Positions 1 to 41,808 of a stretch of DNA of 41,808 nucleotides are shown here, piece after piece. The DNA is from Candidatus Poseidonia sp. GTDB taxonomy: Archaea > Thermoplasmatota > Poseidoniia > Poseidoniales > Poseidoniaceae. A program made the position numbers and the translations under genes. Numbering within the stretch: position 1 is the first letter of the stretch; each line of letters starts with the position of its first letter. Below the pieces are notes generated by a model. It made no database searches. It had not been told where the DNA came from and saw nothing but the letters and a program-made list of their open reading frames with translations. The stretch covers positions 25,076-66,883 of the forward strand of contig JAURDA010000005.1 of NCBI GenBank assembly GCA_030828165.1, in the 5' to 3' direction.

Positions 1-66
1 TTTGCGCATCGTACGGGCGCGATGGACAAGGGAGTGAATCTGAGGAGACATCATCCCTTCCGACCC

Positions 67-74
67 TATTTGAA
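67..74 (+). promoter_or_regulatory. Candidate TATA box of the AddB-like gene
   Basis: The octamer TATTTGAA is centred 25.5 bases before an in-frame GTG at 96. The same kind of box occurs at almost identical spacing before five other genes in the window, which fits leaderless archaeal transcription. Bases 1-66 show no gene that I can support. Confidence 0.4.
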
Positions 75-95
75 TCCTCTCTTGGGTTGGCACCC

Positions 96-3000
96 GTGCT
101 GGATGAATCGCGGCGCGTACCTTCAAGAAGCGTCGTAGCCGTTGAGGGGGCGAGGCTCAGCAAGATGTCCGCTCAACACCACGTTTCCTCGGAGTACGTC
201 CCGGCAGGGCGCGGCCCCCCGACCTGGTTGTCAAACGCTCTTCAGAGCCGGCCCTCGCTCAACGTGATCGTCGTTCATCCCAACGAACTTCATCGCCAAC
301 AAACCCTCGAGCGCCTGCATCAAGCCGGAGCAGAGGTTTCGCCGAACCTGCACCTCACGCTCAATCGGCTCGTCCGCCTCCTGCACACCGACTTGCGCCT
401 CCCCGTGCTACTGGACGACGATGCAAGCAACGGTTTGGCACTGCATGCCCGATGCATCAAGGCCGCCGAGGAAGGGCTGTTTCCCTTCCTTCATGTTCCA
501 GGGGTGGGGGCATGGACGATGGCAAAGACCCATCGGCTCCAACGCTTGCATGCCGAGTTGATGCACCTCCGCTGGCCCTTTGAGTGGGACAACGACCCCG
601 GAGCCGCCACCTATCATCGCCTCGTGCTCGAGCACCAAGCCGAGGTCGGTGGGACCTTGCCCGTTCTGGTGCTGCGGAGCGTTGTCGAGGCGCTCTCGAA
701 GGACGACGGCATCATGCCCTTTCACCTCAGCAGCATCGACGGTGTTGTGATGCTCAACACGGCCCCGGACTACACCGAGGTGGAGCAGGACCTCTTGCTG
801 GCCATTTCGAGGTTCAAACCGGTTCACCAACTCTTGTGCCCGGGATCTTTTCGCCTTGGCCATCACGGGGCTTACTTGGTTGACGAACCTCCGTGCACCG
901 AGGAAAGTCTTCCGTCATGGCTTCCACCTCATGAAGTGTGGACGCCCGCAGAAGACGGTTGGCGGACGCCGGTGAGTGATGAGCGAGAAACCGTCGTATC
1001 GCGCATCACGGTGGACGAACGAAACGACGTGATGATGGCTACCCAAACCCTCGTGCAGGCGTTTTGCTCAACAAGTCAGGGACCCGTCCTCATCATCGAC
1101 GGTTCCGCTCGTGAGCGCACCGATGCGTGGTCGAAGGCGCTGGCCGACATCGGCCTTCGCTGGGGGGGGCGTGCGAAAACGTTGGACGAACATCCTCTTC
1201 ACCACGCCTTGCTGCAAACCGCCCGGCTCGCTCAAGGCATGTCCGCGTGGTCGTTGTCCTCCCTTCAGCGCCTTTGGTTTTCCTCGACGCTGCCGGTGGT
1301 TGATGACATGTTTCCCCATCTCACGCATCCGGTGCACGAAGATTGGCGGCCCCGACCCGACCCGTCGGTATTGGAAGACTTGGCTCGTCAATTCCACGTC
1401 TTGGGGGGACCAGGAGCGATCGCCCGTTGGTTGGGGGTGCTCTCGAATGCCCGTCCTTCCTTTGCCGAGCGACGCCCCGATTTGAAACGGCAAACCCTCG
1501 AAGAGACCCAGTGGTGGCTGGCGTGCTTGCTGCGTGCATGGGCCCCCTTGCTCGCCCCTGAAGACCGCCACCTGCTCAAGGTCCAACCCGAGGGCTGCAG
1601 TTCAGGGGCTCCTTTGCCCCTCCCCGATTCCCCCGGTGACGGAAGGTCCTGGCTTGGTTGGTTGCTCAGCGTGATGGACGTCGAAGTCTTCTCGCAACGA
1701 CGCGTGCCTCACGATGTCGGTCTGGGAACCTTGCAAAACATCTTGGATTCGCTCCAAACCGTAACGACCCATCTTTCCCGATGCGGCCTTGAGATGCCGT
1801 TGGAAGGCAAAGGCTTCGTCGATGTTCTGGAGCATCTCGGCTCATCGGTGTCGATGAATCATCTGGCTTCGAAAACCGCCAACGTTCACGTCGTTTCGCC
1901 TGAGGATGCCTTGGGTTGCGAGGCCGAACTGATCGTTCTTGCAGGCCTTGATGTTGACGCATGGGGGATGCGGACTCCCGTTGTCCCTTGGTTGGACGCA
2001 GGCGCTCAAGTTCAGTTGGGCACGTTCCAAGCAGACCGTCTGGTTCGTCGAGGACGTCACCATCTTCGCCATCTGTTGAACGCAGCTCCGACCGTGGTCG
2101 TTCTCGATTCCACTCCCGAGGAAGGCGGTGGGCCAAGCGCTCCGCTGGCGGAATGGCTCAGCGACGTCCGCCGGACCGGGGCGTGGGCCGCCATGCGTGA
2201 ACCGCCAAGTTTCCTCACACCCGAGATGACCGAAGGCGAGAGCGAAGCTCGTCGTTTCCGCTGGGAAGTACGGGAGGAAGGCCACGGCAGTTGGCTCACC
2301 CCCGTCCGAAACATCGTGCAGACCGGGCCCTCGGGTCAACGGCGCTTGTCTCGGGGGCATTCCAAAGCCGATGTGCGACAACAACTCGGCATGGACTTGC
2401 ACGGTTTGCATCCCTTTGGGGATGGTCTCAACAACCCCACCTCCCTGTTTGACGGCTTTGAAGCGGCCGTCCAAGCGGACCGCTCACGAAGGCAACCGTC
2501 CCATCGGGATTTGGCCGAGGGCGAAACGTTGTCTTGGGAACACCGCTCCTCGATGCTGACGACCGACGGTGTTGTGCTTCGACCCACCAAAGCCGCCCTC
2601 GCCTCAGCCGGTGTTTTGGCTCCTGCCTGGCCTCACCTCGGGCACCGACCCGAAAAAGCGGTCTCGTTGGCGGTCGACCCACGGCCTCTGCCCCCGTACA
2701 CGGTTGACGATCTCCCGTTCCATCATCGATTTGGTCTGGACGCTGCGCCATACCGGCGAGAGGTTTGGTCGCCCAGTCGGCTGGAGGCGTGGCTCAAGTG
2801 CCCGCGTCAAGCATGGGTCAAACAATGCCTTTCGGCAGACGATGTGGAAGGGCTTGAGGCCGAAGACGTCGATGCGCGGACGCGGGGTCAAGTGGTTCAC
2901 GACGCTGAGGCCGCTTTGCTCGAAGGCCACGGCGTTCCAATGGGGGGCGAAATGGAGGAAGGGATTCTCCCGCTTCACCTCGGCCCGATGGGCGCAACTC

Positions 3001-3905
3001 CCAACGGGTGGGCGGCGATTCTCGGGTTCCTCCAGCGAGACGTCGCCTGGCTCGGGCGCAACAACGCCGTCTCCATTCATCGCACGCGTGATTTGGTCGA
3101 TGCGAGTCCCGAAGAATGGCAGGCCTTCTTGGAAGGCGAGATGGACTTGCCCCCGAGAGGGCGGCTTGCACGCATGCTTGCAGCCGACCTCGCGCTTCGC
3201 CATGCTGCACCCGTTGCGGTGGAATGGTCGCCCACCACCGAAACGGAGCGTTCGGTTGAGTTGGTGGCGCCGTCCGAAGACGACGGCATCGAGGGGCTTC
3301 GCTTGTTCGGCTACGCCGATCGCGTGGACGTGTTGGCCCTCACCGAGACGCAGGAAACGAAGCTTCGTGACCTTGGCGTTCTCGGTGATGCCTCTTTTGA
3401 CACCCCCTATCCGCTTGACGGCACACCCCGCACTGCCCAGCGACTTGTGGTGATTCGGGATTTGAAGACCGTGAACGGTCCGGCCCCGAAATACATCGGG
3501 TTGCGTCACACGCGCTGTTTGTTTGAGGACCTTCAGTTGGCCCTGTATGGTCGCGCATGGGAGTTGTTGCACCCCAACGACCGCGTCGTTGGTGTTGGGG
3601 CGTCCGAAATTGGAGAATCCACCGTGCACTACGTCGAGTTGGACAGCACCCTTGCCCCCATTGACGAGACCTTGGCCATCGGTGAACTCACCCGGTACTT
3701 CCCCCTTCACTTTCCCGCTGAGGACGACCAAGGAAGGACGATGTCATCGTTCCGACGCTGGATGGTCGAGCGGCTCAACGTGGCTCAACGGGCCGTAAAC
3801 ACCGCAGCCTCAGGCCACATCAACCCGACGCCGGGCACGCACTGCCAGTACTGTTCAATTTCAAGCTCCTGCGGAGCAGCCGTTGGTTTAGGAGGCGGGA
3901 ACTGA
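96..3905 (+). CDS. AddB-like helicase-nuclease subunit (PD-(D/E)XK, 4Fe-4S type)
   Basis: Likely the AddB/RexB-type subunit of a heterodimeric helicase-nuclease that resects double-strand DNA ends. The N-terminal ~850 residues have a UvrD/RecC-like layout but no Walker A motif, so this subunit probably does not hydrolyse ATP. A RecB-family nuclease domain fills the C-terminal third. It has SPSRLEAWLKCPRQAW around residue 895, then an Asp-x-Lys pair (D1122, K1124, in IRDLKT). Cysteines 902, 1250, 1253 and 1259 give the C...C-x2-C-x5-C pattern of the B. subtilis AddB iron-sulfur staple. The product is about 1269 residues, near the size of AddB. GTG 96 was chosen because of the TATA-like box 26 bases upstream; TTG 87 and ATG 165 are alternatives. 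The stop overlaps the next gene start by one base (TGATG), so the two are probably cotranscribed. The subunit assignment is inference; the nuclease domain is clear. Confidence 0.82.
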   Translation: MLDESRRVPSRSVVAVEGARLSKMSAQHHVSSEYVPAGRGPPTWLSNALQSRPSLNVIVVHPNELHRQQTLERLHQAGAEVSPNLHLTLNRLVRLLHTDLRLPVLLDDDASNGLALHARCIKAAEEGLFPFLHVPGVGAWTMAKTHRLQRLHAELMHLRWPFEWDNDPGAATYHRLVLEHQAEVGGTLPVLVLRSVVEALSKDDGIMPFHLSSIDGVVMLNTAPDYTEVEQDLLLAISRFKPVHQLLCPGSFRLGHHGAYLVDEPPCTEESLPSWLPPHEVWTPAEDGWRTPVSDERETVVSRITVDERNDVMMATQTLVQAFCSTSQGPVLIIDGSARERTDAWSKALADIGLRWGGRAKTLDEHPLHHALLQTARLAQGMSAWSLSSLQRLWFSSTLPVVDDMFPHLTHPVHEDWRPRPDPSVLEDLARQFHVLGGPGAIARWLGVLSNARPSFAERRPDLKRQTLEETQWWLACLLRAWAPLLAPEDRHLLKVQPEGCSSGAPLPLPDSPGDGRSWLGWLLSVMDVEVFSQRRVPHDVGLGTLQNILDSLQTVTTHLSRCGLEMPLEGKGFVDVLEHLGSSVSMNHLASKTANVHVVSPEDALGCEAELIVLAGLDVDAWGMRTPVVPWLDAGAQVQLGTFQADRLVRRGRHHLRHLLNAAPTVVVLDSTPEEGGGPSAPLAEWLSDVRRTGAWAAMREPPSFLTPEMTEGESEARRFRWEVREEGHGSWLTPVRNIVQTGPSGQRRLSRGHSKADVRQQLGMDLHGLHPFGDGLNNPTSLFDGFEAAVQADRSRRQPSHRDLAEGETLSWEHRSSMLTTDGVVLRPTKAALASAGVLAPAWPHLGHRPEKAVSLAVDPRPLPPYTVDDLPFHHRFGLDAAPYRREVWSPSRLEAWLKCPRQAWVKQCLSADDVEGLEAEDVDARTRGQVVHDAEAALLEGHGVPMGGEMEEGILPLHLGPMGATPNGWAAILGFLQRDVAWLGRNNAVSIHRTRDLVDASPEEWQAFLEGEMDLPPRGRLARMLAADLALRHAAPVAVEWSPTTETERSVELVAPSEDDGIEGLRLFGYADRVDVLALTETQETKLRDLGVLGDASFDTPYPLDGTPRTAQRLVVIRDLKTVNGPAPKYIGLRHTRCLFEDLQLALYGRAWELLHPNDRVVGVGASEIGESTVHYVELDSTLAPIDETLAIGELTRYFPLHFPAEDDQGRTMSSFRRWMVERLNVAQRAVNTAASGHINPTPGTHCQYCSISSSCGAAVGLGGGN

Positions 3906-6900
3906 TGATTCAATTCAACACCAGCCAACGGTTGGGATTGGACCTCGACCGCCACATCGCTTTGGATGCAGGTGCTGGTACGGGCAAGACCACCGTCATG
4001 GCCGAGCGCTATGTTCAGCACCTGATGGCCGCCCAACAGCGAGCAACCCTCGTCACACCCCTCGGACCTCGAACACCCTTGAGCGGCCACGGTGCCCTGC
4101 GAACACCCAAGCGAGAACGCACCGAGTTATCGCATTGGCCCGGGCTATTGCCTTCCGAAGTCGCCGCCATCACCTTCACGAGGAAATCCGCTGCGGAGTT
4201 GAAGGAACGAATCCGCCACCGCCTGTCCTTGAGTCGGGCAGCACCCTTGGCTCATGATGATGACGAAGGGATTCACGACCCTCGCCTGAGAAGCGAGGGC
4301 GACGTCGAGATGCTGCTCTCGGCGCTCGATGAAGCGCCCATCTCCACCATTGACGCCTTCCTCAACCAACTCGTGCTTCCGTTCATCGATTTGGTGGCTC
4401 TCTACCCGTCCAATCAACAGGTAACGGAGGAACGCGCACCGCTGATGTTGCGCGACACCTTGCATGCCGTTTGGCGAATACGCTCGGTGGACGATGCCCG
4501 AGAAGCGGGCGTGCTCAACCACCACGACGCCTTCCTCGAATCAAGAACCCGCTTGGTCGCACGTCTGGGCGGTCAAGATCAGGCCGAGGTGGTGCTCAAC
4601 GGTCTTTTGGGGCGCTCGCTCTTCGTTGAGCAATCTCACCGCTCCATGATACAACAAGCACAGGACATGGGCTTGGGCTGGAACGGACGGGGGCCCGCCC
4701 CCATCGAGGTCCTCTTGAACACCATCGCCGCACCGGTGGCCGACATTCTTCCCGAGTTCGTTGAAAGCGTGGCCCATCAACTGCGAGGGTGGCTGGATGA
4801 GTTTGCGCCCTACCACGCCTCCTGCGTGACACCCGCAGAAACCGAAACCGTCTTGACGCGCTACAACCACCTGCGTCGGGTCCTTTCCAGTCCACCCTCG
4901 GATGAGCCTGGCGAGCAGTTGTCTTGGATGTGGCAAGTCTTCCTCGGGTTGGCGACCGGTTCAGGTCTCGTCAAATCCCAATGCACCTTTTTCCCCCGCG
5001 GGCACCTTCCGAGCGGAGATGAATGGCCTTCCGGTCTCTTGACGAAATCCAACGTACGGGGGATGCCGGGCGCCGATAAAGATGCGCTCTACGCACGGGC
5101 TGCAGCGCGGCTGCCACCGTTGCTCGAACGGTTGAACTCGACCGACGGGACCCTGATTCGTCTTCTTGCACGTTCGGCTTTCTTGCTCTCACCGGGCACG
5201 GGGTTTGACGGCATGCCGCTCGATTGCCCGCTCCGCCTTGACCCGCTTGAGGAACCGCTCCCGCTCGAGCCGACGGATCGGGAGATGTACGTCACCTCTT
5301 CCTTGCAAACCGAGGTCCTGAGCGATCTCATGGTTCTTCACACCGGTTGCCAGCAAATTTTGGCGAGGAGAAAATCGCTTGACGGTATGCATGATTTTGA
5401 CGATATGCAACGCTTTGCTGCCGACCTTTTGCTCGCCCGATGTCCCGATGTCTGCCGTCACCTCTACCCTCCCGAGGTCATCGATGTGCTCGACGGCCTC
5501 GGTGACGAGCCGTGGAGCGACGTCCACGTTTCCCGTGCGCTGACGATGCTGAACGACCGACCACAACTCCAAGAGGACCTCCAGCGCCGGTTTTCCATTC
5601 TCAGCGAGCTCCGCCGTCAATACAGGGCGTTCATCATCGACGAATACCAGGACACCAACCCGTCGCACTATCGTTTGCTGGCTCGCCTCTGGGGACGGCG
5701 AAGGCGAGAGAGTGACGACCCGGAACGGCCCTTTGGTCCGTGGGACCCGACCGTTTGCATCGTTGGTGACATGAAGCAGAGCATCTACAGGTTCCGGCAA
5801 GCAGAAGTTTCCGTGATGCGGCGTGCCGTGGCCGCCATTCGTGCGTTCAACGCCATGGAGTTTGGCGATACGCGGCTCGACCACCTCCGGCATCCCGGTT
5901 GCGGTCGTGACCCAAGACCGGTGGGTGCTGGTGGTGAAACGGGCTCGTTCTCCAACGAACACACCGGAGAGGGTTCGGCTCCGTACACCCACGTACCGTT
6001 CGCCGACGAGGACGATACGACCTTCCCTTCCATCACCGGAGAACGTCTGGTTCGTCGGACGGAAGGTCACGTTGACTTGACTTCGAACCATCGAACACGC
6101 CACGATTTGATGGAGACCATGAACGACATGTTCGACGAAGTTTTCCATCCACGCCACCACGAACTCCCCGGCGACTGGCACGCCGAAGCGCAGCGTTTGC
6201 GGCCGGCCCGTTTGTTGGAAGACCCGGGTGTCTTCGAGTGGCTTTTGCCCATCGCCGGCCCGGTCACGGCCGCTCCGCTTGACCTCGATGAAGCGGTCGA
6301 TGCCTTCCAAGACCCGTCGGCCACCTCGGTTCAGCGGGAGCATCAACTGCTCGCCGACCGGCTTCATGCGCTCCTTCAGCACGCTCCGACACGAGTATGG
6401 GATGCAACCAACGCCGGCTGGCGGACCGTTGGTGAGCAAGGTCCCGAAGTTCGTCCACAGGACATCATGATCCTCGTCAACTCGCGAAAGCACCTTCCGG
6501 ATTTGGTCGAACGACTTCGTGGGCGAAACATCCCGGTAATGGCGGACCGGCAAGGCTTGTTGCTCGCCCAACCTGTGGTTCAACCGCTGATGGCCCTGCT
6601 CGCCTTGATGGCCCGCCCAAGCGCTCGTTCCTCGGCTTTCGTCCTCGCTCGCTCACCCGTCATCGGCATGACCGAGCGACAGGTCCAGAATGCGCTCGTG
6701 GCGACGCCAGCCGGGCAGAGTCTCTGGCCCGCTCTTCTCGAGCATGCTCCGACCGAACCCGTTCGGGCGTTGCTGAACGACCTCCATCGCCTGATCCAAT
6801 GGGGGGCGGTTTACGATGCGTTTGACGCCGTTTTGGACCGGTCCGATCTCCTCGTCGCCTACCCCGACGATGCTCAACGCCAGTTTGCCGAGGCTTGGTT

Positions 6901-8821
6901 GACGATGGTTCACGGCATCGGCAAAGAGACCGGGCACGATGTTTCGGCCATGCAGCGACGGATGGTCGACATTCAAGGCTTGGAAAACAAAGGTCCCCAA
7001 GCCATCGCAAAAGCGGACGCTTCATCGGTCCAAATCATGACCATCCACGGCTCAAAGGGACTCCAAGCCCCCGTCGTGGTCGTTTCGGGCTTGTTCAGCG
7101 CAGGCATGGCCGATGCGAGCATGGCGGTGTCCGACAACGTGCTTGTCACCCCTCAGGTGGTGGCCGGTCGAATACAGCCGTGGCGGGCCCGGGAACGGCC
7201 TGCGGACGGTCTGTGGTCGTTTGCGACGGAGATGAACAAGGCCCAAGACAAAGCGGAACTGCGACGAAAATTCTACGTCGCCTTGACCCGGGTGAGGGAC
7301 CGGCTCATCATCACGGGTTCTCCCGGCAAGCAGTCCACCTTTGATGAGGAAACGGGAGCCCTTGCCGTTCGTCTTCAACCGGACCCTCGGACCATGGGCA
7401 AAATGCTCGTTGAAGGGTTGCGCAGGGCGGCATGGTGTGCGGGTGATGGGGCGGCTCCTTGGCTGAGTGAAGGCGAGGTTGATGCCGCTGACCTACCGTT
7501 GTTTACGCCTCTGAAAACCATGACACCGCTCGACCCCGCTCGTTTGCTTGACGAGGCTCCGTTGGGCGTTGACGGTGTGCGTGGTCTTCGGGTGTACCAT
7601 CATCCGAGGTGCTTTGACCCAACACCTCCGCGTTCGGCTCAGTTGCGTGCGCGTGAATTGGCGGTGCACCTGGCGACAGGCCCCCATCGGCCCGCCCCGT
7701 CCCCTCCCCGCTTGCAGGTGGTGGAAACCCTGCAGGGGGCGGCGCACCATTTGGATTCAACCTCAGCGTGCCAGCGGAGGTATTGGCTTGAGCACGTGAA
7801 CGGCTGGACGCCGGAACCCTTCCGCCTCCCGTCCTCGGAACTGGCCGAACATCGCGACGGGACGTGGCCCAAACCCACCGAATTCGGGTTGATGATGCAT
7901 CGCGTGATGGAAATAGGGTTGCAAAATCCGTTGAAGTTCGTTGAAGGTGCTCCTTCGTTGGGCCCGTCGTGGAAACACGCCTCCGAAGACGACTTGGCCT
8001 CGTCAACCACCGTCGCCCGTGTGATGAACGAATTTGGTTACGGTCTTGAGCAGGACGAAGGCACCGACCCCGCTCGGTGGAGGGACCGGTTGATGGATCT
8101 CGGCCGCCTCATCGATGATGGCGTGCTTGGGCGCTGGACGCAGGGCGAGGAACTCCACGGATGGACCCTTGAGGCCGTCCGAACCGAATTGCCTTTCTTC
8201 CACCGAGAGCGGTTGGCGATGGACGATGCGACGATGCGCGAACTGGTCCCGCTCACCACCGGTTCGTCGGACGTGCAAGCCGTCAACATGGATTTCAGCG
8301 GCCGAGCCGATTTGGTGCTGGCGCTCGCCAACAGCGACGGTGAAGGGGCGCTCCAAGTGGTCGACCTGAAAACCAAAGGATGCCTGAAGGATTTCAACGC
8401 CCAAGACGCCGCCTCCGGTCACCCTCTTCAAGCCGTTCCTCCGACCGAACTCTCGCTCTTCCCCGAATCGGAGGCCGAGGAGGAACTTCTGGCCGAACAT
8501 GAACTCCAACTGACGCTGTATTCCGTGGCCTTGGAAGCGATGGAGGAAGCGAAACCGGAGAACGAACGTCGCCGAGTGTTACCACCGGCCTTGCTCGTGG
8601 GGGCGAACGGGCGCCTGATTCAACTCACGCAAACGAGGTTTGAGCTTGCGAAAGACGTTCTCCGCAACCACCTCAAGTGGCGCACTGCGGTTCATCTCAA
8701 CCCCGCTTTGCCCGTGCCCCCTCGATTGGGGGCGGGGGCGAAGGCGTGCACGATGTGTCCGTTTTACCGCGGCGATTTGCGCCGCTGCGGTCCCGAGGGG
8801 GAGCCGTTGGGTTTCAGATGA
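3905..8821 (+). CDS. AddA/RecB-like UvrD-family helicase with C-terminal nuclease
   Basis: ATP-dependent superfamily 1A helicase with a RecB-type nuclease, the presumed motor partner of the preceding gene. Motifs in order: Walker A AGAGTGKT (~residues 22-29), Walker B IIDEYQDTN (~577), VGDMKQSIYRFR (~619), TSNHRT (~725), MTIHGSKGLQAP (~1043) and YVALTRVRDRL (~1123). The C-terminal PD-(D/E)XK domain has FSGRADLV, VVDLKTKG (D1487, K1489) and a following ELQLTLYS helix. It also has C1289 and a terminal C1615-x2-C1618-x9-C1628, again an iron-sulfur-like arrangement. In B. subtilis AddAB the cluster is described only in AddB, so a second cysteine set is unusual. At 1638 residues it is longer than typical AddA (~1230), with insertions between the early helicase motifs. 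The gene ends in an 8-base convergent overlap with the methyltransferase gene. Confidence 0.88.
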   Translation: MIQFNTSQRLGLDLDRHIALDAGAGTGKTTVMAERYVQHLMAAQQRATLVTPLGPRTPLSGHGALRTPKRERTELSHWPGLLPSEVAAITFTRKSAAELKERIRHRLSLSRAAPLAHDDDEGIHDPRLRSEGDVEMLLSALDEAPISTIDAFLNQLVLPFIDLVALYPSNQQVTEERAPLMLRDTLHAVWRIRSVDDAREAGVLNHHDAFLESRTRLVARLGGQDQAEVVLNGLLGRSLFVEQSHRSMIQQAQDMGLGWNGRGPAPIEVLLNTIAAPVADILPEFVESVAHQLRGWLDEFAPYHASCVTPAETETVLTRYNHLRRVLSSPPSDEPGEQLSWMWQVFLGLATGSGLVKSQCTFFPRGHLPSGDEWPSGLLTKSNVRGMPGADKDALYARAAARLPPLLERLNSTDGTLIRLLARSAFLLSPGTGFDGMPLDCPLRLDPLEEPLPLEPTDREMYVTSSLQTEVLSDLMVLHTGCQQILARRKSLDGMHDFDDMQRFAADLLLARCPDVCRHLYPPEVIDVLDGLGDEPWSDVHVSRALTMLNDRPQLQEDLQRRFSILSELRRQYRAFIIDEYQDTNPSHYRLLARLWGRRRRESDDPERPFGPWDPTVCIVGDMKQSIYRFRQAEVSVMRRAVAAIRAFNAMEFGDTRLDHLRHPGCGRDPRPVGAGGETGSFSNEHTGEGSAPYTHVPFADEDDTTFPSITGERLVRRTEGHVDLTSNHRTRHDLMETMNDMFDEVFHPRHHELPGDWHAEAQRLRPARLLEDPGVFEWLLPIAGPVTAAPLDLDEAVDAFQDPSATSVQREHQLLADRLHALLQHAPTRVWDATNAGWRTVGEQGPEVRPQDIMILVNSRKHLPDLVERLRGRNIPVMADRQGLLLAQPVVQPLMALLALMARPSARSSAFVLARSPVIGMTERQVQNALVATPAGQSLWPALLEHAPTEPVRALLNDLHRLIQWGAVYDAFDAVLDRSDLLVAYPDDAQRQFAEAWLTMVHGIGKETGHDVSAMQRRMVDIQGLENKGPQAIAKADASSVQIMTIHGSKGLQAPVVVVSGLFSAGMADASMAVSDNVLVTPQVVAGRIQPWRARERPADGLWSFATEMNKAQDKAELRRKFYVALTRVRDRLIITGSPGKQSTFDEETGALAVRLQPDPRTMGKMLVEGLRRAAWCAGDGAAPWLSEGEVDAADLPLFTPLKTMTPLDPARLLDEAPLGVDGVRGLRVYHHPRCFDPTPPRSAQLRARELAVHLATGPHRPAPSPPRLQVVETLQGAAHHLDSTSACQRRYWLEHVNGWTPEPFRLPSSELAEHRDGTWPKPTEFGLMMHRVMEIGLQNPLKFVEGAPSLGPSWKHASEDDLASSTTVARVMNEFGYGLEQDEGTDPARWRDRLMDLGRLIDDGVLGRWTQGEELHGWTLEAVRTELPFFHRERLAMDDATMRELVPLTTGSSDVQAVNMDFSGRADLVLALANSDGEGALQVVDLKTKGCLKDFNAQDAASGHPLQAVPPTELSLFPESEAEEELLAEHELQLTLYSVALEAMEEAKPENERRRVLPPALLVGANGRLIQLTQTRFELAKDVLRNHLKWRTAVHLNPALPVPPRLGAGAKACTMCPFYRGDLRRCGPEGEPLGFR

Positions 8822-9497
8822 CCGCCGGTTTTGAGGCGGTGAGCACCAAGGTCCCGCTCCACCCTTCCTTCGCGCCAACCTGCTGTGTGTGAACATCAAC
8901 GAACCCGACCTCGTTCAACCCTTGAATCCAGTCCTCGATGGACAAGGTCGTCATGTGAACGTGGAGGGAAACGCCCCAATCCAGGCTGGAGGGGTTTTCG
9001 AGGTAGTGGTCAACGCCGATGACGATTTTACCGCCGGGTTTCATCCATCGTTGGTACACTTCGCCGAGGAACGCAACGGGCTCGTGAAGGTAGTACAAGC
9101 ATTCCATGGTGTGGACCAAATCCACCGGTTCCGACGGGCTCCAATCAGGCAACATCGCTTCAACATAATCGCCGTTCGGATCGACCTCCCGGGCTTTCTG
9201 AATCATCGAGGGTGCGCCGTCCACGCCCGAGGCGTGGTCGCACAGGGGATGCGCTGCAAGTTTTCGCACCACCCAGCCGTTGCCGCATCCGATATCAATC
9301 GCGGTGAACGGGGCCGTTACGCCGTCGAGCAGGTGCTCGAGCATGACCGATACGCTTGGCGTGTGGCCGCGTTCCATGCCCTCGTCTCGTCCGTTATCGG
9401 CCCACTCGCTGAACAGTTCTGTGGCCTCTCGTTGCCCCATGTCTACGGGCCGTCTTCGGTCGTCCATGAACCTGTTCACAGCGAAAGGAAGATGCAC
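8814..9497 (-). CDS. Class I SAM-dependent methyltransferase
   Basis: A soluble class I (Rossmann-fold) methyltransferase of up to 227 residues. Motif I, AIDIGCGNGWV, binds S-adenosylmethionine, and an acidic residue in GVDGAPSMI follows at the end of strand two. The middle contains VDLVHTMECLYYL, typical of the motif IV/post-motif II region, and then FLGEVYQRWMKPGGKIVIG, the usual post-catalytic hairpin. The substrate cannot be read from the sequence; the general look is of the methyltransferase 11/25 group acting on small molecules, lipids or quinones. The start is uncertain: ATGs lie at 9497, 9467 and 9440, and the first would leave only 20 bases to the divergent peptidase gene. No clear promoter box was found. 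Its C-terminus overlaps the helicase gene end by 8 bases. Confidence 0.8.
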   Translation of the reverse strand: MHLPFAVNRFMDDRRRPVDMGQREATELFSEWADNGRDEGMERGHTPSVSVMLEHLLDGVTAPFTAIDIGCGNGWVVRKLAAHPLCDHASGVDGAPSMIQKAREVDPNGDYVEAMLPDWSPSEPVDLVHTMECLYYLHEPVAFLGEVYQRWMKPGGKIVIGVDHYLENPSSLDWGVSLHVHMTTLSIEDWIQGLNEVGFVDVHTQQVGAKEGWSGTLVLTASKPAVI

Positions 9498-9517
9498 GCC
9501 TTCGGTGTGGAGAGTTT

Positions 9518-10480
9518 ATGCTCGACACCACGACCACCTTGGCTGACGTTCTCTACCCGCCCATCGAGCCCGTTCAAACCGGCATGTTGCCGGTTTCGGA
9601 CCTCCACACCATCGCGTGGGAACAAAGCGGCAATCCTGACGGCATTCCCGTGTTGGTGGTTCACGGCGGTCCGGGAGGCGGGGCTCAGCCGTCCTATCGG
9701 CAATACTTCGATCCGGCCGCTTTCAACATCGTCCAGTTCAGCCAACGAGGGTGCGGTCAATCGACGCCGTATGCCGAACTCACGGACAACACCACCCAAG
9801 CCTCCGTTCACGATATGGAACGCCTGCGGGAACACCTCGGTGTTGACCGATGGCACGTCTTCGGTGGTTCTTGGGGCTCGACCTTGTCGCTCATCTATGC
9901 GCAAAACCATCCCGAGAGGGTGTTGAGTTTGGTGCTCCGGGGGATCTTCATGTGCCGAACCTCGGAGCTGCACTGGTTCTATCAAGACGGTGCAAGCCAT
10001 ATCTTCCCCGACGCCTTTGAGCCCTACCGAAACCACATCCCCGAAGACGAGCGAGACCGTTTGATTCCAGCCTATTACAAGCGACTGACCAGCGACGATG
10101 TCGAGGTTCGCCGAGCAGCAGCGAAGGAGTGGACCCGCTGGGAAATGGCGACCAGCCGGTTGTATCCCGACCCCGAGTACCTCGACAAAGCCGAAGATTT
10201 GGATTTTGCAGTGGCGTTTGCCCGAATTGAGTGCCACTACTTCATCAACGCCATCTTCGTTGAAGAGGCCCATATCCTCAATCGCATCGACCGCATCCAA
10301 CATGTCCCCACGGTCATCGTTCAGGGACGTTACGACGTGGTCTGCCCGACCCGGAGCGCTTGGGAACTCCACCAAGCCATGCCCAACAGCCAACTCATCA
10401 TCGTCCCCGATGCAGGGCACTCCATGGGTGAGGTCAGCATTGCACGAGAGTTGGTCGCTGCGACCGATGCCCTTCGGTGA
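9518..10480 (+). CDS. pip: Proline iminopeptidase (family S33)
   Basis: Cytoplasmic prolyl aminopeptidase that releases N-terminal proline from peptides; alpha/beta hydrolase fold. The oxyanion signature HGGPGGG lies at residues 49-55. The nucleophile motif GGSWGS is at 116-121, with Ser118 catalytic. Asp273 in VQGRYDVVCP and His301 in DAGHSMGE complete the triad. The length of 320 residues is normal for bacterial-type Pip, and a shorter cap domain with FARIECHYF matches the family. It fits a peptide- and protein-degrading heterotroph. The ATG at 9518 is the only reasonable start, with 20 bases separating it from the divergent methyltransferase. No strong ribosome-binding site or TATA-like box could be identified upstream. 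Confidence 0.92.
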   Translation: MLDTTTTLADVLYPPIEPVQTGMLPVSDLHTIAWEQSGNPDGIPVLVVHGGPGGGAQPSYRQYFDPAAFNIVQFSQRGCGQSTPYAELTDNTTQASVHDMERLREHLGVDRWHVFGGSWGSTLSLIYAQNHPERVLSLVLRGIFMCRTSELHWFYQDGASHIFPDAFEPYRNHIPEDERDRLIPAYYKRLTSDDVEVRRAAAKEWTRWEMATSRLYPDPEYLDKAEDLDFAVAFARIECHYFINAIFVEEAHILNRIDRIQHVPTVIVQGRYDVVCPTRSAWELHQAMPNSQLIIVPDAGHSMGEVSIARELVAATDALR

Positions 10481-10555
10481 AACGCCCGTCATGTCCACCG
10501 AATCGGTGCTCTTTGGAGCGTCGGCTTGATAGGGAGGAGGGGACTCGCCGTATGT

Positions 10556-10570
10556 GGAGGCTTGACCTCC
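10556..10570 (+). repeat. Short inverted repeat upstream of the coiled-coil gene
   Basis: GGAGG-CTTGA-CCTCC forms a perfect 5-base stem with a 5-base loop, ending 10 bases before the ATG at 10581. An equivalent GAGG-CTTGA-CCTC repeat precedes the cobalamin adenosyltransferase gene at 36549, and a related half-copy lies at 14556. It could be a protein site or an RNA hairpin, or a coincidence. Confidence 0.35.
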
Positions 10571-10580
10571 GGGTGAACGC

Positions 10581-11348
10581 ATGTCGGAAGGAACCATCAC
10601 GCCTGAAGTGCGAATCAAGGAACTTGAAGAAGCGTTGGCGACCGAGACCGACCGCCTGCAAAAGCTGTTTGCCGCCTACGAAACTCAGGAAAAAGAACTC
10701 GTTGACGCCAAGGCGGAAATCGAGGTTTTGGAAAAGGAAATCATCGACCGGGAGATCGAAAAAGAATCGCTTGAATCCATCATCGCCGAAAAGGACGTTC
10801 GAGCCCGCGAACTTGAGATGCGAGCCACGAAGTCCTCCAAGCGCGTGGAGCACCTCGAACCGGAACTCGAGAAGATGGAAGAGAAGTACTCCCGTGAGAA
10901 AGACCGCTTGGGCAAGGTCTTCGGCATCGCTGAAGAACTTGACAACGACCTGCGCCTCGCCGTGACGGAAATGAAGGCCAGGGACGACTGGTACGTCGCC
11001 CACATGCAGATTTTTGAAGACTTGAACAAGGCCATCAAGGAACGCTACGAAATGATCGAGCGTGCGGTTGAATCCGAACGCAAATCCCAACACATGTCCC
11101 GTGTGTTCACCGAGCGCATGGAGGAGATGGTGCAAGCTCGTTCCGAAGAACTGGCCGCTGAAGAAGCCCAAGCCGCCGAGGCCGAAGCCTCCACCGCTGC
11201 TGTTGAGGTCATTGAGGAGCCAAGCGAGCCCGCCGAGGAAGCTCCCGTTGCTGAAGAAGCGCCAGCAGACGAACCTGAAGCGTCTGCGGAAGAGGACGCC
11301 CCACAGGAGAGTTGGGGCGACGGTGCGGACCCTTGGGCCTCTGAGTAG
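10581..11348 (+). CDS. Coiled-coil protein with acidic C-terminal tail
   Basis: Function unknown. Residues ~8-115 are highly charged and heptad-like (RIKELEEALATETDRLQ, KAEIEVLEKEIIDREIEKE), predicting a long coiled coil. A second helical section follows around residues 120-195. The last ~65 residues are low complexity, rich in Glu, Ala and Pro, and end in SWGDGADPWASE. There is no signal peptide or membrane segment, so it is probably cytoplasmic and oligomeric. The start is supported by GGTGA located 5 bases before the ATG. The gene is followed after 8 bases by the phospholipid decarboxylase gene in the same direction, so they likely share a transcript. A structural or scaffolding role at the membrane or nucleoid is possible but not shown. 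Confidence 0.8.
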   Translation: MSEGTITPEVRIKELEEALATETDRLQKLFAAYETQEKELVDAKAEIEVLEKEIIDREIEKESLESIIAEKDVRARELEMRATKSSKRVEHLEPELEKMEEKYSREKDRLGKVFGIAEELDNDLRLAVTEMKARDDWYVAHMQIFEDLNKAIKERYEMIERAVESERKSQHMSRVFTERMEEMVQARSEELAAEEAQAAEAEASTAAVEVIEEPSEPAEEAPVAEEAPADEPEASAEEDAPQESWGDGADPWASE

Positions 11349-11356
11349 GTGAATGC

Positions 11357-12217
11357 ATGGCCGGATTGGCCCCGGGCGGTCACGCCCCCGTCTTGACGAT
11401 GAGCATGATGGGCGTAAGCGCCCTCGTCATCGGCTCGCTGATCGACCCCGTTGCTGGGCTTGTTCCTCTCTTCGGTATGGGCTGTTTGATGACGGCCGTG
11501 TTCTTTGGCTATTTTTGGCGAGACCCGGACCGGCCCGTTCCTCGTCAAGAAGGCATCCTGGTCTCTCCCGCCGACGGTCACGCCATGTTTTTGCGCAGAG
11601 AGCGTGCGGTTGGCCGGCGTCCGACAAAAGCGGACATCGCCGAAGGGCGCGTGGAAACCGATACGCTGACCGGCGATTGGTTTCCCCAACCCCTCGACGA
11701 CCCGCTGAGTTTTGAAACCGAACAGCGGTACGAACCCGTCAAAGCGGGAGAAGAGCAACCCACCGATGTTTGGCGGCTGGCCGTCTTCATGTCGCCTCTC
11801 GATGTTCACGTCAACCGTGCTCCGTCTGCAGGGCTCGTGGAGCGCATCGAACATCGTACGGGCAAAGGCTTGCGACGGGGGCCTTTCCGCGCCGCCTACA
11901 CCAAAGAGAGCGAGCATAACGAGCGCGTTCGTTCGGTGCACCTCCTTGAAAACGGTCACCGCATTGAACTCACCCAAATTTCGGGGGCGCTGGCTCGCAC
12001 GGTGGTGCCCTACGTGCTGGACGGCGAACCGGTTCGCCGAGGACAGCGCATCGGCATGATCCGTTTGGGCTCAAGAGTGGACCTTCGTGTCCCTGCAGAG
12101 ACATACATTTCTTCAATCATCACCGCAGAGGACGGAAGCGAGCACCATCCCAAAGGGATGCATTTGATGGCTGGAACCAGCGTGGTCTTTGAGTCAAATT
12201 TGGAGGAAGAAGAATGA
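11357..12217 (+). CDS. Phosphatidylserine/archaetidylserine decarboxylase
   Basis: Pyruvoyl-dependent decarboxylase that converts the serine head group of a phospholipid to ethanolamine; in an archaeon the substrate would be archaetidylserine. Two hydrophobic stretches in the first ~55 residues anchor it to the membrane. Family motifs are GYFWRDPDRPVP, VSPADGH, VFMSPLDVHVNRAP, and the autocleavage site LGSRVDL. Ser239 of that site would become the pyruvoyl group at the start of the alpha chain. The length of 286 residues is somewhat longer than the short archaeal PSD (~200-220); the extra is an N-terminal part and a sequence around residues 85-130. The start is supported by AGGTGA just upstream. 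The stop overlaps the next ATG (ATGA), indicating translational coupling with the hydrolase gene. Confidence 0.88.
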   Translation: MAGLAPGGHAPVLTMSMMGVSALVIGSLIDPVAGLVPLFGMGCLMTAVFFGYFWRDPDRPVPRQEGILVSPADGHAMFLRRERAVGRRPTKADIAEGRVETDTLTGDWFPQPLDDPLSFETEQRYEPVKAGEEQPTDVWRLAVFMSPLDVHVNRAPSAGLVERIEHRTGKGLRRGPFRAAYTKESEHNERVRSVHLLENGHRIELTQISGALARTVVPYVLDGEPVRRGQRIGMIRLGSRVDLRVPAETYISSIITAEDGSEHHPKGMHLMAGTSVVFESNLEEEE

Positions 12218-13287
12218 GTGGATGGCGACGAAGCGTTCCTGCGGTGTTGATTTTTCTCATAGCGAGCATGCCCTTTGCTTACTTCCAGGTCGGCAACATC
12301 GTTTACTCCTTGGCGGCAGCCAGCAGCCCGGATTGCTCCGGGCACGCTGCTCGAAACTCACCCGACGAGTTCAGCGTCGAATTGTGGCACGAAGACGTCG
12401 AGACGGTGACCCACCAAAAGAACGAGACCTTGGCCTCGTCCCTCGAACCGTTGTGGTTTGATCAATGGAGCAACGTCACCATCGACGTGCCCGGAGAGCC
12501 CATCACGTTGGCGGCGTGGGTGATGGAGAGCGAAACCTCCAGCCCTTGGGTCATCATCGTCCACGGTATCCGGTCCTGCAAAGCCAACCATGAGGCGCTG
12601 ATTCCGGCGGCTTGGCTCCACCAAGCCGGGTTCAACGTCATCCTCTTTGATATGCGGGACCACGGGGACAGCACAACCGAGGACGGTTTGGTTTCCGCAG
12701 GGCAGCGAGAATACCGGGATTTCCTCGCTGTCTGGCAATGGCTTCAGGACGAGAAAGGGGCCTCGCCCGAGAACATCGGCGGCATGGGCATTTCCATGGG
12801 CGCAGGAACCGTCAGCATCGCCTTTGAGCAAGAACCCGCCTTGGAGGCCGTCTTCCTCGAATCCCCGTTTTCTTCAATGGGGGACATCATCCACGAAGAG
12901 TTGGCGTTTGCCGGCTTCCCTCCCTTCCTCAAGAACGCCGCCATCTTTGCTGGAAAGGTCTCCTCGGGCGATGATTTGGTCAAGTACGAACCCATCAACG
13001 CCATGGCCGATGTTGGCGACCGTTCGGTCTTCATCACCCAATCCCTCGAAGACGTCCGGATCGCTATCCACCACGGAGAATCCATGTGCGAAGCCGCTCA
13101 AGCGGGCGTGACCGAGGACGGGTTCGTTGACTGCTGGTTTGCCTCCTCCGGGGTTGCCCACAACGACCGGGACCGAGAAGGCGTTCTGTCCCACGTCACG
13201 TTGATGCTCACCCAACCCGACGAATACCGGGACCGGATGGTGGGTTTCTTCGAAGCAAGTCTTGGTATGCCCGATGCGGTGGTTTGA
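12214..13287 (+). CDS. Membrane-anchored alpha/beta hydrolase
   Basis: An alpha/beta hydrolase of 357 residues with an N-terminal hydrophobic segment (VPAVLIFLIASMPFAY, ~residues 8-24), either a signal peptide or an anchor, so the catalytic part is probably outside the cell. VIIVHGIRSC provides the oxyanion region, FDMRDHGDS is the conserved strand-loop of the fold, and GISMGAG carries the nucleophile Ser194. Asp in SLEDVR and His in GVAHNDRD are candidate triad members. Overall it resembles the DUF/BAAT-like and Bem46-like extracellular hydrolases. Cysteines in CSGHAARN, MCEAAQ and DCWF could form disulfides. The substrate is unknown. Its ATG overlaps the decarboxylase stop by 4 bases, which might hint at a lipid-related substrate, but that is inference. 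Confidence 0.85.
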   Translation: MSGWRRSVPAVLIFLIASMPFAYFQVGNIVYSLAAASSPDCSGHAARNSPDEFSVELWHEDVETVTHQKNETLASSLEPLWFDQWSNVTIDVPGEPITLAAWVMESETSSPWVIIVHGIRSCKANHEALIPAAWLHQAGFNVILFDMRDHGDSTTEDGLVSAGQREYRDFLAVWQWLQDEKGASPENIGGMGISMGAGTVSIAFEQEPALEAVFLESPFSSMGDIIHEELAFAGFPPFLKNAAIFAGKVSSGDDLVKYEPINAMADVGDRSVFITQSLEDVRIAIHHGESMCEAAQAGVTEDGFVDCWFASSGVAHNDRDREGVLSHVTLMLTQPDEYRDRMVGFFEASLGMPDAVV

Positions 13288-13322
13288 AACCGTCGACGCT
13301 GACGCAAGCATGCGGTGACCCC

Positions 13323-14489
13323 ATGGCCGATCCACGCCCTCAGCCCTTGCTCGGCACCGGTGATCGGGGGCTTCGCATCCACGATTTGGTGAAAGCTCCG
13401 GCGAACACCCCTTGGGCCAAGACCAAGCAACAATCGTGGGATGCTTCCGAACCTGCAACGGTGTACACGACGCCCGAAGTGCAGGAGGACGGAACACCGT
13501 GCTCGGCCGTTACCGTGATTCTTCGCACCAAAGGATGCCACTGGTGGTGGTCATCGGGATGCACATTTTGCGGGTACTTCAACGACACGAGGGACGACGT
13601 GACCAGCGAGGACCTTCACGCCCAATGGGCGGCTGCGAAGAAGAAATTTGACAATTTTAGCGAACAAGCCATGGTCAAGGTCTACACGTCGGGCAGCCTG
13701 CTCGAAGACCGAGAAATCCCCGTCGACTTCCAAGAAACCGTTTTGAGAGACTGCCACGAACTCGGCAAGGAACTCATCGTCGAAAGCCGCTGTGAACAAC
13801 TCACGGAAGCCAAACTCGCCTGGGCCACCGGCATCAATCCATCCTTCACCGTCGCCATTGGCCTTGAGGCCTACGACGACGAAGTGCTCCGCTTCCACGT
13901 CAACAAGGGGTTCTCGACCGCCGCATGGGACCGTGCGGTGGTGAACCTTCAGCGCGCTGGCCTCCGCATCAAAACCTACCTGATGTTCAAACCCCCCTTC
14001 ATGAGCGAAGCCGATGCCCTTGACCATTGCGTCACGTGGATTGAAGCCGTTGCCGAGCGTTCGGACGAAATCTCGGTCAATCCAATGAACATCCAACGAG
14101 GGACCATCATCGACCGCCTCCATCGGCACAACGAATACCGCCCTCCGTGGCTCTGGTCCTTGGTTGAAATGATTCAGCGAGCCCACGCCGTGATCCATCC
14201 AAAGGGCGGCATCAACGGCGACGAGGACCAGGTCTCTCGCCTCATCGTGCACCCAACGGCCGGTGGGAAAATACGCGGCTCCCACAATTGCGGAGCCTGC
14301 GACGCCGAGGTCGTGGCCGCCATCGAGCGCTACGCCGTGTCGGGGAGTCTCCTTGAGTTCGAAGGACTGGATTGTTCGTGTCGCACCGTGTGGAAAACCG
14401 AGGTGATGCTTGAGCGACACCTGCCGGTCCCCCTCGGGATTTCAAAACCCCGACGCGGGAGGGTCGTTGACGCCCTTCGCTCACCTTGA
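13323..14489 (+). CDS. Radical SAM enzyme, archaeosine-forming RaSEA type
   Basis: Probable RaSEA, the radical SAM enzyme that acts after ArcS to convert a lysine adduct on preQ0 at tRNA position 15 into archaeosine. The signature TVILRTKGCHWWW...GCTFCGY places Cys72, Cys80 and Cys83 in a C-x7-C-x2-C arrangement that would hold the 4Fe-4S cluster. YTSGSLLED and IVESRCEQL are typical of this TIGR01210-like group and of the related YhcC group. A C-terminal cysteine set (HNCGACDAEVV and GLDCSCRTVW) may bind a metal. ATG 13323 is preferred because GGTGA lies just upstream; the in-frame TTG at 13284 overlaps the preceding stop. ArcS and ArcTGT are not in the window, so the pathway is inferred from this gene alone. 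Confidence 0.75.
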   Translation: MADPRPQPLLGTGDRGLRIHDLVKAPANTPWAKTKQQSWDASEPATVYTTPEVQEDGTPCSAVTVILRTKGCHWWWSSGCTFCGYFNDTRDDVTSEDLHAQWAAAKKKFDNFSEQAMVKVYTSGSLLEDREIPVDFQETVLRDCHELGKELIVESRCEQLTEAKLAWATGINPSFTVAIGLEAYDDEVLRFHVNKGFSTAAWDRAVVNLQRAGLRIKTYLMFKPPFMSEADALDHCVTWIEAVAERSDEISVNPMNIQRGTIIDRLHRHNEYRPPWLWSLVEMIQRAHAVIHPKGGINGDEDQVSRLIVHPTAGGKIRGSHNCGACDAEVVAAIERYAVSGSLLEFEGLDCSCRTVWKTEVMLERHLPVPLGISKPRRGRVVDALRSP

Positions 14490-14505
14490 GACCGCCTAGC
14501 AGGCC

Positions 14506-14516
14506 GTTCTTTTCGT
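14506..14516 (+). terminator. Possible T-rich terminator after the radical SAM gene
   Basis: A T-rich run (TTCTTTTCGTC) lies about 20 bases after the radical SAM stop codon. Archaeal termination often occurs at T-rich sequence on the non-template strand. There are only four consecutive T residues, so support is weak. Confidence 0.2.
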
Positions 14517-14520
14517 CATT

Positions 14521-14547
14521 GGGCGTGGTGAATGTTTATCACCGCCC
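14521..14547 (+). repeat. Imperfect inverted repeat enclosing a TATA-like box
   Basis: GGGCGTGGTGA at 14521-14531 pairs imperfectly with TCACCGCCC at 14539-14547, with two unpaired bases in the left arm. The loop contains TTTAT (14535-14539), a candidate TATA box. The centre of that box is about 26 bases before the palindrome beginning at 14562. A repressor or activator site overlapping the promoter is possible. Confidence 0.35.
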
Positions 14548-14561
14548 GTCCAGTCGGAGGC

Positions 14562-14580
14562 TTGACCCCTATGGGGTCAA
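14562..14580 (+). promoter_or_regulatory. Perfect 19-base palindrome at the predicted transcript start
   Basis: TTGACCCC and GGGGTCAA are exact inverted copies separated by TAT. The palindrome begins about 26 bases after a TATA-like TTTAT and ends 15 bases before the ATG at 14596, leaving room for the GAGGTG ribosome-binding site at 14584-14589. It could be an operator for a dimeric regulator or, if transcribed, a leader hairpin that influences translation of the two membrane-protein genes downstream. Confidence 0.45.
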
Positions 14581-14595
14581 TTTGAGGTGCACCGC

Positions 14596-14868
14596 ATGAC
14601 GAACACTCGAGCCCTTCCCGACACGACCGTCGGCACGGGCGAACCCACCGCCAGCAGAATTGTTTTGACGCTCTTTTTTGTCGGATTGCTCGGCCTGTAT
14701 TCCCTTTTCTCAAACGTCTTCGGTTGGGACAACCTTCCCCTGCTCGGCGAACTCGTGCCGCTGGTTCAGAACCTCGGCGGTAGCGGCATCTGGTACTATC
14801 TCATCGGCTTCCTCATCGGTGTCGGAGCGATCGTTGCAACGTTGGTGGGCGAGGTGCTTGCCGAATAA
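14596..14868 (+). CDS. Small two-helix membrane protein
   Basis: A 90-residue protein of unknown function with two predicted membrane helices: IVLTLFFVGLLGLYSLFS (~residues 22-40) and IWYYLIGFLIGVGAIVATLV (~64-84). The short soluble N-terminus is rich in Thr, Arg and Pro. ATG 14596 is preferred over GTG 14587 because GAGGTG then sits at an ideal distance upstream. The gene lies 14 bases before the CcoN-like EF-hand protein gene and shares its promoter region, so it may be a small accessory subunit of that protein. This is inference from position. No family was recognised. Confidence 0.75.
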   Translation: MTNTRALPDTTVGTGEPTASRIVLTLFFVGLLGLYSLFSNVFGWDNLPLLGELVPLVQNLGGSGIWYYLIGFLIGVGAIVATLVGEVLAE

Positions 14869-14882
14869 GGGGGGTGTGATGA

Positions 14883-16868
14883 ATGGAAACGGTTTTCCTC
14901 GCTGGCGCATTCATGATTGGCGCCCTGTTTTTGCTCTCTCAATCCCTCGCCAAGGGTGTTGGCTCGGTGGGCGGTGCGCTCCAACACATCGGCCTGTTCG
15001 TGCTCCGAAAGAACCCGCCCGGCCTCGTTGACATTTTCGACGACAAAGACGGCAGCGGTTCCCGCACCTGGATGAATTTCGGTATGCTCTGGTTGGTCTT
15101 CTCCAGCGTCCTCGGCTTCCTATGGGGGTGGCACAATTACGACCCTTCCGCCCTGGATTCCCTCGCCAGCGTTGGCTGGTCCTACGATGACGGTTCGTCG
15201 CTGAAAGACGCCACCGTGAACTTCCTGAGCATTGCTTTGCTCTACGGACTGGTCGGAAGTGCCATGGTCGGCGCTGCACGCAACGGCAACGGCCGCCTCG
15301 CCAGCGAGGCCAACGCCTCGATGGTGGCCGTCCTGCTCTCTGCGGTTCTTCTCGCCACGTACATCCTACCGTTCATCTTCGGATTTTTGGACCTCGATAC
15401 CTCTGAAAACCCCTACAGAACCTTCTTGCTCAGCCTTGAAACGCTGGTCGTCGGGATGTTGTTGCTTCCGGTGTTCATCAACGTCCTCATCACGGTCGCC
15501 CAACGGGGAGACCAGGACCTCCAAACGAGCGCATGGTTCCTCATCATGGGGCTTGCAGCCTACATCCTCTCGATGTTTTTCGTCTTCTTCGGCGAACTTG
15601 CCGATGCGACCCAAGTCGTGTGGTTTGGCGAGCGCGTTGCCCTTGGTTGGGCCCCGTTGGCCTTCATGCTGGCCGTCGGTTACCACGTGATTCCCATGGC
15701 TTCCAAGCAACCCATTTGGTCGGGTTCGATGCGGACGGCCAGCATGTTCCTGTTGTTCGTGACCGTTCCTCCGTTCTTCATGACCGAGGCTTCAGCAGGC
15801 AACTTCGTGACCAACCTCGGTGCCATCCTGCTGACCCTCGGCATGTTGCCTCTCTTTGCGGCATCCATCAACCTCGTCATGACCGGAGCCAGCGGTTTGA
15901 GTGCGGTGGTCAAGCACCCCGGAGCCATGGCGGGCGTCATGGCGTTCATGGTGCTCCCCTTCTTTGCCATTGGCGGGTACTTCACCGCCATGGACACCTT
16001 CGTTGGAACCGGTGAACTGGGCTCCATGGCTCACGCCGTCGACCTCGGCATGCTCTTCACGGTCGGGGGCTTGCTCGTCCTTGCCGGCGTTTTCACCAAC
16101 TACCCTCTGGCGATTGGAAAGCCGTTGGCCACGCCCTCGAGCGCTCATCTGGCTTCGTGGCTGGTGTTGGTGGGCGGTGTCGCTTCAACGCTGATCTATC
16201 TGACGGGCGAGTTCACCGCCAATGCGGTTGCAGCCTCTGAAATCGAGGACGTTGTGGCCAACAACGGCGGCTTCTACTTGACGGGTGCTGCGCTGTTCTA
16301 CTTGCTCGGCATCGGAACCATTTTTGCGACCTTGGTCACCATCCGAACCGGCATTTCCTCCACCGGACGTACCGTGGACGCAACCGTGGTCTCGGACGTC
16401 TCCTCCTACACGTTGGTCGCCGGTTCTTCCACCACCATCCGAGCGCTCATCGGGCGCGGGGTCGGCGTTGATACCGAACTTCTCGTGAGCGAAGCATCGG
16501 AAGCCGAAGGCGGCTCCACCATCATCGGTGTTGATGCAGCCCTCCACAACGACGAGATCACCGAATTCCCCGCCACGACGGCCCAAGCCATGGTGGACTT
16601 CGTCCAATACCTCGTGGACACGGACCAATCGGTGTTCGACCTCTTCCGAAGCATGGACCTTGACGACTCCGGCAAAATTGACAGTCGGGAATTTCTGGCG
16701 GCCCTCGAAGCTTCCAACATCACGGCCTTGTCCAGCATTGAAGCAGCGGACCTCGTGGAGAGCATGGACCTTGACGGTGACGGCGAGTTGAACCTCCCGG
16801 AACTTGACATCGCCATCGCTCAAGTCAAGCGTGACCACAACATCACCGCCTCGATAGAAGAGGAGTGA
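14883..16868 (+). CDS. Heme-copper-oxidase-fold (CcoN-like) membrane protein lacking metal ligands, with EF-hands
   Basis: A polytopic membrane protein (661 residues, about 12 helices in residues 1-490) with a soluble tail. Compared with remembered cbb3 subunit I (CcoN) motifs it aligns over a long stretch. WYGHN corresponds to WFGER (247-251), YYFVPK-x4-RPVYS to GYHVIPMASKQPIWS (267-281), GPHH to VPPFF (295-299), GGMINGLMTLSG to AASINLVMTGASG, and SHYTDWTIGHVH to AHAVDLGMLFTV (383-394). At each ligand position the histidine is gone: Thr111 for the first low-spin heme ligand, Glu250 and Phe298-Phe299 for copper, Phe392 and Val394 for the hemes. It therefore probably binds neither heme nor copper. 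The tail has two canonical EF-hand loops, D592-E603 and D629-E640, predicting calcium binding. Upstream GGTGTGATG is a ribosome-binding site. The fold call is by eye; the EF-hands are clear. Confidence 0.65.
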   Translation: METVFLAGAFMIGALFLLSQSLAKGVGSVGGALQHIGLFVLRKNPPGLVDIFDDKDGSGSRTWMNFGMLWLVFSSVLGFLWGWHNYDPSALDSLASVGWSYDDGSSLKDATVNFLSIALLYGLVGSAMVGAARNGNGRLASEANASMVAVLLSAVLLATYILPFIFGFLDLDTSENPYRTFLLSLETLVVGMLLLPVFINVLITVAQRGDQDLQTSAWFLIMGLAAYILSMFFVFFGELADATQVVWFGERVALGWAPLAFMLAVGYHVIPMASKQPIWSGSMRTASMFLLFVTVPPFFMTEASAGNFVTNLGAILLTLGMLPLFAASINLVMTGASGLSAVVKHPGAMAGVMAFMVLPFFAIGGYFTAMDTFVGTGELGSMAHAVDLGMLFTVGGLLVLAGVFTNYPLAIGKPLATPSSAHLASWLVLVGGVASTLIYLTGEFTANAVAASEIEDVVANNGGFYLTGAALFYLLGIGTIFATLVTIRTGISSTGRTVDATVVSDVSSYTLVAGSSTTIRALIGRGVGVDTELLVSEASEAEGGSTIIGVDAALHNDEITEFPATTAQAMVDFVQYLVDTDQSVFDLFRSMDLDDSGKIDSREFLAALEASNITALSSIEAADLVESMDLDGDGELNLPELDIAIAQVKRDHNITASIEEE

Positions 16869-16881
16869 CGAACCCTCGGTG

Positions 16882-18168
16882 ATGCTTGTGCGCATCGGGC
16901 TGGTTGGAAAACCCAATGTCGGCAAATCCACCTTCTTCAGTGCGGCCACGCTTGCCCAAGTTGACATTGCGAACTACCCTTTTTGCACCATCGACCCCAA
17001 CGTCGGGGTCGCTTTCGTTGAGGCACGGCTTCCTTGTGCCTGCAAGAGCCTGCGTGAAAAGTTGGAAGGCGAGGGCCGGTTGGCGCCCATAGAGCTTGAC
17101 GATCCTCGCCAAGGAAGCCTTTGCGAACCGCGCACAGGAAGCTGCATCGGTCACCGGCGCTCGGTTCCCGTAGCGCTGGTTGACGTTGCCGGCCTTGTAC
17201 CGGGTGCAAGCGAAGGTCGGGGCCGCGGCAACGCCTTCCTTGCGGACTTGGCCAATTGCGACGTGCTGATTCAGGTGCTTGATGCTGCAGGCACCACCGA
17301 CGAAGAAGGCCAATACCTCGGTGGTGCGGCGTCTCTTGAGGACGCCGCCAAACGCATGGAAGCGGAAATGACCTTCCTCGAAAACGAGCTCGATGCTTGG
17401 ATTGGCGGCCTGCTCAACGAGGGATGGAACCGAGGCGTGCGTCGGGTACAGGCCGAGGGCGAGAAAGGCCTCGTCTCGTTTATCCACGAACGCTTGAGCG
17501 GATTGGGTGCAACCCATTCGCTGGTGACGCAGGCGATGATGCATTTCCGTGAGCATCGTTCGGTTGAGGGCCAACCTTGGGATTGGGGTGCTGATGTCCT
17601 GCAACAACTTGGCCAAAGTTTGCGCCTCCACCTCTTCCCCATCGTCTACGCAGCGAACAAAGCCGACCTTTCGCCTTCGGGCGTGGTCGACCGGTTTGAC
17701 AACCGAACCATCGTGCCGTGCATGGCGGACATGGAACTGGCGCTTCGCCGAGCGACCGAATCGGGCTTGATTCAATACCGTCCGGGGGCGCCAACATTTG
17801 AGGTGAAGTCCGCCTCATCGCTGAGCGATGCCCAGCAAAAGGCATTGAGTCACATGCACGCAAAATTGCAAACGATGCAGGGCACCGGGCTTGCTCGTCT
17901 TCTCGATACGGTGCTGTTTGACCGCCTTGACCGGATCGTCGTCTATCCTGTACAGGACGAAACGCATTGGGTTGACGGCGAGGGGCGCGTGTTGCCCGAT
18001 GCTTTTGTCGTCCCTCAGGGCATTCACGCCAAGGCGCTTGCCAGCCACGTCCACACCGATTTGGGTGCGGGCTTCATCCGCGGCGTTGACGGACGAACCC
18101 GACGTGTGGTGGGTGCTGATCACGAACTTGCCGACGGCGACGTCCTGAAAATTCACGCCAAGACATGA
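16882..18168 (+). CDS. YchF/Obg-type GTPase with TGS domain
   Basis: A TRAFAC-class GTPase of the archaeal YchF (Ygr210-like) group, thought to act in translation or ribosome-linked stress responses. G1 is GKPNVGKST (residues 9-17), G3 is DVAGLVPGASEGRGRG and G4 is NKAD. The last is a guanine-specific motif, unlike the NxxE of bacterial YchF, which binds ATP. A helical insertion occupies the middle. A C-terminal TGS domain (VYPVQDE..., VVPQGIHAKALASHVH, ADGDVLKIHAK) likely contacts RNA or ribosome. The length (~428 residues) suits the archaeal family. ATG 16882 follows an in-frame GTG at 16879, and either could be used. The gene starts 13 bases after the CcoN-like gene and ends 5 bases from the convergent zinc-ribbon gene. 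Confidence 0.9.
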   Translation: MLVRIGLVGKPNVGKSTFFSAATLAQVDIANYPFCTIDPNVGVAFVEARLPCACKSLREKLEGEGRLAPIELDDPRQGSLCEPRTGSCIGHRRSVPVALVDVAGLVPGASEGRGRGNAFLADLANCDVLIQVLDAAGTTDEEGQYLGGAASLEDAAKRMEAEMTFLENELDAWIGGLLNEGWNRGVRRVQAEGEKGLVSFIHERLSGLGATHSLVTQAMMHFREHRSVEGQPWDWGADVLQQLGQSLRLHLFPIVYAANKADLSPSGVVDRFDNRTIVPCMADMELALRRATESGLIQYRPGAPTFEVKSASSLSDAQQKALSHMHAKLQTMQGTGLARLLDTVLFDRLDRIVVYPVQDETHWVDGEGRVLPDAFVVPQGIHAKALASHVHTDLGAGFIRGVDGRTRRVVGADHELADGDVLKIHAKT

Positions 18169-18173
18169 ACGGC

Positions 18174-18560
18174 TCAGTGACCTTTCGGGCGGTCGTAGGC
18201 CGGAGAAAGTCGAGCCATGTCACCGGAGTACCGCCCACCTCGGTAGATGAACAGCACCGGCGCTGCGAGCGTGAGCAGCAGGAGCAATCCGAGGAAGAAG
18301 AGGCCCCAGGGCTCAACATCGGAGAGCGTGGCTCCCCACAAGGCCCAAAGGAACGGCAAATAGAGGAACATGCTGTAACGCCGTGCTACGGTCGAGAATC
18401 GGGCGCCTGCGGTCCCTTTGTCGAAAAGCACAGGGACTTCTTCCTTGGTGACCAATCCTTTGTCGACGCCGCATTGGACGCAAACTTGGGCATTGGGTCC
18501 GTTTCCGTGGATGAAGAACTCCCGTGGATACGTGCTTCCGCAGTGACGACAGGCTGGCAT
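18174..18560 (-). CDS. Zinc-ribbon protein with two membrane helices
   Basis: A 128-residue protein of unknown function. The N-terminus has a zinc-ribbon: Cys4-x2-Cys7 (PACRHCG) and Cys27-x2-Cys30 (VCVQCG), which should bind one zinc. Two predicted membrane helices follow, MFLYLPFLWALWGATL (~64-79) and WGLFFLGLLLLLTLAAPVLFI (~85-105), then a short basic tail. Such ribbon-plus-helix proteins are common in archaea and usually uncharacterised. It begins 36 bases after the pabBA stop on the same strand, so it may be the last gene of that transcript. No role in folate synthesis can be inferred. Confidence 0.8.
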   Translation of the reverse strand: MPACRHCGSTYPREFFIHGNGPNAQVCVQCGVDKGLVTKEEVPVLFDKGTAGARFSTVARRYSMFLYLPFLWALWGATLSDVEPWGLFFLGLLLLLTLAAPVLFIYRGGRYSGDMARLSPAYDRPKGH

Positions 18561-18596
18561 GGCGGTTCCTCATGTTGGCCAACGGTAAGGGATTCT

Positions 18597-20840
18597 TCAA
18601 CCATCCGATTGAATTTCAAGAAAGGCCTTCAACAGCATCTTTCCGTTTGGTGATCCGACCGATTCTGGATGGACTTGCAGCCCGTGAATCGGCAAGGTGG
18701 GATGCTGCAATCCCATGACATGCCCCGTTTCCTTTTCCGTGGCGTTCGTCATCAACACGGCTAGACCTGGTCGCTCTGCCACCAGCGAGTTGTACCTCGT
18801 TAAGACCATCCCCTCGGTGCTGACCCCAGCAAAAAGTCCCGTTCGGTCGTGCTCGACGAGGACGGGAACGCCGTGCACCGGTCCGTCGGGTGCAGCAGCG
18901 ACGTACCATCCATCGGCTTGAGCCAAGGCCTGATGGCCCAAACAAACGCCGAGAACGGGCACGTTGAGTTGACCGGCCAAGGCGTGATGCGCCAAGGCGA
19001 GGGTGAGCGTCCCGTCGTCAGGTCGTCCCGGGCCCGGACCGAGCACGATGTGGGTCGGTTGGAGGCGGTCGAGCAGGTCGTTGAGGGCGACCGGGTCAAC
19101 GTACGGCTCCATGCTGGGCGAGCGCCCCTCGAGCATCGTCACGTTGTGGCCAAGTTGGGCAAAGGCATCCGCGATGTTCAGCGAAAACGAGTCAAGGTTG
19201 TCGACGAATAATACCCCCGTGGGGTGTTCTTGACCAAGCGCTTGGTTCAACGATTGGATGATTCCTTTTGCCTCGGGAACGGTTGAGGGCGCTTCTGCAT
19301 GGATTGGATGGATGCTCAGCGATGCTTGGGGCAAGCGGGTGTGTTCGTTTCGCATCCATCCTGCCGCCACGCGAAGGGCTGAGCCTTTCCACGCCGCCTC
19401 TTCCACCTCTTTGATGGGGTCGGAGGCGATGGTGATGCCTCCACCTGCTCCAACCGACGCCATCCATTGGTTTCCTTTCCGGTGCGCCTCGAGGGTTCGG
19501 ATCAGGATGTTCCACGCACATGCTCCCGAGTGGACGTCGATGTACCCTACCGAACCGGTCCAATAGGACCTTGGCATCTGTTCCAGTTCGTCGATGACCG
19601 CACACACCATCGTGCGAGGGCAGCCCGTGATGGAGCCGCCGGGGAACACGGCTTGCAGGGCTTCGCCCGACCACAGGTCCTCGCCCAATTGCGAGGTGAT
19701 GTGGCTGACCAAATGCTGAACATTGGCGTACGCCTCCACGTCAAATCGGCTCACGACAACGCTTCCGGGTTGAGATATTCGGGTCAGGTCGTTGCGCATC
19801 AAGTCCACGAGCATGCGGTGTTCCGCCCGTTCTTTTTGGTCCTGCAACATGGTGTTCCGCAACGCTTCTCGCTCCGCATCGCTTTCCCCTTGGGGGCAGG
19901 TGCCTTTGATCGGTGAAGTTGACAAACGCCCCTCCTGACAGGTGAGCAAGGATTCGGGCGAGGAGCTCGCCAAAGCAAAGCCGAGGTCTTCGGCTTCAAC
20001 GTATGCCGAATACGGCGCAGGGTTGGTGGCGAGCAGGCGTTGAAAGACGGCATACGGGTCGTCGATTTCGCCCTGCCAGTGTTTTCCGATGTTGACCTGG
20101 TACACCTGGCCGTTGACGATGCCTGCACGAACCGCTTCGATGTTGTCCTGATGCGTTTCGTCGGTGTGCGTGACCACCTCCCGATGGTGCGTGGCTTTGG
20201 GCAACGACTCCAAATGCCCTTGCTTGGCGATGGCCGCCTCGGCTTTTGAGCACCAAACCTCGTCGCTTCCGAACACCGTCGCCTCTCCCGTCCCGTTCTC
20301 CACCACCACGCCTTCGGTGACGCACCAAAGCACGGCGAGAAGAGCGCCTTCGGCGGGTGGGTGTTGCAGTTGCAACGGCTGGGTCCACTGCACCAAATCG
20401 TACGCCAATCCACCGCACCAGAACGGGGCTTTGGGGAACGAGGAGGCGTGGGGGTGCAGGAAGGGGTCCGTTGGCGTCTGGGCCCTCAATTTTTTCATCA
20501 AATCGCCAAGGTCGGTCGCCCGCAGGGTGACGCGGTGGTACCACGAGCCGTGCTTCCATTCTTCGACTTCGGCTTGCAGGAGCGGCTTCTCTTCGACCAG
20601 CCGGATTTCTCCGGCGAGCGGAGAATGGGGTTGAGCCGAAGGCATCGTTTCACGGGAGGGCTGACGAACCGTCACCCGCTGCTTCGTCGGGCCGCTGAGC
20701 AACGACCACCGGGCCAAATGGGAAGCAGGGCCTGCCGAGACCAGCATCGTACGGTCGGGCGATCCGAAACGAAGGGCAGGAGCCCCCAACACCCCTTCTT
20801 CGGTCAAGCGCTGAGCGATGGCGATGATGTCATGCGCCAC
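18597..20840 (-). CDS. pabBA: Aminodeoxychorismate synthase, PabB-PabA fusion
   Basis: A bifunctional enzyme of about 747 residues that makes 4-amino-4-deoxychorismate from chorismate and glutamine. Residues ~1-500 are the chorismate-binding component. The motif PIKGT (310-314), with Lys312, is diagnostic of PabB; anthranilate synthase has PIAGT. Other family motifs are KERAEHRMLVDLMRNDL, FPGGSITGCPRTM and GSVGYIDVHSG. Residues ~540-747 are a class I glutaminase with GPGPGRPDD, GVCLGHQAL (nucleophile Cys633) and HPES (His724, Glu726). The domain order, synthase first, is opposite to plant and fungal PabA-PabB fusions. The GTG at 20840 is preferred, with AGGAAC just upstream; a longer upstream reading frame exists but overlaps pabC. 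The gene overlaps the pabC stop by 11 bases. Confidence 0.88.
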   Translation of the reverse strand: MAHDIIAIAQRLTEEGVLGAPALRFGSPDRTMLVSAGPASHLARWSLLSGPTKQRVTVRQPSRETMPSAQPHSPLAGEIRLVEEKPLLQAEVEEWKHGSWYHRVTLRATDLGDLMKKLRAQTPTDPFLHPHASSFPKAPFWCGGLAYDLVQWTQPLQLQHPPAEGALLAVLWCVTEGVVVENGTGEATVFGSDEVWCSKAEAAIAKQGHLESLPKATHHREVVTHTDETHQDNIEAVRAGIVNGQVYQVNIGKHWQGEIDDPYAVFQRLLATNPAPYSAYVEAEDLGFALASSSPESLLTCQEGRLSTSPIKGTCPQGESDAEREALRNTMLQDQKERAEHRMLVDLMRNDLTRISQPGSVVVSRFDVEAYANVQHLVSHITSQLGEDLWSGEALQAVFPGGSITGCPRTMVCAVIDELEQMPRSYWTGSVGYIDVHSGACAWNILIRTLEAHRKGNQWMASVGAGGGITIASDPIKEVEEAAWKGSALRVAAGWMRNEHTRLPQASLSIHPIHAEAPSTVPEAKGIIQSLNQALGQEHPTGVLFVDNLDSFSLNIADAFAQLGHNVTMLEGRSPSMEPYVDPVALNDLLDRLQPTHIVLGPGPGRPDDGTLTLALAHHALAGQLNVPVLGVCLGHQALAQADGWYVAAAPDGPVHGVPVLVEHDRTGLFAGVSTEGMVLTRYNSLVAERPGLAVLMTNATEKETGHVMGLQHPTLPIHGLQVHPESVGSPNGKMLLKAFLEIQSDG

Positions 20841-21579
20841 GTTCCTGCCCCATTGTGGACCACGTGGCCTTGTTGGTAAAATGTTCCCGCAACACGGCTT
20901 GACATGTTTGCGAGAGCGCCCTTGAATCTCCCAACGTTTCGCCATCGATGGTGTCAATTCTGCAGGCTCCCATGCCCGTGCCGACCACGACCATTTCAGC
21001 GCACCTCGCCACCGTTCGTTCGTTGAGACGGCCTCGGACCACGGGGAAGCCCAAGGCGGGCAAGGCGGCTTCAACCACGGCAGCAGCAATGCCTTCAACG
21101 CCGCCGTCGCCCACCGGTGCCATCCACACCGTTCCGTCTTCATCCAGCACCATGGGCGTTGCTCGGTCAGCGTCAACGATGGCGTGGTCGTGGACGAGCA
21201 ACGCCACGTCGCAACCTGCCTGTTCGGCGGCCTCTTTGGCTTCGTTGTACGCCTCCCATTGTCCGTGTTTGCACCCGTTCGTGCGCTCGTTCCATCTTGG
21301 GGCAGGATAACTGATGGCGTCGACGTCTTCGTTGTGGACGCCCAACGGCCGCTGGGTTACGGTCCAGGCTTCGGTTTCGGGCTGAAAGCCGATTCGAACC
21401 AACGTCTCCCCCTTTCCGTCGCCTTGCACCTCAAGCGAAGGCGGTTCGGGCAGGGCGATGCGCAGGCGCTTTGCATGCGCTTGGAGGCGATTCAGGTGAG
21501 CCGGCCAATCCGCCACGTTGCCCTTTGCGTCGGCCCGCACGGTGGTGAACACCTCGCTGCGGGGACCTTGGACGCCCAT
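20830..21579 (-). CDS. pabC: Aminodeoxychorismate lyase-like class IV PLP enzyme
   Basis: Probable 4-amino-4-deoxychorismate lyase, releasing pyruvate to give 4-aminobenzoate for folate. The fold is that of class IV PLP enzymes (BCAT/D-amino-acid transaminase). SEVFTTVRA lies at the N-terminus, and the PLP lysine is probably Lys104 in CKHGQWEAYNEAKEAAEQAG. The section GVEGIAAAVVEAALPALG resembles the LPGITR-type helix. The usual E-x-(S/T)-x-x-N region is poorly conserved here (VDADRATPMVL), so the enzyme is divergent. Function is supported mainly by the overlapping pabBA gene. At 249 residues it is slightly shorter than E. coli PabC (269). It starts 9 bases after the stop of the giant surface-protein gene; GAGGCGACCTC lies immediately upstream. 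Confidence 0.72.
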   Translation of the reverse strand: MGVQGPRSEVFTTVRADAKGNVADWPAHLNRLQAHAKRLRIALPEPPSLEVQGDGKGETLVRIGFQPETEAWTVTQRPLGVHNEDVDAISYPAPRWNERTNGCKHGQWEAYNEAKEAAEQAGCDVALLVHDHAIVDADRATPMVLDEDGTVWMAPVGDGGVEGIAAAVVEAALPALGFPVVRGRLNERTVARCAEMVVVGTGMGACRIDTIDGETLGDSRALSQTCQAVLREHFTNKATWSTMGQERGA

Positions 21580-21588
21580 GAGGTCGCC

Positions 21589-24500
21589 TCACAACAGGTC
21601 GTCGAGGAAGGACGTGTCAATTTGCGGCATCTTCGGCGTTGCCGGTGTCTCATCGAGCAAACCATCGAGCAGGGACGGGTCAACCTGTGGACTCAAAACA
21701 GGTTGCTGTTGCTGGTAGACCTCGCGTCCGGTCGACGCGGCTCGGATTTGATCGGCGGCGGCAAAGATGTCGTTGGCCTGCTGCGTCGGTACGCCTTGGG
21801 GCGGAGCCGGAGCGGCCATGGATGGAGGCGCCGGTGGGACATCGCTCCAGTCCTTGTCTTGGATGCCCCACGTCGCTTCTTGAAGTTCCCATCCCTTGGC
21901 TTTCCGGGACGTAGCGCCTCGAGAGCGGACGACCAGAACAAGGAGCAAGAGGATGATGATGACCATACCAGCAGCGATGATGTTGGGGCCCGTCAGGAGC
22001 GAGTCGAGCGAGAGTTGTCCGGTCTCGTCGGAGGTTTCGCCCACCTGTTCATCGGTTTGAAGGGGGTCAACCTTGACCGATTCCACGGTTGATTTTGCCA
22101 CCGTATCGTCGTACGGAACGACGCCAACGAACCACGCCGAGGCGGTGTCAAGTTCACCGAAGATTTCGGCCGTGATGAGGAAGGTGTTGTCCGACACGGT
22201 TTGGCCGACCATCGTTGCGTCTTCGGTTGAAACAAACATTTCGTCGCTGATGTAAACATGGTAGCCCCGTACATTGGCGTCGATCGAGTGCTGCCATTCA
22301 ACAAGGATGTTCGTGTCCTCAAACCACGCTGCTTCTACGTTTTCAATGTCCGGCAAGTAGATCCCCGCATCGGTCACTCCTTCATCGGTCGATGCTGCGG
22401 AAACCATGGTGAGTTGAGTGGTGTGGGCGTTGCCCGAGGTGTCGACCGCCACAACGGCGACCCAGATCTCTTGGCCGGGCACGACGGGGGCGTCGCCTGC
22501 AACGAGATCGATGACGACGGGGAACGCAGGATTTCTGCCCAAGGTGGCGACGGAAGGAAGTTGAGCGGTGACGGCACCAGCAAAATCGTAGGTTGCTGCA
22601 TGGACCTCGTAGAAGGCCACGTCGCCGGAGGTTGAGGGTTCAAAGTCCAGCAAGAGAGCCGTACCGTCGTCGTTGGGACGGTCTCGCAAGTCAAGTTCCG
22701 TGACCCGGTCAGGCGCCGTGATGTCGTTTTGGTTATCGATGGGGGTCACGGTGACCTGCGTCAAGTTCGTGAGATGGACGTTGCCTTTGAGGTCGTGAAC
22801 CGTGACGGCGACGTACAGGTCCACATCGGGCTGAATGAGGCCGAGGGTGCCGTCGGTCAACTCGCCGCCATCGGGAACGTAGAGGGCGGTGGAAAGGGTC
22901 AACTCGATGGGGTTTGTTCGCTCGTCAATCCACTGCTTGTTGAACGAAAAGCAACCGCAAGCATCGGGGTCGGTGCCGAAGGCTGCGTACGCCGATGCAA
23001 GGTTCGAGACGGGACGATTGGACACCCAAACGGTGTAGGATGCAAAGTCGTCAACCGTCGATGGCTCCCAAACCACGTCGATGGCGGTTCCGTCGTCGTC
23101 GGGGTGGTCAAAGGCCATCAAGGACGTGATTCGGGGTGGTGTGCTGCCTTGGCCGACGATGTTTTGGAACGGTGTTGCCGTAACGAGCGTCACTTCGTCC
23201 GTGTTCCCGTTGAGCCAGACATCGTATGCGACGACGCCGAAGGTGTAGACTTGGCCGTCGATGAGCGGGACGCCGTCCATGGAACTGATGACCGCTTCGG
23301 TTTCATCGCATGGGTTGACGACGGCGGCTTGCGAAAAGCCGTCAACACCGGACCGTTCACCGTTTTCCAGCACATGGTCGCCCTGCTTGATCAGAACGGT
23401 GTAAAAGGCGCAGTCCTCCGCATCGCTCTGGTTCCACGTGACCAGCAAACGTCCTCCTTCGTCGTCGGGAATGTCGCTCGCAGCGGTTCCCTCAACCGGT
23501 TCAGGGGGCTCGTTGTCATTGAGTTCACCGGTTGGGACGATGGGTCCGACGACCGTCACGTTGGCGAGGTTCTCTTGACCGGCTTCATCAACGCATGTCA
23601 AGCCGATCCAGACGGGCACGGCGGGGGTGAGCGAGAGAACCGAGAGGTTGCCCTCGTTCGGTGCGATGGAGGTGTAGGGGGTCCGTCCATAGGCGTCCGT
23701 CATCGGCGTGGTGGCCACGTAGATGTTGGTACGCGACAGGTCAAGCGCTGTGCAACGAGCCCACTCGAGCTCCACATCGCCGTCATCGCCCGAACTGCCA
23801 AGCGCCTGTGCAGAGGCCCACAGGGGTGCGCCGGGAATTTCGTCGCTGGGGCTTGCCGGGCCGAGAGCGTCGGCCACTTCGCCCCATCGTCCATCGCTGT
23901 ACTCGACCACGACGGTGGCGTAATAGTCCACGCCGTCTTGAAGCGGTTGACCGTTTGCGGTCTCGACATCTGCCGAGAGTCGACTGTGCAGGGAGATGGC
24001 TTTGTCAGGGCTTTGTCCCTGCAGCATCAATTCGGTGGGTGAAGTGCTCCACGGCCCTTCGTTGACGAAGATGAGGTAGCGAGCGAAGTCTTCGTCGTGA
24101 ACCAGCGACCAGGAGGCCGTGAGCGTGCTTCCGCCGTCGTCGGGCCGATCCAGCAACCCCTCCATGGCGACGGGCGTGTCCGAGCGAACGTAATCGTAGG
24201 TGATGCGCGCTTCAAGCGAACCGTTGGCTGGTGAATACAAGCGAAGGGAAACATGCCGCGTGTTGTTGAAGAGCTGGCCGTTGTCCACGGCGTCCTGCAG
24301 ATTCAAACCGAGCGCAGGGTCCCCGCTGATGTTCAGGGTGACGTCGTACTCGAGCGAGACGGCCTTGGCCCAAACGGCAGCGCCCTCGACGGGCGAGGTC
24401 ATGACCACGGGCACGTTTTGGAAGAGGAGGTTGTGAACGCCTGGCGTTCCTTGAGCGTTGTCAAGTTGGAACGGTGCGGCGACGTCGACGAGTTGGACGG

Positions 24501-27500
24501 GCATGCCGGGGTGGGTCATGTTGCTCACGTCTAAGCCCCCGCCGTTGTTCATGGCTCGCAGCGTCAACGGCAGGGCCCGACGCATGCTGATTTCTTGCAC
24601 CGGCGTGTACTGTCGGTTGTTGGCCCAGCCTTGGAGGCCGTCCTCGGTGATGATCCAAATCGTATCCGCACCCAAGGTTCCACCGGTGACGCTGCCCGGA
24701 CGGAAGGTTTGCAGGGAAGCGTGCGCGAACGTTCTGGCTTCGACCAGCATGCCGTCGTTTTGACCGCCCAGGGCCAAAATTTGGTCGCCGTTGCTGAACA
24801 TGCTGTGGACGGGGTACTGCACTTGAGTGAAGCGAACCCCGTCTTCAAAATCACCGCTGGAGGCGTTCCAGTGGGTCAGCGGCCAGCCGTCCGTTGCGAT
24901 GTGCAGGCCCCACCAATCGCTGGTGAGTGAGGTGACGGTGTTGGACGGAAGTTGGTCGAAGCGGTGGGTTGACGTGACCTGCTGGGTGGTGGCGTCAACG
25001 ATGCTCACGCCGGGTCGCTCTGCGCCCCGTCCGTCGTGGCTGACGAGAATGGAGACCGAGCCTGAACTGCTCGTGTGTTTGACCAAACCCCAAGCGGATT
25101 GCCCCATCAAACCGTTGGCGGTCGTCATGGTGGTGCCGTTCCCCGTGGAGGCGTCCCAAACGAACACGCCGGAAGGTGTGGCCATGTAGATGTCGTCGCC
25201 GACCGAGACCACGTCTTCCACGATGTCGTTGGGCAATCCGTTGCCTGCGGTTATGGAATCCATCCAATCGTTGGTGCTGTAATTCCACCGGCCGATGCCG
25301 CCGTTGGTGGCGATGTAGAGAACGTCCGTCGTGGAGGTGAACCCGTTGACGATGTTGGACGGGAGGCCAGCGATGAGGCGACCGTTCCCGAATTGCCCGG
25401 TGGACGGGTCAAACATTTGCACGCCCGGTGGACTTCCACCGTCACCTGCGAGGCCGATCACGTATTCGCCGTTGTAGAGGTGCATCGTGTCGAACTTCCC
25501 GTGCAGTGAGCCCGAAATGGCCGTGATGGACTGGGTTCGGAGGTTGAGTTTGTACAACCCGTCGGGGTTTGAGGCGATGTACAAATCGCCCCCGTTGAGC
25601 ATGAGGTCGTTGGCGACGGTGTTGCCCGGAAGAGTCCACCCGTACGTCCACTCAACGCTGCCGTTGGGCAGGAAGATGCCTTGGAGCAGTCCGGTGCCGC
25701 TCCCTCCGAAATTTCCAGCGCCGCCCGTTTGTCCGCCTCCGGTTGCGACCCAGATGTGGGTGCTGTTGGCGGTCATGGCGGAAACTTGGCCGCTGACCAG
25801 TCCGGGGAGGTCGACGATCTTCTGCATGCCGTTTGACGACAGGCTCGAAACGTGGCTGTAACCGGAGGCGCCGCCGGCTTGACCGATGAGCCATTGCGAT
25901 GAACCGCTCTGCCATTGGAAGGAGGTCACGGAGGACCCACCGCTGTACACCTGAGCCTGAAGCGCTGTGGCGCCGTTGGCGACCAAGGCGGAGTAGCCTC
26001 CACCAATGACGTTGGTTCCAGAAAGGCCGATGCCGTGTCCAACGAGGAGCTGCGTGCCGGAATGGGCGAGACCGTCGTACCAAACGCGGTCGCTGGGCAG
26101 GTTGTGGCTTGAGGTGGTGAGGCTGGAAAGGAAGGCTCCCGAAACGTAACTGTAGCGGGAAACGGGTTGGTTGTCGTTGTAGTAGCCGATGTACAGGGTG
26201 TCCTGGGCGTCGCAGGTGACGGATGCGGGCCCAATACCGTCGAGTTGCGTTCTGGCGAGCGGCGTGAGGGTTCCGTTTTGCAGGTCGATACGGGCGATGC
26301 CGCCGTTACCGTTGTACATGGCGACGTTGAGCACGCCCCCGCACATTTCCATCGAAATCGGATAGCCGTCCGGAACGTTGGCCAGAGAGTCTGCCGGGTA
26401 GGTCGTCCATGCTCCGGAGGCACTGAGGTGGGAAATAATCCCCTCTTGGAAGCCGCCGAAGTTGCTGAAGCGAGCGCCACCGATCGCGAGGTCGTTCCCG
26501 TCGGTCCACAGTTCGAAGAAACGGCTCCCAGCGTTGGTGGGCAGGCCGTTGCCCGCTTCCCACTTTGAGTTCCACTGGTTGGTGGTTTCGTTGTATCGGA
26601 GCACGCCGTCTTCGGTTGCAAACAAGGTTTCACCGTCGTATTCAACGATGCCTCGAATCGGGAGGTCAAACGAGGTCCACGAGTTCACGAGGGAACGGTT
26701 GGCGTCGTAAAGGTCCAGTTTCAATTCGCCCCACGCCACCCAAGTGTTGCCGGCGGACGATTCGTAGGCGGTGACGCGGTCGATGGAGCCCGTTGGAAGC
26801 ACGTTTGGAGCGAACGAGGTGTTCACCGTGTCCCAGCGAGCGATGCCACCCGACCCGTCGGCGTTCCACCACTGGCCCGAGACCACGCTCACCAGCAACT
26901 CGTTGCCGACGATTTCCATGGACGTGATGTCGCCCCCGTTTTCGCCGACTTGTGCCCCGATGTCGAGGTTGCTGAGCGCCGTGACGTTGGCGACGTCAAG
27001 GCGACTGACTTCATCGCTTGCCGTGTTGGCGTGATAGTAGAGGATGTTGTTGTGAATCACCATTTCGTGGGGCGGTCCAGAAGCGGTGTAGAGGTTGCTG
27101 TTGCGTTCGATGTCAAAGGCTTCAAAGCCGTTCGTGACGTTGATCAGTTGGAAACCGTCGTCGCCGCCAACCCAAAGCAGATTGGGGCGGATATCGGCGA
27201 CCAAACCCGTCACGTCGTCGTTTCCACCGTCGAGAACACCGTTGTCTTCGTTGAACGGCGTTAACCACTGATTGGAGGTGATGTTGTAGCGCAGCACGCC
27301 CAAGCCTTCCGTGCCGATGTAGGCGATGTCTCCCATGATCTCCACCACGGCGTTTCCTGTTTGGGTTCCTTCGCCCCAGTTCGTGTCGTGTTGGAAATTC
27401 GATTTGGTGATGAGTCCAACGCCGTCGTTGGTGCCCCCATAGACGTAGGATGCATCCACACCCACGCTGTAGGTCGCCCAGTTGGGCATGCCGTCGTAGA

Positions 27501-29901
27501 CGTTTTGACAATCGTTGACGGCCATGGTGGAAAGGGTGTATTTGCAAACGCCGATGTTGGTTCCCGCATACAAATCCCCTCCGTCGATGACGAAATCAAA
27601 GAACTGGAAGGGTCGGGTCTGCCACGTGCTTCCTTGGCCGAAATTTGTGGCTTGGGTCCCGTCCCATTTGCGGGCGCCTTGCTGCGTTCCGATGTACAGA
27701 TTTGAGCCGTCGGATTCCAAGGCGTAGATTTGGTTTGAGGGCAGAACACCGCCTTGGTTTGACGCCAAAAGCGGTGACAGAATTTCCCCGGTGCTCATGT
27801 CCTTGCGAACCACGCCGTACCCTTGCAGGCCGAGGTGCAGGACATCACCGACCATGGCCACGGGAGCATTGTTGACGCCGTTGATGCCCGTGGAGCCCCA
27901 AGGCTCGAGCCAGGTGTCGTTGGCGATGTTGTAGCGCAACACGCCCTTGTCCTCGGTGGCCACGTACGCATTTCCGCCGAAAAGAGCCACATCACCAAGG
28001 AACGAAGAGGGCAAGCCGTTTGCGGTGTCGTACGCCGTGCATGCACCGGCCTGTTGGCCCGTACGTTGGAAGTGAACGAACACCCCACTGTCAAGACTCA
28101 TCACGACGTTGTTCACATCGACGGCCAAACCCACGATTTCCGAGGTTGAAGGGTAGCACCCCGAGGTTCCGTCGTAGGTGGTGAGCACTTGGCCGGCTTG
28201 ACTCATTTCTTTGACCGCTGGTTGGGCCCATGTGGCTGCAAACAAGGAGGTGGCTCCTGTGGAGGAAGGTGCCGTCACCAAGGCCACAGCATCGTCGTTT
28301 AAGCCGGTCCATGGCGTCATCCAAACGGCATTCCCGATGTCGTAGCGCAAGATTCCAGAGGCGTCGCCCGTCGAGATGTAGAGGATGTTGTCAAGTTCAA
28401 CGATGTCGATCATTTCCGTGGTTGCTGGTCCGCTTGCGAGGACGATGTTGCCCTCGAAGAAGGGGGCTTGGCCGGGGCTAAGGTGGGCCAAGGTTCCGCT
28501 TGCATCGTCGACCAGAAGTGCGGGTGTTGATGGCGACCCAACCCCTGCTCCATCCCACAGAAGCAGGGACGCACCGATTCCGGCGAGGTTGAGGTTTGCG
28601 AGGTCGTAGTTGGTGGAAAACACCCCGTTGGAGACGTTGTAGGTATGAACCGAATCTCCGTTGAGGATGTAGAGAACGCTCCCTACTCGTTGAATACCAG
28701 CGATGTCGTCGCTGTCCAGCCAATTGGCGGAGGTCCACGTGGAAAGCCAAAACCCAGCGGCGTAATCGAAGCGTCCGACGCCTGCGTCGGTGGAACCGAG
28801 GAGCAACTGGTTTCCGGAGGGCAGGATGTGGACCACGTTATCGGAGTGGAGGGAGTTGGCGGTTGACCAGGTGGAAAGCGCCTGAGCGTTGGCGGTGTTG
28901 TACCGCAACACGCCCGCGCCTTCAATGGAGGCGTACACGATGCCGTTGACTTCGGCCATGGCCAGAGCCTGCGAGGGGGCGTCGCTGGAGGTGGACACCA
29001 CGCGCTGCTTCCAAGCACCACCGTCCCACTCGTACAATCCCGTCCCGCCGGCTGCGAACACATCGCCGGCCCCGGTCATCAGGAAGCGGTCGACCTCGCC
29101 GTCGCCCAATGCAGCGAGGGTGCTGCTGTCGACGAGCGACATGGCTCGGAAAGTCCCATCGCCAAGCAGCAAATGAAGCACGGCGTTGGTGTCGTCAACC
29201 ACGATGTCCAACACCCCGCCTTCCGACTCGAAGTCGTAGGCGTCAACGATGACGGGGTCGTTGTTGGCGTTGAGCAGGAGGAGTTTTGTGGCGGTAGCCA
29301 AGTAGAGCAAGCCCGATGCATCGTCCACTTCGGCGTCGTTGATTTCAAACGTCACGGGCCTGAGCGAGACGAGCGGATCGGAAGGCGACAACACTTCGAT
29401 GATCATTTCGGTGATTTCGGCGTCCGACGGCAAATCCCATCCGGCACCTGAGTTGCTGTTGGGGTTCAAGCGACCGGTGTAGGTTGAGCCGCTTGCAAAA
29501 TTGTCGGCCTGCCCGAGCGTGCCCAATCCCCGCCAATCAAAGAGCGAGGTACCCATGCCGTTGACGGTGAGGTGCGGCTGGTTGATGGTCAACCCGTCTT
29601 CACCACTTGCTCGGATTTCGAGGGTCACGTTGGAGAGAACGGCGCCCGGAGCAAAGGAAAGGTTCCAGTCGGCCGTGGCTTGTTGGCCGGTGAGCGGGTT
29701 GGCGCCCGATGCGTCGAGGCGAACCCACCCCGTGTCGTTGCTTCCCTCCAGCGGCCACGAGACGCCGCTGGGTTCGGCATGGGCCGAAACCGTGGACAAG
29801 GTCAACAACGGACTCATGGACATCAAGAGCATGAGGGCCACCATCGAAACGGCCTTTCGGCGCTTTTGCGAGTGGCCATGTGCCCGATTCGCCTTGTTCA
29901 T
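21589..29901 (-). CDS. Giant secreted beta-propeller/fibronectin-III surface protein with C-terminal anchor
   Basis: About 2770 residues. A signal peptide occupies ~1-42 (basic SQKRRK, then MVALMLLMSMSPLLTL, cleavage near SAHA-EP). Roughly residues 200-1800 are repeated blades of ~45-60 residues with motifs such as GVLRYN, NQWLTPF, LYIGT and GLPSN, like two-component-regulator (Reg_prop) propellers. Several propellers in series are likely. Residues ~1950-2600 hold four or more fibronectin-III-like modules, each announced by RPDDGGS, HPDDDGTA or RPNDDGTA. A single membrane helix (IIAAGMVIIILLLLVLVV) is followed by a 112-residue cytoplasmic tail rich in Pro and Gln. The tail ends with two related motifs, DPSLLDGLL and DTSFLDDLL. 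It is probably a cell-surface adhesin, sensor or polymer-binding protein. ATG 29901 is supported by the signal peptide and a TATA-like box 26.5 bases upstream; the reading frame extends further upstream without support. Confidence 0.88.
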   Translation of the reverse strand: MNKANRAHGHSQKRRKAVSMVALMLLMSMSPLLTLSTVSAHAEPSGVSWPLEGSNDTGWVRLDASGANPLTGQQATADWNLSFAPGAVLSNVTLEIRASGEDGLTINQPHLTVNGMGTSLFDWRGLGTLGQADNFASGSTYTGRLNPNSNSGAGWDLPSDAEITEMIIEVLSPSDPLVSLRPVTFEINDAEVDDASGLLYLATATKLLLLNANNDPVIVDAYDFESEGGVLDIVVDDTNAVLHLLLGDGTFRAMSLVDSSTLAALGDGEVDRFLMTGAGDVFAAGGTGLYEWDGGAWKQRVVSTSSDAPSQALAMAEVNGIVYASIEGAGVLRYNTANAQALSTWSTANSLHSDNVVHILPSGNQLLLGSTDAGVGRFDYAAGFWLSTWTSANWLDSDDIAGIQRVGSVLYILNGDSVHTYNVSNGVFSTNYDLANLNLAGIGASLLLWDGAGVGSPSTPALLVDDASGTLAHLSPGQAPFFEGNIVLASGPATTEMIDIVELDNILYISTGDASGILRYDIGNAVWMTPWTGLNDDAVALVTAPSSTGATSLFAATWAQPAVKEMSQAGQVLTTYDGTSGCYPSTSEIVGLAVDVNNVVMSLDSGVFVHFQRTGQQAGACTAYDTANGLPSSFLGDVALFGGNAYVATEDKGVLRYNIANDTWLEPWGSTGINGVNNAPVAMVGDVLHLGLQGYGVVRKDMSTGEILSPLLASNQGGVLPSNQIYALESDGSNLYIGTQQGARKWDGTQATNFGQGSTWQTRPFQFFDFVIDGGDLYAGTNIGVCKYTLSTMAVNDCQNVYDGMPNWATYSVGVDASYVYGGTNDGVGLITKSNFQHDTNWGEGTQTGNAVVEIMGDIAYIGTEGLGVLRYNITSNQWLTPFNEDNGVLDGGNDDVTGLVADIRPNLLWVGGDDGFQLINVTNGFEAFDIERNSNLYTASGPPHEMVIHNNILYYHANTASDEVSRLDVANVTALSNLDIGAQVGENGGDITSMEIVGNELLVSVVSGQWWNADGSGGIARWDTVNTSFAPNVLPTGSIDRVTAYESSAGNTWVAWGELKLDLYDANRSLVNSWTSFDLPIRGIVEYDGETLFATEDGVLRYNETTNQWNSKWEAGNGLPTNAGSRFFELWTDGNDLAIGGARFSNFGGFQEGIISHLSASGAWTTYPADSLANVPDGYPISMEMCGGVLNVAMYNGNGGIARIDLQNGTLTPLARTQLDGIGPASVTCDAQDTLYIGYYNDNQPVSRYSYVSGAFLSSLTTSSHNLPSDRVWYDGLAHSGTQLLVGHGIGLSGTNVIGGGYSALVANGATALQAQVYSGGSSVTSFQWQSGSSQWLIGQAGGASGYSHVSSLSSNGMQKIVDLPGLVSGQVSAMTANSTHIWVATGGGQTGGAGNFGGSGTGLLQGIFLPNGSVEWTYGWTLPGNTVANDLMLNGGDLYIASNPDGLYKLNLRTQSITAISGSLHGKFDTMHLYNGEYVIGLAGDGGSPPGVQMFDPSTGQFGNGRLIAGLPSNIVNGFTSTTDVLYIATNGGIGRWNYSTNDWMDSITAGNGLPNDIVEDVVSVGDDIYMATPSGVFVWDASTGNGTTMTTANGLMGQSAWGLVKHTSSSGSVSILVSHDGRGAERPGVSIVDATTQQVTSTHRFDQLPSNTVTSLTSDWWGLHIATDGWPLTHWNASSGDFEDGVRFTQVQYPVHSMFSNGDQILALGGQNDGMLVEARTFAHASLQTFRPGSVTGGTLGADTIWIITEDGLQGWANNRQYTPVQEISMRRALPLTLRAMNNGGGLDVSNMTHPGMPVQLVDVAAPFQLDNAQGTPGVHNLLFQNVPVVMTSPVEGAAVWAKAVSLEYDVTLNISGDPALGLNLQDAVDNGQLFNNTRHVSLRLYSPANGSLEARITYDYVRSDTPVAMEGLLDRPDDGGSTLTASWSLVHDEDFARYLIFVNEGPWSTSPTELMLQGQSPDKAISLHSRLSADVETANGQPLQDGVDYYATVVVEYSDGRWGEVADALGPASPSDEIPGAPLWASAQALGSSGDDGDVELEWARCTALDLSRTNIYVATTPMTDAYGRTPYTSIAPNEGNLSVLSLTPAVPVWIGLTCVDEAGQENLANVTVVGPIVPTGELNDNEPPEPVEGTAASDIPDDEGGRLLVTWNQSDAEDCAFYTVLIKQGDHVLENGERSGVDGFSQAAVVNPCDETEAVISSMDGVPLIDGQVYTFGVVAYDVWLNGNTDEVTLVTATPFQNIVGQGSTPPRITSLMAFDHPDDDGTAIDVVWEPSTVDDFASYTVWVSNRPVSNLASAYAAFGTDPDACGCFSFNKQWIDERTNPIELTLSTALYVPDGGELTDGTLGLIQPDVDLYVAVTVHDLKGNVHLTNLTQVTVTPIDNQNDITAPDRVTELDLRDRPNDDGTALLLDFEPSTSGDVAFYEVHAATYDFAGAVTAQLPSVATLGRNPAFPVVIDLVAGDAPVVPGQEIWVAVVAVDTSGNAHTTQLTMVSAASTDEGVTDAGIYLPDIENVEAAWFEDTNILVEWQHSIDANVRGYHVYISDEMFVSTEDATMVGQTVSDNTFLITAEIFGELDTASAWFVGVVPYDDTVAKSTVESVKVDPLQTDEQVGETSDETGQLSLDSLLTGPNIIAAGMVIIILLLLVLVVRSRGATSRKAKGWELQEATWGIQDKDWSDVPPAPPSMAAPAPPQGVPTQQANDIFAAADQIRAASTGREVYQQQQPVLSPQVDPSLLDGLLDETPATPKMPQIDTSFLDDLL

Positions 29902-29923
29902 GAAGGAAACGGGTCTTTCCCCG

Positions 29924-29931
29924 TATTTGAA
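29924..29931 (-). promoter_or_regulatory. Candidate TATA box of the giant surface-protein gene
   Basis: Read on the reverse strand the box is TTCAAATA, centred 26.5 bases before the ATG at 29901. That suggests a leaderless transcript. The same box at the same distance precedes the MMPL transporter gene. The rest of the 191-base divergent region to 30092 shows no clear box for the malic enzyme gene. Confidence 0.5.
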
Positions 29932-30092
29932 ACAGGCCCTTGATTGATGGAACAATGATTCAGCGATTTGGGGACAAAACGGGTCCGTTTCGGTTCCGCC
30001 GTCGCCGGTTTTGCCTTGGATTGATGCCCGAACGGTCCGTTTCCGCACAACACTCAAACACCCCACCCTCTCCCATGGTGCCGGGACTTCGT

Positions 30093-32417
30093 ATGTCGTT
30101 GAACAAAAAGGACCGTCTGCTCCGCAAAGAGGCGCTTGAGTACCACGAAGCGGAACCAAAGGGGAAGATCAAGGTCGTTCCCACCAAACCCCATTCAACG
30201 GCTTACGAATTGAGCCTTGCCTACTCTCCTGGCGTGGCCTACCCCTGCCTTGAGATTGAAAAGCGTCCTGAGGACGCGTACCGGTACACCTCCAAAGGCA
30301 ACCTCGTTGCCGTGATCTCAAACGGGACGGCCGTGCTTGGCTTGGGCAACATCGGTGCGCTGGCGAGCAAGCCCGTGATGGAAGGCAAGGGCCTCTTGCT
30401 GAAGACCTTCGCCGGCATTGATGTGTTTGACATCGAGGTCGATACCGAAGACCCGGAGGAATTCATCAACACCGTGGTCAACATCTCGAAAACCTTTGGC
30501 GGCATCAATCTCGAAGACATCAAGGCGCCCGAGTGTTTTGAAATCGAGCGGCGAATTGCCGAAGCGACCGATATCCCGGTGATGCACGACGACCAACACG
30601 GGACCGCCATCATCTCCGCTGCGGCCCTCTTGAACGCAGCCGAACTCCAAGGGAAGGCCTTGGGCGACCTGAAGGTCGTGGTCATCGGCGCCGGAGCATC
30701 GGCCATCGCTTGTGCAAATCACTACGTTGCCGTTGGCGTTTCGATGGCCAACATCACCCTGGTCGACAGCCAAGGCATCGTGACCAAGGCTCGGTTGGAT
30801 GCCGGTGAACTGAACGAATACAAGGCGCCGTTCGCCCACGATCGGCCCGCCGGTGAACTTGCGGACGCCCTGAAAGGCGCTGACGTGATGCTCGGGCTTT
30901 CCCGGGGTGGTCTTGTCAGCGGCGAGATGGTCGCCAGCATGGCTGAGAAACCCATCATCTTCGCGCTCGCCAACCCCACGCCGGAAATCACGCCCGAAGA
31001 GGTGCTGAAGGTTCGCGAAGACGCGATCATCGCCACCGGGCGGTCGGATTATCCCAATCAAGTCAACAACGTGCTCGGATTCCCCTACATCTTCCGCGGC
31101 GCCCTTGACGTGCGGGCGAGGGACATCACGCAGAACATGAAAATGGCCGCTACCCGGGCGCTTGCAGCTCTGGCCAAAGAACCGGTTCCCGACTACATAT
31201 CGGCTGCTTACGACGGCGTAGTCATGCAATACGGGCCGGAATACATCATTCCCAAACCCTTTGATCGACGCGTGTTGATTTGGGAAGCTGCCGCCGTTGC
31301 GGAAGCGGCGATTGAGGAAGGCGTCGCTCGGGTAACGCCCGAGGAATTCAGCCTCGTTCGTTACCGGGAGGAATTGGAAGCACGCCTCGGCGAATCCTAC
31401 TCCGTCATGCGTCAAGTCATCAACCAGGTCAAGGGCAAAGGCAAACGCATCGTTTTCCCCGAAGGCGACAAAGAATCCGTGCTTCGGGCAGCGGCCCAAT
31501 TGGTCGAGCAAAACATCTGCTCTCCCATCTTGCTCGGGCCGGTCGACCGCATCGACCGCATGGTCGAGGAACTCGGTCTGAACTTCGCCTACGAAGCCTG
31601 CGACCCCCGCTATGACGAACGCCGAAAAACCGTCTACGCCAACGCTTTCTTCAAGCGACGTCAACGGAAGGGAACCACATGGCCCGACGCCGCTCGCCTG
31701 CTGAAAAGCCGACCCTACTTTGCGGCGCAAATGGTCCATTCAGGCGATGCTGACGGGTTTGTCGGCGGTGTGAGTCGGAATTACGCCGATGTGCTTCGGC
31801 CAACGCTGGAACTCATCGGCAAAGCGGACGACGCCCATTGCGTCATCGGCTGTTACATGATGAACATCAAGGGCCGGACCATCTTCCTCGCGGATGCGAC
31901 CGTGAACGTCTACCCCGACAGCCGAACGTTGGCTGAAATTGCCGTCCAAACCGCGAAGGTTGCACGCCGATTTGGTGTGGTCCCTCGGGTGGCGATGCTC
32001 TCGTTTTCCAACTTCGGGTCCACCCGCGCTCAGCGGAGCGAACGCATTGAAGATGCGGTCCAAATCGCCCGGACGCTCGACCCCACCTTGATGATCGACG
32101 GGCCGATGCAAAGCGACACGGCCCTCAATCCCGCGGTTCAGGAAGAATACCCGTTCATGGAACTCGTCGGTCCTGCCAACGTGTTGATTTTACCCAACCT
32201 CGCCTCAGCAAACATCGCTTACAAATTGCTTGAAGAGCTCGGCGATGCCGAGATGACGGGCCCCATCCTGGAGGGCATGGCTCACCCCGTGCAACTCGTC
32301 GCTCGCCAAGACGGTGTTCGCCACATCGTGAACATGGCCACCATCTGCACGGCCGATTCGCTTCGTAAGGCCAAGATTTGGGCCACGCTGACCCAAGGTC
32401 AGGACACGTCGTCGTAG
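30093..32417 (+). CDS. maeB: Malic enzyme with C-terminal phosphotransacetylase-like domain
   Basis: NAD(P)-dependent malic enzyme (malate to pyruvate, CO2 and reduced cofactor), MaeB type, 774 residues against 759 in E. coli. The malic domain has AYSPGVA with Tyr44, SKPVMEGK with Lys93, and metal ligands Glu141, Asp142 and Asp167 (MHDDQHGTA). The Rossmann nucleotide site is VVIGAGASAIA (~195). Residues ~430-770 resemble phosphotransacetylase (RIVFPEGDKESVLRAA, VGGVSRNYADVLRPTL). In bacterial MaeB this part is regulatory and binds acetyl-CoA rather than being an active transferase. ATG 30093 was chosen because it gives the standard N-terminus; ATG 30075 is possible, and earlier codons look non-coding. 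It links the TCA cycle to pyruvate. It converges on the next gene with a 19-base overlap. Confidence 0.93.
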   Translation: MSLNKKDRLLRKEALEYHEAEPKGKIKVVPTKPHSTAYELSLAYSPGVAYPCLEIEKRPEDAYRYTSKGNLVAVISNGTAVLGLGNIGALASKPVMEGKGLLLKTFAGIDVFDIEVDTEDPEEFINTVVNISKTFGGINLEDIKAPECFEIERRIAEATDIPVMHDDQHGTAIISAAALLNAAELQGKALGDLKVVVIGAGASAIACANHYVAVGVSMANITLVDSQGIVTKARLDAGELNEYKAPFAHDRPAGELADALKGADVMLGLSRGGLVSGEMVASMAEKPIIFALANPTPEITPEEVLKVREDAIIATGRSDYPNQVNNVLGFPYIFRGALDVRARDITQNMKMAATRALAALAKEPVPDYISAAYDGVVMQYGPEYIIPKPFDRRVLIWEAAAVAEAAIEEGVARVTPEEFSLVRYREELEARLGESYSVMRQVINQVKGKGKRIVFPEGDKESVLRAAAQLVEQNICSPILLGPVDRIDRMVEELGLNFAYEACDPRYDERRKTVYANAFFKRRQRKGTTWPDAARLLKSRPYFAAQMVHSGDADGFVGGVSRNYADVLRPTLELIGKADDAHCVIGCYMMNIKGRTIFLADATVNVYPDSRTLAEIAVQTAKVARRFGVVPRVAMLSFSNFGSTRAQRSERIEDAVQIARTLDPTLMIDGPMQSDTALNPAVQEEYPFMELVGPANVLILPNLASANIAYKLLEELGDAEMTGPILEGMAHPVQLVARQDGVRHIVNMATICTADSLRKAKIWATLTQGQDTSS

Positions 32418-33241
32418 CGAAGCATCGGTCGTTTCGGTCGCCAAAGGGCTCCGGTCAGAAAGCCAGCGCACAGGCCACCAAAGAGCAGGTTGACCCATCC
32501 GTCCACCGCATAACTGCTCATCCCTCGAAGCACCGGAATGAGGAAGGACGGCACGATGCCGAGGACGGTTGTCCACAGCAGTTCAGCGCGTAAGTTTGAC
32601 CAGCGGTCGGTCGCCTCGGGCACCCGCTTGGGCGAGCCTTGGCGCAGGGGTGTTAACGCAAGGCGGGCCACGACGTTGGGCAACGGCCGTTCTCGTGGAA
32701 CGCTGGTAATGGCGGTCACTTCGGCGTTTTTTGGATGGACGGCCATGGCGGCGACCTGACGGGAAGCCGGGCCCAGCACCTCGTTGGGCCGGGGGCGGCC
32801 GTCCATCATGGCGCCTCGGTTGTTGGATGCCGGAGCGTCGCACAAGCGTTCGGTAAGGCCCGGACGGAGGTGGACCAGGTTTTGCGAGGTGGCGGTTTTC
32901 CATTCGCTCTCGCTCAAGGCTCGCACCTCCCAAGGGCCATCCTGTTGGGCCGTAAACGCTCGAAAATCCTCCCCGGCCATCACGTGGCTTGCGAGTTCGT
33001 TGAGATCATCCGAGGTCAAGGCTTCCATGGTCTCATCGGGTTTGTCGTCCGCCGAGGGCAACCCCAGGGCGACGGCCACATTACGTTCCGTGAGCGGGTT
33101 GTTCATGACGAAAAATGACGGAAGTTTCGCCTCGTAGCACGGCCGTTGGCTGGCGTAAACCCACCCGCCCTTTGTTGTTCCCAAAACGGTGGTGGCGGCC
33201 TCAACACGAGCGAAGGTCAGGCCGTTGAGGGTGACCGACAC
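32399..33241 (-). CDS. Degenerate SUMF1/FGE-like domain protein with C-terminal membrane helices
   Basis: A 280-residue protein. The first ~130 residues resemble, weakly, the start of formylglycine-generating/sulfatase-modifying-factor domains. LTFARVEA and TTKGGW are followed by EAKLPSFFVMNNPLTERNV (compare LPSFYI--xPVTNxxY), and RALSESEWKTATS resembles RLPTEAEWEYAAR. The catalytic cysteine region of true FGE enzymes is not visible, so it would be a non-catalytic or lectin-like variant. A linker follows, then two hydrophobic helices (LLWTTVLGIVPSFLIPVL ~218-236, and WVNLLFGGLCAGFLTGAL ~248-266). There is no N-terminal signal peptide. It starts 9 bases after the GST-like gene stop and overlaps maeB by 19 bases. 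The family call is tentative; that the gene is real is more secure. Confidence 0.65.
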   Translation of the reverse strand: MSVTLNGLTFARVEAATTVLGTTKGGWVYASQRPCYEAKLPSFFVMNNPLTERNVAVALGLPSADDKPDETMEALTSDDLNELASHVMAGEDFRAFTAQQDGPWEVRALSESEWKTATSQNLVHLRPGLTERLCDAPASNNRGAMMDGRPRPNEVLGPASRQVAAMAVHPKNAEVTAITSVPRERPLPNVVARLALTPLRQGSPKRVPEATDRWSNLRAELLWTTVLGIVPSFLIPVLRGMSSYAVDGWVNLLFGGLCAGFLTGALWRPKRPMLRYDDVS

Positions 33242-33250
33242 GGTCCCACC

Positions 33251-33943
33251 TCACGCAAGGGTCCCTTCCATCCGTCGGTACCACGCCATCCCGGCTGCGT
33301 GGTCGCTTAGCAGCGAAAATTGGGGAAAGGGCGAGACCGAACGCATGTAGCCAAAGGCTGCAAAGTCAACCAAATCCGGCTGCTGCCCACCGAAGAAGGG
33401 TTCGCCGTTGTGGGCATCGGTGAATTCGCCGAGCAGATCGTGCCACAGTTGCTTTGGACGCCGACCGTCGCTCTTGACCCGTTTTCGGGCGATGATGCCC
33501 CACATGATTGGAAAACCTGCCCAAGCGTAAAGGCGCTTTGAAAAGAACCCGAAAGTTTCGATTTTCGAAATTCGGGTGGTCGTTTTCAACGCTGACCCCA
33601 ACGACCCGTAGAGGATGGGAACGGTGGCTTTGGAGAGATGGGTGTCGACCCATTCCATCCAGGTCGCTTGGCGTTCCGCGTCGCCGATGGCGGCGAGTTT
33701 TCCACCGTTGTAGGTGGCGTCAATGTGGCGCAAAAGCGGGGTGGAATCCACGTGGTGGGCGCCGTTTTCGTCGGTGAACACGGGGACTTTTCCCCAATCG
33801 CCGGCGAAGGACACCTCTTTGCGAATCTTCATGCCGTTGACGCCGACGTACTCCACGTCGAGGTCAAGATGCTCGATGAGGCCGCGTACCTTCCAGCAGA
33901 ACGGGCAGGAATAGAGAAGGTGCAATTGCGGCGTTTGAGCCAT
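33251..33943 (-). CDS. GST-family protein, PGES2-like with CPFC motif
   Basis: A 230-residue protein of the glutathione S-transferase superfamily. The N-terminal thioredoxin-like domain has LLYSCPFCWKVRG with Cys13 and Cys16, a glutaredoxin-type redox motif. GKVPVFTDENG holds the cis-proline, and DSTPLLRHID corresponds to the DSxxI motif that contacts the gamma-glutamyl group. The pattern resembles membrane-associated prostaglandin E synthase 2 and related bacterial Grx-GST proteins. The C-terminal helical domain includes PDLVDFAAFGYMRS, typical of GSTs. ATG 33943 is preferred; the extension to 34033 overlaps the upstream gene. Archaea generally lack glutathione, so the real thiol partner is an open question. 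It sits between two short-spaced genes on the same strand. Confidence 0.85.
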   Translation of the reverse strand: MAQTPQLHLLYSCPFCWKVRGLIEHLDLDVEYVGVNGMKIRKEVSFAGDWGKVPVFTDENGAHHVDSTPLLRHIDATYNGGKLAAIGDAERQATWMEWVDTHLSKATVPILYGSLGSALKTTTRISKIETFGFFSKRLYAWAGFPIMWGIIARKRVKSDGRRPKQLWHDLLGEFTDAHNGEPFFGGQQPDLVDFAAFGYMRSVSPFPQFSLLSDHAAGMAWYRRMEGTLA

Positions 33944-33968
33944 GGTGCTTGGTGCAGGGCTTCCTTCT

Positions 33969-34307
33969 TCAAGCCTCGTTCTCGTCGCCTTGAGGCGGTT
34001 TCCAACCGGCTTTCCAAAACGCCAAATCGTCAAGCCACACCAACCATTCCTTATCGGTGCACGTCAACAGACGAAACGCCCGACTTTCCAAGCCTTCTCG
34101 AAGATGAGGAGCCATGTCGCCTCGGTCCATGGCGTCCTTCCATTCCACCTGCATGTGACGGATTTGACGGCGAGCCTCTTCGGGGTTGTCAAAGTTCAAC
34201 TCGCAGGCGTCCCGTAGTTCTGACAACCAGGTCCGTGTGTCTTTGAGAATCGGATCGTTGTTGTAGGCGGTCGAGGCGCGCTTTTTCCCAAAGGGCCACC
34301 ATCCCAT
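33969..34307 (-). CDS. Small soluble protein of unknown function
   Basis: A 112-residue protein with no family recognised. It begins MGWWPFGKKR, then is largely helical and charged (TRTWLSELRDACELNF, EEARRQIRHMQVEWKDAM), and ends with aromatic-rich KEWLVWLDDLAFWKAGWKPP. There are no membrane segments, signal peptide or metal-binding cysteine clusters. ATG 34307 was chosen because the reading frame upstream (to 34421) would overlap the divergent rlmH gene and looks non-coding. It is the first of three closely spaced reverse genes: 25 bases separate it from the GST-like gene. The start of this set lacks an obvious TATA box. Confidence 0.65.
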   Translation of the reverse strand: MGWWPFGKKRASTAYNNDPILKDTRTWLSELRDACELNFDNPEEARRQIRHMQVEWKDAMDRGDMAPHLREGLESRAFRLLTCTDKEWLVWLDDLAFWKAGWKPPQGDENEA

Positions 34308-34354
34308 GATGGGCTGGCGGCCTTGGGGTTCATGGAGTTGTTTGTTCGCCGAGG

Positions 34355-34362
34355 TTTGAAAT
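34355..34362 (+). promoter_or_regulatory. Candidate TATA box of rlmH
   Basis: TTTGAAAT is centred 26.5 bases before the rlmH ATG at 34385, the spacing expected for a leaderless archaeal transcript. Confidence 0.45.
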
Positions 34363-34384
34363 CGCCACCACCTCTCGGTAGGGC

Positions 34385-34819
34385 ATGGGTCGTCTCGTTC
34401 TGCACACCCACGGCGTACCAAAAGAAGCGGCGTTCAAACAACTGATCACCATGTACGGTGACCGTTTGAAGACGAGGGGCGTGCGAATTGAACACCACCC
34501 GTCCAAACTTTCACCCGAGGCCTACGTCAACCGAATCCTCGGTGCCGGAGGTGTCCTGTTATTGCTGGACGAGGGTGGCGAAATCGGCGACTCGATGGCT
34601 TTCGCCGAACGCTATGAGATCTGGCAACTCGGAAGCGAAGCGACTCACCTGGCCATCGGCCCGGCCGAAGGCTGGCCTGATCTGAACGTCCTCAACTCGA
34701 TTCAACGCTTGTCGCTCTCGCCGATGACCTTCCCGCATGAATTGGCGGCGGTCGTCTTGGTGGAACAGGTCTACCGTGCAAGCGAGATTCAACGCGGTTC
34801 GGGTTATCACAAAGCATGA
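34385..34819 (+). CDS. rlmH: RlmH-type 23S rRNA pseudouridine methyltransferase
   Basis: A SPOUT-class methyltransferase that in bacteria methylates N3 of pseudouridine 1915 in 23S rRNA helix 69. The C-terminal half is diagnostic: [20 protein letters not shown], then [10 protein letters not shown] (SAM-binding knot), [20 protein letters not shown] and the terminal [14 protein letters not shown]. The length of 144 residues is slightly below the bacterial ~155. The N-terminal half is divergent. The start at 34385 is supported by a TATA-like box at leaderless spacing. The gene is divergent from the small-protein gene at 34307 and followed 41 bases later by a membrane-protein gene. RlmH orthologs are known from some archaea, so the assignment is comfortable. 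Confidence 0.9.
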
Positions 34820-34860
34820 TAGCAGACCGTTGGGCGTTGGATGGGCAAGGAGGGTGAGAT

Positions 34861-35622
34861 TTGGACGAAACGACCGGAAAATGGCTCGTTCTCGCCGGCA
34901 TGATGACGGTTTCCGTTGCTCTGCTGGTCGGCAGCCGTCACCAACCCTTTCCGGAGATCTCGAGGCGATTTGGTTGGGTGCTCTTCTCCGTCACCTCGCT
35001 GCTGGCTGTCGGTGAGCAAGCCCCCCGTCCCATGTCGCTGTCCTTCCTGCTGATGTTTGTGCTCGCCATCGGCTCCTTCGGTGTCCTCGCCGGCGTGCAC
35101 CACATGGTTCGCACGCGCCGTGACGTGTTCATCGCCCCCATGTCCGGCTTCCTGTTTTGCGTTGGCGCAGGGGGGTTGATGGTCCAAACATGGCCCGAAT
35201 TGACCACGTTTGAACAGTGGTCGGGTTTTGTCATGTTGGTGCTGCTCGGCGGCGGTCAGACGTGGCTGGTCTTCCGTGGCTTGCTTATCGGACGCTTGCC
35301 TTTAGCTTGGAGCCAAGCGGGCATGGTGGCGTTGCAGCGCGGGCAACTGGAAGGAGACCACGGGGCCATCTCGTGCTTTGAGCGCGGCTGGGATGCCGAC
35401 GAGGAACACCTCAATCCGATGGCCTATGTGGCGCTCCATCGCATTCACGCCTTCCTTGGCGATGAGCAAACGGCTCAGACGTGGCTCGAAGCCTTCGAGG
35501 ATGCAGGGGGTGAGGCGGCGGTTGCCTCGGCGTGGATCGGTGCCGTTGAACAGGCCTTGGGCGCCATGAACCGTCCATTTACTTCCCCAGTCGACAAGGA
35601 ATCGGTTACGGAAAGCGAGTAA
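34861..35622 (+). CDS. Multi-pass membrane protein with helical-repeat tail
   Basis: A 253-residue protein of unknown function. About five membrane helices occupy residues ~8-150 (for example WLVLAGMMTVSVALLVG, LSFLLMFVLAIGSFGVLAG, MSGFLFCVGAGGLMVQTW, VMLVLLGGGQTWLVFRG). The soluble tail ~155-253 is helical and resembles TPR-type pairs: AGMVALQRGQLEGDHGAISC, then LNPMAYVALHRIHAFLGDEQ and AQTWLEAFEDAGG. A TTG start is proposed at 34861 because a strong ribosome-binding site, AGGAGGGTGA, ends just 2 bases before it; the first ATG comes 13 codons later. It lies 41 bases after rlmH and may be cotranscribed. The tail probably mediates protein contacts. Confidence 0.75.
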   Translation: MDETTGKWLVLAGMMTVSVALLVGSRHQPFPEISRRFGWVLFSVTSLLAVGEQAPRPMSLSFLLMFVLAIGSFGVLAGVHHMVRTRRDVFIAPMSGFLFCVGAGGLMVQTWPELTTFEQWSGFVMLVLLGGGQTWLVFRGLLIGRLPLAWSQAGMVALQRGQLEGDHGAISCFERGWDADEEHLNPMAYVALHRIHAFLGDEQTAQTWLEAFEDAGGEAAVASAWIGAVEQALGAMNRPFTSPVDKESVTESE

Positions 35623-35666
35623 GGCTTCCGGAATCCGGGGAATTTGCGCACAACCAAAACGAGGAC

Positions 35667-35672
35667 TTATAT
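35667..35672 (+). promoter_or_regulatory. TATA box of the small membrane-protein gene
   Basis: TTATAT is centred 25.5 bases before the proposed GTG start at 35695, consistent with a leaderless transcript. It is the closest match to a classical archaeal TATA box in the window. Confidence 0.55.
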
Positions 35673-35694
35673 CCGTTCATGATGATGTAATAGC

Positions 35695-35976
35695 GTGGAA
35701 AACACACGAACGCCCGCAAAAGATTGGCCCCTTGGGAACATCCTATGGTTCGCCGTCCTCGTTTGGTTCTCATCCAGCCTTCTCTCTCAGTCCGCCTACA
35801 TGGCCGTCCACGGCTTGCCTTACGATGCGGTTTCGATGCTGAAATCGCTTGGCCCGGTGTACTACTTCGTGGTCTTGCTCGAACTCGGCATGTGGGTTGG
35901 CTTGGTCGCCGTGGGTTGGCGCAAACTTCGCCGTCCGCGGACAAACTCCCCCGCAACCCCCGCACTCCCTGCGTGA
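35695..35976 (+). CDS. Small two-helix membrane protein
   Basis: A 93-residue protein of unknown function with two predicted membrane helices (NILWFAVLVWFSSSLLSQSAYMA split here as ILWFAVLVWFSSSLL, ~15-32, and GPVYYFVVLLELGMWVGLVAVG, ~52-74). A basic tail KLRRPRT follows and predicts a cytoplasmic C-terminus. The GTG at 35695 is chosen because the TATA box at 35667 places transcription start on that codon and no Shine-Dalgarno sequence is present. There is no in-frame ATG until residue 42, inside the protein. No family was recognised. Confidence 0.65.
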   Translation: MENTRTPAKDWPLGNILWFAVLVWFSSSLLSQSAYMAVHGLPYDAVSMLKSLGPVYYFVVLLELGMWVGLVAVGWRKLRRPRTNSPATPALPA

Positions 35977-36004
35977 CTCGTGACGTCGGATGTTTGATTT
36001 TCGC

Positions 36005-36012
36005 CTAAAAAG
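36005..36012 (+). promoter_or_regulatory. Weak TATA-like box upstream of the DUF2203 gene
   Basis: CTAAAAAG lies about 42 bases before the GTG at 36051, so transcription would start some 15 bases ahead of the gene. A T-rich stretch just before it (35993-36001) could also terminate the preceding transcript. Both assignments are weak. Confidence 0.25.
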
Positions 36013-36050
36013 CGGTTTTCTTCATCGAGTACCTCCGATGAGTTGAAAGG

Positions 36051-36557
36051 GTGTCAAGTCAAGGGTTCCACGTGAGTTTCCCCCAAGACCAACCGTCCTT
36101 TTCGGGACTTCCCATGGAACTCGACGAGCTTTCGCCCGACGAAACCCTCCCCTATCCGCTGCCTGACGGTGCCGTGGTCGTGACCATCGAAGCCGCCCGT
36201 GCTTCGCTCAGCGAGGCCAGCAGCGTGCTGATGGTGCTTCAAGCGATGAGCGACGAAGCGCACGACGTCACCGATGAACTGGAAATGTTGCTCGACCGTT
36301 ACCCGATGACCCACCCCCACGTCATGGAGGTGGCTGAACATCTCGGTCAACTCGTCGCCCAGTGGCAAGCAAACGTCGCCCGGCTGGAGTCCGTGGGTGC
36401 TCGGATCGTCTCCATGGAACCCGGGCGCTTGGAATGGTACGGGGTTGTCGACCGGCGAATGGCTTTGTTTTCCTGGGCGGTTGGGGAAGAAGACATCGAG
36501 TGGTATTACCGAATGGAGGAAGGCTTTCCTTCCCGCAAACCCCTCATAGAGGCTTGA
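36051..36557 (+). CDS. DUF2203-like protein
   Basis: A 168-residue soluble protein resembling the DUF2203 family, whose function is unknown. The first conserved part is TIEAARASLSEASSVLMVLQ, the N-terminal helix with a tail of helices (ELEMLLDRYPMTHPHVMEV). The C-terminal signature is MEPGRLEWYGVVDRRMALFS, then WAVGEEDIEWYYRMEEGFPS and RKPL. It corresponds to the family pattern GLVDFPA-x-DGR-x-VYLCW-x-GE-x-E-x-x-WH-x-x-x-GF-x-R-x-P. The usual WH is WY here. The proposed start is GTG 36051; ATG 36114 would remove 21 poorly conserved residues. It precedes the cobalamin adenosyltransferase by 24 bases, so they may share a transcript. Confidence 0.7.
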   Translation: MSSQGFHVSFPQDQPSFSGLPMELDELSPDETLPYPLPDGAVVVTIEAARASLSEASSVLMVLQAMSDEAHDVTDELEMLLDRYPMTHPHVMEVAEHLGQLVAQWQANVARLESVGARIVSMEPGRLEWYGVVDRRMALFSWAVGEEDIEWYYRMEEGFPSRKPLIEA

Positions 36558-36561
36558 CCTC
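36549..36561 (+). repeat. Short inverted repeat upstream of the cobalamin adenosyltransferase gene
   Basis: GAGG-CTTGA-CCTC matches the core of the repeat at 10556-10570, with the identical loop. It spans the DUF2203 stop codon and ends 20 bases before the ATG at 36582. Confidence 0.3.
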
Positions 36562-36581
36562 GCAGGCCTTGAGGGGGACGC

Positions 36582-37277
36582 ATGGTTCGAATCAATCGCG
36601 TGTACACCGGTGGTGGCGATGGAGGCGAATCCTCCTTGGTTGACGGCTCACGTCGGTCAAAAGGTGACCCGAGGTTTGACGTGGTTGGGGTTTGCGACGA
36701 AGTCAACAGTTGGATTGGAACGGTCTTGATGGAATTGGAGCGCTTGCCCGAGCATGAAGACGGGGGCGACCGAACGGGGGCGAAGCGCGTTCAAAACGTC
36801 GCCTGCGAGGCCCTTTCACGGGTGCAAAACGAATTGTTTGACCTCGGAGCCGAGTTGGCCTGTCCGCCGGCAACCCTTCCCGAATACATGGTGCTTCTCT
36901 CCGAGGCCCAAACCGATGTCTTGGTGGCCGAGATGGACGCTTGGTTGGAGGACCTTCCCGAATTGACGAGTTTCATTCTCCCGACCGGTTCGCCCCCGGT
37001 CGCCTTTCTTCACCTTGCGCGAACGGTGACCCGCCGTCTGGAGCGGGGCGCTGTCCAACTCGGAGAACACGAGGGCGAAGGAGCGGTGCGTCCGGGGGTG
37101 CTCGTGTACCTGAACCGGCTGTCTGACTGGCTCTTTGTCCTCGGTCGCTGGGTCGGGCACATGCTGAACGAAGACGAGACGCTTTGGGTGCCTTTGGGGA
37201 AGCGACCCGCTGAACGAGGCGTGGCTCATCGCGTGGCCCAAATTCGCTCCAACGACGATGACTTTTCCACGCTTTGA
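36582..37277 (+). CDS. Corrinoid adenosyltransferase, PduO/MMAB type
   Basis: ATP:cob(I)alamin adenosyltransferase, making adenosylcobalamin. The N-terminal ATP-binding signature is VYTGGGDGGESSLVDGSRRS followed by a lysine and aspartate (KGDPRF), and then GVCDEVNSWIG. The C-terminal helices contain LARTVTRRLERGAV and YLNRLSDWLFVLGRW, which form the trimer-interface active site in PduO and human MMAB. The length of 231 residues is slightly above the usual ~190. No other cobalamin or methylmalonyl-CoA gene is nearby, so the consumer enzyme is unknown; methylmalonyl-CoA mutase or a class II ribonucleotide reductase are common ones. The start has a GAGGGGG ribosome-binding site 5 bases upstream. 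It abuts, end to end, the Nudix gene on the other strand. Confidence 0.92.
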   Translation: MVRINRVYTGGGDGGESSLVDGSRRSKGDPRFDVVGVCDEVNSWIGTVLMELERLPEHEDGGDRTGAKRVQNVACEALSRVQNELFDLGAELACPPATLPEYMVLLSEAQTDVLVAEMDAWLEDLPELTSFILPTGSPPVAFLHLARTVTRRLERGAVQLGEHEGEGAVRPGVLVYLNRLSDWLFVLGRWVGHMLNEDETLWVPLGKRPAERGVAHRVAQIRSNDDDFSTL

Positions 37278-37688
37278 TCATTGTCGGCCGTGGAGTTGCG
37301 CAAAGCGGTGGGCTTGCTCAACCACGGCTCGGGTCTCGTCGTGGGTGATGGTGTCCAGCGCTTGTTCCCAGTCCAGCCACAGGTAACCGCGATGTTCGTG
37401 GGAGAGCGTAACGCTGAGTTCTTCGGTTTCGGCATAGTACCAGTAGACCTCCTTCGTTTGACGCTTCCCTTTGTGGCGGAACGTGTACTCGGTGCGCTCC
37501 TCAAATCCCTCGATGATGGTCACGTCGCGTATGCCGGTTTCTTCGGCCAGTTCGCGCAGCATCGTTTCGTGCCGGTTCGCATCGTCGGCCTCCACGTGCC
37601 CTTTTGGAAGGTCCCAGTGACCTTGCGGGTATTGAAGCAACAGGATGGCCCCGTAGTTCACCAACACCACGCCGCATGAGGTCTCCAT
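37278..37688 (-). CDS. Nudix hydrolase, Ap4A hydrolase-like
   Basis: A 136-residue Nudix enzyme, probably bis(5'-nucleosyl)-tetraphosphatase-like. The N-terminus SCGVVLVNYGAILLLQ and WDLPKGHVEADD match the Ap4A hydrolase group. The Nudix box continues as HETMLRELAEETGI, with the catalytic REL-x-EE-x-G intact. The box has one extra residue after GHVEADD relative to GX5EX7REUXEEXGU, and Asp replaces the first Glu. The C-terminal VYWYYAETEE and HEHRGYLWLDWEQAL are typical of NUDT2-like proteins. It would remove dinucleoside polyphosphates made by aminoacyl-tRNA synthetases. The ATG at 37688 faces the DHH gene divergently. Its stop is adjacent to that of the adenosyltransferase gene. Confidence 0.88.
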   Translation of the reverse strand: METSCGVVLVNYGAILLLQYPQGHWDLPKGHVEADDANRHETMLRELAEETGIRDVTIIEGFEERTEYTFRHKGKRQTKEVYWYYAETEELSVTLSHEHRGYLWLDWEQALDTITHDETRAVVEQAHRFAQLHGRQ

Positions 37689-37774
37689 GATGGCAAGCCC
37701 ATCGGTTCTCGTTGATGGTCGTAACGGCGAGCCTTCACCGAACCTTCATGGATGGCCGTTCGTGGAAGAGAAGC

Positions 37775-38764
37775 ATGCCTGTGCGACCGTTAAAGGAGGG
37801 CGAGGTCCCCTTTTACAACCGCATCTTGGCCGATTCGGACATGGACGGCTTGTTTGGGGCTGCCGTGCTCAAGGCGTACCGGCCTGAAGCCGAGGTCCAC
37901 TTCACCCATGCCGCCGCCATGCGCTCGGGCATCGTGGACGAACTCGTTGACCGGAAAACGGCGTTGGTTGACCTCCCGTTTCACCCCGAGTGCGGATGGT
38001 ACGTCGACCATCACATGACCAACCGCCCCGACGACGAGGAGGCAACGGCCTTTGCAGCGTCCGGCGGGACGCAACATTGGGAAGCGACCCCGTCCGCTGC
38101 GCGGTTGGCGTACGACCTGTTGGTGGACATCACCGAGATGGACCATTTGACCGACATGATGCCGGTGGTTGACGCCCTTGATTCGGGCGGCATTTCCAAG
38201 GAGGCGTTCCTTGAGGACGGACCTTTGCTTCAAGTCGCCCGAACGTGCACGTCAAGGGACCCAGAATACATGCGCCATCTGGTCGGTCTGCTCACTTCGG
38301 GGGCCACGTACGAGGTGCTGATCAGCGACCCTCGCGTTCAGGAGCGCCGCCGTTCCGTCGTTGAGGAACGAAGCGTGGCGCTCGATCACGTCGCCACCAA
38401 CACCACCATCGTCGACCGCTTGGCCGTTTGCCGATTTGATGAGACGCCGTTGCGGTCAAACGGTTACTTGGTCACGGCGTGGGCCGGCAGCGATGCCGAT
38501 GCTTGTTGCATCGTTCACGGGTACGCCGACGGACGGCTTGAGGACCCCCACCGGCCTCCCCTTTCAGCGAGCTTTTACGCCAATTCCTTCCTTCCAAACG
38601 GGCAAGGGCGCTACGACCTCTCTCGGCTTGCCACGGCGCTTGACCCAACCGGAGGCGGTCACGCCAACGCTTGTGGATGTCGGATTCAACCGCCCGGTTT
38701 GGACGCTAATCTGAACCATTGGTTGGCAATGTGGGCAAACCGTGAGGATGTTCTTCGCCGGTGA
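37775..38764 (+). CDS. DHH-family phosphoesterase
   Basis: A DHH/DHHA1 phosphoesterase, probably acting on a nucleotide or short oligonucleotide. Motif I is RILADSDMDGLFG, where the usual first metal ligand His appears to be Asp. Motif II is ALVDLPF, and motif III is YVDHHMTN, the DHH triad itself. The C-terminal DHHA1 substrate loop is PTGGGHANACGCR. About 329 residues from ATG 37775, which has GGAAGAG a few bases upstream; in-frame ATGs at 37748 and 37712 are alternatives. The domain order and size resemble archaeal RecJ-like/NrnA-like and c-di-AMP phosphodiesterase-related proteins. The specific substrate cannot be told from sequence. It is divergent from the Nudix gene. Confidence 0.87.
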   Translation: MPVRPLKEGEVPFYNRILADSDMDGLFGAAVLKAYRPEAEVHFTHAAAMRSGIVDELVDRKTALVDLPFHPECGWYVDHHMTNRPDDEEATAFAASGGTQHWEATPSAARLAYDLLVDITEMDHLTDMMPVVDALDSGGISKEAFLEDGPLLQVARTCTSRDPEYMRHLVGLLTSGATYEVLISDPRVQERRRSVVEERSVALDHVATNTTIVDRLAVCRFDETPLRSNGYLVTAWAGSDADACCIVHGYADGRLEDPHRPPLSASFYANSFLPNGQGRYDLSRLATALDPTGGGHANACGCRIQPPGLDANLNHWLAMWANREDVLRR

Positions 38765-38768
38765 AGAC

Positions 38769-38999
38769 TCAGAATTTTCGCATGGCGGTGGTGTTGGTTG
38801 AGTTCTCGATGTCCGCCTCTTCCTGGACCTCTTCAACGGGGGCCTCTTCAGGCGTGGCGTCCCGAAGGCGCTTCACGGTGGCCTTGAGGACATCGAACTC
38901 GATTTCCAAGTCCTCAAGCGCATCTCGCGTAGCCTCAATGTGCTTTTCAACACGCTTCATGACCTTCTCGACTTTCCGAACCGTACGGTCTCGCGCCAT
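38769..38999 (-). CDS. Small coiled-coil protein
   Basis: A 76-residue, highly charged protein without a recognised family. Residues ~5-50 form a heptad-like helix (TVRKVEKVMKRVEKHIEATR and ALEDLEIEFDVLKATVKRLR), predicting a coiled coil. The acidic tail has EEAPVEEVQEEADI and ends in TNTTAMRKF. The ATG at 38999 is supported by a TATA-like box 26.5 bases upstream, so the gene seems to have its own promoter. It could be an oligomerisation adaptor. Its acidic Glu/Ala/Pro tail resembles in style that of the larger coiled-coil protein at 10581, but I see no evidence they are homologous. Its stop is 4 bases from the convergent DHH gene end. Confidence 0.65.
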   Translation of the reverse strand: MARDRTVRKVEKVMKRVEKHIEATRDALEDLEIEFDVLKATVKRLRDATPEEAPVEEVQEEADIENSTNTTAMRKF

Positions 39000-39021
39000 G
39001 GTTCTCGGGCGGTCGGTGATG

Positions 39022-39029
39022 TTTTGAAC
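39022..39029 (-). promoter_or_regulatory. Candidate TATA box of the small coiled-coil gene
   Basis: On the reverse strand this reads GTTCAAAA, centred 26.5 bases before the ATG at 38999. It lies in the 51-base spacer after the transporter gene stop. Confidence 0.45.
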
Positions 39030-39050
39030 GTTCTGTCAGCGGTTGAGGCG

Positions 39051-41396
39051 TTATTCCTGTTCGTTGCCCTCGTCGTTTGAGGCTTGCAGTGCTGGTTGGG
39101 CGTGGGCTTTGTTTCCGCTCAAAAACGAGGGCGCCCACCAGTTCCATTTGCCCATGAGGCGCATCGTCGAGGGCACCACCAGGGCTCGAACCAGGGTTGC
39201 ATCAACCAGAATCGCCAGGGCGAGGCCAAGGCCGATCTGTTTCAAAATGATCACCGAAGAAAGACCAAACGCACTAAACACGACGACCATGATGGCGGCT
39301 GCACCGGTGATGAGGCCACCGGTTTTCTGAAGGCCGTTGGCGACGGCAAGGGTGTTGTCGCCGGTACGTTCCCATTCCTCATGGATGCGGGAAAGCATCA
39401 GCACTTCGTAATCCATCGAGAGTCCAAAGACGATGCAGAACATGATGACGGGATTTCCCGAGTCGATGGGTTGGGCCGTGAAATTGAGCAGGGATTCGCC
39501 GTAGCCCCACTGGAACACCCAAACCAACATGCCGAAGGAGGCCGAAATCGAGAGGATGTTCATGGCGATGGCTTTGATCGGAATAACGACCGATTTGACC
39601 TGAACAAAAATCAACATCATCGTGGCGATGAGGATGAAGGCCAAGGCTCGGGGGAGGTTGTCGGCGATGGCGTCCAAATTGTCGGCGTTGTAAGCAGCGA
39701 AACCGGCGACGAGCAACCGGTCGTTTTCACCGGTCAACTCGTCCAAAAACGCGTCCCGTTCATCCCGGATGTCCTCCACCGTTTCACGGGAATCAACGCT
39801 GGTTTGCGCTCCGACCAGTTGCACCGACATCAGGGTTGCGTCTTCGCCCACAAAGGCGGCTCGAAGGCTCTCCCGCATCGCCGCTTGTTCGCCAAGCGCT
39901 TCGGCACTCGCTGACCAATACCCGACGACTTCATCGGCGGTCATGGTCGCCATTGGAAGGCCCACGCCGATGCCCCCGGAGACCCGACTGTCGTTGAGCA
40001 GTTGGGTAAGGTACGCATGCTGGGCGCGCAGGTTGGCCTCCGAAAGCGGGTCCTCGCCGTCCATGTCCACGACGAGGAAGATGGAGTTCGCCGATTGGTC
40101 GGGCCACTGTTCGTCGATGAGTTCCATGCCGAGACGGGATTCATCGTCGGGGGGTAGCGCCTTCCACGACGAGAGGGAAAATTCGGCGTAGGCAAAGGGC
40201 AGTCCCGCACCGACCAACAAAATCAGCGTGGGAATCAGAACCGTCCAAGGCCGGTCCATCACCCGCTTGGCGATGCGAGCCCACACACCGTCGTCCTTGG
40301 CCCGCATGTCCAGAGCAAAGGGAACACGACCGCTGTTGACGCGAGGTCCAAGCCAAGCCATCACGGCGGGCAACACCACGGTGGAGTAGACCATGGCGAT
40401 GGACACGGCCATCGTCCCTCCGATGCCGAGGGAGGGCAAGGAGGTGTTTTGGAAAAACAGCATTCCCATCAAGCCGATGGCGACGGTGATGCCGGAGTAG
40501 AAGACGGCCTTGCCGGCCGTGGCGCAACTCATCGCCGTGGCCGTTCGAACGTCGTGGCCTCGGTCAAGTTCCTCCCGAAATCGGTTCACCAAGAAAAGAG
40601 AATAATCGATGGAAACACCGATGCCGATGAGGGAGATGATGTTGGTTGCATAGACCGTGACGTCGGTGACGTTCGACAGCCACACGGTCATGCCGATGGC
40701 GGCGAGCACCGTTCCAACGCCAACACCAACGGGAAGCAGCGCAGCGACGATCGACCCGAAGACCATGCCAAGAATGAGCAGGGAAAGGGGTCCGGAAATC
40801 AGTTCGGCCTTGATGAGGTCGTTTTTGATACGGTCATCAAAGGTCCAATCGATGAAAATACCGTCCGTCATCCACCCTTCAAAGTCGCCCCCGATGCTGA
40901 CCGTATCGTGGAGTTCGCCCATGATGGCTTTGGCCTCCTTGCGGTCGGTTGACATCCGAACGGTGTTGATGGCGTACGTCCCCTCCTCGTCGCTTGCGAC
41001 GACATCGTCCCGGTCGACGTCGCTTGCCTCCCATGAATATTCAACGGTCACGTCGGGGTGTTCGGCAAAGGAAGACAGCGCTTCGATAACCGCCGTTTGC
41101 CACGCTTCGCTGCTGTCGTTGAGCGAAGGGTGATGGACGACGTAGCGGAAGCTTTGGCCGCTGTCATCGCCGTCGCTGGCGAAGCGCTCCGAAATCAAAC
41201 GTCCAGCGTTCACGGATTCAACATCGTCTTCGCCAAAACCTTCCGCCCAATCCGCTCCAATGGTCCACAAACCCGCCATCAGAACGCAGGAGATCAAACC
41301 AAGAACCATGACGGTTTTTTGATGGTCGTGAATGAACAAACCCATTTTGTAGAAAGCGCGGTCTTTCAAAACGGCGGGGTCCGTCGCACCTTCCAT
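39051..41396 (-). CDS. MMPL/RND-superfamily transporter
   Basis: A polytopic exporter-like protein of about 781 residues in two halves. Each half has one membrane helix, an extracellular domain of ~150-200 residues, then five or six helices. In the first half IGIGVSIDYSLFLVNRFREE is the hallmark MMPL/RND helix 4 motif with its conserved Asp-Tyr. The second half has the matching IVFGLSMDYEVLMLSRIHEE. Such proteins use proton motive force to move lipids, hydrophobic compounds or metabolites across the membrane. The tail after the last helix is short (GNKAHAQPALQ). ATG 41396 is chosen over the in-frame TTG 41426 because a TATA-like box lies 26.5 bases before it. No partner adaptor or outer-membrane gene is nearby, as expected for a cell with one membrane. 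Confidence 0.9.
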   Translation of the reverse strand: MEGATDPAVLKDRAFYKMGLFIHDHQKTVMVLGLISCVLMAGLWTIGADWAEGFGEDDVESVNAGRLISERFASDGDDSGQSFRYVVHHPSLNDSSEAWQTAVIEALSSFAEHPDVTVEYSWEASDVDRDDVVASDEEGTYAINTVRMSTDRKEAKAIMGELHDTVSIGGDFEGWMTDGIFIDWTFDDRIKNDLIKAELISGPLSLLILGMVFGSIVAALLPVGVGVGTVLAAIGMTVWLSNVTDVTVYATNIISLIGIGVSIDYSLFLVNRFREELDRGHDVRTATAMSCATAGKAVFYSGITVAIGLMGMLFFQNTSLPSLGIGGTMAVSIAMVYSTVVLPAVMAWLGPRVNSGRVPFALDMRAKDDGVWARIAKRVMDRPWTVLIPTLILLVGAGLPFAYAEFSLSSWKALPPDDESRLGMELIDEQWPDQSANSIFLVVDMDGEDPLSEANLRAQHAYLTQLLNDSRVSGGIGVGLPMATMTADEVVGYWSASAEALGEQAAMRESLRAAFVGEDATLMSVQLVGAQTSVDSRETVEDIRDERDAFLDELTGENDRLLVAGFAAYNADNLDAIADNLPRALAFILIATMMLIFVQVKSVVIPIKAIAMNILSISASFGMLVWVFQWGYGESLLNFTAQPIDSGNPVIMFCIVFGLSMDYEVLMLSRIHEEWERTGDNTLAVANGLQKTGGLITGAAAIMVVVFSAFGLSSVIILKQIGLGLALAILVDATLVRALVVPSTMRLMGKWNWWAPSFLSGNKAHAQPALQASNDEGNEQE

Positions 41397-41418
41397 GATT
41401 GGTTCGGCAAAAAAGGTG

Positions 41419-41426
41419 TATTTCAA
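41419..41426 (-). promoter_or_regulatory. Candidate TATA box of the transporter gene
   Basis: On the reverse strand it reads TTGAAATA, centred 26.5 bases before the ATG at 41396. It mirrors the box before the giant surface-protein gene in sequence and distance. Confidence 0.5.
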
Positions 41427-41510
41427 TCAGCGTTTCATTTGCCCAAAGCCTCCACCGTATCGGGCGTGAAGTGAGGCATCTTGATGAACCGAATGGAGGG
41501 CTCTTCGTTC

Positions 41511-41560
41511 ATGAATCTCAAAGACCACATTCGCAGCATTCCTGACTTTCCCGTCGAAGG
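41511..41560 (+). pseudogene. 5' fragment of an adenine phosphoribosyltransferase gene
   Basis: Starting at ATG 41511 the translation is MNLKDHIRSIPDFPVEG, which matches the highly conserved N-terminus of adenine phosphoribosyltransferase (Apt). Homology stops after about 17 codons. The frame then runs into the antisense of the gene ending at 41570, with no GILFRDIT-type continuation and no PRPP-binding motif. GGAGGGC lies about 9 bases upstream of the ATG, like a genuine gene start. Either the gene was truncated by a rearrangement, or the sequence is joined wrongly here. A chance match is possible but unlikely given the IRSIPDFP core. Confidence 0.6.
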
Positions 41561-41569
41561 AACCCTGCA

Positions 41570-41808
41570 TCAGGCTTCTTCGTCGATGTTGAGTTTCTCA
41601 CGGACGGCTTTCTCAAGTTCCATGGCTTTTTCCGGAGTGATGCCCAATTCCGTGGCGCTTGAGGTCAACAACGTTCGCTCCAAGTCGGTGATGATGCCGT
41701 CGTCGTACGCTGAATGCAAGAGCCGTTCGTACATGTTTTGATTGATGACATCTGAATCGACCATATCGGCTTCAATGATGCGGGAAGCAATGATTTCGAG
41801 CGGAATCA
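41570..41808 (-). CDS. C-terminal part of an unknown protein, cut by the window edge
   Basis: The reading frame is open to the window edge, about 15 codons upstream of the first visible ATG (41764). The residues before that ATG (PLEIIASRIIEAD) look coding, so this is probably the end of a longer protein. The visible ~78 residues are helical: NMYERLLHSAYDDGIITDLE, then RTLLTSSATELGITPEKAME and KAVREKLNIDEEA. The pattern resembles a short EF-hand-less helical or SHOCT/TerB-like domain (DGIITDLERTLLTSSATELG), but I do not recognise the family with confidence. It ends within about 10 bases of the apt fragment. Confidence 0.6.
   Translation of the reverse strand, partial: IPLEIIASRIIEADMVDSDVINQNMYERLLHSAYDDGIITDLERTLLTSSATELGITPEKAMELEKAVREKLNIDEEA

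Follow-up and report, generated by a model that had tools for sequence, protein, structure and literature searches.

The window, 41,808 nucleotides of DNA from a Poseidonia archaeon (Marine Group IIa), carries a single open reading frame of 2770 amino acids on the minus strand at 21589-29901, with its ATG at 29901 and its stop at 21589-21591; the plus-strand reading of this interval is packed with stops and was rejected. An earlier, sequence-only reading had described a 2770-residue protein ending in two similar short motifs, DPSLLDGLL and DTSFLDDLL, and both are present in the minus-strand frame. The features of the protein and its neighbours are collected in Table 1.

Table 1. Features of the giant protein and its flanking genes (positions in the window)
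Feature	Position	Strand	Basis and remarks
Signal peptide, residues 1-40	29782..29901	-	Positive n-region, hydrophobic 17-36, cut likely near VSA/HA (between A and H); sequence and hydropathy scan
N-terminal beta domain, residues ~48-178	29368..29760	-	Conserved (profile); low model confidence, pLDDT ~50
~35 propeller blades, residues ~187-1770	24592..29343	-	137 predicted strands; profile, Foldseek and Reg_prop matches
Linker domain, residues ~1775-1905	24187..24579	-	Low-confidence model, pLDDT 52-67
Six FN3-like modules, residues ~1910-2608	22078..24174	-	Sequence repeat spacing, strand pattern, fn3 matches
Single transmembrane helix, residues 2637-2660	21922..21993	-	Hydropathy; aligned in all homologs
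Juxtamembrane motif K-G-WELQEATWGIQ, residues 2669-2681	21859..21897	-	Core invariant in genus alignment
Variable P/Q/A-rich linker, residues 2682-2740, probably disordered	21682..21858	-	Lowest tail conservation
Upstream motif copy DPSLLDGLL, residues 2741-2749	21655..21681	-	In 6/11 Poseidoniaceae genera
Terminal peptide DTSFLDDLL-COOH, residues 2762-2770, putative docking	21592..21618	-	Most conserved 9-mer
Downstream neighbour: aminotransferase class IV (PabC-like), then fused PabB/PabA ORF	20830..21579	-	Pfam, conserved synteny
Divergent upstream neighbour: malic enzyme fused to phosphotransacetylase	29940..32417	+	Pfam, conserved synteny

A giant gene common to the order

In a search with a profile of residues 1990-2600, from which the tail is absent, 290 of the 319 genomes of the order and all 22 of its genera yield homologs, and the genomes that yield none fit incomplete assembly. 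The relatives all come from Poseidonia or from other archaea of Marine Group II; beyond the Poseidoniales, three more genera of the class gave no homolog. The gene is mostly single copy, with a second copy elsewhere in the genome of some Poseidoniaceae, and synteny places it at one locus in both families of the order: a divergent malic enzyme, the giant gene, the PabC-like aminotransferase and PabBA. In genera g4, g7, g8 and g19 (L177, L184, L187 and L179), a gene recognised by eye as pyruvate kinase sits immediately upstream of the giant gene and next to that for the malic enzyme. Since these neighbours are metabolic, the gene neighbourhood yields no candidate for a partner of the giant protein.

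Elsewhere in the window, a 661-residue polytopic membrane protein (14883-16868, plus strand) is oxidase-like by eye, has a C-terminal EF-hand pair (Pfam) and matches no oxidase model. Two adjacent open reading frames at 3-8821 (plus strand) form an AddB/AddA-like pair, a PD-(D/E)XK nuclease and a UvrD helicase plus nuclease, with cysteines close to the C terminus.

Neither Pfam nor NCBIfam gave a match to the whole giant protein, tail included, and we found no description of it in the literature on Marine Group II. It represents a new protein family, in which known domains are combined with a new conserved terminal peptide.

Propellers and FN3-like modules outside the cell

Alignments of 33 homologs served as input for two AlphaFold models (mean pLDDT 79, pTM 0.40-0.47), which place 137 strands in the region from residue 187 to residue 1783, equivalent to 34-35 four-stranded blades. 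The most natural interpretation of these blades is a tandem array of five seven-bladed propellers, a count that derives from secondary structure and not from closed rings. The assignment to this fold class is supported by hmmsearch profile matches to the ectodomain of the HTCS heparin sensor BT4663 (4a2l; E 1.2e-27 and 6.9e-24), by Reg_prop matches in 7 of 33 homologs and by PorZ_N matches in 6 of 33. Foldseek likewise returned BT4663, BT4673, BT3049, PorZ, ROS1 and LRP2, with TM-scores that are low over these whole multi-domain chains, and therefore speaks for the fold class and not for detailed likeness. The six FN3-like modules that follow were recognised by the repeat pattern DxPDDxGxxxxxxWxxSxxxDxxxYxVY together with their strand pattern, and 5 of 21 homologs have Pfam fn3 matches. 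The propeller blades and fibronectin-III modules proposed from the sequence alone are thus corroborated by structure prediction and by repeat analysis, respectively.

The closest known systems share parts of this plan. HTCS sensors (BT4663, 4a2l; BT4673, 3ott; BT3049, 3v9f) also combine tandem propellers of the Reg_prop kind outside, a membrane anchor and a conserved inside part. However, the giant protein is archaeal, with some 35 blades and six FN3-like modules, and its inside part is just a short tail ending in a peptide, where HTCS have a histidine kinase, receiver and DNA-binding domain. PorZ resembles it in its surface multi-propeller fold (Foldseek and PorZ_N matches), but does not combine a transmembrane helix with a cytoplasmic tail, and its function is tied to a Bacteroidetes secretion system. 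The eukaryotic receptors ROS1, Sevenless and LRP2 are likewise single-pass proteins with big extracellular propeller arrays (accompanied by FN3 in ROS1 and Sevenless) and a cytoplasmic tail; their propellers are of the YWTD type, however, ROS1 and Sevenless carry a tyrosine kinase, and the likeness is one of fold only. In our model of the giant protein, the outside part would be a chain of about five seven-bladed propellers borne on a stalk of six FN3-like modules, and the propellers may meet ligands or neighbouring surface molecules, their relatives among solved structures being glycan sensors and PorZ.

An alternative is a structural role, in which the protein would be an S-layer-like or lattice-forming component of the envelope and its tail would tie the coat to a cytoplasmic scaffold. 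Such a role would accord with a single-pass protein that has a long stalk and occurs in all genera of the order, mostly as a single copy. The combination of propellers and FN3 modules is receptor-like, however, and some species have paralogs, so that we regard a coat component as fairly unlikely.

A conserved peptide at the end of a variable tail

The residues R-S-R-G stand directly C-terminal of the transmembrane helix, and by the positive-inside rule the tail is therefore predicted to lie inside the cell, in agreement with the earlier proposal of one helix linking the ectodomain to a cytoplasmic tail. This tail runs for about 110 residues past the helix and ends in ...SPQVDPSLLDGLLDETPATPKMPQIDTSFLDDLL. 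Its two short motifs are separated by 12 residues, not the approximately 15 first estimated. It is extremely improbable that the helix is a cleaved sorting signal of the archaeosortase type, followed by a functionless tail: archaeosortase substrates (PGF/PEF-CTERM type) have their helix near the very C terminus with a few basic residues after it, whereas here about 110 residues follow the helix, and the last of them form the protein's most conserved peptide.

Among 31 representatives of less than 80% mutual identity, five of which (from the sister family, Thalassarchaeaceae) had been found via the motif itself, the C-terminal 9-mer ranks first of 2762 for conservation, with a mean pairwise identity of 0.98 compared with 0.42 for the whole protein. 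Both ELQEATWGI and DTSFLDDLL are invariant in the 16 sequences close to that of the window, and DTSFLDDLL ends all 23 orthologs with readable ends that were found by a whole-protein search, mostly in the genus of the window. The other Poseidoniaceae genera have DTSFLDDLL too, except that a g2 genome has DTSFLDELL and that the end reads SFLDDLLIP in a g6 genome, and several Poseidoniaceae orthologs keep the terminal peptide although the profile match stopped before it. It is the ortholog in G110 (L075) that, with this SFLDDLLIP ending, extends two residues beyond the motif. Paralogs within the same genomes, whose long QPVQP-type linkers are unrelated, end in D[VL]SFLD[DE]LL. The linker is almost free to vary while the terminal peptide stays.

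Homologs found through the ectodomain extend this comparison, 25 of the 27 being from the sister family. The terminal motif is kept as DxSF[LI]D[DE][LMAI][LI] in 17, is reduced to an LDD[LI]L-type core in 5, and is lost in the remaining 5, which come from Thalassarchaeaceae genera g13 and g18 and keep the ectodomain. Judged by their sequences, most Thalassarchaeaceae therefore keep the motif in this form, and its loss in g13 and g18 suggests an interaction that has changed or that not every genus requires. Two to three extra, acidic residues follow the motif in g17 and g22; since residues follow the motif in these genera and in G110, a free terminal carboxylate is not needed. Tails of genus g14 (L102, L104 and L105) have an EF-hand-like stretch, DENNDRYLDAIE, immediately before the terminal motif.

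The last ten codons have 64 different DNA spellings in 74 genes and use all six leucine codons, which shows that selection acts on the peptide and not on the DNA, as it might on the ribosome-binding site of the next gene. The sequence-only reading had proposed a duplicated motif pair, of which the terminal copy stands and the upstream copy does not hold generally. An LLxxL-type peptide does occur at a fixed place 23-27 residues before the end in g1, g2, g5, g6, g7 and g8, and beats composition shuffles in each genus that has it (P ~0.01-0.07). However, this upstream copy is absent from g3, g4, g9 and g11 and from the g5 paralog examined, so the functional unit would be the terminal copy. Several sister-family tails have acidic repeats of the DLDDMADDL type in place of the upstream copy. 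The juxtamembrane motif takes the form W(D/E)xQA(S/A/T)TWG in paralogs and has diverged in the sister family. By sequence, what is conserved as a unit is a single helix-capable peptide at the terminus, together with the juxtamembrane WELQEATWGI motif.

Across 14 genomes, F[LI][DE][DE][LMI][LI] followed by a stop is limited to the giant gene and its paralog, save for one chance-like FLEEIL in G190 (matches ending in TGG, which is not a stop, were set aside). The tail motif was sought in other surface proteins of these genomes, as the sequence-only reading had suggested, and is not shared by them; the terminal peptide is therefore not a general tag of the lineage. This bears on the alternative that the protein is purely an adhesin, whose C-terminal peptide acts in delivery, topology or turnover with no downstream output. 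Conserved C-terminal peptides can indeed serve as quality-control or localisation tags. A trafficking tag of a general kind should be shared, however, whereas this peptide is confined to one family in the 14 genomes and, in g17 and g22, accepts another two to three residues after it, and we therefore consider a pure adhesin unlikely.

Proposed docking of the tail and its candidate partners

An S-x-x-D capping box, together with hydrophobic side chains at positions 4, 5, 8 and 9, gives the terminal peptide a pattern typical of short amphipathic helices, and D-x-S-F-[LI]-D-[DE]-L-L could accordingly form an N-capped amphipathic helix of two turns. The variable linker would fit the role of a tether. 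Taken together, the helix-like pattern and the variable linker make docking the best reading, and the docking role first suggested for the tail gains support, at the sequence level, from protein-level selection and from conservation of the terminal peptide in orthologs, paralogs and most of the sister family. In our model, one helix spans the membrane, the nine-residue peptide is presented inside the cell on the juxtamembrane motif and a flexible linker, and this peptide would dock in the groove of a cytoplasmic or membrane-peripheral partner. As the protein has no catalytic domain, output or anchorage must come from that partner.

One specific form of docking would have the peptide bind a CheY-like receiver, linking binding events outside to a response-regulator output. 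The FliM peptide EIDALL is a CheY binder (PMC9126983), and it resembles the terminal peptide, an acidic-leucine sequence that may likewise be helix-capable, in its L/I-D-x-L-L core (I-D-A-L-L in FliM, L-D-D-L-L here). Furthermore, all five sampled genomes, drawn from both families, encode next to ftsY a receiver protein that has a membrane anchor at its C terminus, and this membrane-tethered receiver is a weak lead to the partner. These receivers (G000:C19:22104-22433, L192; also L193-L196) are 220-250 residues long and have, between the receiver domain and the C-terminal transmembrane anchor, a P-rich linker that contains a conserved P(A/G)LGLxDLDELYPE-like stretch (APGLEDLDELYPE in most). 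However, the resemblance to FliM spans five residues only, and the FliM peptide sits in a motor protein whereas that of the giant protein is terminal in a surface protein. Archaeal CheY contacts its known partner CheF via another surface, the Poseidoniales are reported to be without identifiable chemotaxis genes (PMC6461757), and the receiver of G278 (one of the five) has lost its first acidic residue while the giant protein of the same genome keeps SFLDDML. Signalling from the tail to a receiver is thus quite improbable.

Two further candidates were rejected. Mimicry of the FtsZ tail does not agree with the endings of FtsZ itself, which are NRxIEFVN or F[QH]RFD/FTRLD, and the archaellum is an implausible partner given that g15, g16 and g21 keep the motif and have no archaellin, while g17 and g22 have archaellin and an extended motif. 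A search of the tail against solved structures gave no match.

Alongside the architecture, the topology signals, the conservation of and selection on the peptide and its restriction to one family in the sampled genomes, all of which are observed, we infer the binding, the helix and the role. The giant protein probably serves at the surface as a receptor or an anchor, its tethered tail docking in a predicted cytoplasmic partner. We more tentatively propose that it may constitute a new archaeal transmembrane linkage, in which the only coupling of a giant propeller receptor to the cytoplasm is a nine-residue helix on a tether, which recruits a partner dedicated to it.

The uncultured Marine Group II archaea rank with the most abundant archaea in surface waters of the ocean, yet how they sense particles or hold on to them is, to our knowledge, not understood. 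The giant protein spans all genera of the order, yet no Pfam or NCBIfam model matches it. Its terminal peptide offers a nine-residue bait for the cytoplasmic partner, which makes the putative connection from outside to inside directly testable.

Follow-up and report, generated by a model that had tools for sequence, protein, structure and literature searches.

A probable chimeric contig tip interrupts the apt gene beside an MMPL-family transporter gene in Candidatus Poseidonia

Chimeric contigs and misassemblies occur in metagenome assemblies. The contig end analyzed here resembles known chimeric metagenome contigs in its abrupt loss of colinearity at the contig end, together with a piece seemingly from a related genome; compared on sequence alone, it shows no evident difference from them. 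A parallel closer to hand is found in a sister genome, G007, in which the same locus is split between two contigs, C78 and C77. At its start, C78 has 59 bases that recur with 100% identity on C77, where they lie within a permease frame that stays open for 514 residues. C77 in turn breaks off within the adenine phosphoribosyltransferase gene apt (residue 60 onward), two bases past the end of the 59-bp match. As its sequence reads, the G007 tip is either chimeric or represents a minority variant with a deletion in apt. Like the tip described below, it falls within apt and at a contig end, and colinearity is picked up again at one end of a different contig (C77). Unlike it, the 59-bp piece has its source in the same genome, ~1.7 kb downstream, and C77 carries it as well, whereas the piece joined here is 248 bp long and its source was not found in its own genome. 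By analogy, the two cases suggest that apt is a place where genome assembly in this group is prone to fail, and with two genomes of the genus carrying such tips, assemblies may break repeatedly at this locus.

The window (the whole stretch of 41,808 nucleotides that was analyzed) covers positions 25,076 to 66,883 of contig C73 of a Candidatus Poseidonia genome assembled in 116 contigs and 84% complete; C73 is 66,883 bases long, so the end of the window is the end of the contig. The features near this end are collected in Table 1. The transporter gene and the apt fragment form a divergent pair. The transporter frame extends without a stop to a TTG at 41426, from which it counts 791 amino acids, and its N-terminal 299 residues are 97% identical to those of G018, the closest relative at this locus, in which both genes are colinear with the window and apt is intact.

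Table 1. Features at the right-hand end of the window (window coordinates).
Feature	Position	Strand	Evidence
MMPL-family (RND-type) transporter gene, intact	39051..41396	-	Pfam MMPL, E = 2e-68
apt, first 17 codons, truncated at the break	41511..41560	+	46/50 bases as in the intact G018 apt start
Break point	41560..41561		blastn alignments to G018, G007 and G017 stop at 41560; that to G016 at 41566
Putative foreign tail, 248 bases, reaching the contig end	41561..41808		query 41400-41808 against its own genome matches this place only
Tail gene, last 78 residues and stop codon, cut by the contig end	41570..41806	-	G018:C41, 55% identity; G007:C55, 54% identity

To the left of the break, the contig follows its relatives closely. 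Positions 41000-41560 align with G018, a member of the same genus, at 88.8% identity over 561 bp, ungapped and with the apt start included, and the alignment ends exactly at 41560. Similarly, the alignments with G007 (76%) and G017 (69%) end at 41560, and that with G016 (68%) ends at 41566. On this colinearity, the contig can be trusted as far as 41560.

The first-pass annotation had read here about 17 codons of an apt gene with a ribosome-binding site, broken off some 10 bases before the stop codon of an unrelated reverse gene, and most of this description holds. The apt frame starts with an ATG at 41511, its codons 1-17 read MNLKDHIRSIPDFPVEG, and the apt sequence is left after 50 bases: identity to G018 apt, high before the break, drops to 22/60 in the next 60 bases. 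The fragment can be called an apt start because the complete G018 protein (171 amino acids) scores above the NCBIfam cut-offs for this enzyme (NF002636, E = 5.6e-65; TIGR01090, E = 1.7e-56). The profile similarity expected of the fragment itself came out weaker: the 21-residue reading across the junction hits four NCBIfam apt models with a best E of 0.01, below cut-off, and no Pfam family, since 21 residues are too short for such a search, and it is the DNA alignment that settles its identity. The stop codon of the reverse gene was found where expected, 9 bases beyond the break (41570-41572, minus strand). The ribosome-binding site fared less well, as the GGAGG at 41495-41499 upstream of the ATG is not conserved in G018 or G007 and is best regarded as an unproven candidate. 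Upstream of the ATG, the apt frame continues without a stop as far as a TTG-ATG (41481, 41484), both in the window and in G018. The fragment at 41511-41560 matches intact apt and contains none of the phosphoribosyltransferase domain; as predicted from G018 Apt, it cannot be a working enzyme because the break after codon 17 precedes the start of the Pfam Pribosyltran domain at residue 25.

We searched positions 41300-41808 against the same genome and 38 relatives, 20 of which matched, and examined the loci of 19 of these (the 25-base match in G032 gave no locus). An MMPL match is contained in 17 of the 19 loci, G012 and G004 being those without. Intact apt genes do lie beside this transporter gene in other genomes: six of the 17 loci have a full-length apt adjoining it (G018, G008, G011, G015, G017, and G016), and in a seventh, that of G007, apt is cut at the contig tip. 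In the other ten, covering ~1.5 kb each (G021, G010, G019, G003, G009, G014, G001, G022, G005, and G035), apt was not seen beside the MMPL gene. Along the same lines, an Apt query at E <= 1e-25 matches eight of 30 genomes of the genus, partially in G007, and the genome under study is among the 22 without a match. By this measure, apt is patchy in the genus, and the patchiness, together with the ten MMPL loci without it, implies that real loss or gain of apt occurs in the group. An apt of this type is absent from all five genus genomes with a completeness of at least 90% and a contamination of at most 5%.

What should follow the apt start was sought with 5.7 kb of G018, beginning just before the start of apt. 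Bases 1-88 of this query align to C73 as far as the break, and bases 3026-5700 to a second contig of the genome under study, C36, from its base 1 onward (92% over 2675 bp); the intervening 2937 bases, comprising in G018 the remainder of apt, a permease-like gene, and further sequence, did not turn up in the genome in that search. One end of C36 thus supplies the continuation expected for the locus, and the colinearity break, near a contig end itself, is not shared by the relatives. No match to the last 248 bases of C73 is seen in the G018 apt locus or in the initial 3 kb of C36.

These 248 bases carry the 3' third of a minus-strand gene unrelated to apt, whose frame stays open to the contig end and in which a Pfam scan of the protein found no family above cut-off. 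Its homologues in G018 and G007 are 222 amino acids long; they are preceded by a haem-NO-binding-type (HNOB) gene and followed downstream by a pirin-type gene (the HNOB neighbor was scanned in G018, the pirin neighbor in G007). The stop codon of the tail gene overlaps an ATG (41568-41570, minus strand), as if the next gene started there, with too few bases following; the gene next to the homologue is pirin in G007, and G018 has a similar sequence. The genome under study has its own orthologue of the tail gene on contig C24, which runs to the last base of that contig and is identical to the G018 protein at 148 of 163 residues. On protein identity, the tail is not this orthologue, because the C24 copy stands at 148/163 to G018 and the tail at only 55%; over the 29 residues they share, the two have 16 identical. 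Tail matches at E <= 1e-10 occur in six of 338 other genomes of the class, the best at 55%; a search of the 29 other genus genomes for a second copy, which would miss fragments holding only the 5' part of the gene, gave two such matches in none of them. A viral source finds no relative in viral_contigs. Since the C24 copy differs, no other genome of the genus has two matches, and matches in the class are few, we infer that the tail probably derives from another, unsampled Poseidoniaceae genome, a divergent second copy in the genome under study being the less likely source. Base composition was also considered and proved undiscriminating: the G+C content of the tail (50%) is below that of the window (60%) but close to the values of the 261 bases preceding the break (48%) and of the C24 orthologue (50%).

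The first-pass annotation had left three explanations side by side, i.e., a true rearrangement, the remnant of a deleted gene, or an assembly error, and had warned that, in the event of an error, the sequence to the right of ~41560 might be out of place. The evidence favors that warning and the last of the three. The contig end is very likely a chimeric tip, an artifact of assembly, because the alignment to G018 ends at 41560, C36 continues the locus from its base 1, the tail gene has its orthologue in this genome on C24, and the contig ends 248 bp on. The tip probably joins two Poseidoniaceae genomes of one metagenome. In the course of events that we propose, the assembly would have lost the true path through apt at 41560, leaving ~2.94 kb (as measured in G018) missing before C36 resumes, and 248 bases of other origin would then have been added to the contig, their most likely source being a second, related Poseidoniaceae genome in the sample. 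The join itself would be technical, made by a chimeric read, a clone, or a graph bridge.

A real rearrangement in the lineage or strain, in which recombination or insertion put a divergent copy of the tail gene beside the apt start and inactivated apt, would fit the patchiness of apt in the genus and the open, stop-free frame of the tail. It would also fit the genome's lack of an intact apt elsewhere, where searches returned only other phosphoribosyltransferase-type matches, the best at 37% identity, although the genome is only 84% complete. We nevertheless consider it unlikely, and much less likely than an assembly error: just 248 bp of contig follow the break, C36 begins in colinearity with the far side of the locus, the start of apt has not decayed, and the junction was found in none of the relatives searched. 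More specifically, that a recent rearrangement destroyed apt in one Poseidoniaceae lineage by joining to it a divergent second copy of the HNOB-adjacent gene family appears unlikelier still; if true, the strain would be unable to salvage adenine by way of this Apt. That apt was deleted in a real event that left its first codons behind is highly improbable: 22 of 30 genus genomes, this one included, do lack a match to this Apt, but a simple deletion joins a gene's own downstream flank, and the tail is foreign to the flank seen in G018 and on C36. Furthermore, the relatives aligned through the apt start (G018, G017, and G016) keep apt full-length, the start shows no decay, and the colinear far flank resumes on C36.

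The search for the junction in relatives covered the 38 relatives above (positions 41300-41808) and, less sensitively, 318 genomes of the order, and none was found in the former or, among the matches listed, in the latter. In the latter search, the junction DNA (41515-41605) had some match at E <= 1 in 213 genomes, and among the matches listed, a full-length one is seen in the genome under study only; at most two candidates were scored per genome, and the apt starts that G007 and G017 are known to have do not appear, so this search is a weak one. Among the matches listed, G018 and G015 cover the apt side only, G016 extends six bases beyond the break, and G004 covers 25 bases of the tail side; the remainder are short (E >= 9e-4), and the few that cross the break point are taken for chance. 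The exact 34-base junction pattern has no match in genome_contigs or viral_contigs, collections that possibly leave out this genome and its near relatives.

With a chimeric tip as the preferred reading, the last 248 bases are to be trimmed at 41560, and no statement on gene order should be drawn from this end of the contig. Likewise, this genome should not be annotated as having lost apt or as carrying it as a pseudogene.

The family to which the tail gene belongs has some features of its own. An HNOB protein is encoded directly before it in G018 (C41, 1002-1718), in G007 (C55, 2919-3464), and on C24 of the genome under study; the G018 protein matches Pfam HNOB with E = 2e-39. This arrangement suggests an archaeal NO/haem sensor with an uncharacterized partner. 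A DGIITDLE stretch in the C-terminus of the partner may resemble TerB-like domains. A literature search for H-NOX in Poseidoniales found no paper. One internal TAA is reported in the homologue of a related genus (G110:C67:4052-4282), which may be a pseudogene or a frame end. Elsewhere in the window, a cobalamin adenosyltransferase gene lies at 36585-37274 on the plus strand (Pfam E = 1.3e-47), preceded by a DUF2203 gene (36051-36557, E = 9.3e-17), and a NUDIX hydrolase gene lies at 37278-37688 on the minus strand (Pfam E = 9.6e-17).
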